64,000 bases of DNA, from the NCBI GenBank assembly GCA_943737045.1, contig CALSFV010000220.1:62001-126000 (forward strand), written 5' to 3'. A program made the position numbers and the translations under genes. Below, piece by piece: positions 1-64,000 of the stretch. A model generated the notes under the pieces. It worked only from the letters and a program-made list of their open reading frames with translations. It was not told where the DNA came from and ran no database searches. Source of the DNA: Parapristionchus giblindavisi (lineage: Eukaryota > Nematoda > Chromadorea > Rhabditida > Diplogasteridae). Numbering within the stretch: position 1 is the first letter of the stretch; the number at the start of each line of letters is the position of its first letter.

Positions 1-587
1 AGCCTATTGTCATCTTACAAATGTTTTTTTTAATTAAAAAAAGTCCAATGTTAAGCCCTTTTCGCTCTCTCATTCATTAGACAACTCGACTATTCTCTCC
101 CACTACCACTTAGGCTAAGAGCCTGGATCTTCCCTTTCTTTCTCCCCTCTCTTCCTCTCCCGTCCCTTTCTAGTCATTCCCGGAACATCAATTCAGCTGT
201 GTGAATATTCTATGAGCGACTCGACAAAGAATGGAATGGCATACAAGAAAATTTGTGCATCCAGTGTGAAATCCCCCCCCCCCCCCATGGGAAACGTGTA
301 TTTATGTCATGCCGCCACATTTTCAGCATGGGAATCCCCATTTAGAATGCATAATGGGATGCAGTAGCTATAAATTAGTAAGAATAACACTAATATCATG
401 GTCCTTTATCTTATATTATAAGATAAAGTACTATATATATTGAGGCCGAACAGTAAGACGTCAATACAGAGACCGTATCCGTAAACATAAACCATTTGTC
501 TAACAAACGTCACAAGCGTACATAAGTAAAGCAAAATGGTGCCAGACAAATGGCTTGTCATCTTAATATGCCGTTAGGACAACTAAC

Positions 588-990
588 CTCCTTGTTTTCT
601 TCTTCATCCTTGCCTCGAAACACTACACCGAACCCACCTAAGCCTATGTAGGAATCAGCAGAGTCCCTGGAAAAGTCCCAACTTGGGTAGACTATAATGT
701 TTGCGTAACATTTCTATTTTTAGCGGTTTATCTGTATGTTTACTCATTTTACTGGAGAACCAAACATCATCTCAAGGATCATAAAGAGAATGGCTCATTT
801 TTTCTAGTGACTCACTCAAATGACGGGAGCTCACTTTTAGTTTATGAATGAATCACACGGAAATAATATGTCGTACTTACTTGAAAGTGAATCGTCCCCC
901 GGCCATACTATAGTATTCATTAGAAAAGACAGGAATGGCCAATTCATGATCGTTGTCGTCTTGTCTTGACTCTTCGCTATCTTCGACCAT
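588..990 (-). CDS. Protein kinase, N-terminal two exons (partial, runs off left edge)
   Basis: Two exons join in frame on the minus strand: 990-881, beginning MVEDSEESRQDD, and 666-588. The donor is gtaagt and the acceptor ttccag, and the junction codon is AA|G. The second exon encodes IGLGGFGVVFRGKD, which matches the glycine-rich ATP-binding loop (GxGxxGxV) of eukaryotic protein kinases, with the first glycine region reading GLGGFG. The first exon is acidic. The second exon ends with a gttagt donor at 587, so the catalytic lysine and the rest of the kinase should lie in later exons, to the left of the window. The ATG at 990 has an acceptor-like tttgcag just upstream, so the true start could be further 5'. 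The kinase class cannot be assigned from this fragment. Confidence 0.6.
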
Positions 991-1149
991 CGATCTGCAA
1001 AGAATTGGTCAACCATAAACATTGGGAGAAACCGCGGGGAATTAAAAACCGCGTTATTCAGGCATGAATATATTCGAGTGAAATGAGATGAAGCAATAAA
1101 ACGAGACGAGCGATACGCGAGTGTGGCTCACTTTTAATTGAGAAGAGAA

Positions 1150-1715
1150 GATAAAGCGATAGACCCGAAGAGCTAGACCCAGAAAAGAGGGAAAGAAATA
1201 GGAGAAAGAAGAAATAGAGGGGAGGGTATCTTCGTCCCTCCCCTAGCCATTTTCTCTCTCCATTTTCAGTCTTCCTCTTTCGTGTCCGTCTCTTCTCTTA
1301 TTCTCCACCCTCTTTCTGTCTATATCTCCTCCATCTCTATCTGCTTCTCTCTCTAGTCTCTCTAGCTCAGCAACAATCACAGACGTCAGTAGAGCGAATG
1401 GAGATCGAGTTCTATTTCTCCTCCCCTATCTATCTGACTGTCTATCTCCCTCTCTCCCCCTGTTCTTCTTCTATTTCTCATTTCCCATCCGATTCCTCTT
1501 TCCTCCCATCTGTCAACGCCACTTCCGAAGTAAAGTGCTCCATTATCGAATGAGCGGAGATGAACTATGGAGGTGGAATAGTGATTGAGGGAGTGATAGA
1601 TAGGGTTAGGGAAGGATAGAGGGAAAAAGATGAGAGAGAAGATGGAGAAAGATAGAAGATGGTAGAAAATTGTGGGAGAGAGATAAGACATTTAGAGAGA
1701 GCCTTACAGATGACA
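1150..1715. repeat. Purine/pyrimidine-skewed low-complexity tract
   Basis: This stretch switches between GA-rich and CT-rich runs with imperfect tetra- and pentanucleotide repetition. The open frames on it consist mostly of Ser, Leu, Pro, Arg and Glu and look like products of the base skew. I see no splice structure or domain. Confidence 0.6.
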
Positions 1716-4260
1716 AGTGAATATGACGAATAGTGTGATGGGACAAGCAATGGAGAGTAGAGTAGAGGCATTAGGAATGAAAGTGATTAGAGTATGTCAA
1801 CAAGGAACTCTCATCCCTCTCTCGTTTACTATCTCTATCTATTTTACTCGGTTGTGTATCTTCCATTGGTCGTATTTGCACTCTACTTCACGGACAATTT
1901 GCTACAAAAAACAAGACCCTCTACGCGGAGGACATTCTTTTTCCTTCCAGTACTGGTGTACCCTAGCCAAAGAATATAACAAGACTGGGTCTTTTCCGAT
2001 TCAGAGGATAATTCGCCATGATTACTACATGAATATACATGTCAATTGAAATAAAAATAACGAGAGCTTATTTTAAGGGCACCAAAGTGAAAAATTTGAA
2101 TAAATGAAATGAATACATGCAGATAGTTAGATATATATAGAAAGTAGGGACTGGATTCTTAAGGTCGTTGACGTCACAAAAACTAATTCAACCCTTTGTT
2201 TTCGCTCACAAAATACTATACGGCTCAATGAGCAGAGCGCAATGCGGAATTAACTTCAGCTGAAATTAAAGCGAGTCTGCCAAGCAAGTCAAGTTGAGGT
2301 CATATAACTTATCTGATGCCTTCGACATCATAAATATAAGTGAAAAAAATTATTAAAAAATTCTGACCGAATTATACAGTGATCTGTAGTACGTGATCTA
2401 TAAACTTCCTAGTTTTATCGGCTTCAGCTGTACATGATCTTTGCATATCGGAACGATTTATTGTATCTTTTGTTAAAAAACATCTAAACGTTTCAAGAAA
2501 TTTTTTTTTTATTTTACATTGTCTAATTAGCCTAAATTAATTGATATTGAAGAGAAATTTTTGAATGGCAGTCTCCCTTTAAGCGCTGTAGTATATGAAG
2601 TAATAGGTCGAGACTGTAGAGAACAGTTGCAATATTGAATGATATCTAATAACTAAAGATCAAACAACGTTACGGATAAAGTAGTGTGTGGGCAGTAAAT
2701 ACTGGTACGAGTACGAGTCTACTATTCCGACGAGTTTCACGAATGCAGTTAAGACTGATATGGGCTGACACTGAAGGCAGATTGTATTTATTATTCGAGG
2801 AAAGTGAGACAAGTCTTGTTGACCGAGTCCATTGTATACGCGTGGTAATGTCGTTTTCGTTGCGGCGAAATAACGGTCGATACTTAACTCGGGATCGGGA
2901 AGCATTTCAGTGTCGGGTTACACGGCAGACACTTAAGATAAGATATGTCATGCTCGTTATTTCTTTATAAAAACATCGCATTTATACAAAATACAATATA
3001 TATCTTCTATGGCTTTGGTAAGGGCTGAAACATCGCTTGCACACATATAGCTGAACATAAATTTAGGGATAGAAATATGGCGCCTCTTTCTCATCTTGTT
3101 CTCATATACTATTACATCCCATATCCAATTTCATCTCACCGAGGTGTGCACAGGGACCAAAGTTCATTTTCCCACTCAATTCTTTGAAATCTCATGGAAA
3201 CTGAGTATACTTATTATTAAAAATGCTTTATTATTTATATAATGTGAAACAGTACAAGGTACGATTTGCTCGCATGATTGGTTTAATTAATTTTTATTGA
3301 CATTTTCCAATTAACGTTTGTTTTACTTATGAGTGAGAAGTGTGAATGAATGATATACATATTGTGGATGTTTTGACTTGCGAATGTTCCGTGAGCAGAA
3401 CAAAACGGAACAGAAAGAGTGAGAATAACACTGAACAGCCCCGCTTGTTCTATGTTTTTAAGAACGAGAAAAGAAAAACTGCTTGTGTCTAGGGAAAAGT
3501 GTGGGTGAAGGCAATAAACACAAACACAAATACAATAAGAAGTTGTATTCCATTAGAGTGATATGTGGAATTCTGCGAATTCTGAAAATTACAAGACTTT
3601 TTCTGGATTTTTTTTATTGCTCACACACTCTTTTAGTGAATAAACTATCATAAGTCCCTTACTTTTCGAGGCATGCTTTTGAAGTTTAAATAGATTTAAC
3701 TCAATTTGTGCAAGAATTTGAGGGTTGACATGAGCATGTCTTATTTTATTCCGCGCAGACTTACATATCAAGTGATCTCTGGAAATGGGCCAAGAGATAG
3801 ATATAGAGATGGAAGAAGCAACTAGAGCATAACAAACAACTTTTTTTCGGTTTTCGGACATGCTCGGTAAATATTACCCTTGCATACTCGTCCCCTCGGA
3901 GTGCTAACAAGGACAAACCGGAAAATGGTGTAAACTAATGGGGCCTTAATGGCTTATGTGAACAACTGTTGCAATTTACAAATCACAGCTCGCCAAAACA
4001 ACGAACAACAACTTTAATTTTTTACCATAGATCTAGACTTGAAATTTTTTTTATATTCTGTGTTATTACTCTAGTTAATTGGTTGATAGAGAGTAGTTCT
4101 CTATCATCGTTGAAGGATCGATCGAAATTAGATAAACCTGCATGCAATTAGCGAAATGCACTCAAATGTAGTATTTTCTGTATAAAAATAAATAATTTGG
4201 CTTTAATTTAGGATAGAATAAATGAATACTTTCAAAATAATTTAAAATGAATATTTTCAG
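1716..4260. other. Intergenic or intronic, no recognisable gene
   Basis: I find no reading frame with a recognisable domain or a convincing chain of splice sites on either strand. The small open frames near 1717-2049, 2660-2970 and 3589-3861 have no protein-like features that I recognise. Part of this stretch could be the upstream intron of the plus-strand gene with exons from 4261. Confidence 0.5.
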
Positions 4261-4930
4261 TGTGGTCGAGCTGAGCGACGCCCAAGAAATATTGCAGAAC
4301 TTCGAGAAACATCTCTACAGGTGAGGCTGGCTTTATCGGTTAGGGTCTATAGCAGAGGAAAACAAATATGTAGTCAGAAATACTACAAAAGTCAACAATG
4401 ATAGTTCTTGTTCTTAACCTTGAAATATCTCGATTAATCACATTGTAGTATATAATATAATATCTGCCTGTAGTCTTATAATAATAATAATAATATTAAT
4501 AATAATAATAATAATAATAATCATATTATAGTAGTAATTTGCTTACTACAAATTGTATTAAATACTAATATATGTAATCTTTGATAGTTTTTGATTAATC
4601 ATATTCACGTCGGGTTGTAACTGTCGAGGGACTGTCGGTTATCTCGTAAATAACACACCTCCTCAGTTGCATATACTTAGAACAGAAATTTGGAGTGACT
4701 CAGTGGATGTTTACGGGTGTATTTCTACAACCATCTAGACGACATTTTATATGTGTGAAATGATGTTACATTGATGAATAATTTTGGTCTTTGGTACAAA
4801 CAGTTGAATATTGCAGAACTCCTGAAGAGGTTACGTTGGACGCGGCGAGAAATCATCCCGACTATATTCAGATGATGAAAGACCTGGAACTATTACCTGA
4901 AAATGATGAGAAGCTCAAACATTTGTATAA
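4261..4930 (+). CDS. Two internal exons of an unidentified plus-strand gene
   Basis: Exon 4261-4320 follows a strong tattttcag acceptor and ends at a gtgagg donor. Exon 4817-4930 follows attgcag and ends at gtgagat. They join through codon AG|A and give a continuous hydrophilic, helix-prone peptide containing SDAQEILQNFEKHLYR and LELLPENDEKLKHLYK. Both boundaries are strong and the frame is open throughout, which supports real coding sequence. I do not recognise the family. The donor phase at 4930 does not match the next candidate exon at 6841, so at least one further exon is missing or they are separate genes. The 5' end was not found. Confidence 0.45.
4478..4522. repeat. (AAT)n microsatellite
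   Basis: About fifteen near-uninterrupted AAT units with one TATTAAT interruption lie in the intron between the exons at 4261 and 4817. Confidence 0.9.
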
Positions 4931-6840
4931 GTGAGATGTCAACCCATTCCGATTTGTATTGTATCCTGTATTGTTTAAACATTTTCTTTTGATTCAATCA
5001 TGCTTTGTGACCTGTATGCCCACATGCCAGTCTTCCATCGCTGGTAATTTGTTCGTGTATGTCAAACCGTTTTCCCTAGTCAATCAATAGTGTAGATCAT
5101 AATTTTCACTTCTTTTCATTCCAGTTCCCCTTCCATTGCGTGTCATAGCTGTTTATTGAATTTATGATATTATTTATTCGTGCAAATAAATTATTATGGA
5201 ATCATGCATTAAAGTAGTATTATTTATGATGCTCTGCTCAATGATCGTTCTTTGAGTAACTCTTCTTACAGTTAATTGAATTTCTCCAAGGCAAACTATT
5301 CTTGTTATCTTGTGTCTTACATATGGAAGAGTTAGGTTGTCAGACACTGATTGTAAGCAAGTAGTCGTATTCAGACAGGCCTAATCATGTTCGTTATTCA
5401 CTCTATTTTGATCTGCGACAAACGGCATTTCACTTTACTTGAGCGTCGATGTTTTGACATTTGAGTGCTTGTCACTTTTGACATTGTTATTAAGTTAAGA
5501 GTGCGAACGATGAAGATCAAACAGCCATTTAGCAGATTAAATCACGTCGATGACGAGGTTTCACCTGCCATGACCATTCCAAACATCATGACATTCTTAA
5601 TATACCATCCTAGAAAAGTGAAAATCCGTTTGATCCAAATAATTCATGTAACGAATCGACGGGCGGCATTATCTTATACTATCAACTACTACATTGTCGT
5701 AAAGCGACAAAATATACAGTAACATTGTTGTTATATTATGCTAAATGTATTTCATATTTATGACGTTCTTCATATATCGAGAATCGTATTTAAACAAGGA
5801 AGACTTGGCAATTGAATAAAGAAAATGATTCAATTTGTGCATCATTCTACATAGAATACTCTTTTCAGCTCTTACCCTATATTTAAACAAGTTCCTTCTT
5901 CAGTTTTATTCAATTACCACTATTGTCACTGTTGTATCTCTACCTATCTTCTTGTCCCTTTTCTTTTCTTTTTCGTCTTCTGACATTTTTTTTCATCAAT
6001 ATTACTGAACAAGAAATATTCAAACAGTCCACAAGCGTACTTAAAATGGGATACAAAGTAAAGACGTGGTACAATACATACAGTGGCGATCGCCTATTCA
6101 CAGTTGGTAATTGGACAATGCGATTTGCAATTTTGAAAATCAAGCACTTTTGATGCTTGAAAGCTATCTATGGCAGATGTAGTATCTGATGTTCACTACA
6201 TTCATTCTACGTAATCAATTCTTTTTTCACTGCAATATTTTTAATGACGGTCTTCTATCCTTCATCCCTTTTGTGTCAAAGGAGCCTGTTCTTTTCGTCC
6301 AATCGGCTTTTCCCTATCGATTATGTAAGCTCCAGCGCTCTGAATCTTTATATTAAAAAAAACTAAATCAGCTATGGCGAATTCCATATACATTACCGCC
6401 ACTCGCCAGCTCCATATAGTATTCGGTCTTTGAAAGTTGGCTTTTATAATAGGATAATTCAAGCACGCCAATAACCAATCGAGCATATGAAATTGGTTTG
6501 ATATAATGCTATGGCGACTACTGTAGGCGCCAAAACATCTAACCAATCGTAGAATGAAATTCTGCACATGAAGTAATCTCCGATTTCGAATATGGCTATC
6601 AATGAATATATTTACGTATCGGGAACGCTTTGTACATGAAATTTGGCATATTGAAACCCTAAAAGTGAAATGAGGATCATATGATAATATCACGTATACT
6701 CTCTTCACAGTTTTCGCTATATGTATGTCGTGTAAATAAGATTTATTCGGGACAATAGTGAGCAAACAATAACAAATAATTAAATCAGTTCAAGAAAACT
6801 GAGACATAAAAGCAAATATTTTCCAATTATTTAGTTTTAG
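4931..6840. other. Intron or intergenic; one long orphan open frame on the minus strand
   Basis: No exon with a domain was found. The minus strand from 6765 to 6262 is open for 167 codons, the longest single frame outside the repeat region. Its product is basic, lacks a signal peptide and matches nothing I know. Chance is likely, but its length in AT-rich DNA is worth a transcript check. Confidence 0.4.
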
Positions 6841-7026
6841 GCAATGTTAACGTTAAATGAGGAGTATCTTCTACCACCAACCCCTCCTGGTGTTGGTTCA
6901 GCGTCTGAACCCATGCCCGTATGGGGCTCACGAGAGAGAAAGGCCAGCGCTCGATATAGGAGACGCCATAAGAATTTCTTATATGATGGAGTTGTCATGA
7001 ATATCGTCATCGAATTGAGCACTGCG
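6841..7026 (+). CDS. Candidate exon of an unidentified gene
   Basis: This segment lies between a tagttttag acceptor and a gtgagtg donor and stays open, coding LPPTPPGVGSASEPMPVWGS followed by a basic RYRRRHKNF stretch. The composition is protein-like and GC is higher than in the surroundings. The minus strand is also open here, which weakens the call. It may belong to the gene with exons at 4261-4930, but the phases need an intervening exon. Joining to an exon after the cttcatag acceptor near 7335 would add about 15 residues and then a stop. Confidence 0.3.
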
Positions 7027-8889
7027 TGAGTGTTTGCGAGTGAAAATGCGGCCGCTGCGACATCTGGATAATAAATACATTAACTCTTAAATGTTTTTGT
7101 TGAACGACACACAATAGGGAAATTTTCACCAATCGCTCAATTTAGCAAAAGTTTAAAAAATACGAATACGTAGCCTATACACATTCTACACTGTATTATT
7201 AATACTGCTTGTTAGTTTGTTGGGAATAATGTTAATCCATAAAATAAATGCTACTGATCATTGATCATACTTTTTCAAGATCATCAATCTTCCATTAACA
7301 CATCACTGTCAAATTCAACCATCATCTTCATAGGAAATGGAATTCTTCCCACAGCATGGACATTCTGTCTACTTGAAGGTTATTCCTGTCAGACTATTTC
7401 CAATCCCTTCTCACCCTTCTCTCATTGTGTCTGGTCACTGTACCATGTTAATGGTGTCGTTTACTCTACCTTCTTTACCCTTCTTACTCTCTTTTATCTG
7501 TGTCGTCTACAGCTTTTTCATCACTGAATTAATCTTTCTGTTCCTTTCAACTCTCTACTATGATTCTTTGAGCTTGATTGTCAATCGTTTTTAAGATACA
7601 TGTAAGATATGGAATTGCCTAAACAATATAAGGCTCATACACTGCGAGCAAACTTACCCAAATATGGGTAATAGATTTGCCAACTTACGCTACTTATGTA
7701 CACGATTTGCCCATATTCGGGCAAATGGTAGCCCAAAAACCACCGATTTGCTCATATACAGGCTAGCATTTGTCTGAATACGGGCAAATCGTTCGCCAAC
7801 TAACGACATTCGGGCAAATTTAATCTCTGTGCAACATCTTTTACTTTGTTCATTCTGTATCGTCAATGTGTTGTGCATGCCAATTAAAAATTGTTCATGT
7901 TACTAAAAAGTAATATAATAACTGACCATCCGATATAGGCATATATCTGGCTAGCGATTGCGTTGCAAAGGGAATGATCATCGATAGTGTAGGAATTACA
8001 ATCTGCAGTGCTAACGATGTTGTTGTTCGCTTCTGATATCTATGAAATGGCTTATTCAATTAATATTAATATAATAGCTTTAGCTCGTTGTTCACAAGCA
8101 TCCTTTTTGTAGAAAATATTTATACCTTTTAGTGGATGCGCTGCTTGTCGATTTGTTGGACTTTAATAAGATGAATAAATGAATGAAGAGGAACGTGCAG
8201 AGAATCACAGGTGGCGATATCAGCAAAAATATGCCTTTAATTGAAGTATTTGCTTTTTTTTTTAAATCTGAAACGCTGTTGTCGATGTATAATAGCGAAC
8301 TTCACTATTCGATTTATGCTGTAGAGTGTGCTATTTTAATAAAATTTTAAAAAAAATATTCTCTTCATTAGGGGAGTTCCCATTTTAGCCATTTTGTCTC
8401 TTCTCTTTACTTTCTTTTTCTTTCATGGATCATAATATTTCTCCAACTAATCCCTCCTAGACGTTGTCTTTGCCACAAAAGCACTGAGATGCAATGATGG
8501 AGTGAAATATTTAGAGTTGAAAAGGATTGGAGGTCTAGAGGGAGAGTCAGACATAAATGTATTCAGAATGAATTCATTACTTTCGTGCGAATATTGGTCC
8601 TCCGTTCATCAGTTTGTTAAAGTTCAGCAAATAAAATGAGCCATTTCATTTCATATTCATTTTCATCATTGACAATATCTTCTACCCCACCCCCTTGGCT
8701 GATTTTCCCAGTGCCATAGAAATATCAGAACTGCAACTATTTTAAGGGCGCGAAAGCTGTCTAAACCACAGACAAGCACAAATTTCTAATCTTAGTTTTA
8801 TCTTCCGGTCTAATTCTCATAATGTACCTTCATGAGCTCTGAAAAGGTGTGAGGAGTGAGTGATAGTGGGAAATAGCGCTAGTTGATGC
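7027..8889. other. No recognisable gene apart from the palindromic cluster
   Basis: Open frames near 7261-7594 (+) and 7690-7878 (-) have no convincing splice context or domains. I saw nothing else. Confidence 0.45.
7640..7830. repeat. Cluster of palindromic ATTTGCCC...GGGCAAAT motifs
   Basis: The segment repeats ATTTGCC/GGGCAAAT in both orientations. A near-perfect palindrome ATTTGCCCATATTCGGGCAA lies near 7707, and further degenerate copies lie near 7760-7825. It could be a small foldback element or a cluster of binding sites. Confidence 0.5.
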
Positions 8890-10285
8890 TCAAATGCACC
8901 TGCTACCACTGGTAACAAACGTAGCTCGCAACAATGCTGATATTAGAGATGCTGAAAAACAACCGAGAAAATAATGAGGTTTACCTGCAAGCGCTATCCA
9001 AGTAAAGTTATTGCTTTTTAAGACGGCGAATGCCTTACGAGATTTAAGCCATTCAAGGGAGTTAGGAAGATCCTGTAAAACTTTTTTATTTAAACATTTT
9101 CGTTGTTGCTTCCTCACTGGTTAAGAAATTTCTCATCATTGCAACATTTAAAGCATACATCAATAGAATACGTGCTCCTGATCAATCCATAATATACTAG
9201 AGGTAGCCAAAACAGCATCCAAATGTTGATTGTTATCACTGCAGCGAAGAACTTCTTTTGAGAAAGTTTAAAGGCGGATCCAGGAAGCAGTAGATTCTGG
9301 AAATTTAATTTGATTTAATTTCTCATACATCAGAAAGTTGAAACAACAAGTAAATGAGAGCTTGTGAGGCAAAAATGTCTTCATAACTTATGCTAAATTG
9401 TTATTATTTGGCTTTGTTGTCATTACTTTTGCACTGTCGTGTTCGATTCATGCTTTTAACTATAATATCTTTAAATCTCTGATAAACACCTTCGACGTAG
9501 ATATTATGCCCAAATCTGCTACATTTGTGTAGATATTTGTGTGCAATGCACACTGTGCAACTCTAGTTACGCTTGCAAAATCGGCTAATCCCCTCATTCA
9601 CTAGACATTCATAGTACGCCGATCAAAAAACGAGCAAAAAGAGGATAGATTTGGATTGGAATGGGTTAACAATGGATATTAGGGGCGCACGATCGCTTCA
9701 GAGCGTAGAAATAGATTCCATTTTACAACGAGTGAGGTTTACGGTTCTGACCTTCAAGTGTGTATTTTTGCCAGTGACTTACTTGTTGACGAAAGAGGAC
9801 GCACGTCACGTATGCGGCGATCACTTCCACAGTCATTACCATATATGTGATCTAAAGGCATTTTTGTAAATAGATAAGAACGAGTTTGATCAGGACGAAC
9901 AATTGCATCGATCATGCCCATGCCAAAGGGTATCCATCCGAGAGAATAGAATGTTCCGTGATTTGCCAGAACTATATAAATGCCCATGTTCATGTAGATA
10001 TCGGCTATCATCGTGGCTACCTACAAGATAATGGTCGTAGACAATGATATCAATAAGTTAGTGTTTACCTGTAGGACGAGCATGTAGTGTCTGTAAGATC
10101 TGTTTCTGCGGTCTTTGTCGAACAAAATGAGAAAGAACACTCCGCAATTCAAAATCGAATAAATTGACGCTGACAGTGACGTGATTAGTTAAAACCAGCA
10201 GCAAACACTGATTACCTGCCACTCGGTCATAGTCCATGATATAAGATTCAACCCAGGGACTGAGGGGTGATAATCGGCGTTCCAT
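8890..10285 (-). CDS. Nematode serpentine chemoreceptor, Srh/Sri-like, short
   Basis: Seven exons join in frame: 10285-10216, 10169-10069, 10020-9901, 9851-9783, 9296-9159, 9072-8985 and 8951-8890, giving 215 residues. The order is a short N-terminus (MERRLSPLSPWVESYIMDYD), TM1 (ASIYSILNCGVFFLILF), a DKDRRNRSYRHYMLVLQ loop leading into TM2, then MGMIDAIITYMVMTVEVI as TM3. A later LSQKKFFAAV segment leads into a hydrophobic TM6-like stretch. The YRHYMLVLQ and IADIYMN segments match the pattern of nematode chemosensory receptors of the Srh/Sri group, which sit in the cilia of sensory neurons. Family members are usually about 330 residues, and the TM4-TM5 part is not accounted for. Either an exon in the 9297-9782 gap was missed or the gene is decayed. 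The C-terminal end is less certain. Confidence 0.65.
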
Positions 10286-11277
10286 GTAAAATAGACAGTG
10301 GGAAATGCTGGAATCGAGGAAATAAAAATAAGATATGTTGTCTATCTCTCTTGGTCGTATGGCTTTCCTCTTCAATCTGTTTGCGTTTTTCACCTGTTTT
10401 CATTTCTTTTTTCCTCTATAAGATTCAAGCTCACTTTCCTTCTGCGTTATGCGATTCTGAAAAGTTCAGAGTGTTCAATCACGTCATTTATTGTATGTAA
10501 ATTTGACGTTGATGATCAAGATGTCTGAGTTGGAGTGCGCATAATGTCAAAGCATATTCGTTCAGTTCAGAATGAACGTGTCGAAATAATTGCCACTAAG
10601 ACAGTTGATATAGGTCTTTGATGAACGTTACGAGTCTATGTCATCACAACAATCCGGTTTAACACAAATTATGTGCATGTCACTGGAATATATTATGCGA
10701 TAAAATCGCGTGTTCATCCCTTTTTCGATGTTGAATATTATTTTACATGGCAAAAGTGCAATCGAGTCCAATTACTGCTCGTTTAGTTTGAGAGTGTGGT
10801 CTTTTTGTTCCGCCCTGATGGCCTAGATAAGTGTTTCTGGATGGAATCTACCTTTGATCGATCAATATATTGAAAGTTGTTCTCTTCTCCTATTTTACAA
10901 TTCTACTCTCATCTCTGCCTCTCTCAAATCTATTTCAGCGTCGTTCGCTACAGTGAATAAGTGTAGAGAGAGTACAGGAGATGGGGGGGGGGGGGTGGAC
11001 GGATAAGCCCACCCCATTCCTCCCTTTTCTTTCTGTCTCTCTCCCTGTCTCTCGATTGAATTGAATTTAGGATTAGGGGAGAGTTCCCAGGTAGAATAAA
11101 ATACGATCATATATGTTCTGTATATTCAATCGCATTCGTCTTATTATTAGCACTTTCTCATAAATATTTGTTTCGAAATCAATCCTCTGGACGATTTTCA
11201 GCATATCATTCGCTGAATTTGCTGCAAATTCAGGAAATTGGAATTCCGCGTGTAGAATATTCCGGATATTTACGGAG
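10286..11277. other. Divergent intergenic region with a 13-base G run
   Basis: This lies between the chemoreceptor start and the plus-strand membrane protein start, so it should hold both promoters. It contains a poly-G run near 10983-10995 flanked by CT-rich sequence. No gene is recognised. Confidence 0.45.
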
Positions 11278-14200
11278 ATGATCCGAGTTATATTCTTCTT
11301 GTCGCTTTCCATAGCAATAACGACCTCCGACTCACCTTTTGACTCGAGGATTCACCTGATCTCCGAACAAGACGGAATGTAAGTCTTTGTATTCATCGAT
11401 TGTTCAATGCATATTTTCACCAAAATTTTGGAGATTCATATTTCTTAGTAGATTTGATACAGTTTTAAGCAAACTTAAGAGACCGGCTCGGTAAGACTCG
11501 AGCATGGTCCGGACATTCGCGAGGACTTTCGATCTGGTCCTCATTACTTTCATCATAGACACATACCGGGGGGAGACCGATGAAAGTAATAGTGAAAATG
11601 CCCTTAGGCTCAAACCCGGCTCACATATGTCGCATAAAATAAAAAATTGAAAAATTCATAACTTTTCAATCGCGATAGCTAGGACTTTTATTTCTTTTTA
11701 TTGGTGAATAACATGTCATGCACTCTTACAAACACAGTTGAGCAGTAATATCATGTCGTTCTGGATATGTTTTTTCGTGTATGATTTTCCGATTTTTCCT
11801 CTTCCATCCTCGTTGAAGAGAGACGGCAAACATTGACATAGTACATATTGTAGCCCTGACACTTCTGTACATGATGGTCACATTCCCTTGGAAATCCAAC
11901 TTTTCTGAAGCATCGAGAATTGCAACTGAATGTGAGATATGTGTAATTTGTAAAAATCGAAAATTAAATTTCTTGTAAATCGCAAGAGTAGTAGGTAGCT
12001 TTATTATGTCATTTTACTTGTAGTGATGTGCCTACACAGAAAAAAATATACTAGTAGACTCAGACTACATTTTTTAAAAATTTTAAAAATAATTATTTTA
12101 TTTTTATTTTTTTCAACCCTGACATTGAGTCGACCGTCAAAGCAAGTTGATTCATAGGGCGGATGGTAGCTGATGCATGTCCGTTTGCGAAAACAACTGC
12201 CACGAAAAGAATCGTCGTTTCGCAGATCTAGAATTTATTTTTTTAATTATCAAACTTGAAAAAATACATGTTTCTTTCACATAAATCGGTTGGAAGGTGG
12301 CGTATGGCAACCAAAGCTGTACCATTGTTATCAGTGGGAGTGAACTGTACTTGAATACCATAATCGTCAGGAATCGCGAACTGATTTTTTTTCAGTCGAC
12401 CCATGATTCTCAACCATGACCCGGGGTTCATGGTTGAGAATAGCTGAGGTCGAAAAATTCATGATGATCCCAGACCAAATACTATTTGGCAATATATCAA
12501 CAGTGAGACAACTTCTAGTTTTCTGGATACCGTAACCCAAACTACAGTAATTGTAAGGCACGCACTTGAATTTTCCGAGAATTTCACCACATTATTATAG
12601 GGTACGGTAACTAGATTACTGTATTTTGGGTTACGGTATCCAGAAAACTAGAAGTTGGCTCACTGTTGATATATTGCCAAATAGTATTTGGTCTGGGATC
12701 ATCATGAATTTTTCGACTTCGGCCATTTTCAACCATGAACCCCGGGTCATGGGTCGACTGAAAAAAAGTTAGTTCGTGATTCCTGACGGTTACGGTAGTG
12801 CAGTACAGTACACTCCTACTGATAACAATGGTACAGCTTTGGTTGCCATACGCCACCTTCCAACCGATTTATGTGAAAGAAACATATAAATATTCAAGTT
12901 TGATAATTAAAAAAATAAATTCTAGATCTGCGAAACGACGATTCTTTTCGTGGCAGTTGTTTTCGCAAACGGACATGCATCAGCTACCATCCGCCCTATG
13001 AATCAACTTGCCTTGACGGTCGACTCAATGTCAGGGTTGAAAAAATAAAAATAAAATAATTATTTTTAAAAATTTTTAAAAATTTAGTCTGAGTCTACTT
13101 GAATATTTTTTCTGTGTAGGTGCATCACTACAAGTAAAAAGGCATAATAAAGCTACCTACTACTCTTGCGATTTACAAGAAATTTAATTTTCGATTTTTG
13201 CAAATTACACATATCTCACATTCAGTTGCAATTCTCGATGCTTCAGAAAAGTTGGATTTCCAAGGGAATGTGACCATCATGTACAGAAGTGTCAGGGCTA
13301 CAATATGTACTATGTCAATGCTTGCCGTCTCTCTTCAACGAGGATGGAAGAGGAAAAATCGGAAAATCATACACGAAAAAACATATCCAGAACGATATGA
13401 AATTACTGCTCAGCTGTGTTTATAAGGGCGCATGACATGTTATTCACCAATAAAAAGAAATAACGCTGCTAGCTATCACGATTGAAAAGTTATGAATTTT
13501 TCAATTTTTTATTTTATGCGACATATGTGAGCCGGGTTTGAGCCTAAGGGCATTTTCACTATAACTTTCATCGGTCTCCCCCCGGTATGTGTCTATGATG
13601 AAAGTATTGAGGGCCAGATCGAAAGTCCTCGCGAATGTCCGGCAGGGGGTCAAAATGCTCGAGTCTTACCGAGCCGGTCTCTTAATGTTATATTAAACGC
13701 ATGATTATAGTGTCTCAAATGGATACCGGGGGGCTCAAACAATTGTTCGGATTAAGTTTGAAGACGAAGGAGAAGATCCCAAGGCAAGACAGTTGCTGCA
13801 CAGTTATTGTGGAGCCGTTAACAGTAGGTTTTGTTGTTTGAAATATATAGTATATCACAGTATTCATTTTGATAATCTGCATAGTGAAAGTTCAGGAATC
13901 ACTTGCATTACAACCGTTGCCTAGGACACTATGGGAAATGGAATGGCCTAATAATATTAATTTTAGTGCAAAGTCTGGAAGCCAATGCGATAGATATGCA
14001 TCAGTTAGACGCTAAAGAGAAGAAGGCTGTAGAAGACGATTTCATTGCGGCTAAGGAGGGCCGACCGATTAAAGGAAACACCATCGTACTCAATTACAAT
14101 GCTAGTTCATCCATGAAGTATGTTGTCGCATAATTATTGCTATTATTGAACATGAATATGCGAAATGCATTTTTATAGATCACGACCTTTTATTAACAGC

Positions 14201-17200
14201 AGATATTTGCAGAGAGAACGGGAAACGGCCGTCGAACATTCTTGTTCATATGTTTGAGACACGACGATTTACAGCTTCTCTTTTTGTTCATGTAAGTACA
14301 AAGATCCAACTTAAGACAAGTTTTACATTTAAAATATTTCCTAACTTTGTATTTGAAGTGTCCTCTATTAGTACATTTTATACATTAAAGAAATAAACGT
14401 ACACTTATGCCTCTCACTCAAGCTTATTATATTTGATGGAAATAAACAAATTGAATAAATAAGTAAATAAAATCATTTTGAAAACAATAACCTGATTTGA
14501 TATGGACGATCTTGAAATTGGGATGTGGTTACTCGGACTAAATTTTTTTTTCATATATTAGCTTTAATATTTCAGACTGATGCGATCGATCAGATCATAG
14601 AGAAAGGTGTCCTCCAATCGAGAGATGACTTCGATCTCATTCATTTCTATCCGAGTCACTGTGACTTTGGCGACAACATTGACACTGTCATTGGCAGTTT
14701 GCTGGTCCCGAAGAACTATACACGAGGAACGATCTATCAAGTAAGAGTTTTGATAGATCAAACATCATGTGTTTTATGTTAAAGGACATTTTTCCTATGC
14801 CAAATATATAATGGCATATGTCAAATGCTCATATTGTAGGCATTTTATGACGATGAAAGAACTGTAATGCTGTTAAAATATGAAACTTGATGAAAAAAAT
14901 GTTCCTGTTTGCCCAATTAATGCCAATTTGCAGACTGCGGACCCCGGAAAAGTTGACGATAACAACATTTACAATTACTACACCATCCCTCGCTGGACTC
15001 TTTATGATCCTAAGAAGGACCAATACATGAACGTATTTGAATGCGAGGATGATGTCAGTTCAATAACGTATATTGCTATTGTAATATAATAATAATAATT
15101 ATTAAAAAAGCATTCATCACAAATGCAAATTCGTGCAGCGAGTTATTGGCCTCTCTTTTTTCTCCCTCAATTAATTGATTCGCTTTCTGCATCTTTAGCA
15201 ATAGCATGAATTTATGATACAATACAATTATACTAATACAATTATAAAATTTTTCGTATTTATTGGGGCTTGTCTCGGCACAGTTTATCAAAAGTTTGAG
15301 CGGTAATAGTTCTAAAAAAGTAAATTAAATATCGTGTTTTGTAGGGAAAGCTTCAGCGATGCTCTTACACGGCGTCACGCGAAACTGATGTATTGAAGGA
15401 CGGAGTTAGTTCATTTTTAAAAATCGCTTACGATTTATCGATTCTTTACTGATCCTTCTACACCTATTTCCTATTTGCATCCTCTCCCTCTCCATGGTCT
15501 CTTCCACCACTATTTAATCCCTCTCATAATATTACTTTGTTTATCCCTAATTCTCAACTCATCTTTGATCGATGATTATTATTCAGTGTACCGTAGTCAA
15601 CTTCACAGAGTGTGAAAATGTCAAGACTCCGTTGTTCCTCAACCAGATCAAGAGAACCGTTGGAGAGACTACTATTGATACTTCATACAATAAGGTATTA
15701 ATTTCTCAATTTGACGCTAAATTTTCGAGACTCGTTTACCTTGATCATAAAAATTTCTGATAAAAGCCGGTAAATATTAGTAATATTCGACCAAATTTCA
15801 CTTGAAGAAAGTATTATTGTGAACCCTCTTCAAAGTATGAGTGGCAATCATACTTCTAGTTATGAGATTACGAACACTCGGTGCCGTTGCTTTCATTGTG
15901 TAGAATTCAGTCATTATGACCTGTTATGGTTACCTACGATACGGCGAAATAATCGCGCTATGACGCTGGTCTTACAAGGGGATGGTCGCAACTGGTGCTG
16001 GTCATATGAGATGGCAATAACATGACTAGGATCAGTTTTCGATGCTGATTACGAATCCGTTTTCAGAAAGTGCCTAATCGACCTGATTTTCGAGGAAATC
16101 GGTATTGAAATTTGGCTTGTTAATTCGAAAAGTCGTGTAGTTTCCTTCACAAACTATCTGGATTGCGTCGGAAGGATCCGGCAATGTAAGGTAAAGTATT
16201 GCGAGATTTTATAGATGAGTTTACCAGCCCACCCGGACGGTTTGCGCGGGAACCCACACCAATTTCCTAATTAAAATATCGATTTCCTTGAAAATCAGGT
16301 CGATTAGGCACTTTCTGAAAACGGATTCGTAATCAGCATCGAAAACTGATCCTAGTCATGTTATTGCCATCTCATGTGGCCAGGACCAGTTGCGACCATC
16401 CCCTTGTTATTTTGCTATCCATGATTGGTGCTCACAGCTCAGCAATATTGGCTTGTGATAGTTGAAATTGCGCATATGGGAAATGGGTCTTCTGTGATAG
16501 CAATAATTGCTACAGCATCTTGTACTCTATGGCCATAGAAAAACGTGTTCATTTTCTGTAAGGTGATGATAGACAATATTCCGAAAGATTGATTATGTAT
16601 GAGCATGCCTTTTGTTCCTGCAATTTCATACCCTGACTGGCACTGTGCACTGTACGCGAAAATGTGCTAGATGATCCTCATCTCTACCCTTCACGTTTTC
16701 TTTGTTTAAAATATAGGAAACATGTCCCAATGTCCCGAAATTATTTATGCGGATTCTTTCTTCCCTTTCTGTTCCAAAGAAGTAGAATGTTGCGAGAAGT
16801 GGGAAAAATACTGCTTGTGCTCAAGGACATTATTTCAAATAATAAGTGTTATCTTTTTTCTTATAAAATATTTTTAAAAATGTAATAAATATATGGTATG
16901 AAAAAGTGAAATACTTATTAGACAATTTGGTATAATAATGCTTTTAAAATGATAGATTTATTTGCTCACTAAGCACAAAATAGGCAGCTATTTTCAGGTG
17001 CAACTAAGTGGACAAAATGTGACTATCTTTGTGATCATGACATTCACAACAGAGGACCCAAGCGACATTGTGAGTTGAAAAATAAACAATATTGGAAATT
17101 TAAATATCTTCATTTTTACAGATCTTCCACAATTATCCCCTCAACATGAACAATTCGTCGAGTCATTCCATATGCACTCCTTGTGGAAAGAGCTCTGACG

Positions 17201-17454
17201 AAGATACATCAGCTACCATAACATCCCGGGGAACGTTTTCATTACTCAAAGGTGCAACAGAGAACATATCTACACCACAGCTTCCCGGAGCTCCCCAAGC
17301 ACTCAATGCCTGCCCCGATAGTTCTTGCCTGCACATCCACGCATTATCGATTGGCTGTGGAGGGATAGCACTTCTGGCGGGAATCTATCTTATCGTGAAC
17401 GGAAGACGTCGCCATCACAGTATCGAAGAAGAAGAAGAGAAGTTCACAGAGTGA
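11278..17454 (+). CDS. Type I membrane protein, 426 residues, unknown family
   Basis: Ten exons keep frame: 11278-11378, 13711-13823, 13967-14117, 14213-14291, 14576-14740, 14934-15032, 15345-15404, 15587-15694, 16998-17069 and 17122-17454. The start gives a signal peptide (MIRVIFFLSLSIAITTSDS). The extracellular part has paired cysteines and N-glycosylation sequons (NYT, NFT, NVT, NSS, NIS). A single TM segment lies at about residues 390-409 (ALSIGCGGIALLAGIYLIVN), followed by a stop-transfer RRRHH and an acidic tail with five glutamates in a row. I do not recognise the family; its job at the cell surface is open. Introns 1 and 8 contain transposable elements. The acceptor of exon 3 is the least certain choice: an upstream acceptor keeps frame for a while but then meets a stop. 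A polyadenylation-like AATAAA follows near 17473. Confidence 0.75.
11479..13681. mobile_element. 2.2 kb foldback element with about 1 kb inverted arms, TTAA duplication
   Basis: The left arm (about 11479-12545) reads in reverse complement as the right arm (about 12625-13681) with only scattered differences. The ends are GAGACCGGCTCGG and its complement, and both are flanked by TTAA (11475-11478 and 13682-13685), a target-site duplication typical of piggyBac-type insertion. The loop is under 100 bases. Mirror-image open frames in the arms (12152-12361 and 12798-13001) are not a transposase. The element sits in intron 1 of the membrane protein gene, so transcription through it would form a long hairpin. 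Confidence 0.85.
15975..16406. mobile_element. 432 bp inverted-repeat element, TTA duplication (copy 1)
   Basis: The element starts CAAGGGGATGGTCGCAACTGG and ends with the complement. The flanks are TTA at 15972-15974 and 16407-16409. Inverted arms extend for about 180 bases. It is in the intron before the exon at 16998. A second copy of exactly the same length lies at 32006-32437. A three-base TWA duplication is typical of PIF/Harbinger elements; that assignment is inferred, since no transposase is present. Confidence 0.85.
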
Positions 17455-18452
17455 ACGAATAGCCAATAACTAAATAAACCTTGTTTTTTATAAGCCTGAA
17501 ACTTCGAAATCGGTGTAAACATACACGTAAATGCTTAAACTCATTATTTTCATTAGCCGCTTGAATTTTTTTAAAAATTTGTTAAATTTGACGTTCTTCT
17601 CATCAGTACAATATTTAATTTACAAACTTAATTCAAATCACAACTAGTCGATCTTTGAGTTTTTCTGTCATTGCTGTTTTATATTCCTGTTGATGATGTT
17701 TAACATGTCGAATATCAATAAAGTTTGGTGCGTATAATTGCAGGAATGGCAGTCATTTTTGATCAGATCGGATTTAGCCATTTGACAATTCGCCTATTTA
17801 TTCATTGAAATATTGATAAAGAATCGCTATTCGAATTGATAATCATAGGGGTGCAAGGGGATAAGCGTGAAAGTAATAGATTATGTACATAAAATTATGG
17901 TATTTTACAGCCTGTGAACTTATTTGTATGAATATTCTTTGATAAAATCAGATTTGGCCGTTTAATAATGTGTCCATTTAGTCTGATATTTATTTACGAC
18001 TATATCCCCATATTCAATGATTGAAACAGTGACGCATTTTTTTTTTCTAATACAAATACTCGATATCTATAAATATTTTAAATCGGATATTGGTGAGAAA
18101 AAATTTCTTTATTGCGAAAAGTGAAAATAACCTTATTATGCAATCTCCATATACAAAGGGCAAAAGCTCGAACAAAAAGATGGGAGTTTGGAAATGGGTT
18201 ATTTGAGGATTAAAACGTCATAAGACTACATTAAAGAAGTGAATGAATGGTAGAGGAATGACATTTGGACTTGTAGAATGAAAACAAGGTATTATCTTTC
18301 ACATAGGATAGAGATCATAATAGAATGAGAAGGCAAAGTCAAGAGTAATTGGGAACGCTAAAACTATACAGTGATCTTACTACATGTAGTGATACTGACT
18401 CGGATATTAATGATGTATGTCAACAAAAAACAGTTTCAACACGAATATACCG
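17455..18452. other. Convergent 3' intergenic region
   Basis: This lies between the ends of the plus-strand membrane protein and the minus-strand zinc-finger gene. It contains AATAAA-type signals near 17473 and 17717. I see no gene. Confidence 0.6.
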
Positions 18453-20236
18453 CTAAAAGATATTATTATTGTTGCTGAAGTTATTGTTATTGTTATTATT
18501 TATATTATAATTAATGAAGTTGACAGTAGTGAGAGCACTTGTCTGGCGATTGGCCCGCTTGTTCGGCTTAGGAGGCATGTTGATATCAAGACGACGTTTT
18601 CGCTGAAAATATAGCACAAATGGTGGTTTGCAATGTTAGTTATGCAATTATGACTAAATATAGTACCGTATCTCGATTCATGGCATCTCGGATCTCATTC
18701 GCCTCGGCAGTCTCAATGACTACTGCTGTATTATTACAACCCGTCGTATTCTGAAAATTAAAAAAAATATTAGAAAAAAATGACGATGACACGACAGCGC
18801 GGCTGCAGCTTACATTGGCTAAGTGAAGCCTGAGATGATTGGCATTCTGGAAGCTGGCAGAGCAGTTGAAGCACTTAAAGTAGTGTAGTTTGCATGAATG
18901 CGAGGATTGAAGATGAGCAGAGAGGTAGAAGAACGTAGCAAATTGCTGCTGAAATGCTTATCGAATTAGCATTTGAAACAAGAGGTTTACGAGGGAACCT
19001 TAATCATGCTCAAGACCGTATCTGATAATTTTCTTCCTCTTGACACTGGTTAATTACGAACCTTACAATCCGGACAATAGACCTTGTTGAACATTCGAAT
19101 GAAGGATGCAGTCTGAGCGGTGAGTTCAGGTGTTGTATGGAGCTTGCATTCCTGAAAGATGATTTGCATTTTTTATAGAATTATAGCGAAACTATAATCA
19201 AAGAACTATAATCAATAAATAAGTTGAAAGTTTTGAACGATAGAGCAAGAAGTGATTGTTTCCGAACAACTACCTTAAGCTAAGAGATTCAGATCGTGGG
19301 ACACTCACTGACGACTATGGAACTCACAATGTCATAGTGATTGAGGAGCTCACGATTGGTATAGTAAAAGCCATGGGCACAGCTCGTGCACTTATATGGA
19401 GCCAGCTGAATATACTTTATAATAATAGATAAATGTGATACATGTGGTTACAATTACGAAGCACTATGAAAGCAATACGGCTCAATAATTTTCTTTTTTT
19501 CCCCACTCATTAGCTAACATAAAATCTTATAATGCATCATACGAATCAGGGACATTTTTCCTTTTTAGTTTGTTTTTAGGGTATTTTTTTCGAAAAATAA
19601 TTTAATAAATATGTTTTTCGCACAACGATGATACATATAGAATGAATTATTGATTAGACTTCAAATGAACAATAAGTTATATTTCATTTATCTGTACCCT
19701 GATTTATGCCCCGAACGTACCCTCTTGAACAATTCTTCATGATAAATACGACGATGGTTTATCCAGTCACTGCAGGGATAAACAGCAGAACACAATTCAC
19801 ACATCTGGAATGTAGATCCATAATGGATAAACACTCATCATATAGAAGAGCCCAACGACTACCCAAATGTGAAAATATGATTGTAGTGGTTAATGAAAAC
19901 ATTTAGCAGGCGAAGATAAGGTGTACCTCACTTCCAGACGGAATAATATTATGATTTCGAGGGATTCCAAGGTCATCCATCATACTGTCATCTGAATCAG
20001 TAGACGAAGTTCGGTAGTATACACAAAATGCTTTAATGTATCCTTTTAATTTCAGCAATAACAAAAAGTTCATTTAAAAAATGTTGGAATGGCCAATTAT
20101 ATTTACTAGAGAAGAGAAAAGCCGCATCGGAAAGAACATCAGGGAAGGTGACCGGGCCTTGTAGTGAGTCGACCTGTATCGTATCGACGTCTTCTTGCCC
20201 CATATGATCATCCATGGACCATAACAACGAGGTCAT
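18453..20236 (-). CDS. C2H2 zinc-finger protein, 271 residues
   Basis: Eight exons keep frame: 20236-20107, 19991-19927, 19804-19721, 19405-19328, 19151-19062, 18948-18814, 18750-18667 and 18602-18453. An acidic N-terminus (MDDHMGQEDVD) precedes four finger-like units: MCELCSAVYPCSDWINHRRI (full C2H2, residues about 66-86), YKCTSCAHGFYYTNRELLNH, a CPDCKQQF...HLQSSH unit split by an intron, and FKCFNCSASFQNANHLRLH. The second and fourth have non-standard spacing at the last zinc ligand. The C-terminus has a basic RKRRLDINMPPKPNKRANR segment, likely a nuclear signal, and ends in asparagine runs encoded by an ATT/GTT-type microsatellite. It is probably a nuclear DNA-binding protein. The start could be the ATG at 20236 or at 20215. 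Confidence 0.75.
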
Positions 20237-21182
20237 CCTTAACAACAATTAGTCGAAATAGACATACACTTGAGTTAAAGCAAAGCAAAGACCTTGTCAC
20301 AAACGTGACCAATGTGAAAGAGAAAGGAAGAGAAATGTGTACACATAGTTCTGTCTTTCTCGTCAAAGGAGTTATTCACACTACGTACGTACCAAATAAT
20401 TCGTTTGAATGATGTGAAATTTTGAATTAATTTAATTATTTGGTTTTTCTATCTAGTCTTCATTAAAGTAATATTTACATGCATATAATTAACTAAAGCT
20501 TCTTTATGCATTTATTGAAATGTGATGGTTTTACGGAACATTTTACTTTTTCATTCAATTGTTTTGCCTCATGTGACTGCAGAATATTTATTCGAGCTCT
20601 TTATTTTTCAATAACCAAAAACCGAAATAAATGGTTTGTGTGTCCTGAATTGAGTTTTTTGGAACTTTATGTTGTTCAAAATTTTTAAATAGTAATTGAT
20701 GCTAGCAAATAGACTCATGAAACGGGCAAGATAATATAAATAAGGTCTCTCCGAGCACATTTTTCTTTTGCGGTATTGTTGTGATTCCTCATCGTTTCTC
20801 AATTCAGCATCGATACGTGTACTAAGTTTTAAAATATCAATTGAAAATGTTGCTGATTATTCAGAAAAAAAGTTTTGTCGAAAATTGTCTTTCCGGACAT
20901 ATAGCGTCCCGATCGATCGCACTCTCCTAAGGCCCTTTTGATTTATGCCCTCTCTCTCTCCATCTCTCTCTCTCTATCTCTATCTCTTCCTCTCCCCCTC
21001 TCCCATTCTATCTACCCCCACCCCTCTCTTACTCTCTCTCTCTCACTCTCATCCTTCCATCCCTTTCCCGCTTTCCTTTCTCTCTACCACTGACATATCC
21101 ATTTTCTTATTTATCGAACATCAAATGTTCCACAAAATTTCAATAGAAACAATAATATTTAATCAAAATACGTATATGAAAT
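20237..21182. other. Intergenic region with CT-rich tract (20945-21085)
   Basis: This contains the upstream region of the zinc-finger gene and the 3' flank of the channel gene. A CTCTCT-rich tract of about 140 bases lies at 20945-21085. The frames on it are low complexity. No gene is recognised. Confidence 0.55.
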
Positions 21183-24100
21183 CTATTCATCAAAACTCAT
21201 AATGTATATGAAGCTTATCATATTAAGAGATTGGAAAATAGCCATGAAAATAAGATTAGCTGGTCGATACTTCTTAAATGAAACAGGTATCCATTTCAGC
21301 CAAACGGGAATGGTTTTATCCTCTCGCGATTCGATACTTGACCTGTAATTTACATGTTATCCGAAGTTTATTTTAATAACAACATCACGGTTAATCTTTT
21401 AAAAAACAATCATAATTTATATTTGGATAACTATCATATTAATATAGTCCTTTTCTCCAAATTGTCTTACATGATCTTTGTCCGAATTTTGCGATATTTA
21501 GGGTACAAGAAGTGTGGATGAATGATTACGGTGAGCACTGAAGTTGCCATCAGACTGATGTGAACGGTCAAAAATTTGGCTGAAAACATATACAACTATA
21601 CACGGGCTATAAAAAATAAGACTTACCGATTATCGGGAAAACATCCGTTTTAGGCATATGTTCAGCGACGATTTCCAGCATGAGAGTCATGGTCATCAGT
21701 GAAGTTATACCGAGGCTCAGCTGCAAGTTTTGGGTTTCACTAATGAAAAAAAATCTTTGAATAACGAAGACTAATATTTAAATCTCTCCGTGATGCCTTA
21801 GTTTTTGGAAAATGAAAGACTAGCTGAACCTCAATAATGAATTCATTGTGGACCGAAGTATGTCTTCCGAAGATGCCAATTATCGTTAGTGTGGTCATAA
21901 TAAATGTAGGAAGAATGATCATTACTATATAGAATTTAGGCTTTCGCTTTAGTCGGAATTTGTATACCATCTGAATTTGTATACATATATTGTGAACAGG
22001 AAATATTGATTAATTTAAAAAAAATCTTATTATAACATACCCGATCTATTGAACCGTTATAATTTCTGTGTTTATTTGTGATGTCGACAACATCCCATTC
22101 TCCATTTCCCTTAATCGAATTAATCATTCATATTCAAGATTCAAGTTAGCATCAGAATATCTTTTACCAGCTCGAGCATATGATTCTCCACTAGACCTCT
22201 GGCTATAGTGGATGTGATTGTTGGCTCATTCAGATTATATGTGCGTCTTAGAAGGATCAATGGACATGTTTGGATATCGAAGGGGAAATCATTGGTCTAA
22301 AAGGTCTAAAAGTTGTATGGCATCGATATGGTAAAAAGCTTTAAATGAGCAAAACTCGAAGAAAAAACCATTATCAATAAAACTCGATAAGCATTTCTTT
22401 CTTGTAGTTTACATACCTTGAGTCGACAAACACTATCGATCGTTTGATGTGTATAAAAATGCAAGTAACCAGAGCTATTTACAAGAACATTTCTTTGTTG
22501 ATTCGAGCTCATTCCGGTTAATTGCTCCTTTCCAATTACGCTGTAAGTATGGATTAGACAACTTCCCAGGAAGTTGCATGGAATTAAATCGCGCGGTCTC
22601 ATAAAATATATTAAGGAACCTAGAATTATGTATTAGCAGTATGTAAGTGTGAACTCACTCATTAGCAATAACAATCTCAGGGTTCCAAACAGCGTCTCGA
22701 GTTAGGTAGATATGATCAATTCCACCATAGTTTGAAATATTCCACTTCAGACGAGAGTCGTACCAAATCTGTCAAGAAAAAGATATAAGGTGAATGCATA
22801 AGTAACGCTCGTTTTTTCCGTTTTGACTTACTAGTCTCGTTCTTACACTGTTGTTATTGCCAGCATCCATCCTATTTTTTTACATTCGAGAGAAGTCCAT
22901 CGAGTATCCTGCGGATGTTTCCGATTCAGTGTCCTCCCAGCGAGAATGTCGCACAATTTTGCTCACGACAGAATTCGCATTCGCAGCGTGATTCTGTTCC
23001 TCTTTTGCTCTGGCTTCAAACGCCTCGACATACAACTTCGCCTAGCAGAGGTGCCCCCCCCCCCACACATTTCACTCACGTAACAATGGTGAGAAAGTGA
23101 GTCATCAAATTCAAGAAACAGGACTTTTTCCATTGAAGATGAAGACCGACCCGGTAAAAGGAGCGAAGGAGACAGCGCGTCGGTCAGCATGAACAGTAAG
23201 CATATGCCCCCAAACACGTTTTGCACCGCAAAAAGTGATCTGGTGGTAAGTGCGAGGAGTCGAGTACTGGGAACTCCTCCTGGAGGGTAGGACTATCACG
23301 GCACAAGTCTACGCTCTCAGCTGCGGAAGCTATGACTCCGCCTCGAACAATCACGTGGGAAGGATGTTCGGATCTACTTCCAACATGACAACGCTCGACC
23401 CATACCAATAGAACGACCAGGGATTAGCGGGTTATGGAAGGACGGACTATCCTCGCCCCACCCTCCGTACTCACCCGACCTCCTTCTGATTATCACCTAT
23501 TCTCGACACTCGGACACTTCCTCAAAGGGCAGAGCTTCAAAGTCCGAGCAATTAAAATAAGAAACATTTTATATAAATATTCACTTTAACTACTTCTACT
23601 GGGCAAATAACAAACATCTATCTATGTTCCTTTGCATAGCCTTTTAGCATGTACAAAACGGCCATATAAGTTTGCATATCGCAAGATGATTGAACCACAT
23701 TGAATATATTTTAATATTCATTTAATATACTTAAAAGTATATTAAATGAATGTTACTTACAATTCGGAGAAGAACTATTAGATGGATGACCTCCTCCATT
23801 TGATCCTAGTATTAGATATCTTATATGATGCTAGTCGTTTTGAGTGCACTCACCAATCGAACAATCCTCGCGTAGGTCAGTGAGACCTCAGTAGGTGTGT
23901 TGTACAATTCTGAAGGGATTATCGATGTCATGTATTATACTTAAAATATTTTCCTCTTTGCCACGACTATTTTTGCGGCTTTATTATATAAAAAAAATCG
24001 ATGTAAAAAAATTCCGCACTGCTATGATTAACATTATGTTAATCTCGTACCTCGCTGATGATACGGTGGTAGGTCAGGGCTATAATGAGTGAATAACTTT

Positions 24101-24243
24101 TCATGTAGCCGATCATTGTGGTGGTTGAAGAACGAGAAACTATTATCTGAATTTAGATTTTGTCCAGGTAGTAACAGCGTAAGCTCACTGAATGACAAAA
24201 CCGCTGTGATGGTGAAGAATAGATGAAGAATGTTGTGATACAT
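21183..24243 (-). CDS. Cys-loop ligand-gated ion channel subunit, nicotinic type, 409 residues
   Basis: Eleven exons keep frame: 24243-24051, 23909-23854, 23805-23761, 22768-22659, 22540-22417, 22296-22168, 22109-22041, 21970-21830, 21720-21627, 21579-21471 and 21342-21183. A signal peptide leads into RLHEKLFTHYSPDLPPY, typical of receptor subunit N-termini. IWYDSRLKWN and VWNPEIVIAN match the ligand-binding domain. The Cys-loop is CRLKTNDFPFDIQTC with exactly 13 residues between cysteines (about 173 and 187). TM1 contains IVMIILPTFIMTTL, TM2 is LSLGITSLMTMTLMLEIVAE, and TM3 follows. No vicinal cysteine pair is seen in loop C, so it is a non-alpha subunit. The M3-M4 loop is very short, and the last hydrophobic segment (NLIFMAIFQSLNMISF) would have to serve as TM4 just before the stop. 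The residue before TM2 departs from the usual Glu-Lys pair, so ion selectivity is uncertain. Intron 3 contains a mariner relic. Confidence 0.85.
22915..23545 (+). pseudogene. Degenerate mariner transposase in channel intron
   Basis: In shifting plus-strand frames the DNA still encodes mariner-like blocks: an N-terminal IRSVILFLFCSGF-like stretch, FFHxEDEDRPGKRSEGD, VRIYFQHDNARP and HPPYSPDL followed by DYHLFSTLGHFLKG. HDNARPH and HPPYSPDLAPSDYHLF are hallmark catalytic-core motifs of mariner transposases. Frameshifts and stops break it, so it is inactive. It lies antisense to the channel gene in the intron between the exons at 23761 and 22768. I could not locate the terminal repeats. Confidence 0.75.
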
Positions 24244-24792
24244 GCAACAGCTGGACGTCGTTTAGTCGTTACTTCTTTGCACTCTTCCACTCGTTCATCT
24301 TCCTCCCTCTCTCATCCATCCCTCTTTTCTCTCTAATACTCTGTCCAATTGGTCTTCACCTTGCAGTCCTTCACAATCCCATTATTTCTTTCATCCTCTT
24401 CTCTCACATTTTCCCCGATCCTTCTCTTATTTTCTTCCTATAATCTCTCTAGTTCCCCTCATTTTCGTTCTTTTCATCTCCAATGAAGTGGGGACTTCTT
24501 CTCAGCTCATTACTCTACGAACGCATAAATTCATTCCCTTTTTCATCTCTTCTCTTCTATATACACATTGATTCATCATGAATGAACACGCATCGATCAA
24601 CCTTTTTTCAAATTTTAAAATGACATAAGAAGGAAGATTTTCCCCATTTCCACGAATTGATCTTTTTTTGTGATCATGACTTATAACATAAATTAATTAT
24701 CTATTTTCAGCTTCGATGAAGCATAATAGATTAGAAAAAGAGCGAAACAGTTATAGACATCAAATCTATTACATGCAGAATAGGTTTATGCT
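24244..24792. other. CT-rich intergenic region
   Basis: This lies between the channel start and the 3' end of the secreted-protein gene. Roughly 24270-24480 is pyrimidine-rich, with CTCTC and TTTCTC runs. No gene is recognised. Confidence 0.55.
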
Positions 24793-25803
24793 TTATGATG
24801 GAGGAACACTTTGACAGAATACTGTCTTGTAGGCTACGTTTCCACTGTCGAGCCAACGCTTGCCGCCGGCGCATTTCACGGTAGAGTCGTTAATCTTCTG
24901 AAATTGAGGTTTTAAACAATTTTTTTGTTGATTACAAATGAAAGAATTTCTTAAATGAAAAGATGTCTAACCACAGTCGTCTTGCTATCGACCGGAACAC
25001 CGTATAGATCGCCGCTCTTGCAGGTCGCGGTGATGCAAGGCTGACTGATTAGAGCCGGAGTGACTGATACCTGAATGTATGTCATAACGATACCATTTAT
25101 GTCATCATTATTTGAGTTGCTTACTTTTGTGCCAATGACTGCGTGGGGAATCCAAGTCTTGCATTCGTCGCACTCTGTGGAATAGAAAAAATGAATCAGT
25201 TTTAAAAGCCATTTGCTGAATGTAGATAAAAGCATCAACACATTTTACACACATGTTTGAAGGAACATTCTTTTAATAAAAAATAGATCATTTCATACTT
25301 CTCGCACACATAGCACTTTTGGTCGTTAGACGATGACCGCATCCGAATGTCCACAAGTTGTTTTTGCATGTTACAGACTTGTAAGGAACACCTTCGACGA
25401 AGAGAGTCGCATCGGAATCTTTGCATTTCACTCTGATACAGTCACAGAATATTGTGGTGTATGAAATCAGATCGTTCTTACTTGTCACAGTCGCCATATC
25501 CACTGTGGGTTTTGAAATTATCTTGAATAGATGGTTCATTACAATCATAACCTACGACTGGACAATTGTCAGCACTGAATTGGGGCTCCTCGCAGTTGCG
25601 ACATTCTGAATTGTGGTTGAACATTACAAGTATTCTCGGAACACGTCGGTAATTCTCAATAGATTTTTGCTAAAAGGCGTTGATCACAGCTTAAAATTGA
25701 AATTTTAAAACAAAAACATACTTCTGAGGTAGTCGCTGTCATGCCTGCACCATGCAGCGACTGAGAGTGGAAGAGCGAAGACGATAATGAATTGGATGTT
25801 CAT
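24793..25803 (-). CDS. Secreted cysteine-rich protein, 197 residues, paralogue of the giant protein's N-terminus
   Basis: Six exons keep frame: 25803-25722, 25605-25482, 25432-25299, 25174-25125, 25070-24972 and 24897-24793. A signal peptide (MNIQFIIVFALPLSVAAWC) is followed by KCRNCEEPQFSADNCP, GDCDKVKCKDSDATLFVEG and VPYKSVTCKNNLWTFG. This aligns with the giant gene's first domain ([51 protein letters not shown]), and the first three intron phases (1, 2, 1) are the same in both genes. The C-terminal half repeats a related pattern (CITATCKSGDLYGVPV, TVKCAGGKRWL). No enzyme motif is visible, and a structural or binding role outside the cell is likely. A TATA-like box lies 29-36 bases before the ATG. 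The name of the family is unknown to me. Confidence 0.85.
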
Positions 25804-25831
25804 CGTTCAAAATAATGTCTAATATCATTTC

Positions 25832-25839
25832 CTTTTATA
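25832..25839 (-). promoter_or_regulatory. TATA box of the 197-residue secreted protein
   Basis: TATAAAAG on the minus strand, 29 bases upstream of the ATG at 25803. Its position leaves only a very short leader. Confidence 0.6.
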
Positions 25840-26063
25840 CTCGACACTAGATTAGATGATTCATTGTCATTTCACAGAACGTCTGAGATTGAAATTGAAA
25901 ATGATTGATTGGTTCTGGACACTTCAGAAGAATTCTTTTAAAACGAGTAAACTTTGTTTGAAGAAACGGATATGAATTGTCTGTATTGATATATCTGATC
26001 TTGTCTATGTGCTTTGAATTAATTTAAAATAATTTATTACTTGTGACAGCTATTATTATGATA

Positions 26064-28070
26064 TCAAACAAATTCAGTTGTTTCCTTCGCACACTGTACT
26101 TCATCGTCAGAAGTTTCCTCAATCCAATCGCAGTAGTGTGAGACTCTTGCGAAAACTTCTGCAAGTAAAGTAAACTTTAAAAAAAACCGGCCCAGGATAT
26201 ATTTGCCCTTTCTTAAAAATACGGTCGATCAACCCTTTCGAAAGCATTCGTATCTCTCTTGATGATGAATTAATTAGTACAAGGTTAATAAATATAAAAT
26301 TAAAATAAAACAGAACCTGTGTTGTCTTGATCAATGATTTTCTGATCGTCTATTCCAAATGAAGTTACTCCTATTTCAAACCATCTCTGATCGGTACTCT
26401 GCAAGAGCAGAGGACCTCCACTATCTCCCTAAAAATCAATTATACTGTTTTGCTTGTCCAGGGAACTTCATTACCTTTCCAGCTCCATGACCTTGCTCTC
26501 CAGCACAAATTTGACTTTCGTCTACGTCTTTCCAATGGATTCTTTAAAATATATTTAAAATAAAGTTTTTTTTATTTAAAATATTTAAAAATCACGTACA
26601 CGCAATCATCAAAGTCAAGAACCGGAACTTGTGTTTCTAGCAAAACATCAGTAGTCGAATTGTGAAGTAGAGCATCACCAGGGACTAGGTAGATGTAATA
26701 AGGATATTCAATTTTGGTAAACTATTTGTAAGGTAAATTAAACAAATGCTACACTCACAACTATGTCGACCGTAACCAATCACAGTGGCTGCGATAGTGC
26801 TGGGAACTTTTTGGTCACGTGAGGGTAGACATACAGGTTGAATGTTCTCTCTGTACTGTACAGGACGGTCCAACTATAAATTCAATTTTTTTTACAGAAG
26901 ATTGATCAAGCTAAATTTTTATTTTAACTTAGCTTTTTTTCATTAAAAAAATAGCAGAGAAATTACCTTGACAAGGGCGATGTCGTTATCCATAGCATCA
27001 TCATCGTATTCATTAAAGTAGATTGCTTCCGAATGATAGGTATCTTCCTTAATTGAAATATTTTTTAATTGCAAAAAAATTCAATTACTTCTTCAATAAT
27101 TGCGACCTCGCTAGCTCCAACTTTGACTAAGCACTTTGTCAGTTTCGGATCGCTGAAAAATACTTCTCAATTCGATTCATTCTGAAACTTGCGTAACTAT
27201 ATGCAATGTGCAGCAGTGAGAATCCATCTATTTCCAACCACAGTGCCTGAATTGAACGGCAATACATGATATACTATATTATGAAGAAATAAATTTATGA
27301 TATCTGGAGTTAGATTAACACGTAATCGAGCCATTTATGGCTCGTTAAAAAATAGTGGAAAACCGAGATCGGCGACTTTCCACCCGTTAAAAAAGTACCC
27401 GGAAAGTCGAAAATGGAAACACGAAATTTGAATTCGCGCGCGCTCAATGAGGTGCGGGAATTCAAATTCCGACTTTCCGAAAGCGAATTTCCGCGGATTG
27501 CATTTCTTAGCGAGCAGGATGTTGAATTTCCGTTTTAACTGCTAACAATCGATGAAGGAAAGTCGGAATTTGAATTCCCGCACCTCTTTGCGCGCGCGCG
27601 AATTCAAATTTCGTGTTTCCATTTTCGACTTTCCGGGTACTTTTTAACGGGTGGAAAGTCGCCGATTTCGGTTTTCCACTATTTTTTAACGAGCCATTAC
27701 TCACTTCACATCTGTGCGATATGATATTATATTTCACAATTTTCAGACTGATCTGATTCGGGTTCCAGGAAAAAGAAGTGTTTGAAAAATATTTGTTGAT
27801 ACCTCCACAAGTTTCGATTTCATCGCCCCCTTCCGTTTCGCATTCTAGAATTGCTTGCCATGGGTACTTTCCAGGTGGTGCTTGGTTTCCAGATATCACC
27901 TTCGATAGTATCATACAATTCAATTTATCGATCAAAGAACCTACTCTTTTCGCTCGTGAGTGTCCACTTTCCTCAGCAGAATCTTTGGAAAGACCACAGT
28001 GAGCATTAATTGAAATAACGGGTAGTAGACATAGAAGAAACGCGCACTCGATGAAATTCGAAGCCAACAT
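26064..28070 (-). CDS. Trypsin-fold serine protease (S1 family), secreted zymogen, 311 residues
   Basis: Nine exons keep frame: 28070-27803, 27246-27198, 27152-27089, 27047-26967, 26873-26759, 26684-26600, 26541-26475, 26428-26317 and 26158-26064. A signal peptide (MLASNFIECAFLLCLLPVIS) and a propeptide with a cysteine precede KVISGNQAPPGKYPWQA, the likely activation site (K|VISG in place of IVGG). The catalytic triad is complete: His in WILTAAHC, Asp in MDNDIALVK and Ser in GDSGGP. CGG...AAHC forms the His-loop disulphide, and the propeptide Cys probably pairs with that in QPVCLP. The usual Cys191-Cys220 pair is missing (GHGAGKGDSGGP; SFGIDD) and position 189 is Gly. It therefore lacks the Asp that confers trypsin specificity, and small or hydrophobic P1 residues are a guess. 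Intron 1 holds an inverted-repeat element. Confidence 0.9.
27337..27697. mobile_element. 361 bp inverted-repeat element (MITE) in protease intron 1
   Basis: The ends read ATGGCTCGTTAAAAAATAGT and its complement, and the inverted arms continue for about 150 bases through gaattcaaatt-type sequence and a CGCGCG core. The left edge carries an extra palindrome (CGAGCCATTTATGGCTCG). There is no coding capacity, and the target duplication is unclear. Confidence 0.8.
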
Positions 28071-28885
28071 CAGTTAAATGCTAAAAGTAGGTAATATTCT
28101 CTTATCATTGTATTTATAGTGTTAACCACATTCCTTCTGAAAGGGGTCATCGTCAGAAAATCATCAATAACTCATATTCAACAACTCATACATTAACTGA
28201 CTCATTGGAAAAATTCCATGAAATTTCTTTTTTTTTGCATTGAACATAAAAACCAATGACGTCAGTTATAAATGTGCACATCAATAAGGAAAATTTCTCT
28301 TTTTACAGAAGAAAGTACGACTCGACTAGAAACTGTTTCAAGGTTTAAGAAGGGGTAAATGCTTGAGACACGTAGATCAGAGAGTTGGCGACGTGGGAAC
28401 AGAGGGAAAGGGGGTTGATCGATAGAATACTTCTTGTTTTTACCAGCCACTAGCAAGGCAAGTACAAGTACATTTTATACGGACAATATTTCATTTATTT
28501 TTCAAAATTTTATACCCCCAATCTATGGAAAACTTCCATGCAGGGCATGTGAACCGCAGAAAATTCTCCGGTTAGGGATATATCCGTTCCATTACTTTAG
28601 CGAGCGCAACTCGAGTGTAGCTCGTGCTAGCTGTGAAATATCACTAACGGGTGTGTGTGTGTGTGTGAATTACTCCTTACGGTTGCCTTTCCTCGTTATT
28701 TAAATTGTAAGTTGAACATCGATTCAAAATATAAATTTTTCGATTCTAATGTTGTTTTATTTGCGTTTTTAAAAGGAGCACTTAATAAATATCTTTTATT
28801 CGACATAAAATACCAGAGAGAAATAATTTTATTTGGAAGTACAAGTGAATGAATAACATCTGACATCGAGGACGAAGTCCACGTT
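28071..28885. other. Intergenic: protease promoter and giant-gene 3' flank
   Basis: A minus-strand AATAAA lies near 28792-28797, about 90 bases past the stop of the giant gene, and could be its polyadenylation signal. A (GT)n run lies at about 28651-28667. No gene is recognised. Confidence 0.55.
28111..28118 (-). promoter_or_regulatory. TATA box of the protease gene
   Basis: TATAAATA on the minus strand, about 41 bases upstream of the ATG at 28070. Confidence 0.5.
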
Positions 28886-31800
28886 CTAACTCTTCGTAGA
28901 ACATGTGACTCTTGCATTAGCGATCGATGTCTGTACTCCTCCAATCTTTCCTGTCCAATTTCCATTATTGCACGTTAACGCACCAGTCACTTGTTTGCCT
29001 TTCTTTTTGTTTGACATGCTATCATCCTGAACATACTTGATAATTGCCCATCGGCAAATAATATTTCGACACTCGTACGCATTGCTTATAAAATTGTAAA
29101 TGACTTACAACGAGAAGCTTGCCGGAAGAGCAGGATATTTTGGAAGAAGTTATTGAAATTGGGATAGTTGAGCACGAAGAAGTAGGACACACGTCATTAT
29201 CTTTCACACCATCTTTGCATTCCGATACCGTTATGGGTGCTGCAATAGCTTTTTGCGTATAAAAGGTGAAAACCCTTATGGGGTTCAGTCTTTCCTCTAA
29301 TTCGTTGCCATTTGAACACATTTCCAAGTCAAAGCAATGTAGTCAGTTGTGTTGAGAACTCACCACAAGTGACGTATACATTAGTATTGTTGTAAGGTTT
29401 CGTTCCAACAGTTCCCGTCCAAAGGGAGTCAACGCATTTCAAATCAGTTACTGGTCCTCCTTTACAGCAGGATTGGTATGTATTTGACTGAAGATATCGA
29501 GTTAACTCGGATAATAAAATTAATTGCCCTTATAAATATAGCCAAATTAAAAAAAAATTAACCTATTTATTTGCTAATAAAATTTCATTAGTTATTTTGA
29601 CATAAAACAATAACCAAATATACTTAATGACATTTACCGCGTATAGTTGGTGCTCGGTTCCAGAGCATGTTGCTACTCCGTTTGAATCAATTGTTGGTTT
29701 TACACATTTCATTGATTTTGGGCATATTTCAATTTTTGGTATAGCAGGATAACATGACTTAGTTGTTCCTGTAATTCTTCATTAAAGGGATAGTGACCTC
29801 TCTCAATGGTCTCTTCATCGCGCACACTATTTCTCTGTTCTCTAACAACGAGAGAGCGTAGACCGATGAAGAGACCGTTGACAAAGGTTTCGGTCCCTTT
29901 AAGGTACTACCAAATCCAACAATTTAATTTGTGATGTTTTATTTAGAACCCACCACAAGTGACATATACATCAATGCTCTTGTAAGTTTGTGATCCAACT
30001 TTTCCCGTCCACATGAAGTCAACACATTGCAAATCAGTTACTGGTTGACCAGAGTAGGATTGGTTTGTAGTTGACTAAATATACCGATTTAACTCGGAGA
30101 ATCAAATAAGCACTCCGATAAAGATAGCCAAACAATTCTGAAAATTGCCTCAAAAACAGCCAGCACAAATTTAAACATAATTTCCGTGATATTTAATTAG
30201 TTATCAAAATTTCCACTAATGCTTAAAATCATTTACCGCATATAGTTGATAATCTTCTAAGCATGTAACTTCGTTCGAATCAATTTTAGGGGACATACAT
30301 GACTTTGCGTTTGGGCATATTGCGATTTTTCCTATAGCTTCATTACATGTCTTTGTTTTTCCTGCAATTCTTACATTAAGTTATTGCCATATCAAAGAAT
30401 GTTTGATTAGTACAGAACTCACCACAAGCGACATATACATCTGTACTGTTGTAAGGTTGTGATCCAACTGTACCCTTCCAAAATAAGTCAACGCATTTTA
30501 AATCAAAGGCTAGTTGTCCAGATTTCGAATTGGAAGTTGACGACTATAAATAGAGAGTTAGGTATTAAATCGATTCGATGTATTATAAAGCATCTAAATG
30601 TACATTGCACGATTATCCTGGGCTGACATATCTGGACGATTGCACAATGCATAAGTTTTGAAGGAACTATATTCACAAATTACGCATCAAAACAATTACC
30701 GCATATAGTTGTTGATCTCCATTGCAATATATTTCGGTTTTGTAAATAATAGGTTCAACACAAGTCATTGAATCGGGGCAGATCTTTTTATTCACTTGAG
30801 CGTCGGTGCAAGTGGGTTCTTCTGCAATCAGTTAGTGTGCAAACATATCAATGGGGGGGGGGGTTAAGGCAGGGCTGTGCGAAAAAAAAATTCGAAAAAA
30901 AAATTGAAAAACGAAATTTTTCGGAAACAAAATTCGAAAAATTCGAAAAATCGAAAAATATTGTATAAGAATTTCTTAATGCAATTTCTTTTGATTTCTC
31001 GCCACTTGGATGACTTACACTAGTCCCAGTTACAATATCAAGTTAAAAAACACATATTATCTAAAGTGTCTTTTTGAGAGAGTTTGGATTATTCTATAGG
31101 TAGTTCAGTTAGACAACGTATCTCAAAGAGAAGTTGCCTGACAAAATAATACATTCACAGTTGCAAAAAAATGATTAAATTATTACAAAAGTTTCCTGGA
31201 ATACACCTACAGAACTTTCAAATTATACAGAATTGATTCTCTTCTGATTCTAATCGACTCTTATTTTCGATTTTTTCGAGAAAAATTGTTCGAAAAAAGT
31301 CGAAAATCGAAAAACGAAAAATGCACAGCCATGGGTTAAGGTATATTTATAAAATTTTATAGTTTTCCATAGCTCAACTACTTTTGGAAGTGAACCGGAA
31401 CGGATCTTAAACATACCCTCCGTAGAACATGTGACACTTGCATTAACGATCGATGTCTGTACTCCTCCAATCTTTCCAGTCCAATTCCCATAGTTGCACG
31501 TTAACACACCAGTAACTTTTTTGCCTTTCTTTTCGTTTGACATGTTATCAACCTGAACATACTGGATAATTGCTCATCGAAAAATATTATTTCGCCACTC
31601 ACAGGCATAGCTTCTTAAAAAGTTGTTAATTTAATGCGCACGACTTACAACGAGAAGCTTTCCGGAATGGCAGGATATTTGCGTAGAATTAAATGAAATT
31701 GGATTAATCGAGCAAGAAGAAGTAGAACAGATGCTGTTGTCTGTCATAGGTACTTTGCATCCCGCTAATGGCGTGGGTGCTGCAATAGCTTATTGCGTAT

Positions 31801-34800
31801 AAGATCTCCATTAAGTAGGCATAATAAAATAGTTAGAAAACCTACCACAACCGACGTATACTTTTGATTTATTAAATGGAAGTGATCCAACAGTTCCCGT
31901 CCACATAGAGTTAACACATTGCAAGTCAGAGGATAGTTTACCCGATTTTGCACTGGTTTTGGATGACTAAAAATAAATTACAAGATTAAGTACATGTTAT
32001 ACTAACAAGGGGATGGTCGCAACTGGTCCTGGCCATTTGAGATGGCAATAGCATGACTACGATCAGTTTTCGATACTGATTACGAATCCTTTTTCAGAAA
32101 GTGCCTAGTCGACCTGATTTTCGAGAAAATCGGTATTGAAATTTGGCTTGTTTATTCGAAAAGTCGTGTAGTTTCCTTCACAAACTATCTGGATTGCATC
32201 GGGAAGATCCGGCAATGTAAGGTAAAGTATTGTGAGAGTTTATTGATGAGATCACCAGCCCACCCGGATGGTTTGCGCAGGAAACCACACGACTTTCCCA
32301 ATTAAAATATCGATTTCCTCGAAAATCAGGTCGATTAGGCACTTTCTGAAAAAGGATTCGTAATCAGCATCGAAAACTGATCCTAGTAATGTTACTGCCA
32401 TCTCATATGGCCAGGACCAGTTGCGACCATCCCCTTGTAAATGAACGGATATTGGAAGAGATTCCGTCAACGTTAAACGTTAAATTATCCGAATCAGTTA
32501 ACCACGATTAATCAAAACATTACCGCATAAAGTTCGTAGTTTTCAGAGCAAGTTACTCCTTTCGAATCAATCATCGGTGGAATGCAAACTGATGGTTCGG
32601 GGCATATTTCTTTTTTTGAAACAGCAGCATTACAGAGTCTATTCACCACTGTAATTATTTCTTGTGTTAACCCATTTTCAAGTCAAAGTAATATCGTCTA
32701 GGGTGTTTAGAACCAACCGCAAGTGACGTATACATCAGTACTGTTGTAATTTTGTGATCCAACTACTCCCGTCCAAAGTGAGTCAACGCATTGTAAAACA
32801 GTTACTGGTTCTCCAGAACATAATTCGTCTGTAGTTGACTGAAGATATCGAGTTAATGCGGATAATCATGAAGGTGTCATGATAAACATTGTCAATATTA
32901 TAGCCCCTACAATTTTAAGACTATTTTTTTCGAATAAAATATCATTAGTCATCAAAAAATATCCAAAATGCGAAGTAACATTCACCGCATGTAGTTGCTC
33001 AATTCCAGAGCACGTTGCTCCTTTCGAACCAATTGAAGGTGTTACACATTTCATTGATTCTGGGCATATTTCGTTTTTTGGTATAACGGTATTACATTTC
33101 TTTGTTTTCCCTGCAATTTTTGCATAAAGGTATTGCCAAATCCAACAGCATATTTAGTGATGTTTTATTTTAGAACCCACCACAAGTGACATATAGATCA
33201 GTGCTCGTGTAAGGTCGTGATCCAAGTATTCCCGTCCAAATGAAGTCAACACATTGCAAAGCAGTTAATAGTTGACCAGAGTTGGATTGGTTTGTAGTTG
33301 ACTAAATATATCGAGTTAACTTGGATAATCAAATCGCACTAGGTAAACTATTCTGAACTATTCTCAAAATATCCCAAATGGACCGCACAAATTTAAACAT
33401 ACTTTTTACGAGTAATATTTCATTTGTTATCGGTTAATAACCAATTATTCTTAATAACATTTACCGCATATATTTGGTAACCTTCCAAGCATTCAACTCC
33501 GTTCGAATCAATTCTAGGTGTAAGACATGACTTTGCGTCTGGGCATATTGTGATATTTGCAATAGGGGCATTACATGCTTTAGATTTTCCTATAATTTTT
33601 ACGTTAAAACATTTCCAAATCAAACAATATAATTCGGGATGTTTTATTATAGAACTCACCACAAGCAACATAGACATTCGGTTCGCTGTACTGACTTGAT
33701 CCAACAGTTCCCTTCCAAAGAGAACCGATACATTTCAAATTAGAGGCTAGCTGCCCAGATTTCGCATTGGGTGTGGACGACTGTAAATGGATAGTTAGGT
33801 ATCGAATCGATTCGATATATTATAAATCATCTGAATGTACAGTGCAGCCAAAAAGACACTTTTTCAACTTTTCATAACTTTTGATAAAGGGAAGCAATCA
33901 AGCTGATCTTTTGAGTCAATGTACAGAATTTATCAAGGGATACAACCATGATGTGTTGGTGTAATTAAATTAGTTCACTGTTGCATAGTAATGATTCTAT
34001 CGAAATACACTTTTTTGAAAAATTACATTTCTTTGGTGAAAGGCACTGTTCTCCTGAAACACTGTGAGAGTGTAGACAGATACTAGGGCTGCACAGTCAA
34101 ACAATCCGGAATGGCTCTGACTCCGATTTCGAGCTGTAGCTTTGTTGCAAATTTGACACCCAAAATTTATAACAGCTTCTAGATGTGCTAACGACCCGCT
34201 CTAAGTGCTGAAATGATGCTAGTGTCGTGTAATGTTTATCCCCAGCTTACGGTAGTCAAAGGTCGACATTTCTCCTCAGGGCATAAAATAAATTTTTTGA
34301 AGAGGGACTGAATTTGAGACCCTACCGTTCAAAGGGCGGGTCGTCTAAAAATATGGTTTCTGCGCAAGTAGCTTTGCAATGTATCATATATTTATTTCCC
34401 TTCTTTTGGTTTGGTTCCGATTCCTTTCAGACCCGTAGCAAAAGTTATTCTGAGGATCAAAAGTTATAAAAAGTTGAAAAAGTGTCCCATGACTTTTTGG
34501 CTACACTGTACATATCAAGAATATCCTAGGCTGACACACCTGAACGACTGGACAACGATTAATGCTTAAATAAAATTTTTTAAGGAACCATACCGCATAT
34601 AGCTGTTGATCTCCATTACAACGCACTTCGGCTGAGACACTTAAAGGTGGTACACAAGTCATTGAATCGGGGCAGATCTTGATTTTTACTTGAGCGTCGG
34701 TACAAGTGCGTTCTGGTGGCAGTGCTGCAATCAGTTAATGGGCAAAGCAACCAAAATCCAACAATTTGCTAGATGAAGAAAGATAGATTAGATTAGATTC

Positions 34801-37800
34801 AGAACTTCATCACAAGCTACATACACATGGATTTGACTAACTTTGGAGACAGGTGGCTGTGACTTTATTTTCCGAGAATGGAGTATTTTCATCAATCGTG
34901 CCTTTCCACTCTCCTTTAACACAAACGAGCTCAGTTGATCTGTGTCCAATTCCACTTTGATCCTGAGTCATTGAGGTTTATTTGACCTAAAGGAACGGGA
35001 TAAAGGACAACATACCACAATCATTATATATCCTTCAGGACATGATATACTTGTTACATTATTCTTCAGTTCATTTTCATGACAAAAATTATTAGGCTTA
35101 GTACATTGATCAAAGTCATTTGCTGTCAGAGGTGGATTGCATGGTGAACCACAAGTCACATATGCATCCAATTCATGCACTTCCTCGTTGCCACCATTAG
35201 GTTTCCACGTCCACTTTCCTTTGATGCACCTCATTACACTTCCAGACACCAGTTCTCCTTTATGGCCTGCTACCGAGCTCTATGAAAAATGTATTATATT
35301 ACAATCATTGATCAAGATGAACTCACGACATAGAGGGTCTTTCCATTAGTACAAGTTACTTCTCCATTAGTCTCAGTAACTAATTCATCATTGCAGACAT
35401 CCTCACCACAAACATCGTTGTCGTGAGTGAAAGGCGTGCACTCTGAAATATAAACAATGTAATTTTCAAAAACAACGATATAATTATATATTAAATAGCA
35501 GTAAAAAAAGAATGAACATACCTGCGATACATGCTACAGTGACGTCCTTAGATTTGAAAGATGGATCGTCTCCAACTATTCCTTTCCATCGTCCATTCAC
35601 ACAAGTCAAACCTTCTGGAGACTCCAATCCAGATCCATCATCGTTCGTTTTCGACTGAACAAATATTAGTATGTCACTTTATGTCTTTTGGTTTATGCTG
35701 ACGAACAGAGTTTAGTATATTACTTTATTTATTTTGCTTTATGTTGACTCACCACAACAAGGATCTGCCCGTTATTGCAAGTGATTTGATCGGGATATGC
35801 GGTATTGAGTGATGATATTTCACATTTCTGTGTAGCTGTACAGATGTCATCATTTTGAACAGGAGTTTTACAATTTTCTAAAATGCGTATTCATACATTA
35901 TTTATACATTTTTTTTTCATTTTCAGATTGTTCGAAAATGTCCAACCCACTTTTTAGACAGGTGGCTGTGACGTTATTTTCCGAGAATGGAGTATTTTCA
36001 TCAATCGTGCCTTTCCACTCTCCTTTAACACAAACGAGCTCAGTTGATCTGTGTCCAATTCCACTTTGATCCTGAGTCATTGAGGTTTATTTGACCTAAA
36101 GGAACGGGATAAAGGACAACATACCACAATCATTATATATCCTTCAGGACATGATATACTTGTTACATTATTCTTCAGTTCATTTTCATGACAAAAATTA
36201 TTAGGCTTAGTACATTGATCAAAGTCATTTGCTGTCAGAGGTGGATTGCATGGTGAACCACAAGTCACATATCCATCCAATTCATGCACTTCCTCGTTGC
36301 CACCATTAGGTTTCCACGTCCACTTTCCTTTGATGCACCTCATTACACTTCCAGACACCAGTTCTCCTTTATGGCCTGCTACCGAGCTCTATGAAAAATG
36401 TATTATATTACAATCATTGATCAAGATGAACTCACGACATAGAGGGTCTTTCCATTAGTACAAGTTACTTCTCCATTAGTCTCAGTAACTAATTCATCAT
36501 TGCAGACATCCTCACCACAAACATCGTTGTCGTGAGTGAAAGGCGTGCACTCTGAAATATAAACAATGTAATTTTCAAAAACAACGATATAATTATATAT
36601 TAAATAGCAGTAAAAAAAGAATGAACATACCTGCGATACATGCTACAGTGACGTCCTTAGATTTGAAAGATGGATCGTCTCCAACTATTCCTTTCCATCG
36701 TCCATTCACACAAGTCAAACCTTCTGGAGACTCCAATCCAGATCCATCATCGTTCGTTTTCGACTGAACAAATATTAGTATGTCACTTTATGTCTTTTGG
36801 TTTATGCTGACGAACAGAGTTTAGTATATTACTTTATTTATTTTGCTTTATGTTGACTCACCACAACAAGGATCTGCCCGTTATTGCAAGTGATTTGATC
36901 GGGATATGCGGTATTGAGTGATGATATTTCACATTTCTGTGTAGCTGTACAGATGTCATCATTTTGAACAGGAGTTTTACAATTTTCTAAAATGCGTATT
37001 CATACATTATTTATACATTTTGTTTTTCATTTTCAGATTGTTCGAAAATGTCCAACCCACTTTTTAGACAGGTGGCTGTGACGTTATTTTCCGAGAATGG
37101 AGTATTTTCATCAATCGTGCCTTTCCACTCTCCTTTAACACAAACGAGCTCAGTTGATCTGTGTCCAATTCCACTTTGATCCTGAGTCATTGAGGTTTAT
37201 TTGACCTAAAGGAACGGGATAAAGGACAACATACCACAATCATTATATATCCTTCAGGACATGATATACTTGTTACATTATTCTTCAGTTCATTTTCATG
37301 ACAAAAATTATTAGGCTTAGTACATTGATCAAAGTCATTTGCTGTCAGAGGTGGATTGCATGGTGAACCACAAGTCACATATCCATCCAATTCATGCACT
37401 TCCTCGTTGCCACCATTAGGTTTCCACGTCCACTTTCCTTTGATGCACCTCATTACACTTCCAGACACCAGTTCTCCTTTATGGCCTGCTACCGAGCTCT
37501 ATGAAAAATGTATTATATTACAATCATTGATCAAGATGAACTCACGACATAGAGGGTCTTTCCATTAGTACAAGTTACTTCTCCATTAGTCTCAGTAACT
37601 AATTCATCATTGCAGACATCCTCACCACAAACATCGTTGTCGTGAGTGAAAGGCGTGCACTCTGAAATATAAACAATGTAATTTTCAAAAACAACGATAT
37701 AATTATATATTAAATAGCAGTAAAAAAAGAATGAACATACCTGCGATACATGCTACAGTGACGTCCTTAGATTTGAAAGATGGATCGTCTCCAACTATTC

Positions 37801-40800
37801 CTTTCCATCGTCCATTCACACAAGTCAAACCTTCTGGAGACTCCAATCCAGATCCATCATCGTTCGTTTTCGACTGAACAAATATTAGTATGTCACTTTA
37901 TGTCTTTTGGTTTATGCTGACGAACAGAGTTTAGTATATTACTTTATTTATTTTGCTTTATGTTGACTCACCACAACAAGGATCTGCCCGTTATTGCAAG
38001 TGATTTGATCGGGATATGCGGTATTGAGTGATGATATTTCACATTTCTGTGTAGCTGTACAGATGTCATCATTTTGAACAGGAGTTTTACAATTTTCTAA
38101 AATGCGTATTCATACATTATTTATACATTTTTTTTTCATTTTCAGATTGTTCGAAAATGTCCAACCCACTTTTTAGACAGGTGGCTGTGACGTTATTTTC
38201 CGAGAATGGAGTATTTTCATCAATCGTGCCTTTCCACTCTCCTTTAACACAAACGAGCTCAGTTGATCTGTGTCCAATTCCACTTTGATCCTGAGTCATT
38301 GAGGTTTATTTGACCTAAAGGAACGGGATAAAGGACAACATACCACAATCATTATATATCCTTCAGTACATGATATACTTGTTACATTATTCTTCAGTTC
38401 ATTTTCATGACAAAAATTATTAGGCTTAGTACATTGATCAAAGTCATTTGCTGTCAGAGGTGGATTGCATGGTGAACCACAAGTCACATATGCATCCAAT
38501 TCATGCACTTCCTCGTTGCCACCATTAGGTTTCCACGTCCACTTTCCTTTGATGCACCTCATTACACTTCCAGACACCAGTTCTCCTTTATGGCCTGCTA
38601 CCGAGCTCTATGAAAAATGTATTATATTACAATCATTGATCAAGATGAACTCACGACATAGAGGGTCTTTCCATTAGTACAAGTTACTTCTCCATTAGTC
38701 TCAGTAACTAATTCATCATTGCAGACATCCTCACCACAAACATCGTTGTCGTGAGTGAAAGGCGTGCACTCTGAAATATAAACAATGTAATTTTCAAAAA
38801 CAACGATATAATTATATATTAAATAGCAGTAAAAAAAGAATGAACATACCTGCGATACATGCTACAGTGACGTCCTTAGATTTGAAAGATGGATCGTCTC
38901 CAACTATTCCTTTCCATCGTCCATTCACACAAGTCAAACCTTCTGGAGACTCCAATCCAGATCCATCATCGTTCGTTTTCGACTGAACAAATATTAGTAT
39001 GTCACTTTATGTCTTTTGGTTTATGCTGACGAACAGAGTTTAGTATATTACTTTATTTATTTTGCTTTATGTTGACTCACCACAACAAGGATCTGCCCGT
39101 TATTGCAAGTGATTTGATCGGGATATGCGGTATTGAGTGATGATATTTCACATTTCTGTGTAGCTGTACAGATGTCATCATTTTGAACAGGAGTTTTACA
39201 ATTTTCTAAAATGCGTATTCATACATTATTTATACATTTTGTTTTTCATTTTCAGATTGTTCGAAAATGTCCAACCCACTTTTTAGACAGGTGGCTGTGA
39301 CGTTATTTTCCGAGAATGGAGTATTTTCATCAATCGTGCCTTTCCACTCTCCTTTAACACAAACGAGCTCAGTTGATCTGTGTCCAATTCCACTTTGATC
39401 CTGAGTCATTGAGGTTTATTTGACCTAAAGGAACGGGATAAAGGACAACATACCACAATCATTATATATCCTTCAGTACATGATATACTTGTTACATTAT
39501 TCTTCAGTTCATTTTCATGACAAAAATTATTAGGCTTAGTACATTGATCAAAGTCATTTGCTGTCAGAGGTGGATTGCATGGTGAACCACAAGTCACATA
39601 TGCATCCAATTCATGCACTTCCTCGTTGCCACCATTAGGTTTCCACGTCCACTTTCCTTTGATGCACCTCATTACACTTCCAGACACCAGTTCTCCTTTA
39701 TGGCCTGCTACCGAGCTCTATGAAAAATGTATTATATTACAATCATTGATCAAGATGAACTCACGACATAGAGGGTCTTTCCATTAGTACAAGTTACTTC
39801 TCCATTAGTCTCAGTAACTAATTCATCATTGCAGACATCCTCACCACAAACATCGTTGTCGTGAGTGAAAGGCGTGCACTCTGAAATATAAACAATGTAA
39901 TTTTCAAAAACAACGATATAATTATATATTAAATAGCAGTAAAAAAAGAATGAACATACCTGCGATACATGCTACAGTGACGTCCTTAGATTTGAAAGAT
40001 GGATCGTCTTCAACTATTCCTTTCCATCGTCCATTCACACAAGTCAAACCTTCTGGAGACTCCAATCCAGATCCATCATCGTTCGTTTTCGACTGAACAA
40101 ATATTAGTATGTCACTTTATGTCTTTTGGTTTATGCTGACGAACAGAGTTTAGTATATTACTTTATTTATTTTGCTTTATGTTGACTCACCACAACAAGG
40201 ATCTGCCCGTTATTGCAAGTGATTTGATCGGGATATGCGGTATTGAGTGATGATATTTCACATTTCTGTGTAGCTGTACAGATGTCATCATTTTGAACAG
40301 GAGTTTTACAATTTTCTAAAATGCGTATTCATACATTATTTATACATTTTTTTTTCATTTTCAGATTGTTCGAAAATGTCCAACCCACTTTTTAGACAGG
40401 TGGCTGTGACGTTATTTTCCGAGAATGGAGTATTTTCATCAATCGTGCCTTTCCACTCTCCTTTAACACAAACGAGCTCAGTTGATCTGTGTCCAATTCC
40501 ACTTTGATCCTGAGTCATTGAGGTTTATTTGACCTAAAGGAACGGGATAAAGGACAACATACCACAATCATTATATATCCTTCAGTACATGATATACTTG
40601 TTACATTATTCTTCAGTTCATTTTCATGACAAAAATTATTAGGCTTAGTACATTGATCAAAGTCATTTGCTGTCAGAGGTGGATTGCATGGTGAACCACA
40701 AGTCACATATGCATCCAATTCATGCACTTCCTCGTTGCCACCATTAGGTTTCCACGTCCACTTTCCTTTGATGCACCTCATTACACTTCCAGACACCAGT

Positions 40801-43800
40801 TCTCCTTTATGGCCTGCTACCGAGCTCTATGAAAAATGTATTATATTACAATCATTGATCAAGATGAACTCACGACATAGAGGGTCTTTCCATTAGTACA
40901 AGTTACTTCTCCATTAGTCTCAGTAACTAATTCATCATTGCAGACATCCTCACCACAAACATCGTTGTCGTGAGTGAAAGGCGTGCACTCTGAAATATAA
41001 ACAATGTAATTTTCAAAAACAACGATATAATTATATATTAAATAGCAGTAAAAAAAGAATGAACATACCTGCGATACATGCTACAGTGACGTCCTTAGAT
41101 TTGAAAGATGGATCGTCTTCAACTATTCCTTTCCATCGTCCATTCACACAAGTCAAACCTTCTGGAGACTCCAATCCAGATCCATCATCGTTCGTTTTCG
41201 ACTGAACAAATATTAGTATGTCACTTTATGTCTTTTGGTTTATGCTGACGAACAGAGTTTAGTATATTACTTTATTTATTTTGCTTTATGTTGACTCACC
41301 ACAACAAGGATCTGCCCGTTATTGCAAGTGATTTGATCGGGATATGCGGTATTGAGTGATGATATTTCACATTTCTGTGTAGCTGTACAGATGTCATCAT
41401 TTTGAACAGGAGTTTTACAATTTTCTAAAATGCGTATTCATACATTATTTATACATTTTGTTTTTCATTTTCAGATTGTTCGAAAATGTCCAACCCACTT
41501 TTTAGACAGGTGGCTGTGACGTTATTTTCCGAGAATGGAGTATTTTCATCAATCGTGCCTTTCCACTCTCCTTTAACACAAACGAGCTCAGTTGATCTGT
41601 GTCCAATTCCACTTTGATCCTGAGTCATTGAGGTTTATTTGACCTAAAGGAACGGGATAAAGGACAACATACCACAATCATTATATATCCTTCAGTACAT
41701 GATATACTTGTTACATTATTCTTCAGTTCATTTTCATGACAAAAATTATTAGGCTTAGTACATTGATCAAAGTCATTTGCTGTCAGAGGTGGATTGCATG
41801 GTGAACCACAAGTCACATATGCATCCAATTCATGCACTTCCTCGTTGCCACCATTAGGTTTCCACGTCCACTTTCCTTTGATGCACCTCATTACACTTCC
41901 AGACACCAGTTCTCCTTTATGGCCTGCTACCGAGCTCTATGAAAAATGTATTATATTACAATCATTGATCAAGATGAACTCACGACATAGAGGGTCTTTC
42001 CATTAGTACAAGTTACTTCTCCATTAGTCTCAGTAACTAATTCATCATTGCAGACATCCTCACCACAAACATCGTTGTCGTGAGTGAAAGGCGTGCACTC
42101 TGAAATATAAACAATGTAATTTTCAAAAACAACGATATAATTATATATTAAATAGCAGTAAAAAAAGAATGAACATACCTGCGATACATGCTACAGTGAC
42201 GTCCTTAGATTTGAAAGATGGATCGTCTCCAACTATTCCTTTCCATCGTCCATTCACACAAGTCAAACCTTCTGGAGACTCCAATCCAGATCCATCATCG
42301 TTCGTTTTCGACTGAACAAATATTAGTATGTCACTTTATGTCTTTTGGTTTATGCTGACGAACAGAGTTTAGTATATTACTTTATTTATTTTGCTTTATG
42401 TTGACTCACCACAACAAGGATCTGCCCGTTATTGCAAGTGATTTGATCGGGATATGCGGTATTGAGTGATGATATTTCACATTTCTGTGTAGCTGTACAG
42501 ATGTCATCATTTTGAACAGGAGTTTTACAATTTTCTAAAATGCGTATTCATACATTATTTATACATTTTGTTTTTCATTTTCAGATTGTTCGAAAATGTC
42601 CAACCCACTTTTTAGACAGGTGGCTGTGACGTTATTTTCCGAGAATGGAGTATTTTCATCAATCGTGCCTTTCCACTCTCCTTTAACACAAACGAGCTCA
42701 GTTGATCTGTGTCCAATTCCACTTTGATCCTGAGTCATTGAGGTTTATTTGACCTAAAGGAACGGGATAAAGGACAACATACCACAATCATTATATATCC
42801 TTCAGTACATGATATACTTGTTACATTATTCTTCAGTTCATTTTCATGACAAAAATTATTAGGCTTAGTACATTGATCAAAGTCATTTGCTGTCAGAGGT
42901 GGATTGCATGGTGAACCACAAGTCACATATGCATCCAATTCATGCACTTCCTCGTTGCCACCATTAGGTTTCCACGTCCACTTTCCTTTGATGCACCTCA
43001 TTACACTTCCAGACACCAGTTCTCCTTTATGGCCTGCTACCGAGCTCTATGAAAAATGTATTATATTACAATCATTGATCAAGATGAACTCACGACATAG
43101 AGGGTCTTTCCATTAGTACAAGTTACTTCTCCATTAGTCTCAGTAACTAATTCATCATTGCAGACATCCTCACCACAAACATCGTTGTCGTGAGTGAAAG
43201 GCGTGCACTCTGAAATATAAACAATGTAATTTTCAAAAACAACGATATAATTATATATTAAATAGCAGTAAAAAAGAATGAACATACCTGCGATACATGC
43301 TACAGTGACGTCCTTAGATTTGAAAGATGGATCGTCTCCAACTATTCCTTTCCATCGTCCATTCACACAAGTCAAACCTTCTGGAGACTCCAATCCAGAT
43401 CCATCATCGTTCGTTTTCGACTGAACAAATATTAGTATGTCACTTTATGTCTTTTGGTTTATGCTGACGAACAGAGTTTAGTATATTACTTTATTTATTT
43501 TGCTTTATGTTGACTCACCACAACAAGGATCTGCCCGTTATTGCAAGTGATTTGATCGGGATATGCGGTATTGAGTGATGATATTTCACATTTCTGTGTA
43601 GCTGTACAGATGTCATCATTTTGAACAGGAGTTTTACAATTTTCTAAAATGCGTATTCATACATTATTTATACATTTTGTTTTTCATTTTCAGATTGTTC
43701 GAAAATGTCCAACCCACTTTTTAGACAGGTGGCTGTGACGTTATTTTCCGAGAATGGAGTATTTTCATCAATCGTGCCTTTCCACTCTCCTTTAACACAA

Positions 43801-46800
43801 ACGAGCTCAGTTGATCTGTGTCCAATTCCACTTTGATCCTGAGTCATTGAGGTTTATTTGACCTAAAGGAACGGGATAAAGGACAACATACCACAATCAT
43901 TATATATCCTTCAGTACATGATATACTTGTTACATTATTCTTCAGTTCATTTTCATGACAAAAATTATTAGGCTTAGTACATTGATCAAAGTCATTTGCT
44001 GTCAGAGGTGGATTGCATGGTGAACCACAAGTCACATATGCATCCAATTCATGCACTTCCTCGTTGCCACCATTAGGTTTCCACGTCCACTTTCCTTTGA
44101 TGCACCTCATTACACTTCCAGACACCAGTTCTCCTTTATGGCCTGCTACCGAGCTCTATGAAAAATGTATTATATTACAATCATTGATCAAGATGAACTC
44201 ACGACATAGAGGGTCTTTCCATTAGTACAAGTTACTTCTCCATTAGTCTCAGTAACTAATTCATCATTGCAGACATCCTCACCACAAACATCGTTGTCGT
44301 GAGTGAAAGGCGTGCACTCTGAAATATAAACAATGTAATTTTCAAAAACAACGATATAATTATATATTAAATAGCAGTAAAAAAAGAATGAACATACCTG
44401 CGATACATGCTACAGTGACGTCCTTAGATTTGAAAGATGGATCGTCTCCAACTATTCCTTTCCATCGTCCATTCACACAAGTCAAACCTTCTGGAGACTC
44501 CAATCCAGATCCATCATCGTTCGTTTTCGACTGAACAAATATTAGTATGTCACTTTATGTCTTTTGGTTTATGCTGACGAACAGAGTTTAGTATATTACT
44601 TTATTTATTTTGCTTTATGTTGACTCACCACAACAAGGATCTGCCCGTTATTGCAAGTGATTTGATCGGGATATGCGGTATTGAGTGATGATATTTCACA
44701 TTTCTGTGTAGCTGTACAGATGTCATCATTTTGAACAGGAGTTTTACAATTTTCTAAAATGCGTATTCATACATTATTTATACATTTTTTTTTCATTTTC
44801 AGATTGTTCGAAAATGTCCAACCCACTTTTTAGACAGGTGGCTGTGACGTTATTTTCCGAGAATGGAGTATTTTCATCAATCGTGCCTTTCCACTCTCCT
44901 TTAACACAAACGAGCTCAGTTGATCTGTGTCCAATTCCACTTTGATCCTGAGTCATTGAGGTTTATTTGACCTAAAGGAACGGGATAAAGGACAACATAC
45001 CACAATCATTATATATCCTTCAGGACATGATATACTTGTTACATTATTCTTCAGTTCATTTTCATGACAAAAATTATTAGGCTTAGTACATTGATCAAAG
45101 TCATTTGCTGGCAGAGGTGGTTTGCATGGTGAACCACAAGTCACATATGCATCCAATTCATGCACTTCCTCGTTGCCACCATTAGGTTTCCACGTCCACT
45201 TTCCTTTGATGCACCTCATTACACTTCCAGACACCAGTTCTCCTTTATGGCCTGCTACCGAGCTCTATGAAAAATGTATTATATTACAATCATTGATCAA
45301 GATGAACTCACGACATAGAGGGTCTTTCCATTAGTACAAGTTACTTCTCCATTAGTCTCAGTAACTAATTCATCATTGCAGACATCCTCACCACAAACAT
45401 CGTTGTCGTGAGTGAAAGGCGTGCACTCTGAAATATAAACAATGTAATTTTCAAAAACAACGATATAATTATATATTAAATAGCAGTAAAAAAAGAATGA
45501 ACATACCTGCGATACATGCTACAGTGACGTCCTTAGATTTGAAAGATGGATCGTCTCCAACTATTCCTTTCCATCGTCCATTCACACAAGTCAAACCTTC
45601 TGGAGACTCCAATCCAGATCCATCATCGTTCGTTTTCGACTGAACAAATATTAGTATGTCACTTTATGTCTTTTGGTTTATGCTGACGAACAGAGTTTAG
45701 TATATTACTTTATTTATTTTGCTTTATGTTGACTCACCACAACAAGGATCTGCCCGTTATTGCAAGTGATTTGATCGGGATATGCGGTATTGAGTGATGA
45801 TATTTCACATTTCTGTGTAGCTGTACAGATGTCATCATTTTGAACAGGAGTTTTACAATTTTCTAAAATGCGTATTCATACATTATTTATACATTTTTTT
45901 TTCATTTTCAGATTGTTCGAAAATGTCCAACCCACTTTTTAGACAGGTGGCTGTGACGTTATTTTCCGAGAATGGAGTATTTTCATCAATCGTGCCTTTC
46001 CACTCTCCTTTAACACAAACGAGCTCAGTTGATCTGTGTCCAATTCCACTTTGATCCTGAGTCATTGAGGTTTATTTGACCTAAAGGAACGGGATAAAGG
46101 ACAACATACCACAATCATTATATATCCTTCAGGACATGATATACTTGTTACATTATTCTTCAGTTCATTTTCATGACAAAAATTATTAGGCTTAGTACAT
46201 TGATCAAAGTCATTTGCTGTCAGAGGTGGATTGCATGGTGAACCACAAGTCACATATCCATCCAATTCATGCACTTCCTCGTTGCCACCATTAGGTTTCC
46301 ACGTCCACTTTCCTTTGATGCACCTCATTACACTTCCAGACACCAGTTCTCCTTTATGGCCTGCTACCGAGCTCTATGAAAAATGTATTATATTACAATC
46401 ATTGATCAAGATGAACTCACGACATAGAGGGTCTTTCCATTAGTACAAGTTACTTCTCCATTAGTCTCAGTAACTAATTCATCATTGCAGACATCCTCAC
46501 CACAAACATCGTTGTCGTGAGTGAAAGGCGTGCACTCTGAAATATAAACAATGTAATTTTCAAAAACAACGATATAATTATATATTAAATAGCAGTAAAA
46601 AAAGAATGAACATACCTGCGATACATGCTACAGTGACGTCCTTAGATTTGAAAGATGGATCGTCTCCAACTATTCCTTTCCATCGTCCATTCACACAAGT
46701 CAAACCTTCTGGAGACTCCAATCCAGATCCATCATCGTTCGTTTTCGACTGAACAAATATTAGTATGTCACTTTATGTCTTTTGGTTTATGCTGACGAAC

Positions 46801-49800
46801 AGAGTTTAGTATATTACTTTATTTATTTTGCTTTATGTTGACTCACCACAACAAGGATCTGCCCGTTATTGCAAGTGATTTGATCGGGATATGCGGTATT
46901 GAGTGATGATATTTCACATTTCTGTGTAGCTGTACAGATGTCATCATTTTGAACAGGAGTTTTACAATTTTCTAAAATGCGTATTCATACATTATTAATA
47001 CATTTTTTTTTCATTTTCAGATTGTTCGAAAATGTCCAACCCACTTTTTAGACAGGTGGCTGTGACGTTATTTTCCGAGAATGGAGTATTTTCATCAATC
47101 GTGCCTTTCCACTCTCCTTTAACACAAACGAGCTCAGTTGATCTGTGTCCAATTCCACTTTGATCCTGAGTCATTGAGGTTTATTTGACCTAAAGGAACG
47201 GGATAAAGGACAACATACCACAATCATTATATATCCTTCAGGACATGATATACTTGTTACATTATTCTTCAGTTCATTTTCATGACAAAAATTATTAGGC
47301 TTAGTACATTGATCAAAGTCATTTGCTGGCAGAGGTGGATTGCATGGTGAACCACAAGTCACATATGCATCCAATTCATGCACTTCCTCGTTACCACCAT
47401 TAGGTTTCCACGTCCACTTTCCTTTGATGCACCTCATTACACTTCCAGACACCAGTTCTCCTTTATGGCCTGCTACCGAGCTCTATGAAAAATGTATTAT
47501 ATTACAATCATTGATCAAGATGAACTCACGACATAGAGGGTCTTTCCATTAGTACAAGTTACTTCTCCATTAGTCTCAGTAACTAATTCATCATTGCAGA
47601 CATCCTCACCACAAACATCGTTGTCGTGAGTGAAAGGCGTGCACTCTGAAATATAAACAATGTAATTTTCAAAAACAACGATATAATTATATATTAAATA
47701 GCAGTAAAAAAAGAATGAACATACCTGCGATACATGCTACAGTGACGTCCTTAGATTTGAAAGATGGATCATCTCCAACTATTCCTTTCCATCGTCCATT
47801 CACACAAGTCAAACCTTCTGGAGACTCCAATCCAGATCCATCATCGTTCGTTTTCGACTGAACAAATATTAGTATGTCACTTTATGTCTTTTGGTTTATG
47901 CTGACGAACAGAGTTTAGTATATTACTTTATTTATTTTGCTTTATGTTGACTCACCACAACAAGGATCTGCCCGTTATTGCAAGTGATTTGATCGGGATA
48001 TGCGGTATTGAGTGATGATATTTCACATTTCTGTGTAGCTGTACAGATGTCATCATTTTGAACAGGAGTTTTACAATTTTCTAAAATGCGTATTCATACA
48101 TTATTTATACATTTTTTTTCATTTTCAGATTGTTCGAAAATGTCCAACCCACTTTTTAGACAGGTGGCTGTGACGTTATTTTCCGAGAATGGAGTATTTT
48201 CATCAATCGTGCCTTTCCACTCTCCTTTAACACAAACGAGCTCAGTTGATCTGTGTCCAATTCCACTTTGATCCTGAGTCATTGAGGTTTATTTGACCTA
48301 AAGGAACGGGATAAAGGACAACATACCACAATCATTATATATCCTTCAGGACATGATATACTTGTTACATTATTCTTCAGTTCATTTTCATGACAAAAAT
48401 TATTAGGCTTAGTACATTGATCAAAGTCATTTGCTGGCAGAGGTGGATTGCATGGTGAACCACAAGTCACATATGCATCCAATTCATGCACTTCCTCGTT
48501 ACCACCATTAGGTTTCCACGTCCACTTTCCTTTGATGCACCTCATTACACTTCCAGACACCAGTTCTCCTTTATGGCCTGCTACCGAGCTCTATGAAAAA
48601 TGTATTATATTACAATCATTGATCAAGATGAACTCACGACATAGAGGGTCTTTCCATTAGTACAAGTTACTTCTCCATTAGTCTCAGTAACTAATTCATC
48701 ATTGCAGACATCCTCACCACAAACATCGTTGTCGTGAGTGAAAGGCGTGCACTCTGAAATATAAACAATGTAATTTTCAAAAACAACGATATAATTATAT
48801 ATTAAATAGCAGTAAAAAAAGAATGAACATACCTGCGATACATGCTACAGTGACGTCCTTAGATTTGAAAGATGGATCGTCTCCAACTATTCCTTTCCAT
48901 CGTCCATTCACACAAGTCAAACCTTCTGGAGACTCCAATCCAGATCCATCATCGTTCGTTTTCGACTGAACAAATATTAGTATGTCACTTTATGTCTTTT
49001 GGTTTATGCTGACGAACAGAGTTTAGTATATTACTTTATTTATTTTGCTTTATGTTGACTCACCACAACAAGGATCTGCCCGTTATTGCAAGTGATTTGA
49101 TCGGGATATGCGGTATTGAGTGATGATATTTCACATTTCTGTGTAGCTGTACAGATGTCATCATTTTGAACAGGAGTTTTACAATTTTCTAAAATGCGTA
49201 TTCATACATTATTTATACATTTTTTTTCATTTTCAGATTGTTCGAAAATGTCCAACCCACTTTTTAGACAGGTGGCTGTGACGTTATTTTCCGAGAATGG
49301 AGTATTTTCATCAATCGTGCCTTTCCACTCTCCTTTAACACAAACGAGCTCAGTTGATCTGTGTCCAATTCCACTTTGATCCTGAGTCATTGAGGTTTAT
49401 TTGACCTAAAGGAACGGGATAAAGGACAACATACCACAATCATTATATATCCTTCAGGACATGATATACTTGTTACATTATTCTTCAGTTCATTTTCATG
49501 ACAAAAATGATTAGGCTTAGTACATTGATCAAAGTCATTTGCTGGCAGAGGTGGATTGCATGGTGAACCGCAAGTTACATATGCATTCAATTCATGCACT
49601 GCCCCGCTGCCCTTAGATTTCCACTTCCATTTTCCATCGACGCACTTCACTCCACTTCTAGAGGCGTTCACTCCTTGTTCATTGCCTTCCGAGTTCTATT
49701 AGAATGGTGTAATCTTTGTAACATTGTTCAGCTTCAACTCACGACATAAAGCGTCTTTCCCGAAGGACAAGTTGGGTTTCTATATATCTCAATAACACTT

Positions 49801-52800
49801 TCTTCATTGCAGACATCCTCGCCACAAACAGTATTGTCAAGAATAAAGTCCTCGCATGCTGTAATAAAAGAATATTGTTTATCTCTATCATCGTCCTTCA
49901 TCATGATCGAATGTCTTGTTTTGTACCTGCTATACATGTAACAGTGATATCCGCAGATTGGAAATTTGAATTTATTCCAACCTTTCCTTTCCATACCCCA
50001 TTTATACAATTCAATCCATCTGGAGACTTCGAGCCTGACCCATTATCGCTCGTTGTCGACTGTGAAAATAGTTCTTTTCAAAATTTGTCCTTGCAAAATG
50101 ATGTTTTTAATGATTTATATTCACTCACCACAACAAGGATCTGATTGTCTTTGCATGTGATTCTATCGGGATTTGAATCATCCAACGCTTTAGTCTCGCA
50201 ATGCTGGGTAGATTTACAGATGTCATCATTTGGTGTAGGAGTTGAGCAGATATCTAAAACTGCACGTTTTGGTTTTATCATTAAAATGAAACTCACTTTT
50301 GAAGCTTGCGACAACAAACGATTTACAAAGAATATTATATCTTAAAAAAGCTTTCCGTAAAGTTTACCTGGAAATGGGAGGCAAGTTACGTAAGCATCGG
50401 TCGAACTGAAAGGTATTCCTCCAGCCATCGTTCCTTTCCATTGTCCATTGTAGCAAGTGAGGGTTCCCACAATTAATTCACCCGGAGTGGCTTGGGGAGA
50501 CTGCAATAAAAGTTTATTTCACCTTCGAAAAAATAGGATGAACATATAGAATGTTTTAGCACTACTATATTTCAGCAATCATCTTTGATCTATTACTTCA
50601 AAAAGCTTTAAAATATTATTTTAACTAATAATAATAAATATTATATAATATTAATTAATATAATTAATATTGCAATACAGCGTAGAGTTTGGATCCGTCA
50701 CATTCGATATGAATGGTGTTCTCGAAGATCTTATCAATGTCGCACTCTTGACCAACGGGACAGACGTCATTGGTTCTGTGTGCTGGCTTACAGGTGAGAT
50801 CTTAATTTCAAGAATTAATTACATAATTATCTATCGATATTGGATGGTATTCATTCTATCTAAACTCAAATGTAACGAACGTATAATGAAATAGTTTACC
50901 TGGTCCAGCATAGCAAGCAATACTAGGATATCTCTGACCGTCAACCACCCATGGATTTGTTGAATCACCGGCCTCTGCACATTCGGCTTTCTAAATTTAA
51001 TCTAATAAATTAAATTTAACTCAATTGTCAGTTTGTGCCGATTTTCCTCCACTGAGTACTTCTTCAATTAATTGAGTCATCAGTGCCTATTCACTGTAAA
51101 TTAATGAAATGAATCGCGTTTGACCTTCATAGCTCTCTTCTCATATTGCGTTCCCGTCCACACATAGATGTTGCCATCGGAACATTGAGTGAATGGGCAA
51201 GTATGCTATAATTATGATATTTATACAAATAATAACAAGAAAAGATATTTGGACAAAAATGCATAATAAAAGGAACAAGAGATGCAAATATCCTGATAGT
51301 CAAAGATAATTCAAGTGCACAAAATAATGCAAAATGTACTTGATGGTTCGGTTCCGATAGTCCTGGAGGATCAACATAATAAGTTTGCTTATGCGAATTG
51401 TCCGTTTTGAAACTACATTGGTCGTCGCAAGCTGAAAAACAATGTCAACAAAAATATTACACGGTAATGGAACGTACGATAGCCACAGAATGCAGTCAAC
51501 TGCCAAAAGCCAATCCCGACCCACTTTCCTTTGATGCACTTTTGGATCGGGTCTATCACACCCTGCAAAAATAAGGTAATTTTAAAAAAACTGATGAAAA
51601 GTTTTCATTTCATGTTAATATTTAATATGAAGAATGCTCGTTATTTTTTGTTAAACCTGTTGTTTAGATAATATTTTATTCTTACCTTCGTGTCGTGAAG
51701 TTCGTAAATTTCCTGATTACTGCACCCAACAGTCTTAGGATCGAGCTCTATTTCAATAGGAATTGATCCATGACAGTAATAGTTCGATGGACACGGCACA
51801 ATCGACCAACCACATTCATTGTTCTCCGCTTAAATAGTGTCAACATTTTATGAACAATATGCTGCGTAGGCAAAAATAATATTGTAAAGAGAAATAGATC
51901 AAAACACTTGTGTTGTTTCATAAATATCGTCTGCTTGCAATAATGAGCATAGAGTGGAAAGGATCGTATTTGTATACTATTTTCACAGATAACTTACAAA
52001 GGCAAGCATATACTCGGTTCTCATCAAATCCTTCTATCGACCATGTCTTCTCCTCGGCCAGACATGTAGCTGTTGAAACGTTTTCGTTCTTCCATTCTGT
52101 CGAGCCCTCTGAAGGGTTTTCGATCACTTATTGAACATTACATTACTGATGGACAATACAACATTCATTTTAAAGTTATGTGCTTAGTTGTAGAATGCAG
52201 AAAAAACTATCGATATTATTGTACGTGATTTTGGAAGAGATAGTTATTTCGTAATTTAAGAAAAATATGTTATTTATGTTTATTCATATTCTCACGTTCT
52301 CTCGACGCAATCATTCCATCCGGACAGACAACTGAAGTGGTTGAAGATCCAAGAGGTAGTGGATTACAATCAAACAGTCTCTCATCCTCATCATCTATAC
52401 ATCCCTTAGAAGCTGTCGATATAGATATCATCGTAGGGCATCCACCTGGCGATTTTATCTTATCTCATCACATTACATTCATTTTCTATTGATTCTGCGA
52501 ATCATTTACTCAATTTAACATATTGGCTATAAAAAAGTGATGCGTATTATGAGTTATTGCTTTTTCGTTAGTTAAAATATATCTCATTATTGAAACGTCA
52601 AATTATTAATTAAGTGCTTAATTTTGTAGCATAAAATGTTTCAGAAAATTGCAACCGATTACCTGAACAGCAGTTCCCTGGAGGTCCTTGAGGTCCCGGC
52701 TCTCCAGGGTCTCCTTTGTCTCCTTTCATTCCAGGATCGCCCTTATCTCCTTTTATTCCTTGAAGTCCTGGCGGTCCCGGAATACCGTCTTCGCCAGCCT

Positions 52801-53563
52801 CTCCTTTTTCTCCCTCAGGACCTGGCGGACCTCGGACGCCTGGGTTTCCCGGACGGCCAGGTGTACCGGGTGTTCCATCGGTACCGGGTGATCCATTTGA
52901 TCCTGGTGGTCCGGCAGGTCCTCGTGGTCCTTTGGGCCCAGGTCGACCTCTACAGCAACTCGGATACTTTGCCCCATTCTGGCATGGACAAGAAGTTGGT
53001 GGTCTGGTCGGGTAGTAACTTGATGGTGTCCTCTCTGAACAACAACACACATGGAATCTATAACTGCAAATATTAATTAACTCACTTTTCAAGCAGATAA
53101 CGTTATGAGCGGTGTATGCGAAGGAGCGACCGTATTTCCATTGTCCCGTGGAGCAGACAAGACGAGTGACCGGCTGTCCACTCACGTAGAGGACTCCATA
53201 AGGATCGGCGCATTTCAATCTAATATACGAACAGCAAAGTTCACCTTAGGACCATGGTTAACTCACGAATCACAATCTTTGCCTGATTTTCCATTGGTAA
53301 TTCGGAATTTTTGATTGGCGCATATCGTCAGATCGTTTCGATTGTATGGGCGATTTCTGGCATCAACTTGCGGATGAGCACAACGACGGCATCCTATGAG
53401 TAGTTTTTCTTTTCGAAATCCATGACTGATTGCTGTATCGGTCTCTAATTAATGTAAATCGTGTCTAACCTGCGAGTAAATCCAAACATGGAGTTGCATC
53501 AATTATACTCACTAGAGCAAGTAAAAGCAGTAGAATGAGAAGTGCGCGCCTTGGTAAGCGCAT
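28886..53563 (-). CDS. Giant secreted collagen/six-cysteine modular protein, about 4,900 residues
   Basis: About 100 exons keep frame from ATG 53563 to TAG 28886. The order is: signal peptide ([20 protein letters not shown]), a Cys domain shared with the 197-residue neighbour, a 30-triplet collagen helix, several unique Cys-rich exons, then about 50 six-cysteine modules. 5' exons: 53563-53470, 53393-53267, 53219-53086, 53034-52663, 52445-52296, 52108-51998, 51828-51686, 51562-51478, 51431-51340, 51205-51125, 50990-50900, 50782-50679, 50500-50368, 50253-50129, 50059-49927, 49858-49743 and 49695-49435. Then come the 1.1 kb array units and 18 tail exons. Each module runs C-x7-9-C-x3-5-C-x12-15-C-xxG-xx[LI]-x-V, a phase-0 intron, then C-xxG-x-W-[KT]-G...C. 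Between modules the introns are phase 1. The second half recalls sushi/CCP domains, but the module has extra cysteines and may relate to the nematode C6 family. It is presumably extracellular or cuticular. No TM segment was seen. Confidence 0.75.
29786..29898. mobile_element. 113 bp inverted-repeat element, TTAA duplication
   Basis: TTAA flanks both ends (29782-29785 and 29899-29902). The ends are AGGGATAG and its approximate complement GGTCCCT. Inner arms pair through CAATGGTCTCTTCATCG and CGATGAAGAGACCGTTG. TTAA duplications with CCC-type ends are characteristic of piggyBac-derived MITEs. It lies in an intron of the giant gene. Confidence 0.75.
30873..31330. mobile_element. Inverted-repeat element with cgaaaaa-rich ends
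   Basis: The outer ends GGCTGTGCG and TGCACAGCC are inverted, followed inward by repetitive TTCGAAAAA sequence on both sides. The interior has no coding capacity. The target duplication is not clear, so the borders are approximate. Confidence 0.6.
32006..32437. mobile_element. 432 bp inverted-repeat element, TAA duplication (copy 2)
   Basis: Same length and ends as the element at 15975-16406, with TAA at 32003-32005 and 32438-32440. The copies are nearly identical, so transposition was recent. It lies in a giant-gene intron. Confidence 0.85.
33840..34508. mobile_element. 669 bp Tc1-like non-autonomous element
   Basis: The ends CAGTGCAGCCAAAAAG and CTTTTTGGCTACACTG are inverted repeats of about 45 bases and resemble Tc1 ends, which start CAGTG with a CCAAAAAG core. 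A TA dinucleotide flanks both sides (33838-33839 and 34509-34510). No transposase frame is seen. It lies in a giant-gene intron. Confidence 0.85.
34841..49600 (-). repeat. Tandem array, 13 near-identical 1.1 kb coding units
   Basis: The unit is 1,108-1,110 bases, repeated about 13.3 times. First-exon 5' ends lie at 48590, 47482, 46373, 45264, 44155, 43046, 41936, 40826, 39717, 38607, 37498, 36388 and 35279. One unit has five exons, for example 48590-48327, 48273-48153, 48080-47956, 47857-47725 and 47645-47530, totalling 759 coding bases (253 residues, three modules). The sum is divisible by three, so copy number can change without breaking the frame. Copies differ at only a few bases: an Ala/Gly site, two Pro/Thr sites, a Gly/Glu site, one Asn/Lys, and a G within an intronic T run. 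Both array edges fall inside exons, where the unit is fused to diverged sequence. Confidence 0.95.
52663..53034 (-). other. Collagen exon of the giant gene
   Basis: This single 372-base exon encodes [18 protein letters not shown], then thirty uninterrupted Gly-X-Y triplets rich in Pro and in charged KGDKGDP-type triplets, then GNCCSG. Cysteine pairs bound the helix on both sides, as in nematode cuticle collagens, where they cross-link trimers. A trimer of three giant chains is therefore expected. The exon is entered in phase 1 and left in phase 1, so it could be inserted or lost without shifting frame. Confidence 0.9.
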
Positions 53564-54756
53564 TCTGAATGTGACTCAACGATTGTAAAACGGCTAAGTT
53601 AATTCGATGAACAAGAAAATGAACTGAGATGACTAAATCTGCAGTCTGTTCCGACTTATATAGGGAGTTCAAATGCCAAATGAATGATTCCGTTCATTAA
53701 GAGATCAGACATGAAGGAAATCGATTAGTTCCTGGTAAAAGGTCGACTTTGGACGATCGAAGCAAAAAAAACGGAAAGCAAAAAAACGAACATTTTTTTA
53801 AATTAAAGTTTTGCGTTTGTATTCGTTTTTTTCCAAAATATCCGATATTTTTAGCAGAATACAGAGAATTAAAAACCTCAAATAAATAAACGATATACAA
53901 TTCCATGATGCGGTACTGCATTGCGAGATTTATAGCTCTGAAATTAAAAAAAAGGTTGTCTTTTGTCTTGTTCATGACGTTGTTCATTTTCGTTTACGTG
54001 CTCTACAAAATTCCATTCTGATCCAGTAAATTATCATTTCGATAGTGTTTTTTCAAGTACTTCATTTTTAAGGATCAGTTTGTATTATACTCTAATTGTC
54101 TTATGTTGCCACAGTTGCGACATTAGTATTTTATGTGCACTTCACCCTATTTGTATTTGTTTTCCGCCACTGTCACCACATAAATAAATATTATTATTAT
54201 TATAGGGTGTCCGCATAGTCTTTCCGTTCTGACATCTTGTCTTCGAAATATCAATTATCATCGACTATTCCCGATATGTTTAAAGCTCACTATGTGCATT
54301 GAAAGTACAACTTTCAACGCATGTATAGAGTGCCCATCCGATTTGCATACTTGGCTCTCTCATTTTCTCTTTGTAATTTACCCCAATTACCATATAATAT
54401 AAACAATATTCGACATGCTTATCGTGGCGGGAGTCACTTACGCCAACTCAAGGTTCTTCTTCATTAACGTTCTCTTTAAAATTCTTAGGGCTCGGCTTTC
54501 CAGTTTCTAACCAATCTCTTACCCATCTCTCCTATGATTCCTCCATTATTCGTTATGCTTTCTGTAGTCTGTATGTAACTTTTATGGTCCAGTATATTAC
54601 CCATGATCTTGTCAAGCTTATCACTACAATATAGAAGGGAATCTCTACAACTGATCTTTGATTCGTCTCCTTTCTCTTCTCTCTCTCTCCATTCACCATT
54701 GATGAAGAATGAAACTCTGCTTCCCTAGTGAGACCGAGAGGCCAATTCTCTATTGA
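53564..54756. other. Divergent promoter region, giant gene and SXP-like gene A
   Basis: The giant gene and SXP-like gene A are transcribed away from each other here. Near 54203 a fragment AGGGTGTCCGCATAGTCTTT resembles a mariner-type terminal repeat, but no partner was found. An (ATT)n run precedes it. No other gene is recognised. Confidence 0.5.
53655..53662 (-). promoter_or_regulatory. TATA box of the giant gene
   Basis: TATATAAG on the minus strand, about 92 bases upstream of the ATG at 53563. Confidence 0.55.
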
Positions 54757-54764
54757 TATATAAA
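54736..54764 (+). promoter_or_regulatory. Core promoter block of SXP-like gene A
   Basis: AGAGGCCAATTC followed 9 bases later by TATATAAA. The same block precedes genes B and C with the same spacing, so it is probably the shared core promoter. Confidence 0.7.
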
Positions 54765-54844
54765 CAAAACTACTCTCAAAGATAACCATCATCTCATTCT
54801 CTCTCATATTTCCCACTACTATTTTCTGAATGAGATTCTAACTT

Positions 54845-54856
54845 TCTATCATTCAG
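54845..54856 (+). promoter_or_regulatory. Likely trans-splice acceptor, gene A
   Basis: TCTATCATTCAG just before the ATG, with the TATA box about 92 bases upstream. This is where a spliced-leader site would lie. Equivalent sites end at 56516 (B), 58338 (C) and 61472 (D). A 5' UTR intron is the alternative. Confidence 0.5.
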
Positions 54857-54865
54857 AAACTAATA

Positions 54866-55212
54866 ATGCCCGACCAAGACGTTCTCGAGAAGCTCCACAA
54901 GCTCGCTGAGCACATCAAGGCTCACCGTGAGGAGACCAAGGAGCGCGTTCTCAAGCTCTCTCCCGCAGCCCAGGAGCCCGCCCACAAGATCCTTCTTGCT
55001 TTCTGCTCCGACAAGGAACCCGCAGCAATCAAGGCCGAGGTATTTTTTTCAAAAATAACAAATTTTGCAATTTTCTCAACTCTTGATCATGTTCAAAAAA
55101 TTGTATTCAGATCGACGCCATCAAGGCCGGAGTCTCCGATGCCGTCCGCGCTGAACTCGATGCCCACAAGGCCGAGATCGCCAAGAAGATCGGAATTGAG
55201 CTCAAGCACTAA
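54866..55212 (+). CDS. SXP/RAL-2-like small helical protein A, 91 residues
   Basis: Exons 54866-55039 and 55111-55212 join in phase 0. The protein is MPDQDVLEKLHKLAEHIKAH then KLSPAAQEPAHKIL, ending IAKKIGIELKH. It is all-helical and charged, and has no signal peptide. The pattern KLSPAA...I..F.SDKxPA.I....I.AGV...VR.EL resembles the SXP/RAL-2 (DUF148, Ani s 5-like) domain of nematodes; most known members are secreted, so the assignment is tentative. Codon use is strongly biased (CTC, AAG, GCC), suggesting very high expression. It differs from genes B and C by one residue, Asp5 for Glu. An acceptor attcag ends 9 bases before the ATG. Confidence 0.85.
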
Positions 55213-56405
55213 ATAGCTCTTTCTAGATGTATTGTAATTTCTGTATTATATGATAAATCAAATTCGTAAATTTTTTTCATCGTTTCAATTAGAGTTTATT
55301 AACAAAAATCTAGAAACTAAAGAGAATGAACACTGATCAAGGATAGTCATGAACGGAGATCTGCTCTCTATACCGATTCTTCTTTCATCTTCGGTTAATC
55401 TCCTCGCATCGCTTACAATTGTATAAGAATGATCTCTCTGATATTAATGTAAATGTATTGCCGAAATACTTCATGAGAAGCATTTTTGTGCAATCCAAAT
55501 TAAAATGAGATTCATGGCTTTCATTGAATGAATTTCATTCTGAAAAATGAATTAAATTCGACAATTCCTTCATTTTTGTCATGAACTGTGGTATAATCTT
55601 GGATTCAAGCATCCGATTACCCGATGAACAACTTTCTTCTTACTATAATTTATTATTATCGAATGAATAACTTTTCTTAAAATATTAAAAAAAAATCTTA
55701 TTATCCTTTTTTCTCATTTCTCCTTGTTTATTACTTTTCTTTCACTTGCTGGTAGTTTGTTGAAATAGATACCAAATAGATGTTCGATAAATAAAATTTA
55801 TAAAAAAAAGGACAGAAAACACGATATGAGCAATGTAAAATAGGTTAAGTACTCTCGTACTTCAAAACTTAAAGTTTACTTAAAATACGTCACTGACTTG
55901 AAGTAGTGAGTGACGTCACTTTTCTTCACTTTAAGTAGACTTGACTCTAACTTACATACTGACTTCACACTTTAAGTATACTTACGTTTCACTTGAAGTA
56001 AACTTACAAGTCTAGTTAAATTGAAAGTGCAAATAGACTTTAAGTTTTGAAATACCAGAGTACCAGAATACGATAGGCTTTAAGCATTTCAGCCTTATAT
56101 AAAATCATAGATGGTGGGCGTGAAAGTTTAAATATCGTTCCTCGAAGTTATCCAAAAAAACCTATAATTCTTTCCAGCTGTATGATTTTGTATTATGATA
56201 TTTATTCTTATATTTAGCTAGCAAACAGAATTGGAATGATCTAGATCATGCAGTATTAAATATTTTGGAATATTATCAGCCTTATCATTACAATAGATAG
56301 GGAGTCACTTGAAGCTATCGTTATTTTTTATTTTGCTCTCTGTCGTTTCTCCATTCCCTGTACTGTCTCGTTGATGAAATCATGTTTCTGCTTCCCTAGC
56401 GAGAG
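55213..56405. other. Intergenic between SXP-like genes A and B
   Basis: This contains the MITE at 55849-56063 and, from about 56296, sequence shared with the region upstream of gene C (GGGAGTC...TTTTGCTCTCTGTCG). No other gene is seen. Confidence 0.6.
55849..56063. mobile_element. 215 bp inverted-repeat element (MITE)
   Basis: The left end GTACTCTCGTACTTCAAAAC and the right end (complement GTACTCTGGTATTTCAAAAC) are inverted. The interior is built of AAGTTTACTT and CTTTAAGTAT-like pieces in both orientations, so nearly the whole element folds on itself. It lies between SXP-like genes A and B. Confidence 0.75.
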
Positions 56406-56435
56406 CGAGAGGCCAGTTCCTTGTTGGTATATAAG
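56406..56435 (+). promoter_or_regulatory. Core promoter block of SXP-like gene B
   Basis: AGAGGCCAGTTC followed by TTGGTATATAAG, matching the blocks of genes A and C. Confidence 0.7.
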
Positions 56436-56524
56436 CTTACAAAATATATTGACAACCATCAGCATTTATCGTTTTCCTTGTTCCTTCCGAATTACTAATT
56501 GTCAATCATATATCAGAAAACATC

Positions 56525-56876
56525 ATGCCCGACCAAGAAGTTCTCGAGAAGCTCCACAAGCTCGCTGAGCACATCAAGGCTCACCGTGAGGAGACCAAGG
56601 AGCGCGTTCTCAAGCTCTCTCCCGCAGCCCAGGAGCCCGCCCACAAGATCCTTCTTGCTTTCTGCTCCGACAAGGAACCCGCAGCAATCAAGGCCGAGGT
56701 ATTTTATTTCAAAAATAACAAATTTTCTCAATATAATCAACTCTTGAACATGTACATCAAATATTTGTATTCAGATCGATGCCATCAAGGCCGGAGTCTC
56801 CGATGCCGTCCGCGCTGAACTCGATGCCCACAAGGCCGAGATCGCCAAGAAGATCGGAATTGAGCTCAAGCACTAG
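56525..56876 (+). CDS. SXP/RAL-2-like small helical protein B, 91 residues
   Basis: Exons 56525-56698 and 56775-56876 join in phase 0. The protein starts MPDQEVLEKLHKL and is identical to gene C and one residue different from gene A. Exon sequences are nearly identical between copies, whereas intron and 3' sequences have diverged, which points to recent duplication or gene conversion of the exons. A reverse-strand open frame at 56513-56740 is a shadow of the codon bias. Confidence 0.85.
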
Positions 56877-58141
56877 ATTTATTTTCCTTTGTGTATTGTA
56901 ATTTCTGTATTATATAATAAATGAAATCGACCGCATTATGTTGGTATTTTACATCACAAAAAAACATTGTATTTTAATCATGATAAATTAACAAAAAGCT
57001 AATTTCTTTACTGACCCTTATTTCAGTATCCATTATTACATTGTATCAGTATTTGACAAAGTACTCAAAACGATATTGTTCACATTTGAGAGATTTTCTT
57101 ATTCTCCAATGAAGATGACATCTGTATTCGAAACGTGCATGAGATAATGAAATATCCCATGGGAACTGTGAATTTTCCGCATTGCAACTAGTCTAACAGT
57201 AAAAAAACCGTAAAGATTTCGGCATTTCTTGACATTTGGATTCAGTATATGTTTGGATATGCCATAGCAACAAAGAAAATTATACTCGACTGGATACGGT
57301 AACTAGTAATATTTAAAAAAAAAACGTTTCGATGCCATTTCTCCCATTTCTTTTGTTCATTAGATTTTGATTGTCTATCTCAACTATATAATAATTTTCA
57401 ATCGGATCAGGAGGTGAACCAATGATTGAACGTAGATCAAGATAGTCCAAATTAAACTTTAAAAAATACAATTTAAATAAACTAAAATTTTTAAAAAATA
57501 TACTAAAGTTTTTGAATATGCAGCTAATGAGAATCATTGATTTTGAATGCCATTTTTGCGTTCAATTTCAGCAGATGAATAATCAAGAATAAGATTTCGA
57601 ATAAAACTTTGTGTACCAGTGTTTACATCAATCCTTTCGTATGCAATATTTTCAATTGGATAAACGCTTATTATATTTCACAGGATTCATTCCTCTTGCA
57701 GATCAGTATTGACTCAATTTTAGCCAAAATAAGGTCTGCCGAAGCCGAGTGAAAGAGATAAGAAAGTTCTCAAGCGAACAATGTACAATATCGCTGATTC
57801 TAAATAGTTAACGGTTTTTCAGAAATATAAGTCGTTGCTCGAGGCGACATGATGAAACTGCCATTTAATTTTTATTTAATTTATCATGCCTCAATAAGAT
57901 GCGACAATCTTTCATTTCAAACTTTTTTTCCATCATTTTTTTTTCTATTGCAGAAGACATGCATCATGGCTGGGAAATATTTGTCCATAGAAATATTTGC
58001 TGAGCAAAAAATTATTTTGAATGACTACAAGAGATAGGGAGTCGCTCGAAGCGAGCGAGCGTTATTTTCTATTTTGCTCTCTGTCGTCTTTCCATTCATC
58101 ATGCGCGTTGGTGAGGTCAAGGTCCTGCTTTCCTGGTAAGA
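56877..58141. other. Intergenic between SXP-like genes B and C
   Basis: AT-rich with no recognisable gene. From about 58034 it resembles the upstream region of gene B, including GGGAGTCGCTCGAAGCGAGC, which contains the palindrome GCTCGAAGCGAGC. Confidence 0.55.
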
Positions 58142-58172
58142 CCAAGAGGCCAATTCTGAATTGGTATATAAG
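58142..58172 (+). promoter_or_regulatory. Core promoter block of SXP-like gene C
   Basis: AAGAGGCCAATTC followed by TTGGTATATAAG. The distance to the acceptor at 58338 is longer than in A, B and D. Confidence 0.7.
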
Positions 58173-58347
58173 CTGAACCAATTTGCCTGATAACCATTAT
58201 CTCTTATCTTTTCTCTTCTGAACTAATGTTCAATAGCAAGAAAAGAGACGAGGATAAGGTTCTACAATTTCCACATTCTCGTATTGTTTCGTTTATTTTT
58301 TTCAACTTTAAGTCGTATTTATATCCTGCTGCTTTCAGAAACTAATA

Positions 58348-58698
58348 ATGCCTGACCAAGAAGTTCTCGAGAAGCTCCACAAGCTCGCTGAGCACATCAA
58401 GGCTCACCGTGAGGAGACCAAGGAGCGCGTTCTCAAGCTCTCTCCCGCAGCCCAGGAGCCCGCCCACAAGATCCTTCTTGCTTTCTGCTCCGACAAGGAA
58501 CCCGCAGCAATCAAAGCCGAGGTATTTTTTTTTCAAAAATAACAAATTTATTAAATTTCAAATTCTACAATTTTCTTGATATTTAAACAATTTCAGATCG
58601 ACGCCATCAAGGCCGGAGTCTCCGATGCCGTCCGCGCTGAACTCGATGCCCACAAGGCCGAGATCGCCAAGAAGATCGGAATTGAGCTCAAGCACTAA
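58348..58698 (+). CDS. SXP/RAL-2-like small helical protein C, 91 residues
   Basis: Exons 58348-58521 and 58597-58698 join in phase 0. The encoded protein is identical to that of gene B. Differences between the coding sequences are synonymous (for example GCCTGA for GCCCGA in the fourth base block, AAA for AAG). An AATAAA follows about 30 bases after the stop. The start is preceded by a gctttcag acceptor. Confidence 0.85.
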
Positions 58699-61376
58699 AT
58701 AGCTCTTCCTCTTGTATTTTATGTATTATATAATAAATCTTCTTCACCACATTCCTTTGTTCGCTTCGTCAAATGTTCACATTAGAAAAAAAGATACCAA
58801 AATTGTTTAATGGTACAATACAATACGTTATCCTTTCAGCATATAGTACGCAGAGGGGGTCAAAGCAGGGGTATCGTCATATTCACAAGTAATATCGTTG
58901 AGCCTCTGAGAGAATTATTCTCAAGAAAACGTCCAAATATTAAACTTGGTTAGAACAGTAAAAACAACCCACGAAAACGCTGAGTTGCTCGTCCAAGAGA
59001 CCTGCTTGTCAAGACGGAAATACCGCTCCTGACTTTCCAAAGTCTTCTAGCAGGAGACTCAACTGTTGGTCCTTTTCTGTTGATGGAATAGGCGAGTGTA
59101 GCACAGAGTGTAGAGAGAACAGTCCAGATCGATCGCACCGCAGAGAGAAAGGCAGAAGAATGCAAATAAGAATGCGGAAGCTTATAGTTAATGGTAAATC
59201 TTTCATATAAATTTTCCGTTGCATAAACGATGTTCTGATACTTCATATTGAAGTGAAGACGCTGCGTTAAATTTGAATATTAGGACTTCTTTCGCTATTG
59301 ATTCTTCTTCCAGGGTGACCTACATATACGTTATCTTCTTCATTATGACATAAATGAGTTATGCAAGAAAAAAAGTGAAAAATTAATCGGGAGAGCTCGG
59401 ATCAGAATTGGTGTACTGTAGCAAAATTTTACTGTAAAAATGCTGCCATCGCGGTTTTTTCGTCTAATCAGGGATATATGAGACTTCCTGTAGTAGTAAA
59501 ACTTCCTGTTTAGATCATGTCATAGATCTGGCTGCAAAACTGGTATACAGCAGAAAATCGTCGTACACCAGTTTCACAATACAGCGTTCACAGTGATTTA
59601 TTTACAAAAATTTTCTTCATAGGTCAATTAGGCAAGTGATGCTCAAATATAATCCGGCGACTGTAATATTTTGGTAACTTGTAGCTCTTAAATCTTTTCA
59701 TTTCCAAATTAGATTTAGGAAATAATAGCATTTTGAAAAACTGGCAGTCAATACTAATAACAAATTCCGTGGGATTTTTTATTTGAAAGAAATAATTATT
59801 GCTCAAATTAGCAAGATTTTGAACCTAAGATCATGTGTAGCATTAGTTGTTAATCATTATTGCAGAAGATAGTAACGACCACCATAATTTTAACTACTCG
59901 AAAAATTATTAACTTTGTTGAGCAATTACTCACAAGTTATCTGCAAATAGTATTCCGAGTATTGCCACGCTATGCAATTGTTTATCATATGCCCAATTAA
60001 TCTTATCATACGCATTTTCCTTTCTTATCCATAATGTGACTGTAGAGGTAATAAAACAGTCATTCCTCATCATTCCAATTGTTGATCAGGACGAAAAATT
60101 AAAGATTCTATCATCTTTATTTGTTCTCAATCAATCGTACGATCGCTGAATATGAACTACAATGAGGGTTTTGACATCATCTGACGGCCGCATATTTGTG
60201 TGATACTATTCAAGAACACTCTTCAGCGTTGTCAATCATAATCACCGTACACAATAAACAGACTCTCTTTTATTGTAGGCCCATTCATGTAGGTAAAGAG
60301 CCTTCAATCCATCAATAAGTAATTCAGTCGTTCGATCAAACGATCGCTTATCGATTTTATACCATAAATGGTTTAGCATGTTGGCAATGTTGTCAACTGC
60401 TGTACTAAAGATTATCTGAGCAGTAAAATCACTGAAAAAAAATCGATAATGCAGTTTGGCCTATCTCCTCTCCTCTCTATTCTGTAACAGAGGGATGGTC
60501 TGGTAGCATGTGGAAATTTTTTAGAAGAAAGATTGTAGATCCTATTCTGGAACTTTTCCAAACATATGGCTTTGTTGTTCTCTGGTCCACAAATTATGGA
60601 AATTGATGTACATAAATCACTGGTCGATTTAGCAAACCACATTGTTCATATTGTGATAATGAATGGAATGGTCACGTTTGCTCGTAAAACACCACATAAT
60701 GTAGTGTGAATTCGACCTTTTGATATGCTACAATCTTTATCAGGTCAAAGGTTCACAATATCAAAATATTTATTAGTTCAAGCATTCATCGTCCCAGGGA
60801 AACAATAATCGTTTACTATCATAAGCAAATTGATCGCGATGAACTTGTGCAATAAGTGTGCTAAGAGATATTTTAAAATCATGAAAACACAGAGCAATAC
60901 ATGTCTGGTGGCTTTGAACTAACGATTAAAAGGTTTAAAATGACTCCGTTATCTGCTCAGTACATTATCCGCCAACCCTGTTTTTTATTATCGATTTCTT
61001 TCATGTTTTAGTATCTTTTCAATATCTTTTTGTGCCTTAGCTCATATCTTCAGTGCATAATCACTTAACTTAACGTTATATTGCTCAAAGACATTCCCTA
61101 GTCAGAAGATTAAACAGTTTTATTCATGAAGCCATAGATCATAGCTAAAAATATCTATTAGACAATTAAACGGTTTTAATTAGCTGCCAGAATGCCTTGT
61201 TTGCTTCAATTCACACAATTATTATTTTATTACCAATTGTGTCGACGCCGTTTCGTTCACAATCTTCGATCTGCCACTATTGTGGCATGAGCACTCTCCG
61301 CTAATTGCACATACACTCTTCATTCTGTCGTTTGTAGCCCCCGCCTATTCAGAATGAAATTACCCTCACAAAACGG
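58699..61376. other. Intergenic, no recognisable gene
   Basis: About 2.7 kb with only short frames. The minus-strand frame at 59246-58950 is the longest (98 codons) and has no features I recognise. No repeats stand out. Confidence 0.5.
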
Positions 61377-61384
61377 TATAAAAG
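61377..61384 (+). promoter_or_regulatory. TATA box of the three-domain SXP-like gene D
   Basis: TATAAAAG about 88 bases before the acceptor that ends at 61472. The AGGCCAATTC block of the single-domain genes is absent. Confidence 0.6.
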
Positions 61385-61487
61385 TCGATATATGATTCAG
61401 TGAGAATAACGTCCTCATTTCATTTACTCCTTTGCATTCCCTTAGTAACTCAAAATATTATCGCCATTTCAGAACCAATCCCTCAAA

Positions 61488-62530
61488 ATGTCCGTCTACG
61501 ATATCCTCGACAAGCTTCACGAGCTCGCTGAGCACATCAAGGCAAGTATTTTGAAACAAACTGTCGACCGTTATTGCTATAACAATATTACTTTACTTTT
61601 ACAGACCCACCATGATGAGGTAAAGGCCGGAGTCCTCAAGCTCTCCCCTGCTGCTCAGCAGCCCGCTGCTGACATCCTCCGTGTCTTCGTCTCAAACAAG
61701 AACCCCACTGAGATCCGTGACGAATGCGCCAAGATCAAGGCTGGAGTACCCAAGGTTGTCCGTGATGAGCTTAATGCTCACTTGAACGAGATCGCCAAGA
61801 AGATCGGACTTGAGGTAATTTAAATTCTTCGATTACTCTAATTAACCAAAATAATTTTCAGCCCATCATCCACGATATCCTCGACAAGCTCACCACCCTC
61901 GCTGAGCACATCAAGGCTCACCCTGATGAGGCCAAGGCTGGAGTTGCCAAGCTCTCCAAGGATGCCCAGATCCCTGCTGGAGAAATCCTCCGCACTTTCG
62001 TCTCTGACCTTTCCCCTGCTGAGAAGCGTCTCGAGGTATGTAATAGAACAATTTTTCATGCAATAGTTTGTGCCATTATTCATTGATCTTTGATCTTTAC
62101 AGATCCTCAAGATCAAGTCCACTCTTTCCCCTGCAGTCCGTGCCGAGATCGACTCTCACCGTGACGAAATCGCCAAGAAGATCGGTCTTGAGATCGTTCT
62201 TTCTCAGCAAGAGATTCTTGACAAGCTTCACAAGCTTGCTGAGCACATCAAGGCTCACCCTGATGAGGCCCGTGCTGGAGTCGCCAAGCTCTCCGCAGCT
62301 GCCCAGAAGCCCGCTGGAGACATCATCAAGACCTTCGTCTCCGACAAGTCCCCTGCTGATATTAAGGCTGAGGTAACCAATGACATTAATGTAATGCTGA
62401 GTCTAATCACTCTCTATTTAAGATCACCAAGATCCGCGCCGGTCTTTCCGCTGAGGTCCTAGCAGAGCTTGATGCTCACCGTGAAGAAATCGCCAAGAAG
62501 ATCGGAATCCATGTCCCCAAGCATCATTAA
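61488..62530 (+). CDS. Three-domain SXP/RAL-2-like protein D, 271 residues
   Basis: Exons 61488-61541, 61605-61814, 61862-62035, 62103-62372 and 62423-62530 keep frame. Three tandem copies of the roughly 90-residue unit begin YDILDKLHELAEHIK, IHDILDKLTTLAEHIK and QEILDKLHKLAEHIK, and each ends in EIAKKIG. The intron inside each domain lies at the same place as in genes A-C. The first intron has a GC donor (gcaagt). It is 63 bases long and open, so retention would add 21 residues without a frameshift. Alignment with the other domains shows the spliced form is the expected one. No signal peptide is seen. It may be an array of lipid- or cation-binding helical units, which is inferred from weak family similarity only. 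Confidence 0.85.
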
Positions 62531-62712
62531 GCTTCGATATTTTTTCAACTGTAGATATCCTACAACTCTGTATATTCTAATAATGCCATCGTCCTGGCTT
62601 AATAAATGGATCATAAAACATCATGTTGATGCTGTTCACACAAGAAATATTCATTTAAACATATTTATCAAGAGTCTCCCGCCGTACCACTTTTTCGATA
62701 GCAAAACAGGTG

Positions 62713-63182
62713 TGGCAAGAAAGGAGATAGCAAAAAATCTTGGAACTTTCCTGTTTTTTGGCCCGGGGTAATTCACATAAGTTCTGCATTTGCAGAACTG
62801 CTCCCCCGTTAGGGGGAGGCATGCCCTCCCATTTTAGGGAGGGCAGTCCAATGGGGGCCCGTGCTCCCCGCCCTCTCCTCCAAATGTGAGAGCGCTGGAC
62901 TTAAACGAAGAAGAAGGAAGACGGCTTTTATAGATATTTGTAATTATATTAAATAGTGTTAGGAATTGAACAAGAGATTACGAAAATTGAGAGAGCAATT
63001 ATTCTTCATTTCATCGTCGCATTCTGCAATGGCAGGGTCGGTTTTTACACATTTAGACCGCGCAATAGAGAAATAGAAACTAGTTAAGAAATGGCGAGTG
63101 GTGAATGATAGCGAGTTTAATGCAAATTTTTCCCGGGCCAAAAATCAGGAAAGTGCCAAAATCTTGATACAGGTGTCTTGCA
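62713..63182. mobile_element. Inverted-repeat element with internal hairpins
   Basis: The left arm (aatcttggaactttcctg... TTTTTTGGCCCGGG) is matched in reverse complement by the right arm near 63130-63182 (CCCGGGCCAAAAATCAGG...). The interior is GC-rich at its left end, with three consecutive hairpins. It has no coding capacity. The borders are approximate. Confidence 0.65.
62780..62845. repeat. Three consecutive perfect hairpins
   Basis: AGTTCTGCA/TGCAGAACT at 62780-62799, CTCCCCC/GGGGGAG at 62801-62818 and TGCCCTCCC/GGGAGGGCA at 62822-62845. Loops are 2, 4 and 6 bases, and spacers are 1 and 3 bases. Confidence 0.85.
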
Positions 63183-64000
63183 ATTCCACAATTCTTTGGT
63201 CCGAGCAGAAAGACATTCCATGGTAACTTTTTCTATGAACTCTATACTGCATGTGGATCTAATGCAGAAACATATAAGAAAAAATAAACAAAATTTTTAT
63301 ATGTTAGATCGCATTGCCCACTATGAGGGTTTATTTCAGTAATAAAAGACATTTTATCGAAATTATTTGAAATGCTCTCAATGATCCACGTTCAGATCAA
63401 AATGTTTCAAAAATTGAGAATTTTCCCAGTTGTTCTACTTGCACTGTTGCTACATTTTATCTAAATCCCATGCCCAAACCGCTGCAGTTCTCCTGATGGG
63501 TGTTAAAGTGAAAAAATGTCTTTCTCATGAAGTGTTCTATTTCATTGATAAGATTATATGCTCTACCTTGATTCTTGACCTGTACGATGTGTATTGTTTA
63601 TTATCCTTATCGGGTTTCCATTCTATATTATCTTTGGTTTCTGTCGTGAAACATAAGATTGATCTCGATGTGACCGAACATCATTAAGAGCATTTGAGAA
63701 ATGTATATTTTCGATATTCAGTGACAAGGAAAAAACGTAAATGAAGTTCCCGTCGTCAATCCGAATGGTTACGGTATATTGTCAAACGAATTTTTGCCCG
63801 TTAATTTTAAAACTCGTCCTCGGTGAATTCATTACTCTTTAGCTTGGTAAAATACGAATTTTTGTCGCATGTAATGCATTCAATTATATTACATAATATT
63901 ACGAGAATATTACGTTGAACTATTTGGAATGTCTTCAGCTGAAAACGAACGCAAAAATCATAGTTCAACATGGACATTGATTTTTTAAACCACGATTATA
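63183..64000. other. No recognisable gene to the window end
   Basis: An 85-codon plus-strand frame at 63430-63687 is hydrophobic in parts but has no splice context or domain I recognise. Nothing else was seen. Confidence 0.5.

Follow-up and report, generated by a model that had tools for sequence, protein, structure and literature searches.

The minus-strand locus set out in Table 1 is strongly supported as one gene, whose predicted product runs from a signal peptide through a cysteine-rich domain and a collagen helix into a long string of cysteine modules. The window, that is, the whole 64,000-nucleotide stretch analysed here, had been read in a first-pass annotation as holding one frame from signal peptide to stop across phase-keeping junctions, about 50 six-cysteine modules, and the order secreted cysteine domain, short collagen helix, module string. 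These statements hold in the spliced model. Its 101 exons, joined by script, form a single frame of 4880 residues with a sole stop at the end; the 100 introns are all GT...AG, with compatible phases at all 100 junctions; there are 52 regular modules; and the minus-strand model returns the same order of parts for a presumably secreted product. Beyond the annotation, the analysis reveals that 39 of the 52 modules' worth of sequence forms a near-identical array of 13 units, and that the N-terminal cysteine domain (hereafter the N-domain) has small relatives.

The exon structure of the gene is regular. Intron lengths range from 46 to 813 bp, and intron phases alternate regularly between phase 0 (55 of 100) and phase 1 (44 of 100), with a single intron in phase 2. 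The frame of the model is open in all 47 distinct exon sequences, and the two alternative frames are open in 9 and 2 of them; the 47 of 47 is in part a product of model building, since an open frame was one of the criteria in choosing splice sites. An alternative donor for exon 1 was rejected as leaving an intron of 25 bp, which is too short; an upstream donor in the proper phase gives one of 64 bp. The product computed from the model has a mass of about 525 kDa and 43 N-x-S/T sites; Thr makes up 9.5% of its residues, Ser 7.7% and Cys 7.1%, and inspection of the 4880 residues by eye reveals no Ser/Thr-rich block of the mucin type. Upstream of the start codon lies TATATAAG, which we take to be TATA-box-like. 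An acceptor-like TTCAG is found closely upstream of the ATG, and trans-splicing of the gene at this site is possible. The SL1 22-mer, counted by exact matching, has 351 copies in the genome (80 forward, 271 reverse) against none for the reversed control, and marks the genome as that of a nematode; the Rfam SL1 model matched nowhere, controls included.

Table 1. Positions of the giant gene, its parts and the relatives of its N-domain (window coordinates unless a contig is given)
Feature	Position	Strand	Remarks
TATA-box-like TATATAAG	53655..53662	minus	99 nt 5' of ATG; putative function
Whole gene	53563 to 28886	minus	ATG at 53563, TAG ending at 28886
Exon 1: start codon and predicted signal peptide	53509..53563	minus	presumably secreted
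Exons 2-3: N-domain (looks like a diverged module; related to small secreted-looking genes)	53086..53444	minus	alignment and profile comparison
Exon 4: collagen helix, 31 Gly-X-Y triplets without a break (residues 152-244), flanked by CC on each side	52663..53034	minus	
Exons 5-11: Cys modules of divergent sequence, about three	50900..52445	minus	module count by eye
Exons 12-16: regular modules 1, 2 and A half of 3	49743..50800	minus	
Self-similar tandem region	34840..49830	minus	self-comparison, period ~1109 bp
Modules 44-52	28886..34724	minus	
AATAAA poly(A)-signal-like site	28828..28833	minus	53 nt past stop
Small secreted-looking gene, about two N-domain-like repeats	24793..25803	minus	splicing by eye; ~3 kb from giant gene
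N-domain relatives	two at C320; C220:774767-775051; window 25255-25446		genome search with N-domain

Several other elements share the window. One intron of the giant gene contains a 437-bp element (32002-32438) that is 93% identical to a second copy at 15971-16407; with its inverted arms of about 142 bp, the element is similar to a short inverted-repeat transposon. A large palindrome of about 2.2 kb occupies 11472-13689, with 92% identity to its reverse complement. Adjoining the giant gene, the plus strand encodes small Lys/Glu-rich proteins in tandem (54852-55263, 56513-56927 and 58334-58739), with DNA 89-93% identical, and a related member at 61449-62462; three frames of this family were scanned and gave no Pfam match over cut-off. 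Possible serine-protease exons lie on the minus strand just downstream of the giant gene (26688-28073), where the frame 26688-26873 gives a weak Trypsin match below cut-off (E 0.0017) and the frame 27507-28073 gives no Pfam match.

The collagen assignment of exon 4 is clear: the frame holding it matches PF01391 at E 3.1e-18 (65.7 bits against a cut-off of 27.2), and within the first 30 triplets Pro occupies the Y position 14 times and the X position 9 times. The N-domain that precedes it gives no match in Pfam, NCBIfam or PDB. When aligned with four relatives (4 of the 5 rows spliced by eye), it displays eight invariant columns in the pattern C-x2-C ... DC ... C ... C ... W ... C. The profile built from this alignment can be aligned to the module profile at an hhalign probability of 76.6% (E 2.1e-5). 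From this alignment and profile match, the N-domain looks like a divergent module.

The regular modules extend from residue 498 to the end of the protein and comprise 22 distinct sequences. Exactly six cysteines are present in 50 of the 52, one module having seven and another eight, and all 52 end in a Cys...Trp...Cys pattern in which the Trp follows a Cys by 2-4 residues and precedes the last Cys. The six cysteines and one Trp are invariant across 15 aligned modules of the 22 distinct ones. Two exons normally encode a module: the A half carries four cysteines and the B half two, a phase 0 intron separates the halves, and the introns between modules are in phase 1. The fold predicted for one contiguous exon, computed with no alignment, has a pLDDT of 45.6 and is not usable.

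The greater part of the module string is a tandem array. Between 49381 and 34963 lie 13 complete head-to-tail units of 1108-1110 bp, which hold 39 of the 52 modules' worth of sequence, from the B half of module 4 through the A half of module 43. Each unit amounts to three modules in five exons, one B half and the next A half sharing a single exon. Tandem Repeats Finder, limited to periods of up to 500, did not report the array. Only 11 of 1110 columns vary among the units, seven coding and four intronic, and all three indel columns are intronic; five of the seven variable coding columns alter an amino acid. Units differ pairwise by a mean of 3.3 columns and at most by 7, variants are shared in blocks, and splice sites and frame are kept in all 13. 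Such scarcity of variable columns indicates that the modules of the array were copied from three originals very recently, or have been homogenised not long ago.

Modules 44, 45, 46 and 48 pair with modules 49, 50, 51 and 52 at 67-69% amino acid identity, a correspondence that points to an older block duplication. Over 334 codons, modules 44-46 and 48 differ from modules 49-52 by a dN of 0.199 and a dS of 0.314 (single pairs 0.38 to 1.23), values that would fit weak constraint only.

The module appears to be confined to this gene. The five 3' modules find 24 matches in the genome and one array reading frame finds 14, all of them within the giant gene; the 5' 3.7 kb of the gene finds, apart from itself, 13 weak hits (66%), each of which falls within the array of this gene. 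Exon-by-exon searches of the 251-Mb genome, in which the best candidates were scored, found no second gene with the module; distant copies could be missed, because the five-module search did not recover the N-domain relatives. The N-domain, in turn, finds four other places with weak E-values of 7.7e-5 to 0.010. Two adjacent small secreted-looking N-domain genes lie at about 5346-7500 of locus L024 (G000:C320:88001-97500), and at 1048-2790 of locus L025 (G000:C220:773801-782000) a relative is continued by a lengthy open frame that encodes acidic repeats of Pro, Glu and Thr. Among the 148 collagen matches listed (best 150 of 1092 candidates scored), none falls in a small N-domain gene. The giant gene has probably grown from a small secreted ancestor by gaining the collagen exon.

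Searches of known families give the module no name. Fifteen of the 22 distinct modules, spliced, produced no match over cut-off in Pfam or NCBIfam. Sub-threshold matches to Kelch_2 (E 0.0036 and 0.0071), to EGF_Hmr-1 (E 0.0076, in 1 of 15 modules) and to NCBIfam WING-49 (E 0.021, in 2 of 15) are not believed, and PDB returned two matches at chance level only (E 0.83 and 0.84). In a protein collection that includes animal proteins, residues 255-830 drew 3123 candidates with none at E <= 0.01, and a four-module profile drew 1799 with none at E <= 10; these searches cover proteins of 0.55-1.75 times the query length that share exact words, and relatives may be missed. For the N-domain with the collagen, 8000 entries were scored and 2768 of them matched. 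The best 120 listed are collagens with nothing like the modules; the named ones are mostly MARCO or C1q-domain proteins, and no nematode is named among them. These matches reflect Gly-X-Y composition. The module is apparently an undescribed cysteine-rich building block.

How such a protein might function can be proposed from its layout. We favour, with moderate confidence, a secreted protein of about 4880 residues whose collagen joins three chains carrying module arms, whose arms are lengthened by unequal exchange, and which belongs to an extracellular layer as one of its structural, multivalent constituents. The collagen segment, with Cys pairs at both ends, would most likely effect the joining, and each chain would bear a long arm of modules held by disulphides. 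With a helix of 31 triplets bounded by CC on each side, a fibre or net assembled from trimers with three long arms, as the first-pass annotation proposed, is plausible. The layer could be the cuticle surface, a precuticle, or a mucus-like or luminal coat. Unequal exchange, taking place between in-frame units of three modules each, may be what lengthens the arms; an array that grows or shrinks by complete in-frame units lets the arms vary in length while the protein stays intact, and such free length change is expected where length counts for more than the precise sequence. A further reaching version, of a lineage-specific giant protein with a collagen clamp and three arms of undescribed modules, whose length evolves and perhaps varies between individuals with the number of in-frame five-exon repeats within the single gene, is put forward tentatively and is rather doubtful as a whole.

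The structural layer is ranked as most likely, and its main rival is multivalent recognition. Short collagens occur also in receptors that are not structural, and the apparently weak constraint on modules 44-52, together with the amino acid changes at five of the seven variable coding columns of the array, would count against a structural role. The same gene could encode a soluble or surface recognition protein on the collectin or MARCO principle, its modules weakly binding microbes or glycans. The names among the best 120 matches listed for the N-domain and collagen lean this way, the N-domain has small secreted relatives, and amplified near-identical units would raise avidity. But those names follow from Gly-X-Y composition, the searches brought no known binding domain over cut-off, and fifty-plus near-identical units would exceed the usual needs of avidity; we hold this reading to be unlikely, if worth keeping in view.

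Less probable still is a locus that yields several transcripts, from separate genes or as major isoforms, such that the 4880-residue chain is rarely or never made. In its favour, three introns of 557, 595 and 813 bp are far above the remaining ones in length, and that of 595 bp sits between modules 48 and 49. The 813- and 557-bp introns, however, each split the two halves of one module, phases remain compatible over 100 junctions, and, when a simple rule is applied to the whole protein, no Met other than the first has a signal-like hydrophobic stretch behind it. The size of the array might also be partly a matter of assembly, or the array a selectively neutral, satellite-like expansion that the protein tolerates. 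Units almost identical down to their introns are hard for assemblers and would fit homogenisation with little coding constraint. Yet every unit retains its splice sites and frame, and variants are shared in blocks between copies. In the same assembly, SL1 also forms a long array whose unit measures about 1.17 kb (G000:C145:26449-82876, listed part), so kb-scale arrays are not generally collapsed. We regard this last explanation as very improbable.

Should the structural reading hold, nematode matrix biology would gain an undescribed extracellular module and a domain order unreported in the literature searched, and the locus would be a clear example of how a very large coding gene grows by whole multi-exon units. 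Copy number across isolates could then show the rate of length change and any visible effect on the cuticle or surface. The product may be a rapidly growing protein of an extracellular fibre or net.

Comparison with known systems places the protein apart from each of them. The small N-domain genes (L024, L025 and window 25803-24793) share a C-x2-C ... C ... Trp ... Cys domain like that of giant-protein residues ~37-120, but have few domains where the giant gene has dozens of modules. C6 and sushi modules, named at first pass as families for a profile comparison, are likewise small extracellular cysteine-rich repeats, and the sushi domain also has a late Cys...Trp...Cys. The profile searches support neither: in exon-by-exon scans of the genome PF01681 (C6) gave 7 matches, all below cut-off, and PF00084 (sushi) gave 19, with none of either in the locus, and 15 of the 22 distinct modules, spliced, hit neither family. 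A literature search at abstract level, with most subscription papers outside it, found no protein of such kind. MARCO, collectins and other short-collagen proteins similarly couple a short collagen rod to cysteine-rich domains; they end, however, in one small C-terminal domain (SRCR or C1q, in Pfam terms), whereas the giant protein bears dozens of modules of another kind.

A parallel within nematodes is with the cuticle collagens, from which the first-pass annotation had already set the protein apart. Passages of PMC11304992 describe these as mostly shorter than 350 residues, with interrupted Gly-X-Y and mostly three Cys clusters, and report PCSK sites for the example collagens SQT-3 and DPY-17. 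The furin/PCSK-like motif, searched as R-X-[KR]-R, is absent from all 4880 residues of the giant protein. The likeness lies in nematode Gly-X-Y helices with adjoining Cys, which in cuticle collagens are thought to help in both joining and stabilising the chains (passages of PMC11304992) and which here stand as CC on both sides. The distinction drawn from these passages holds in size and in helix structure as well: the giant protein, at 4880 residues, carries one uninterrupted helix and places 52 cysteine modules behind it.
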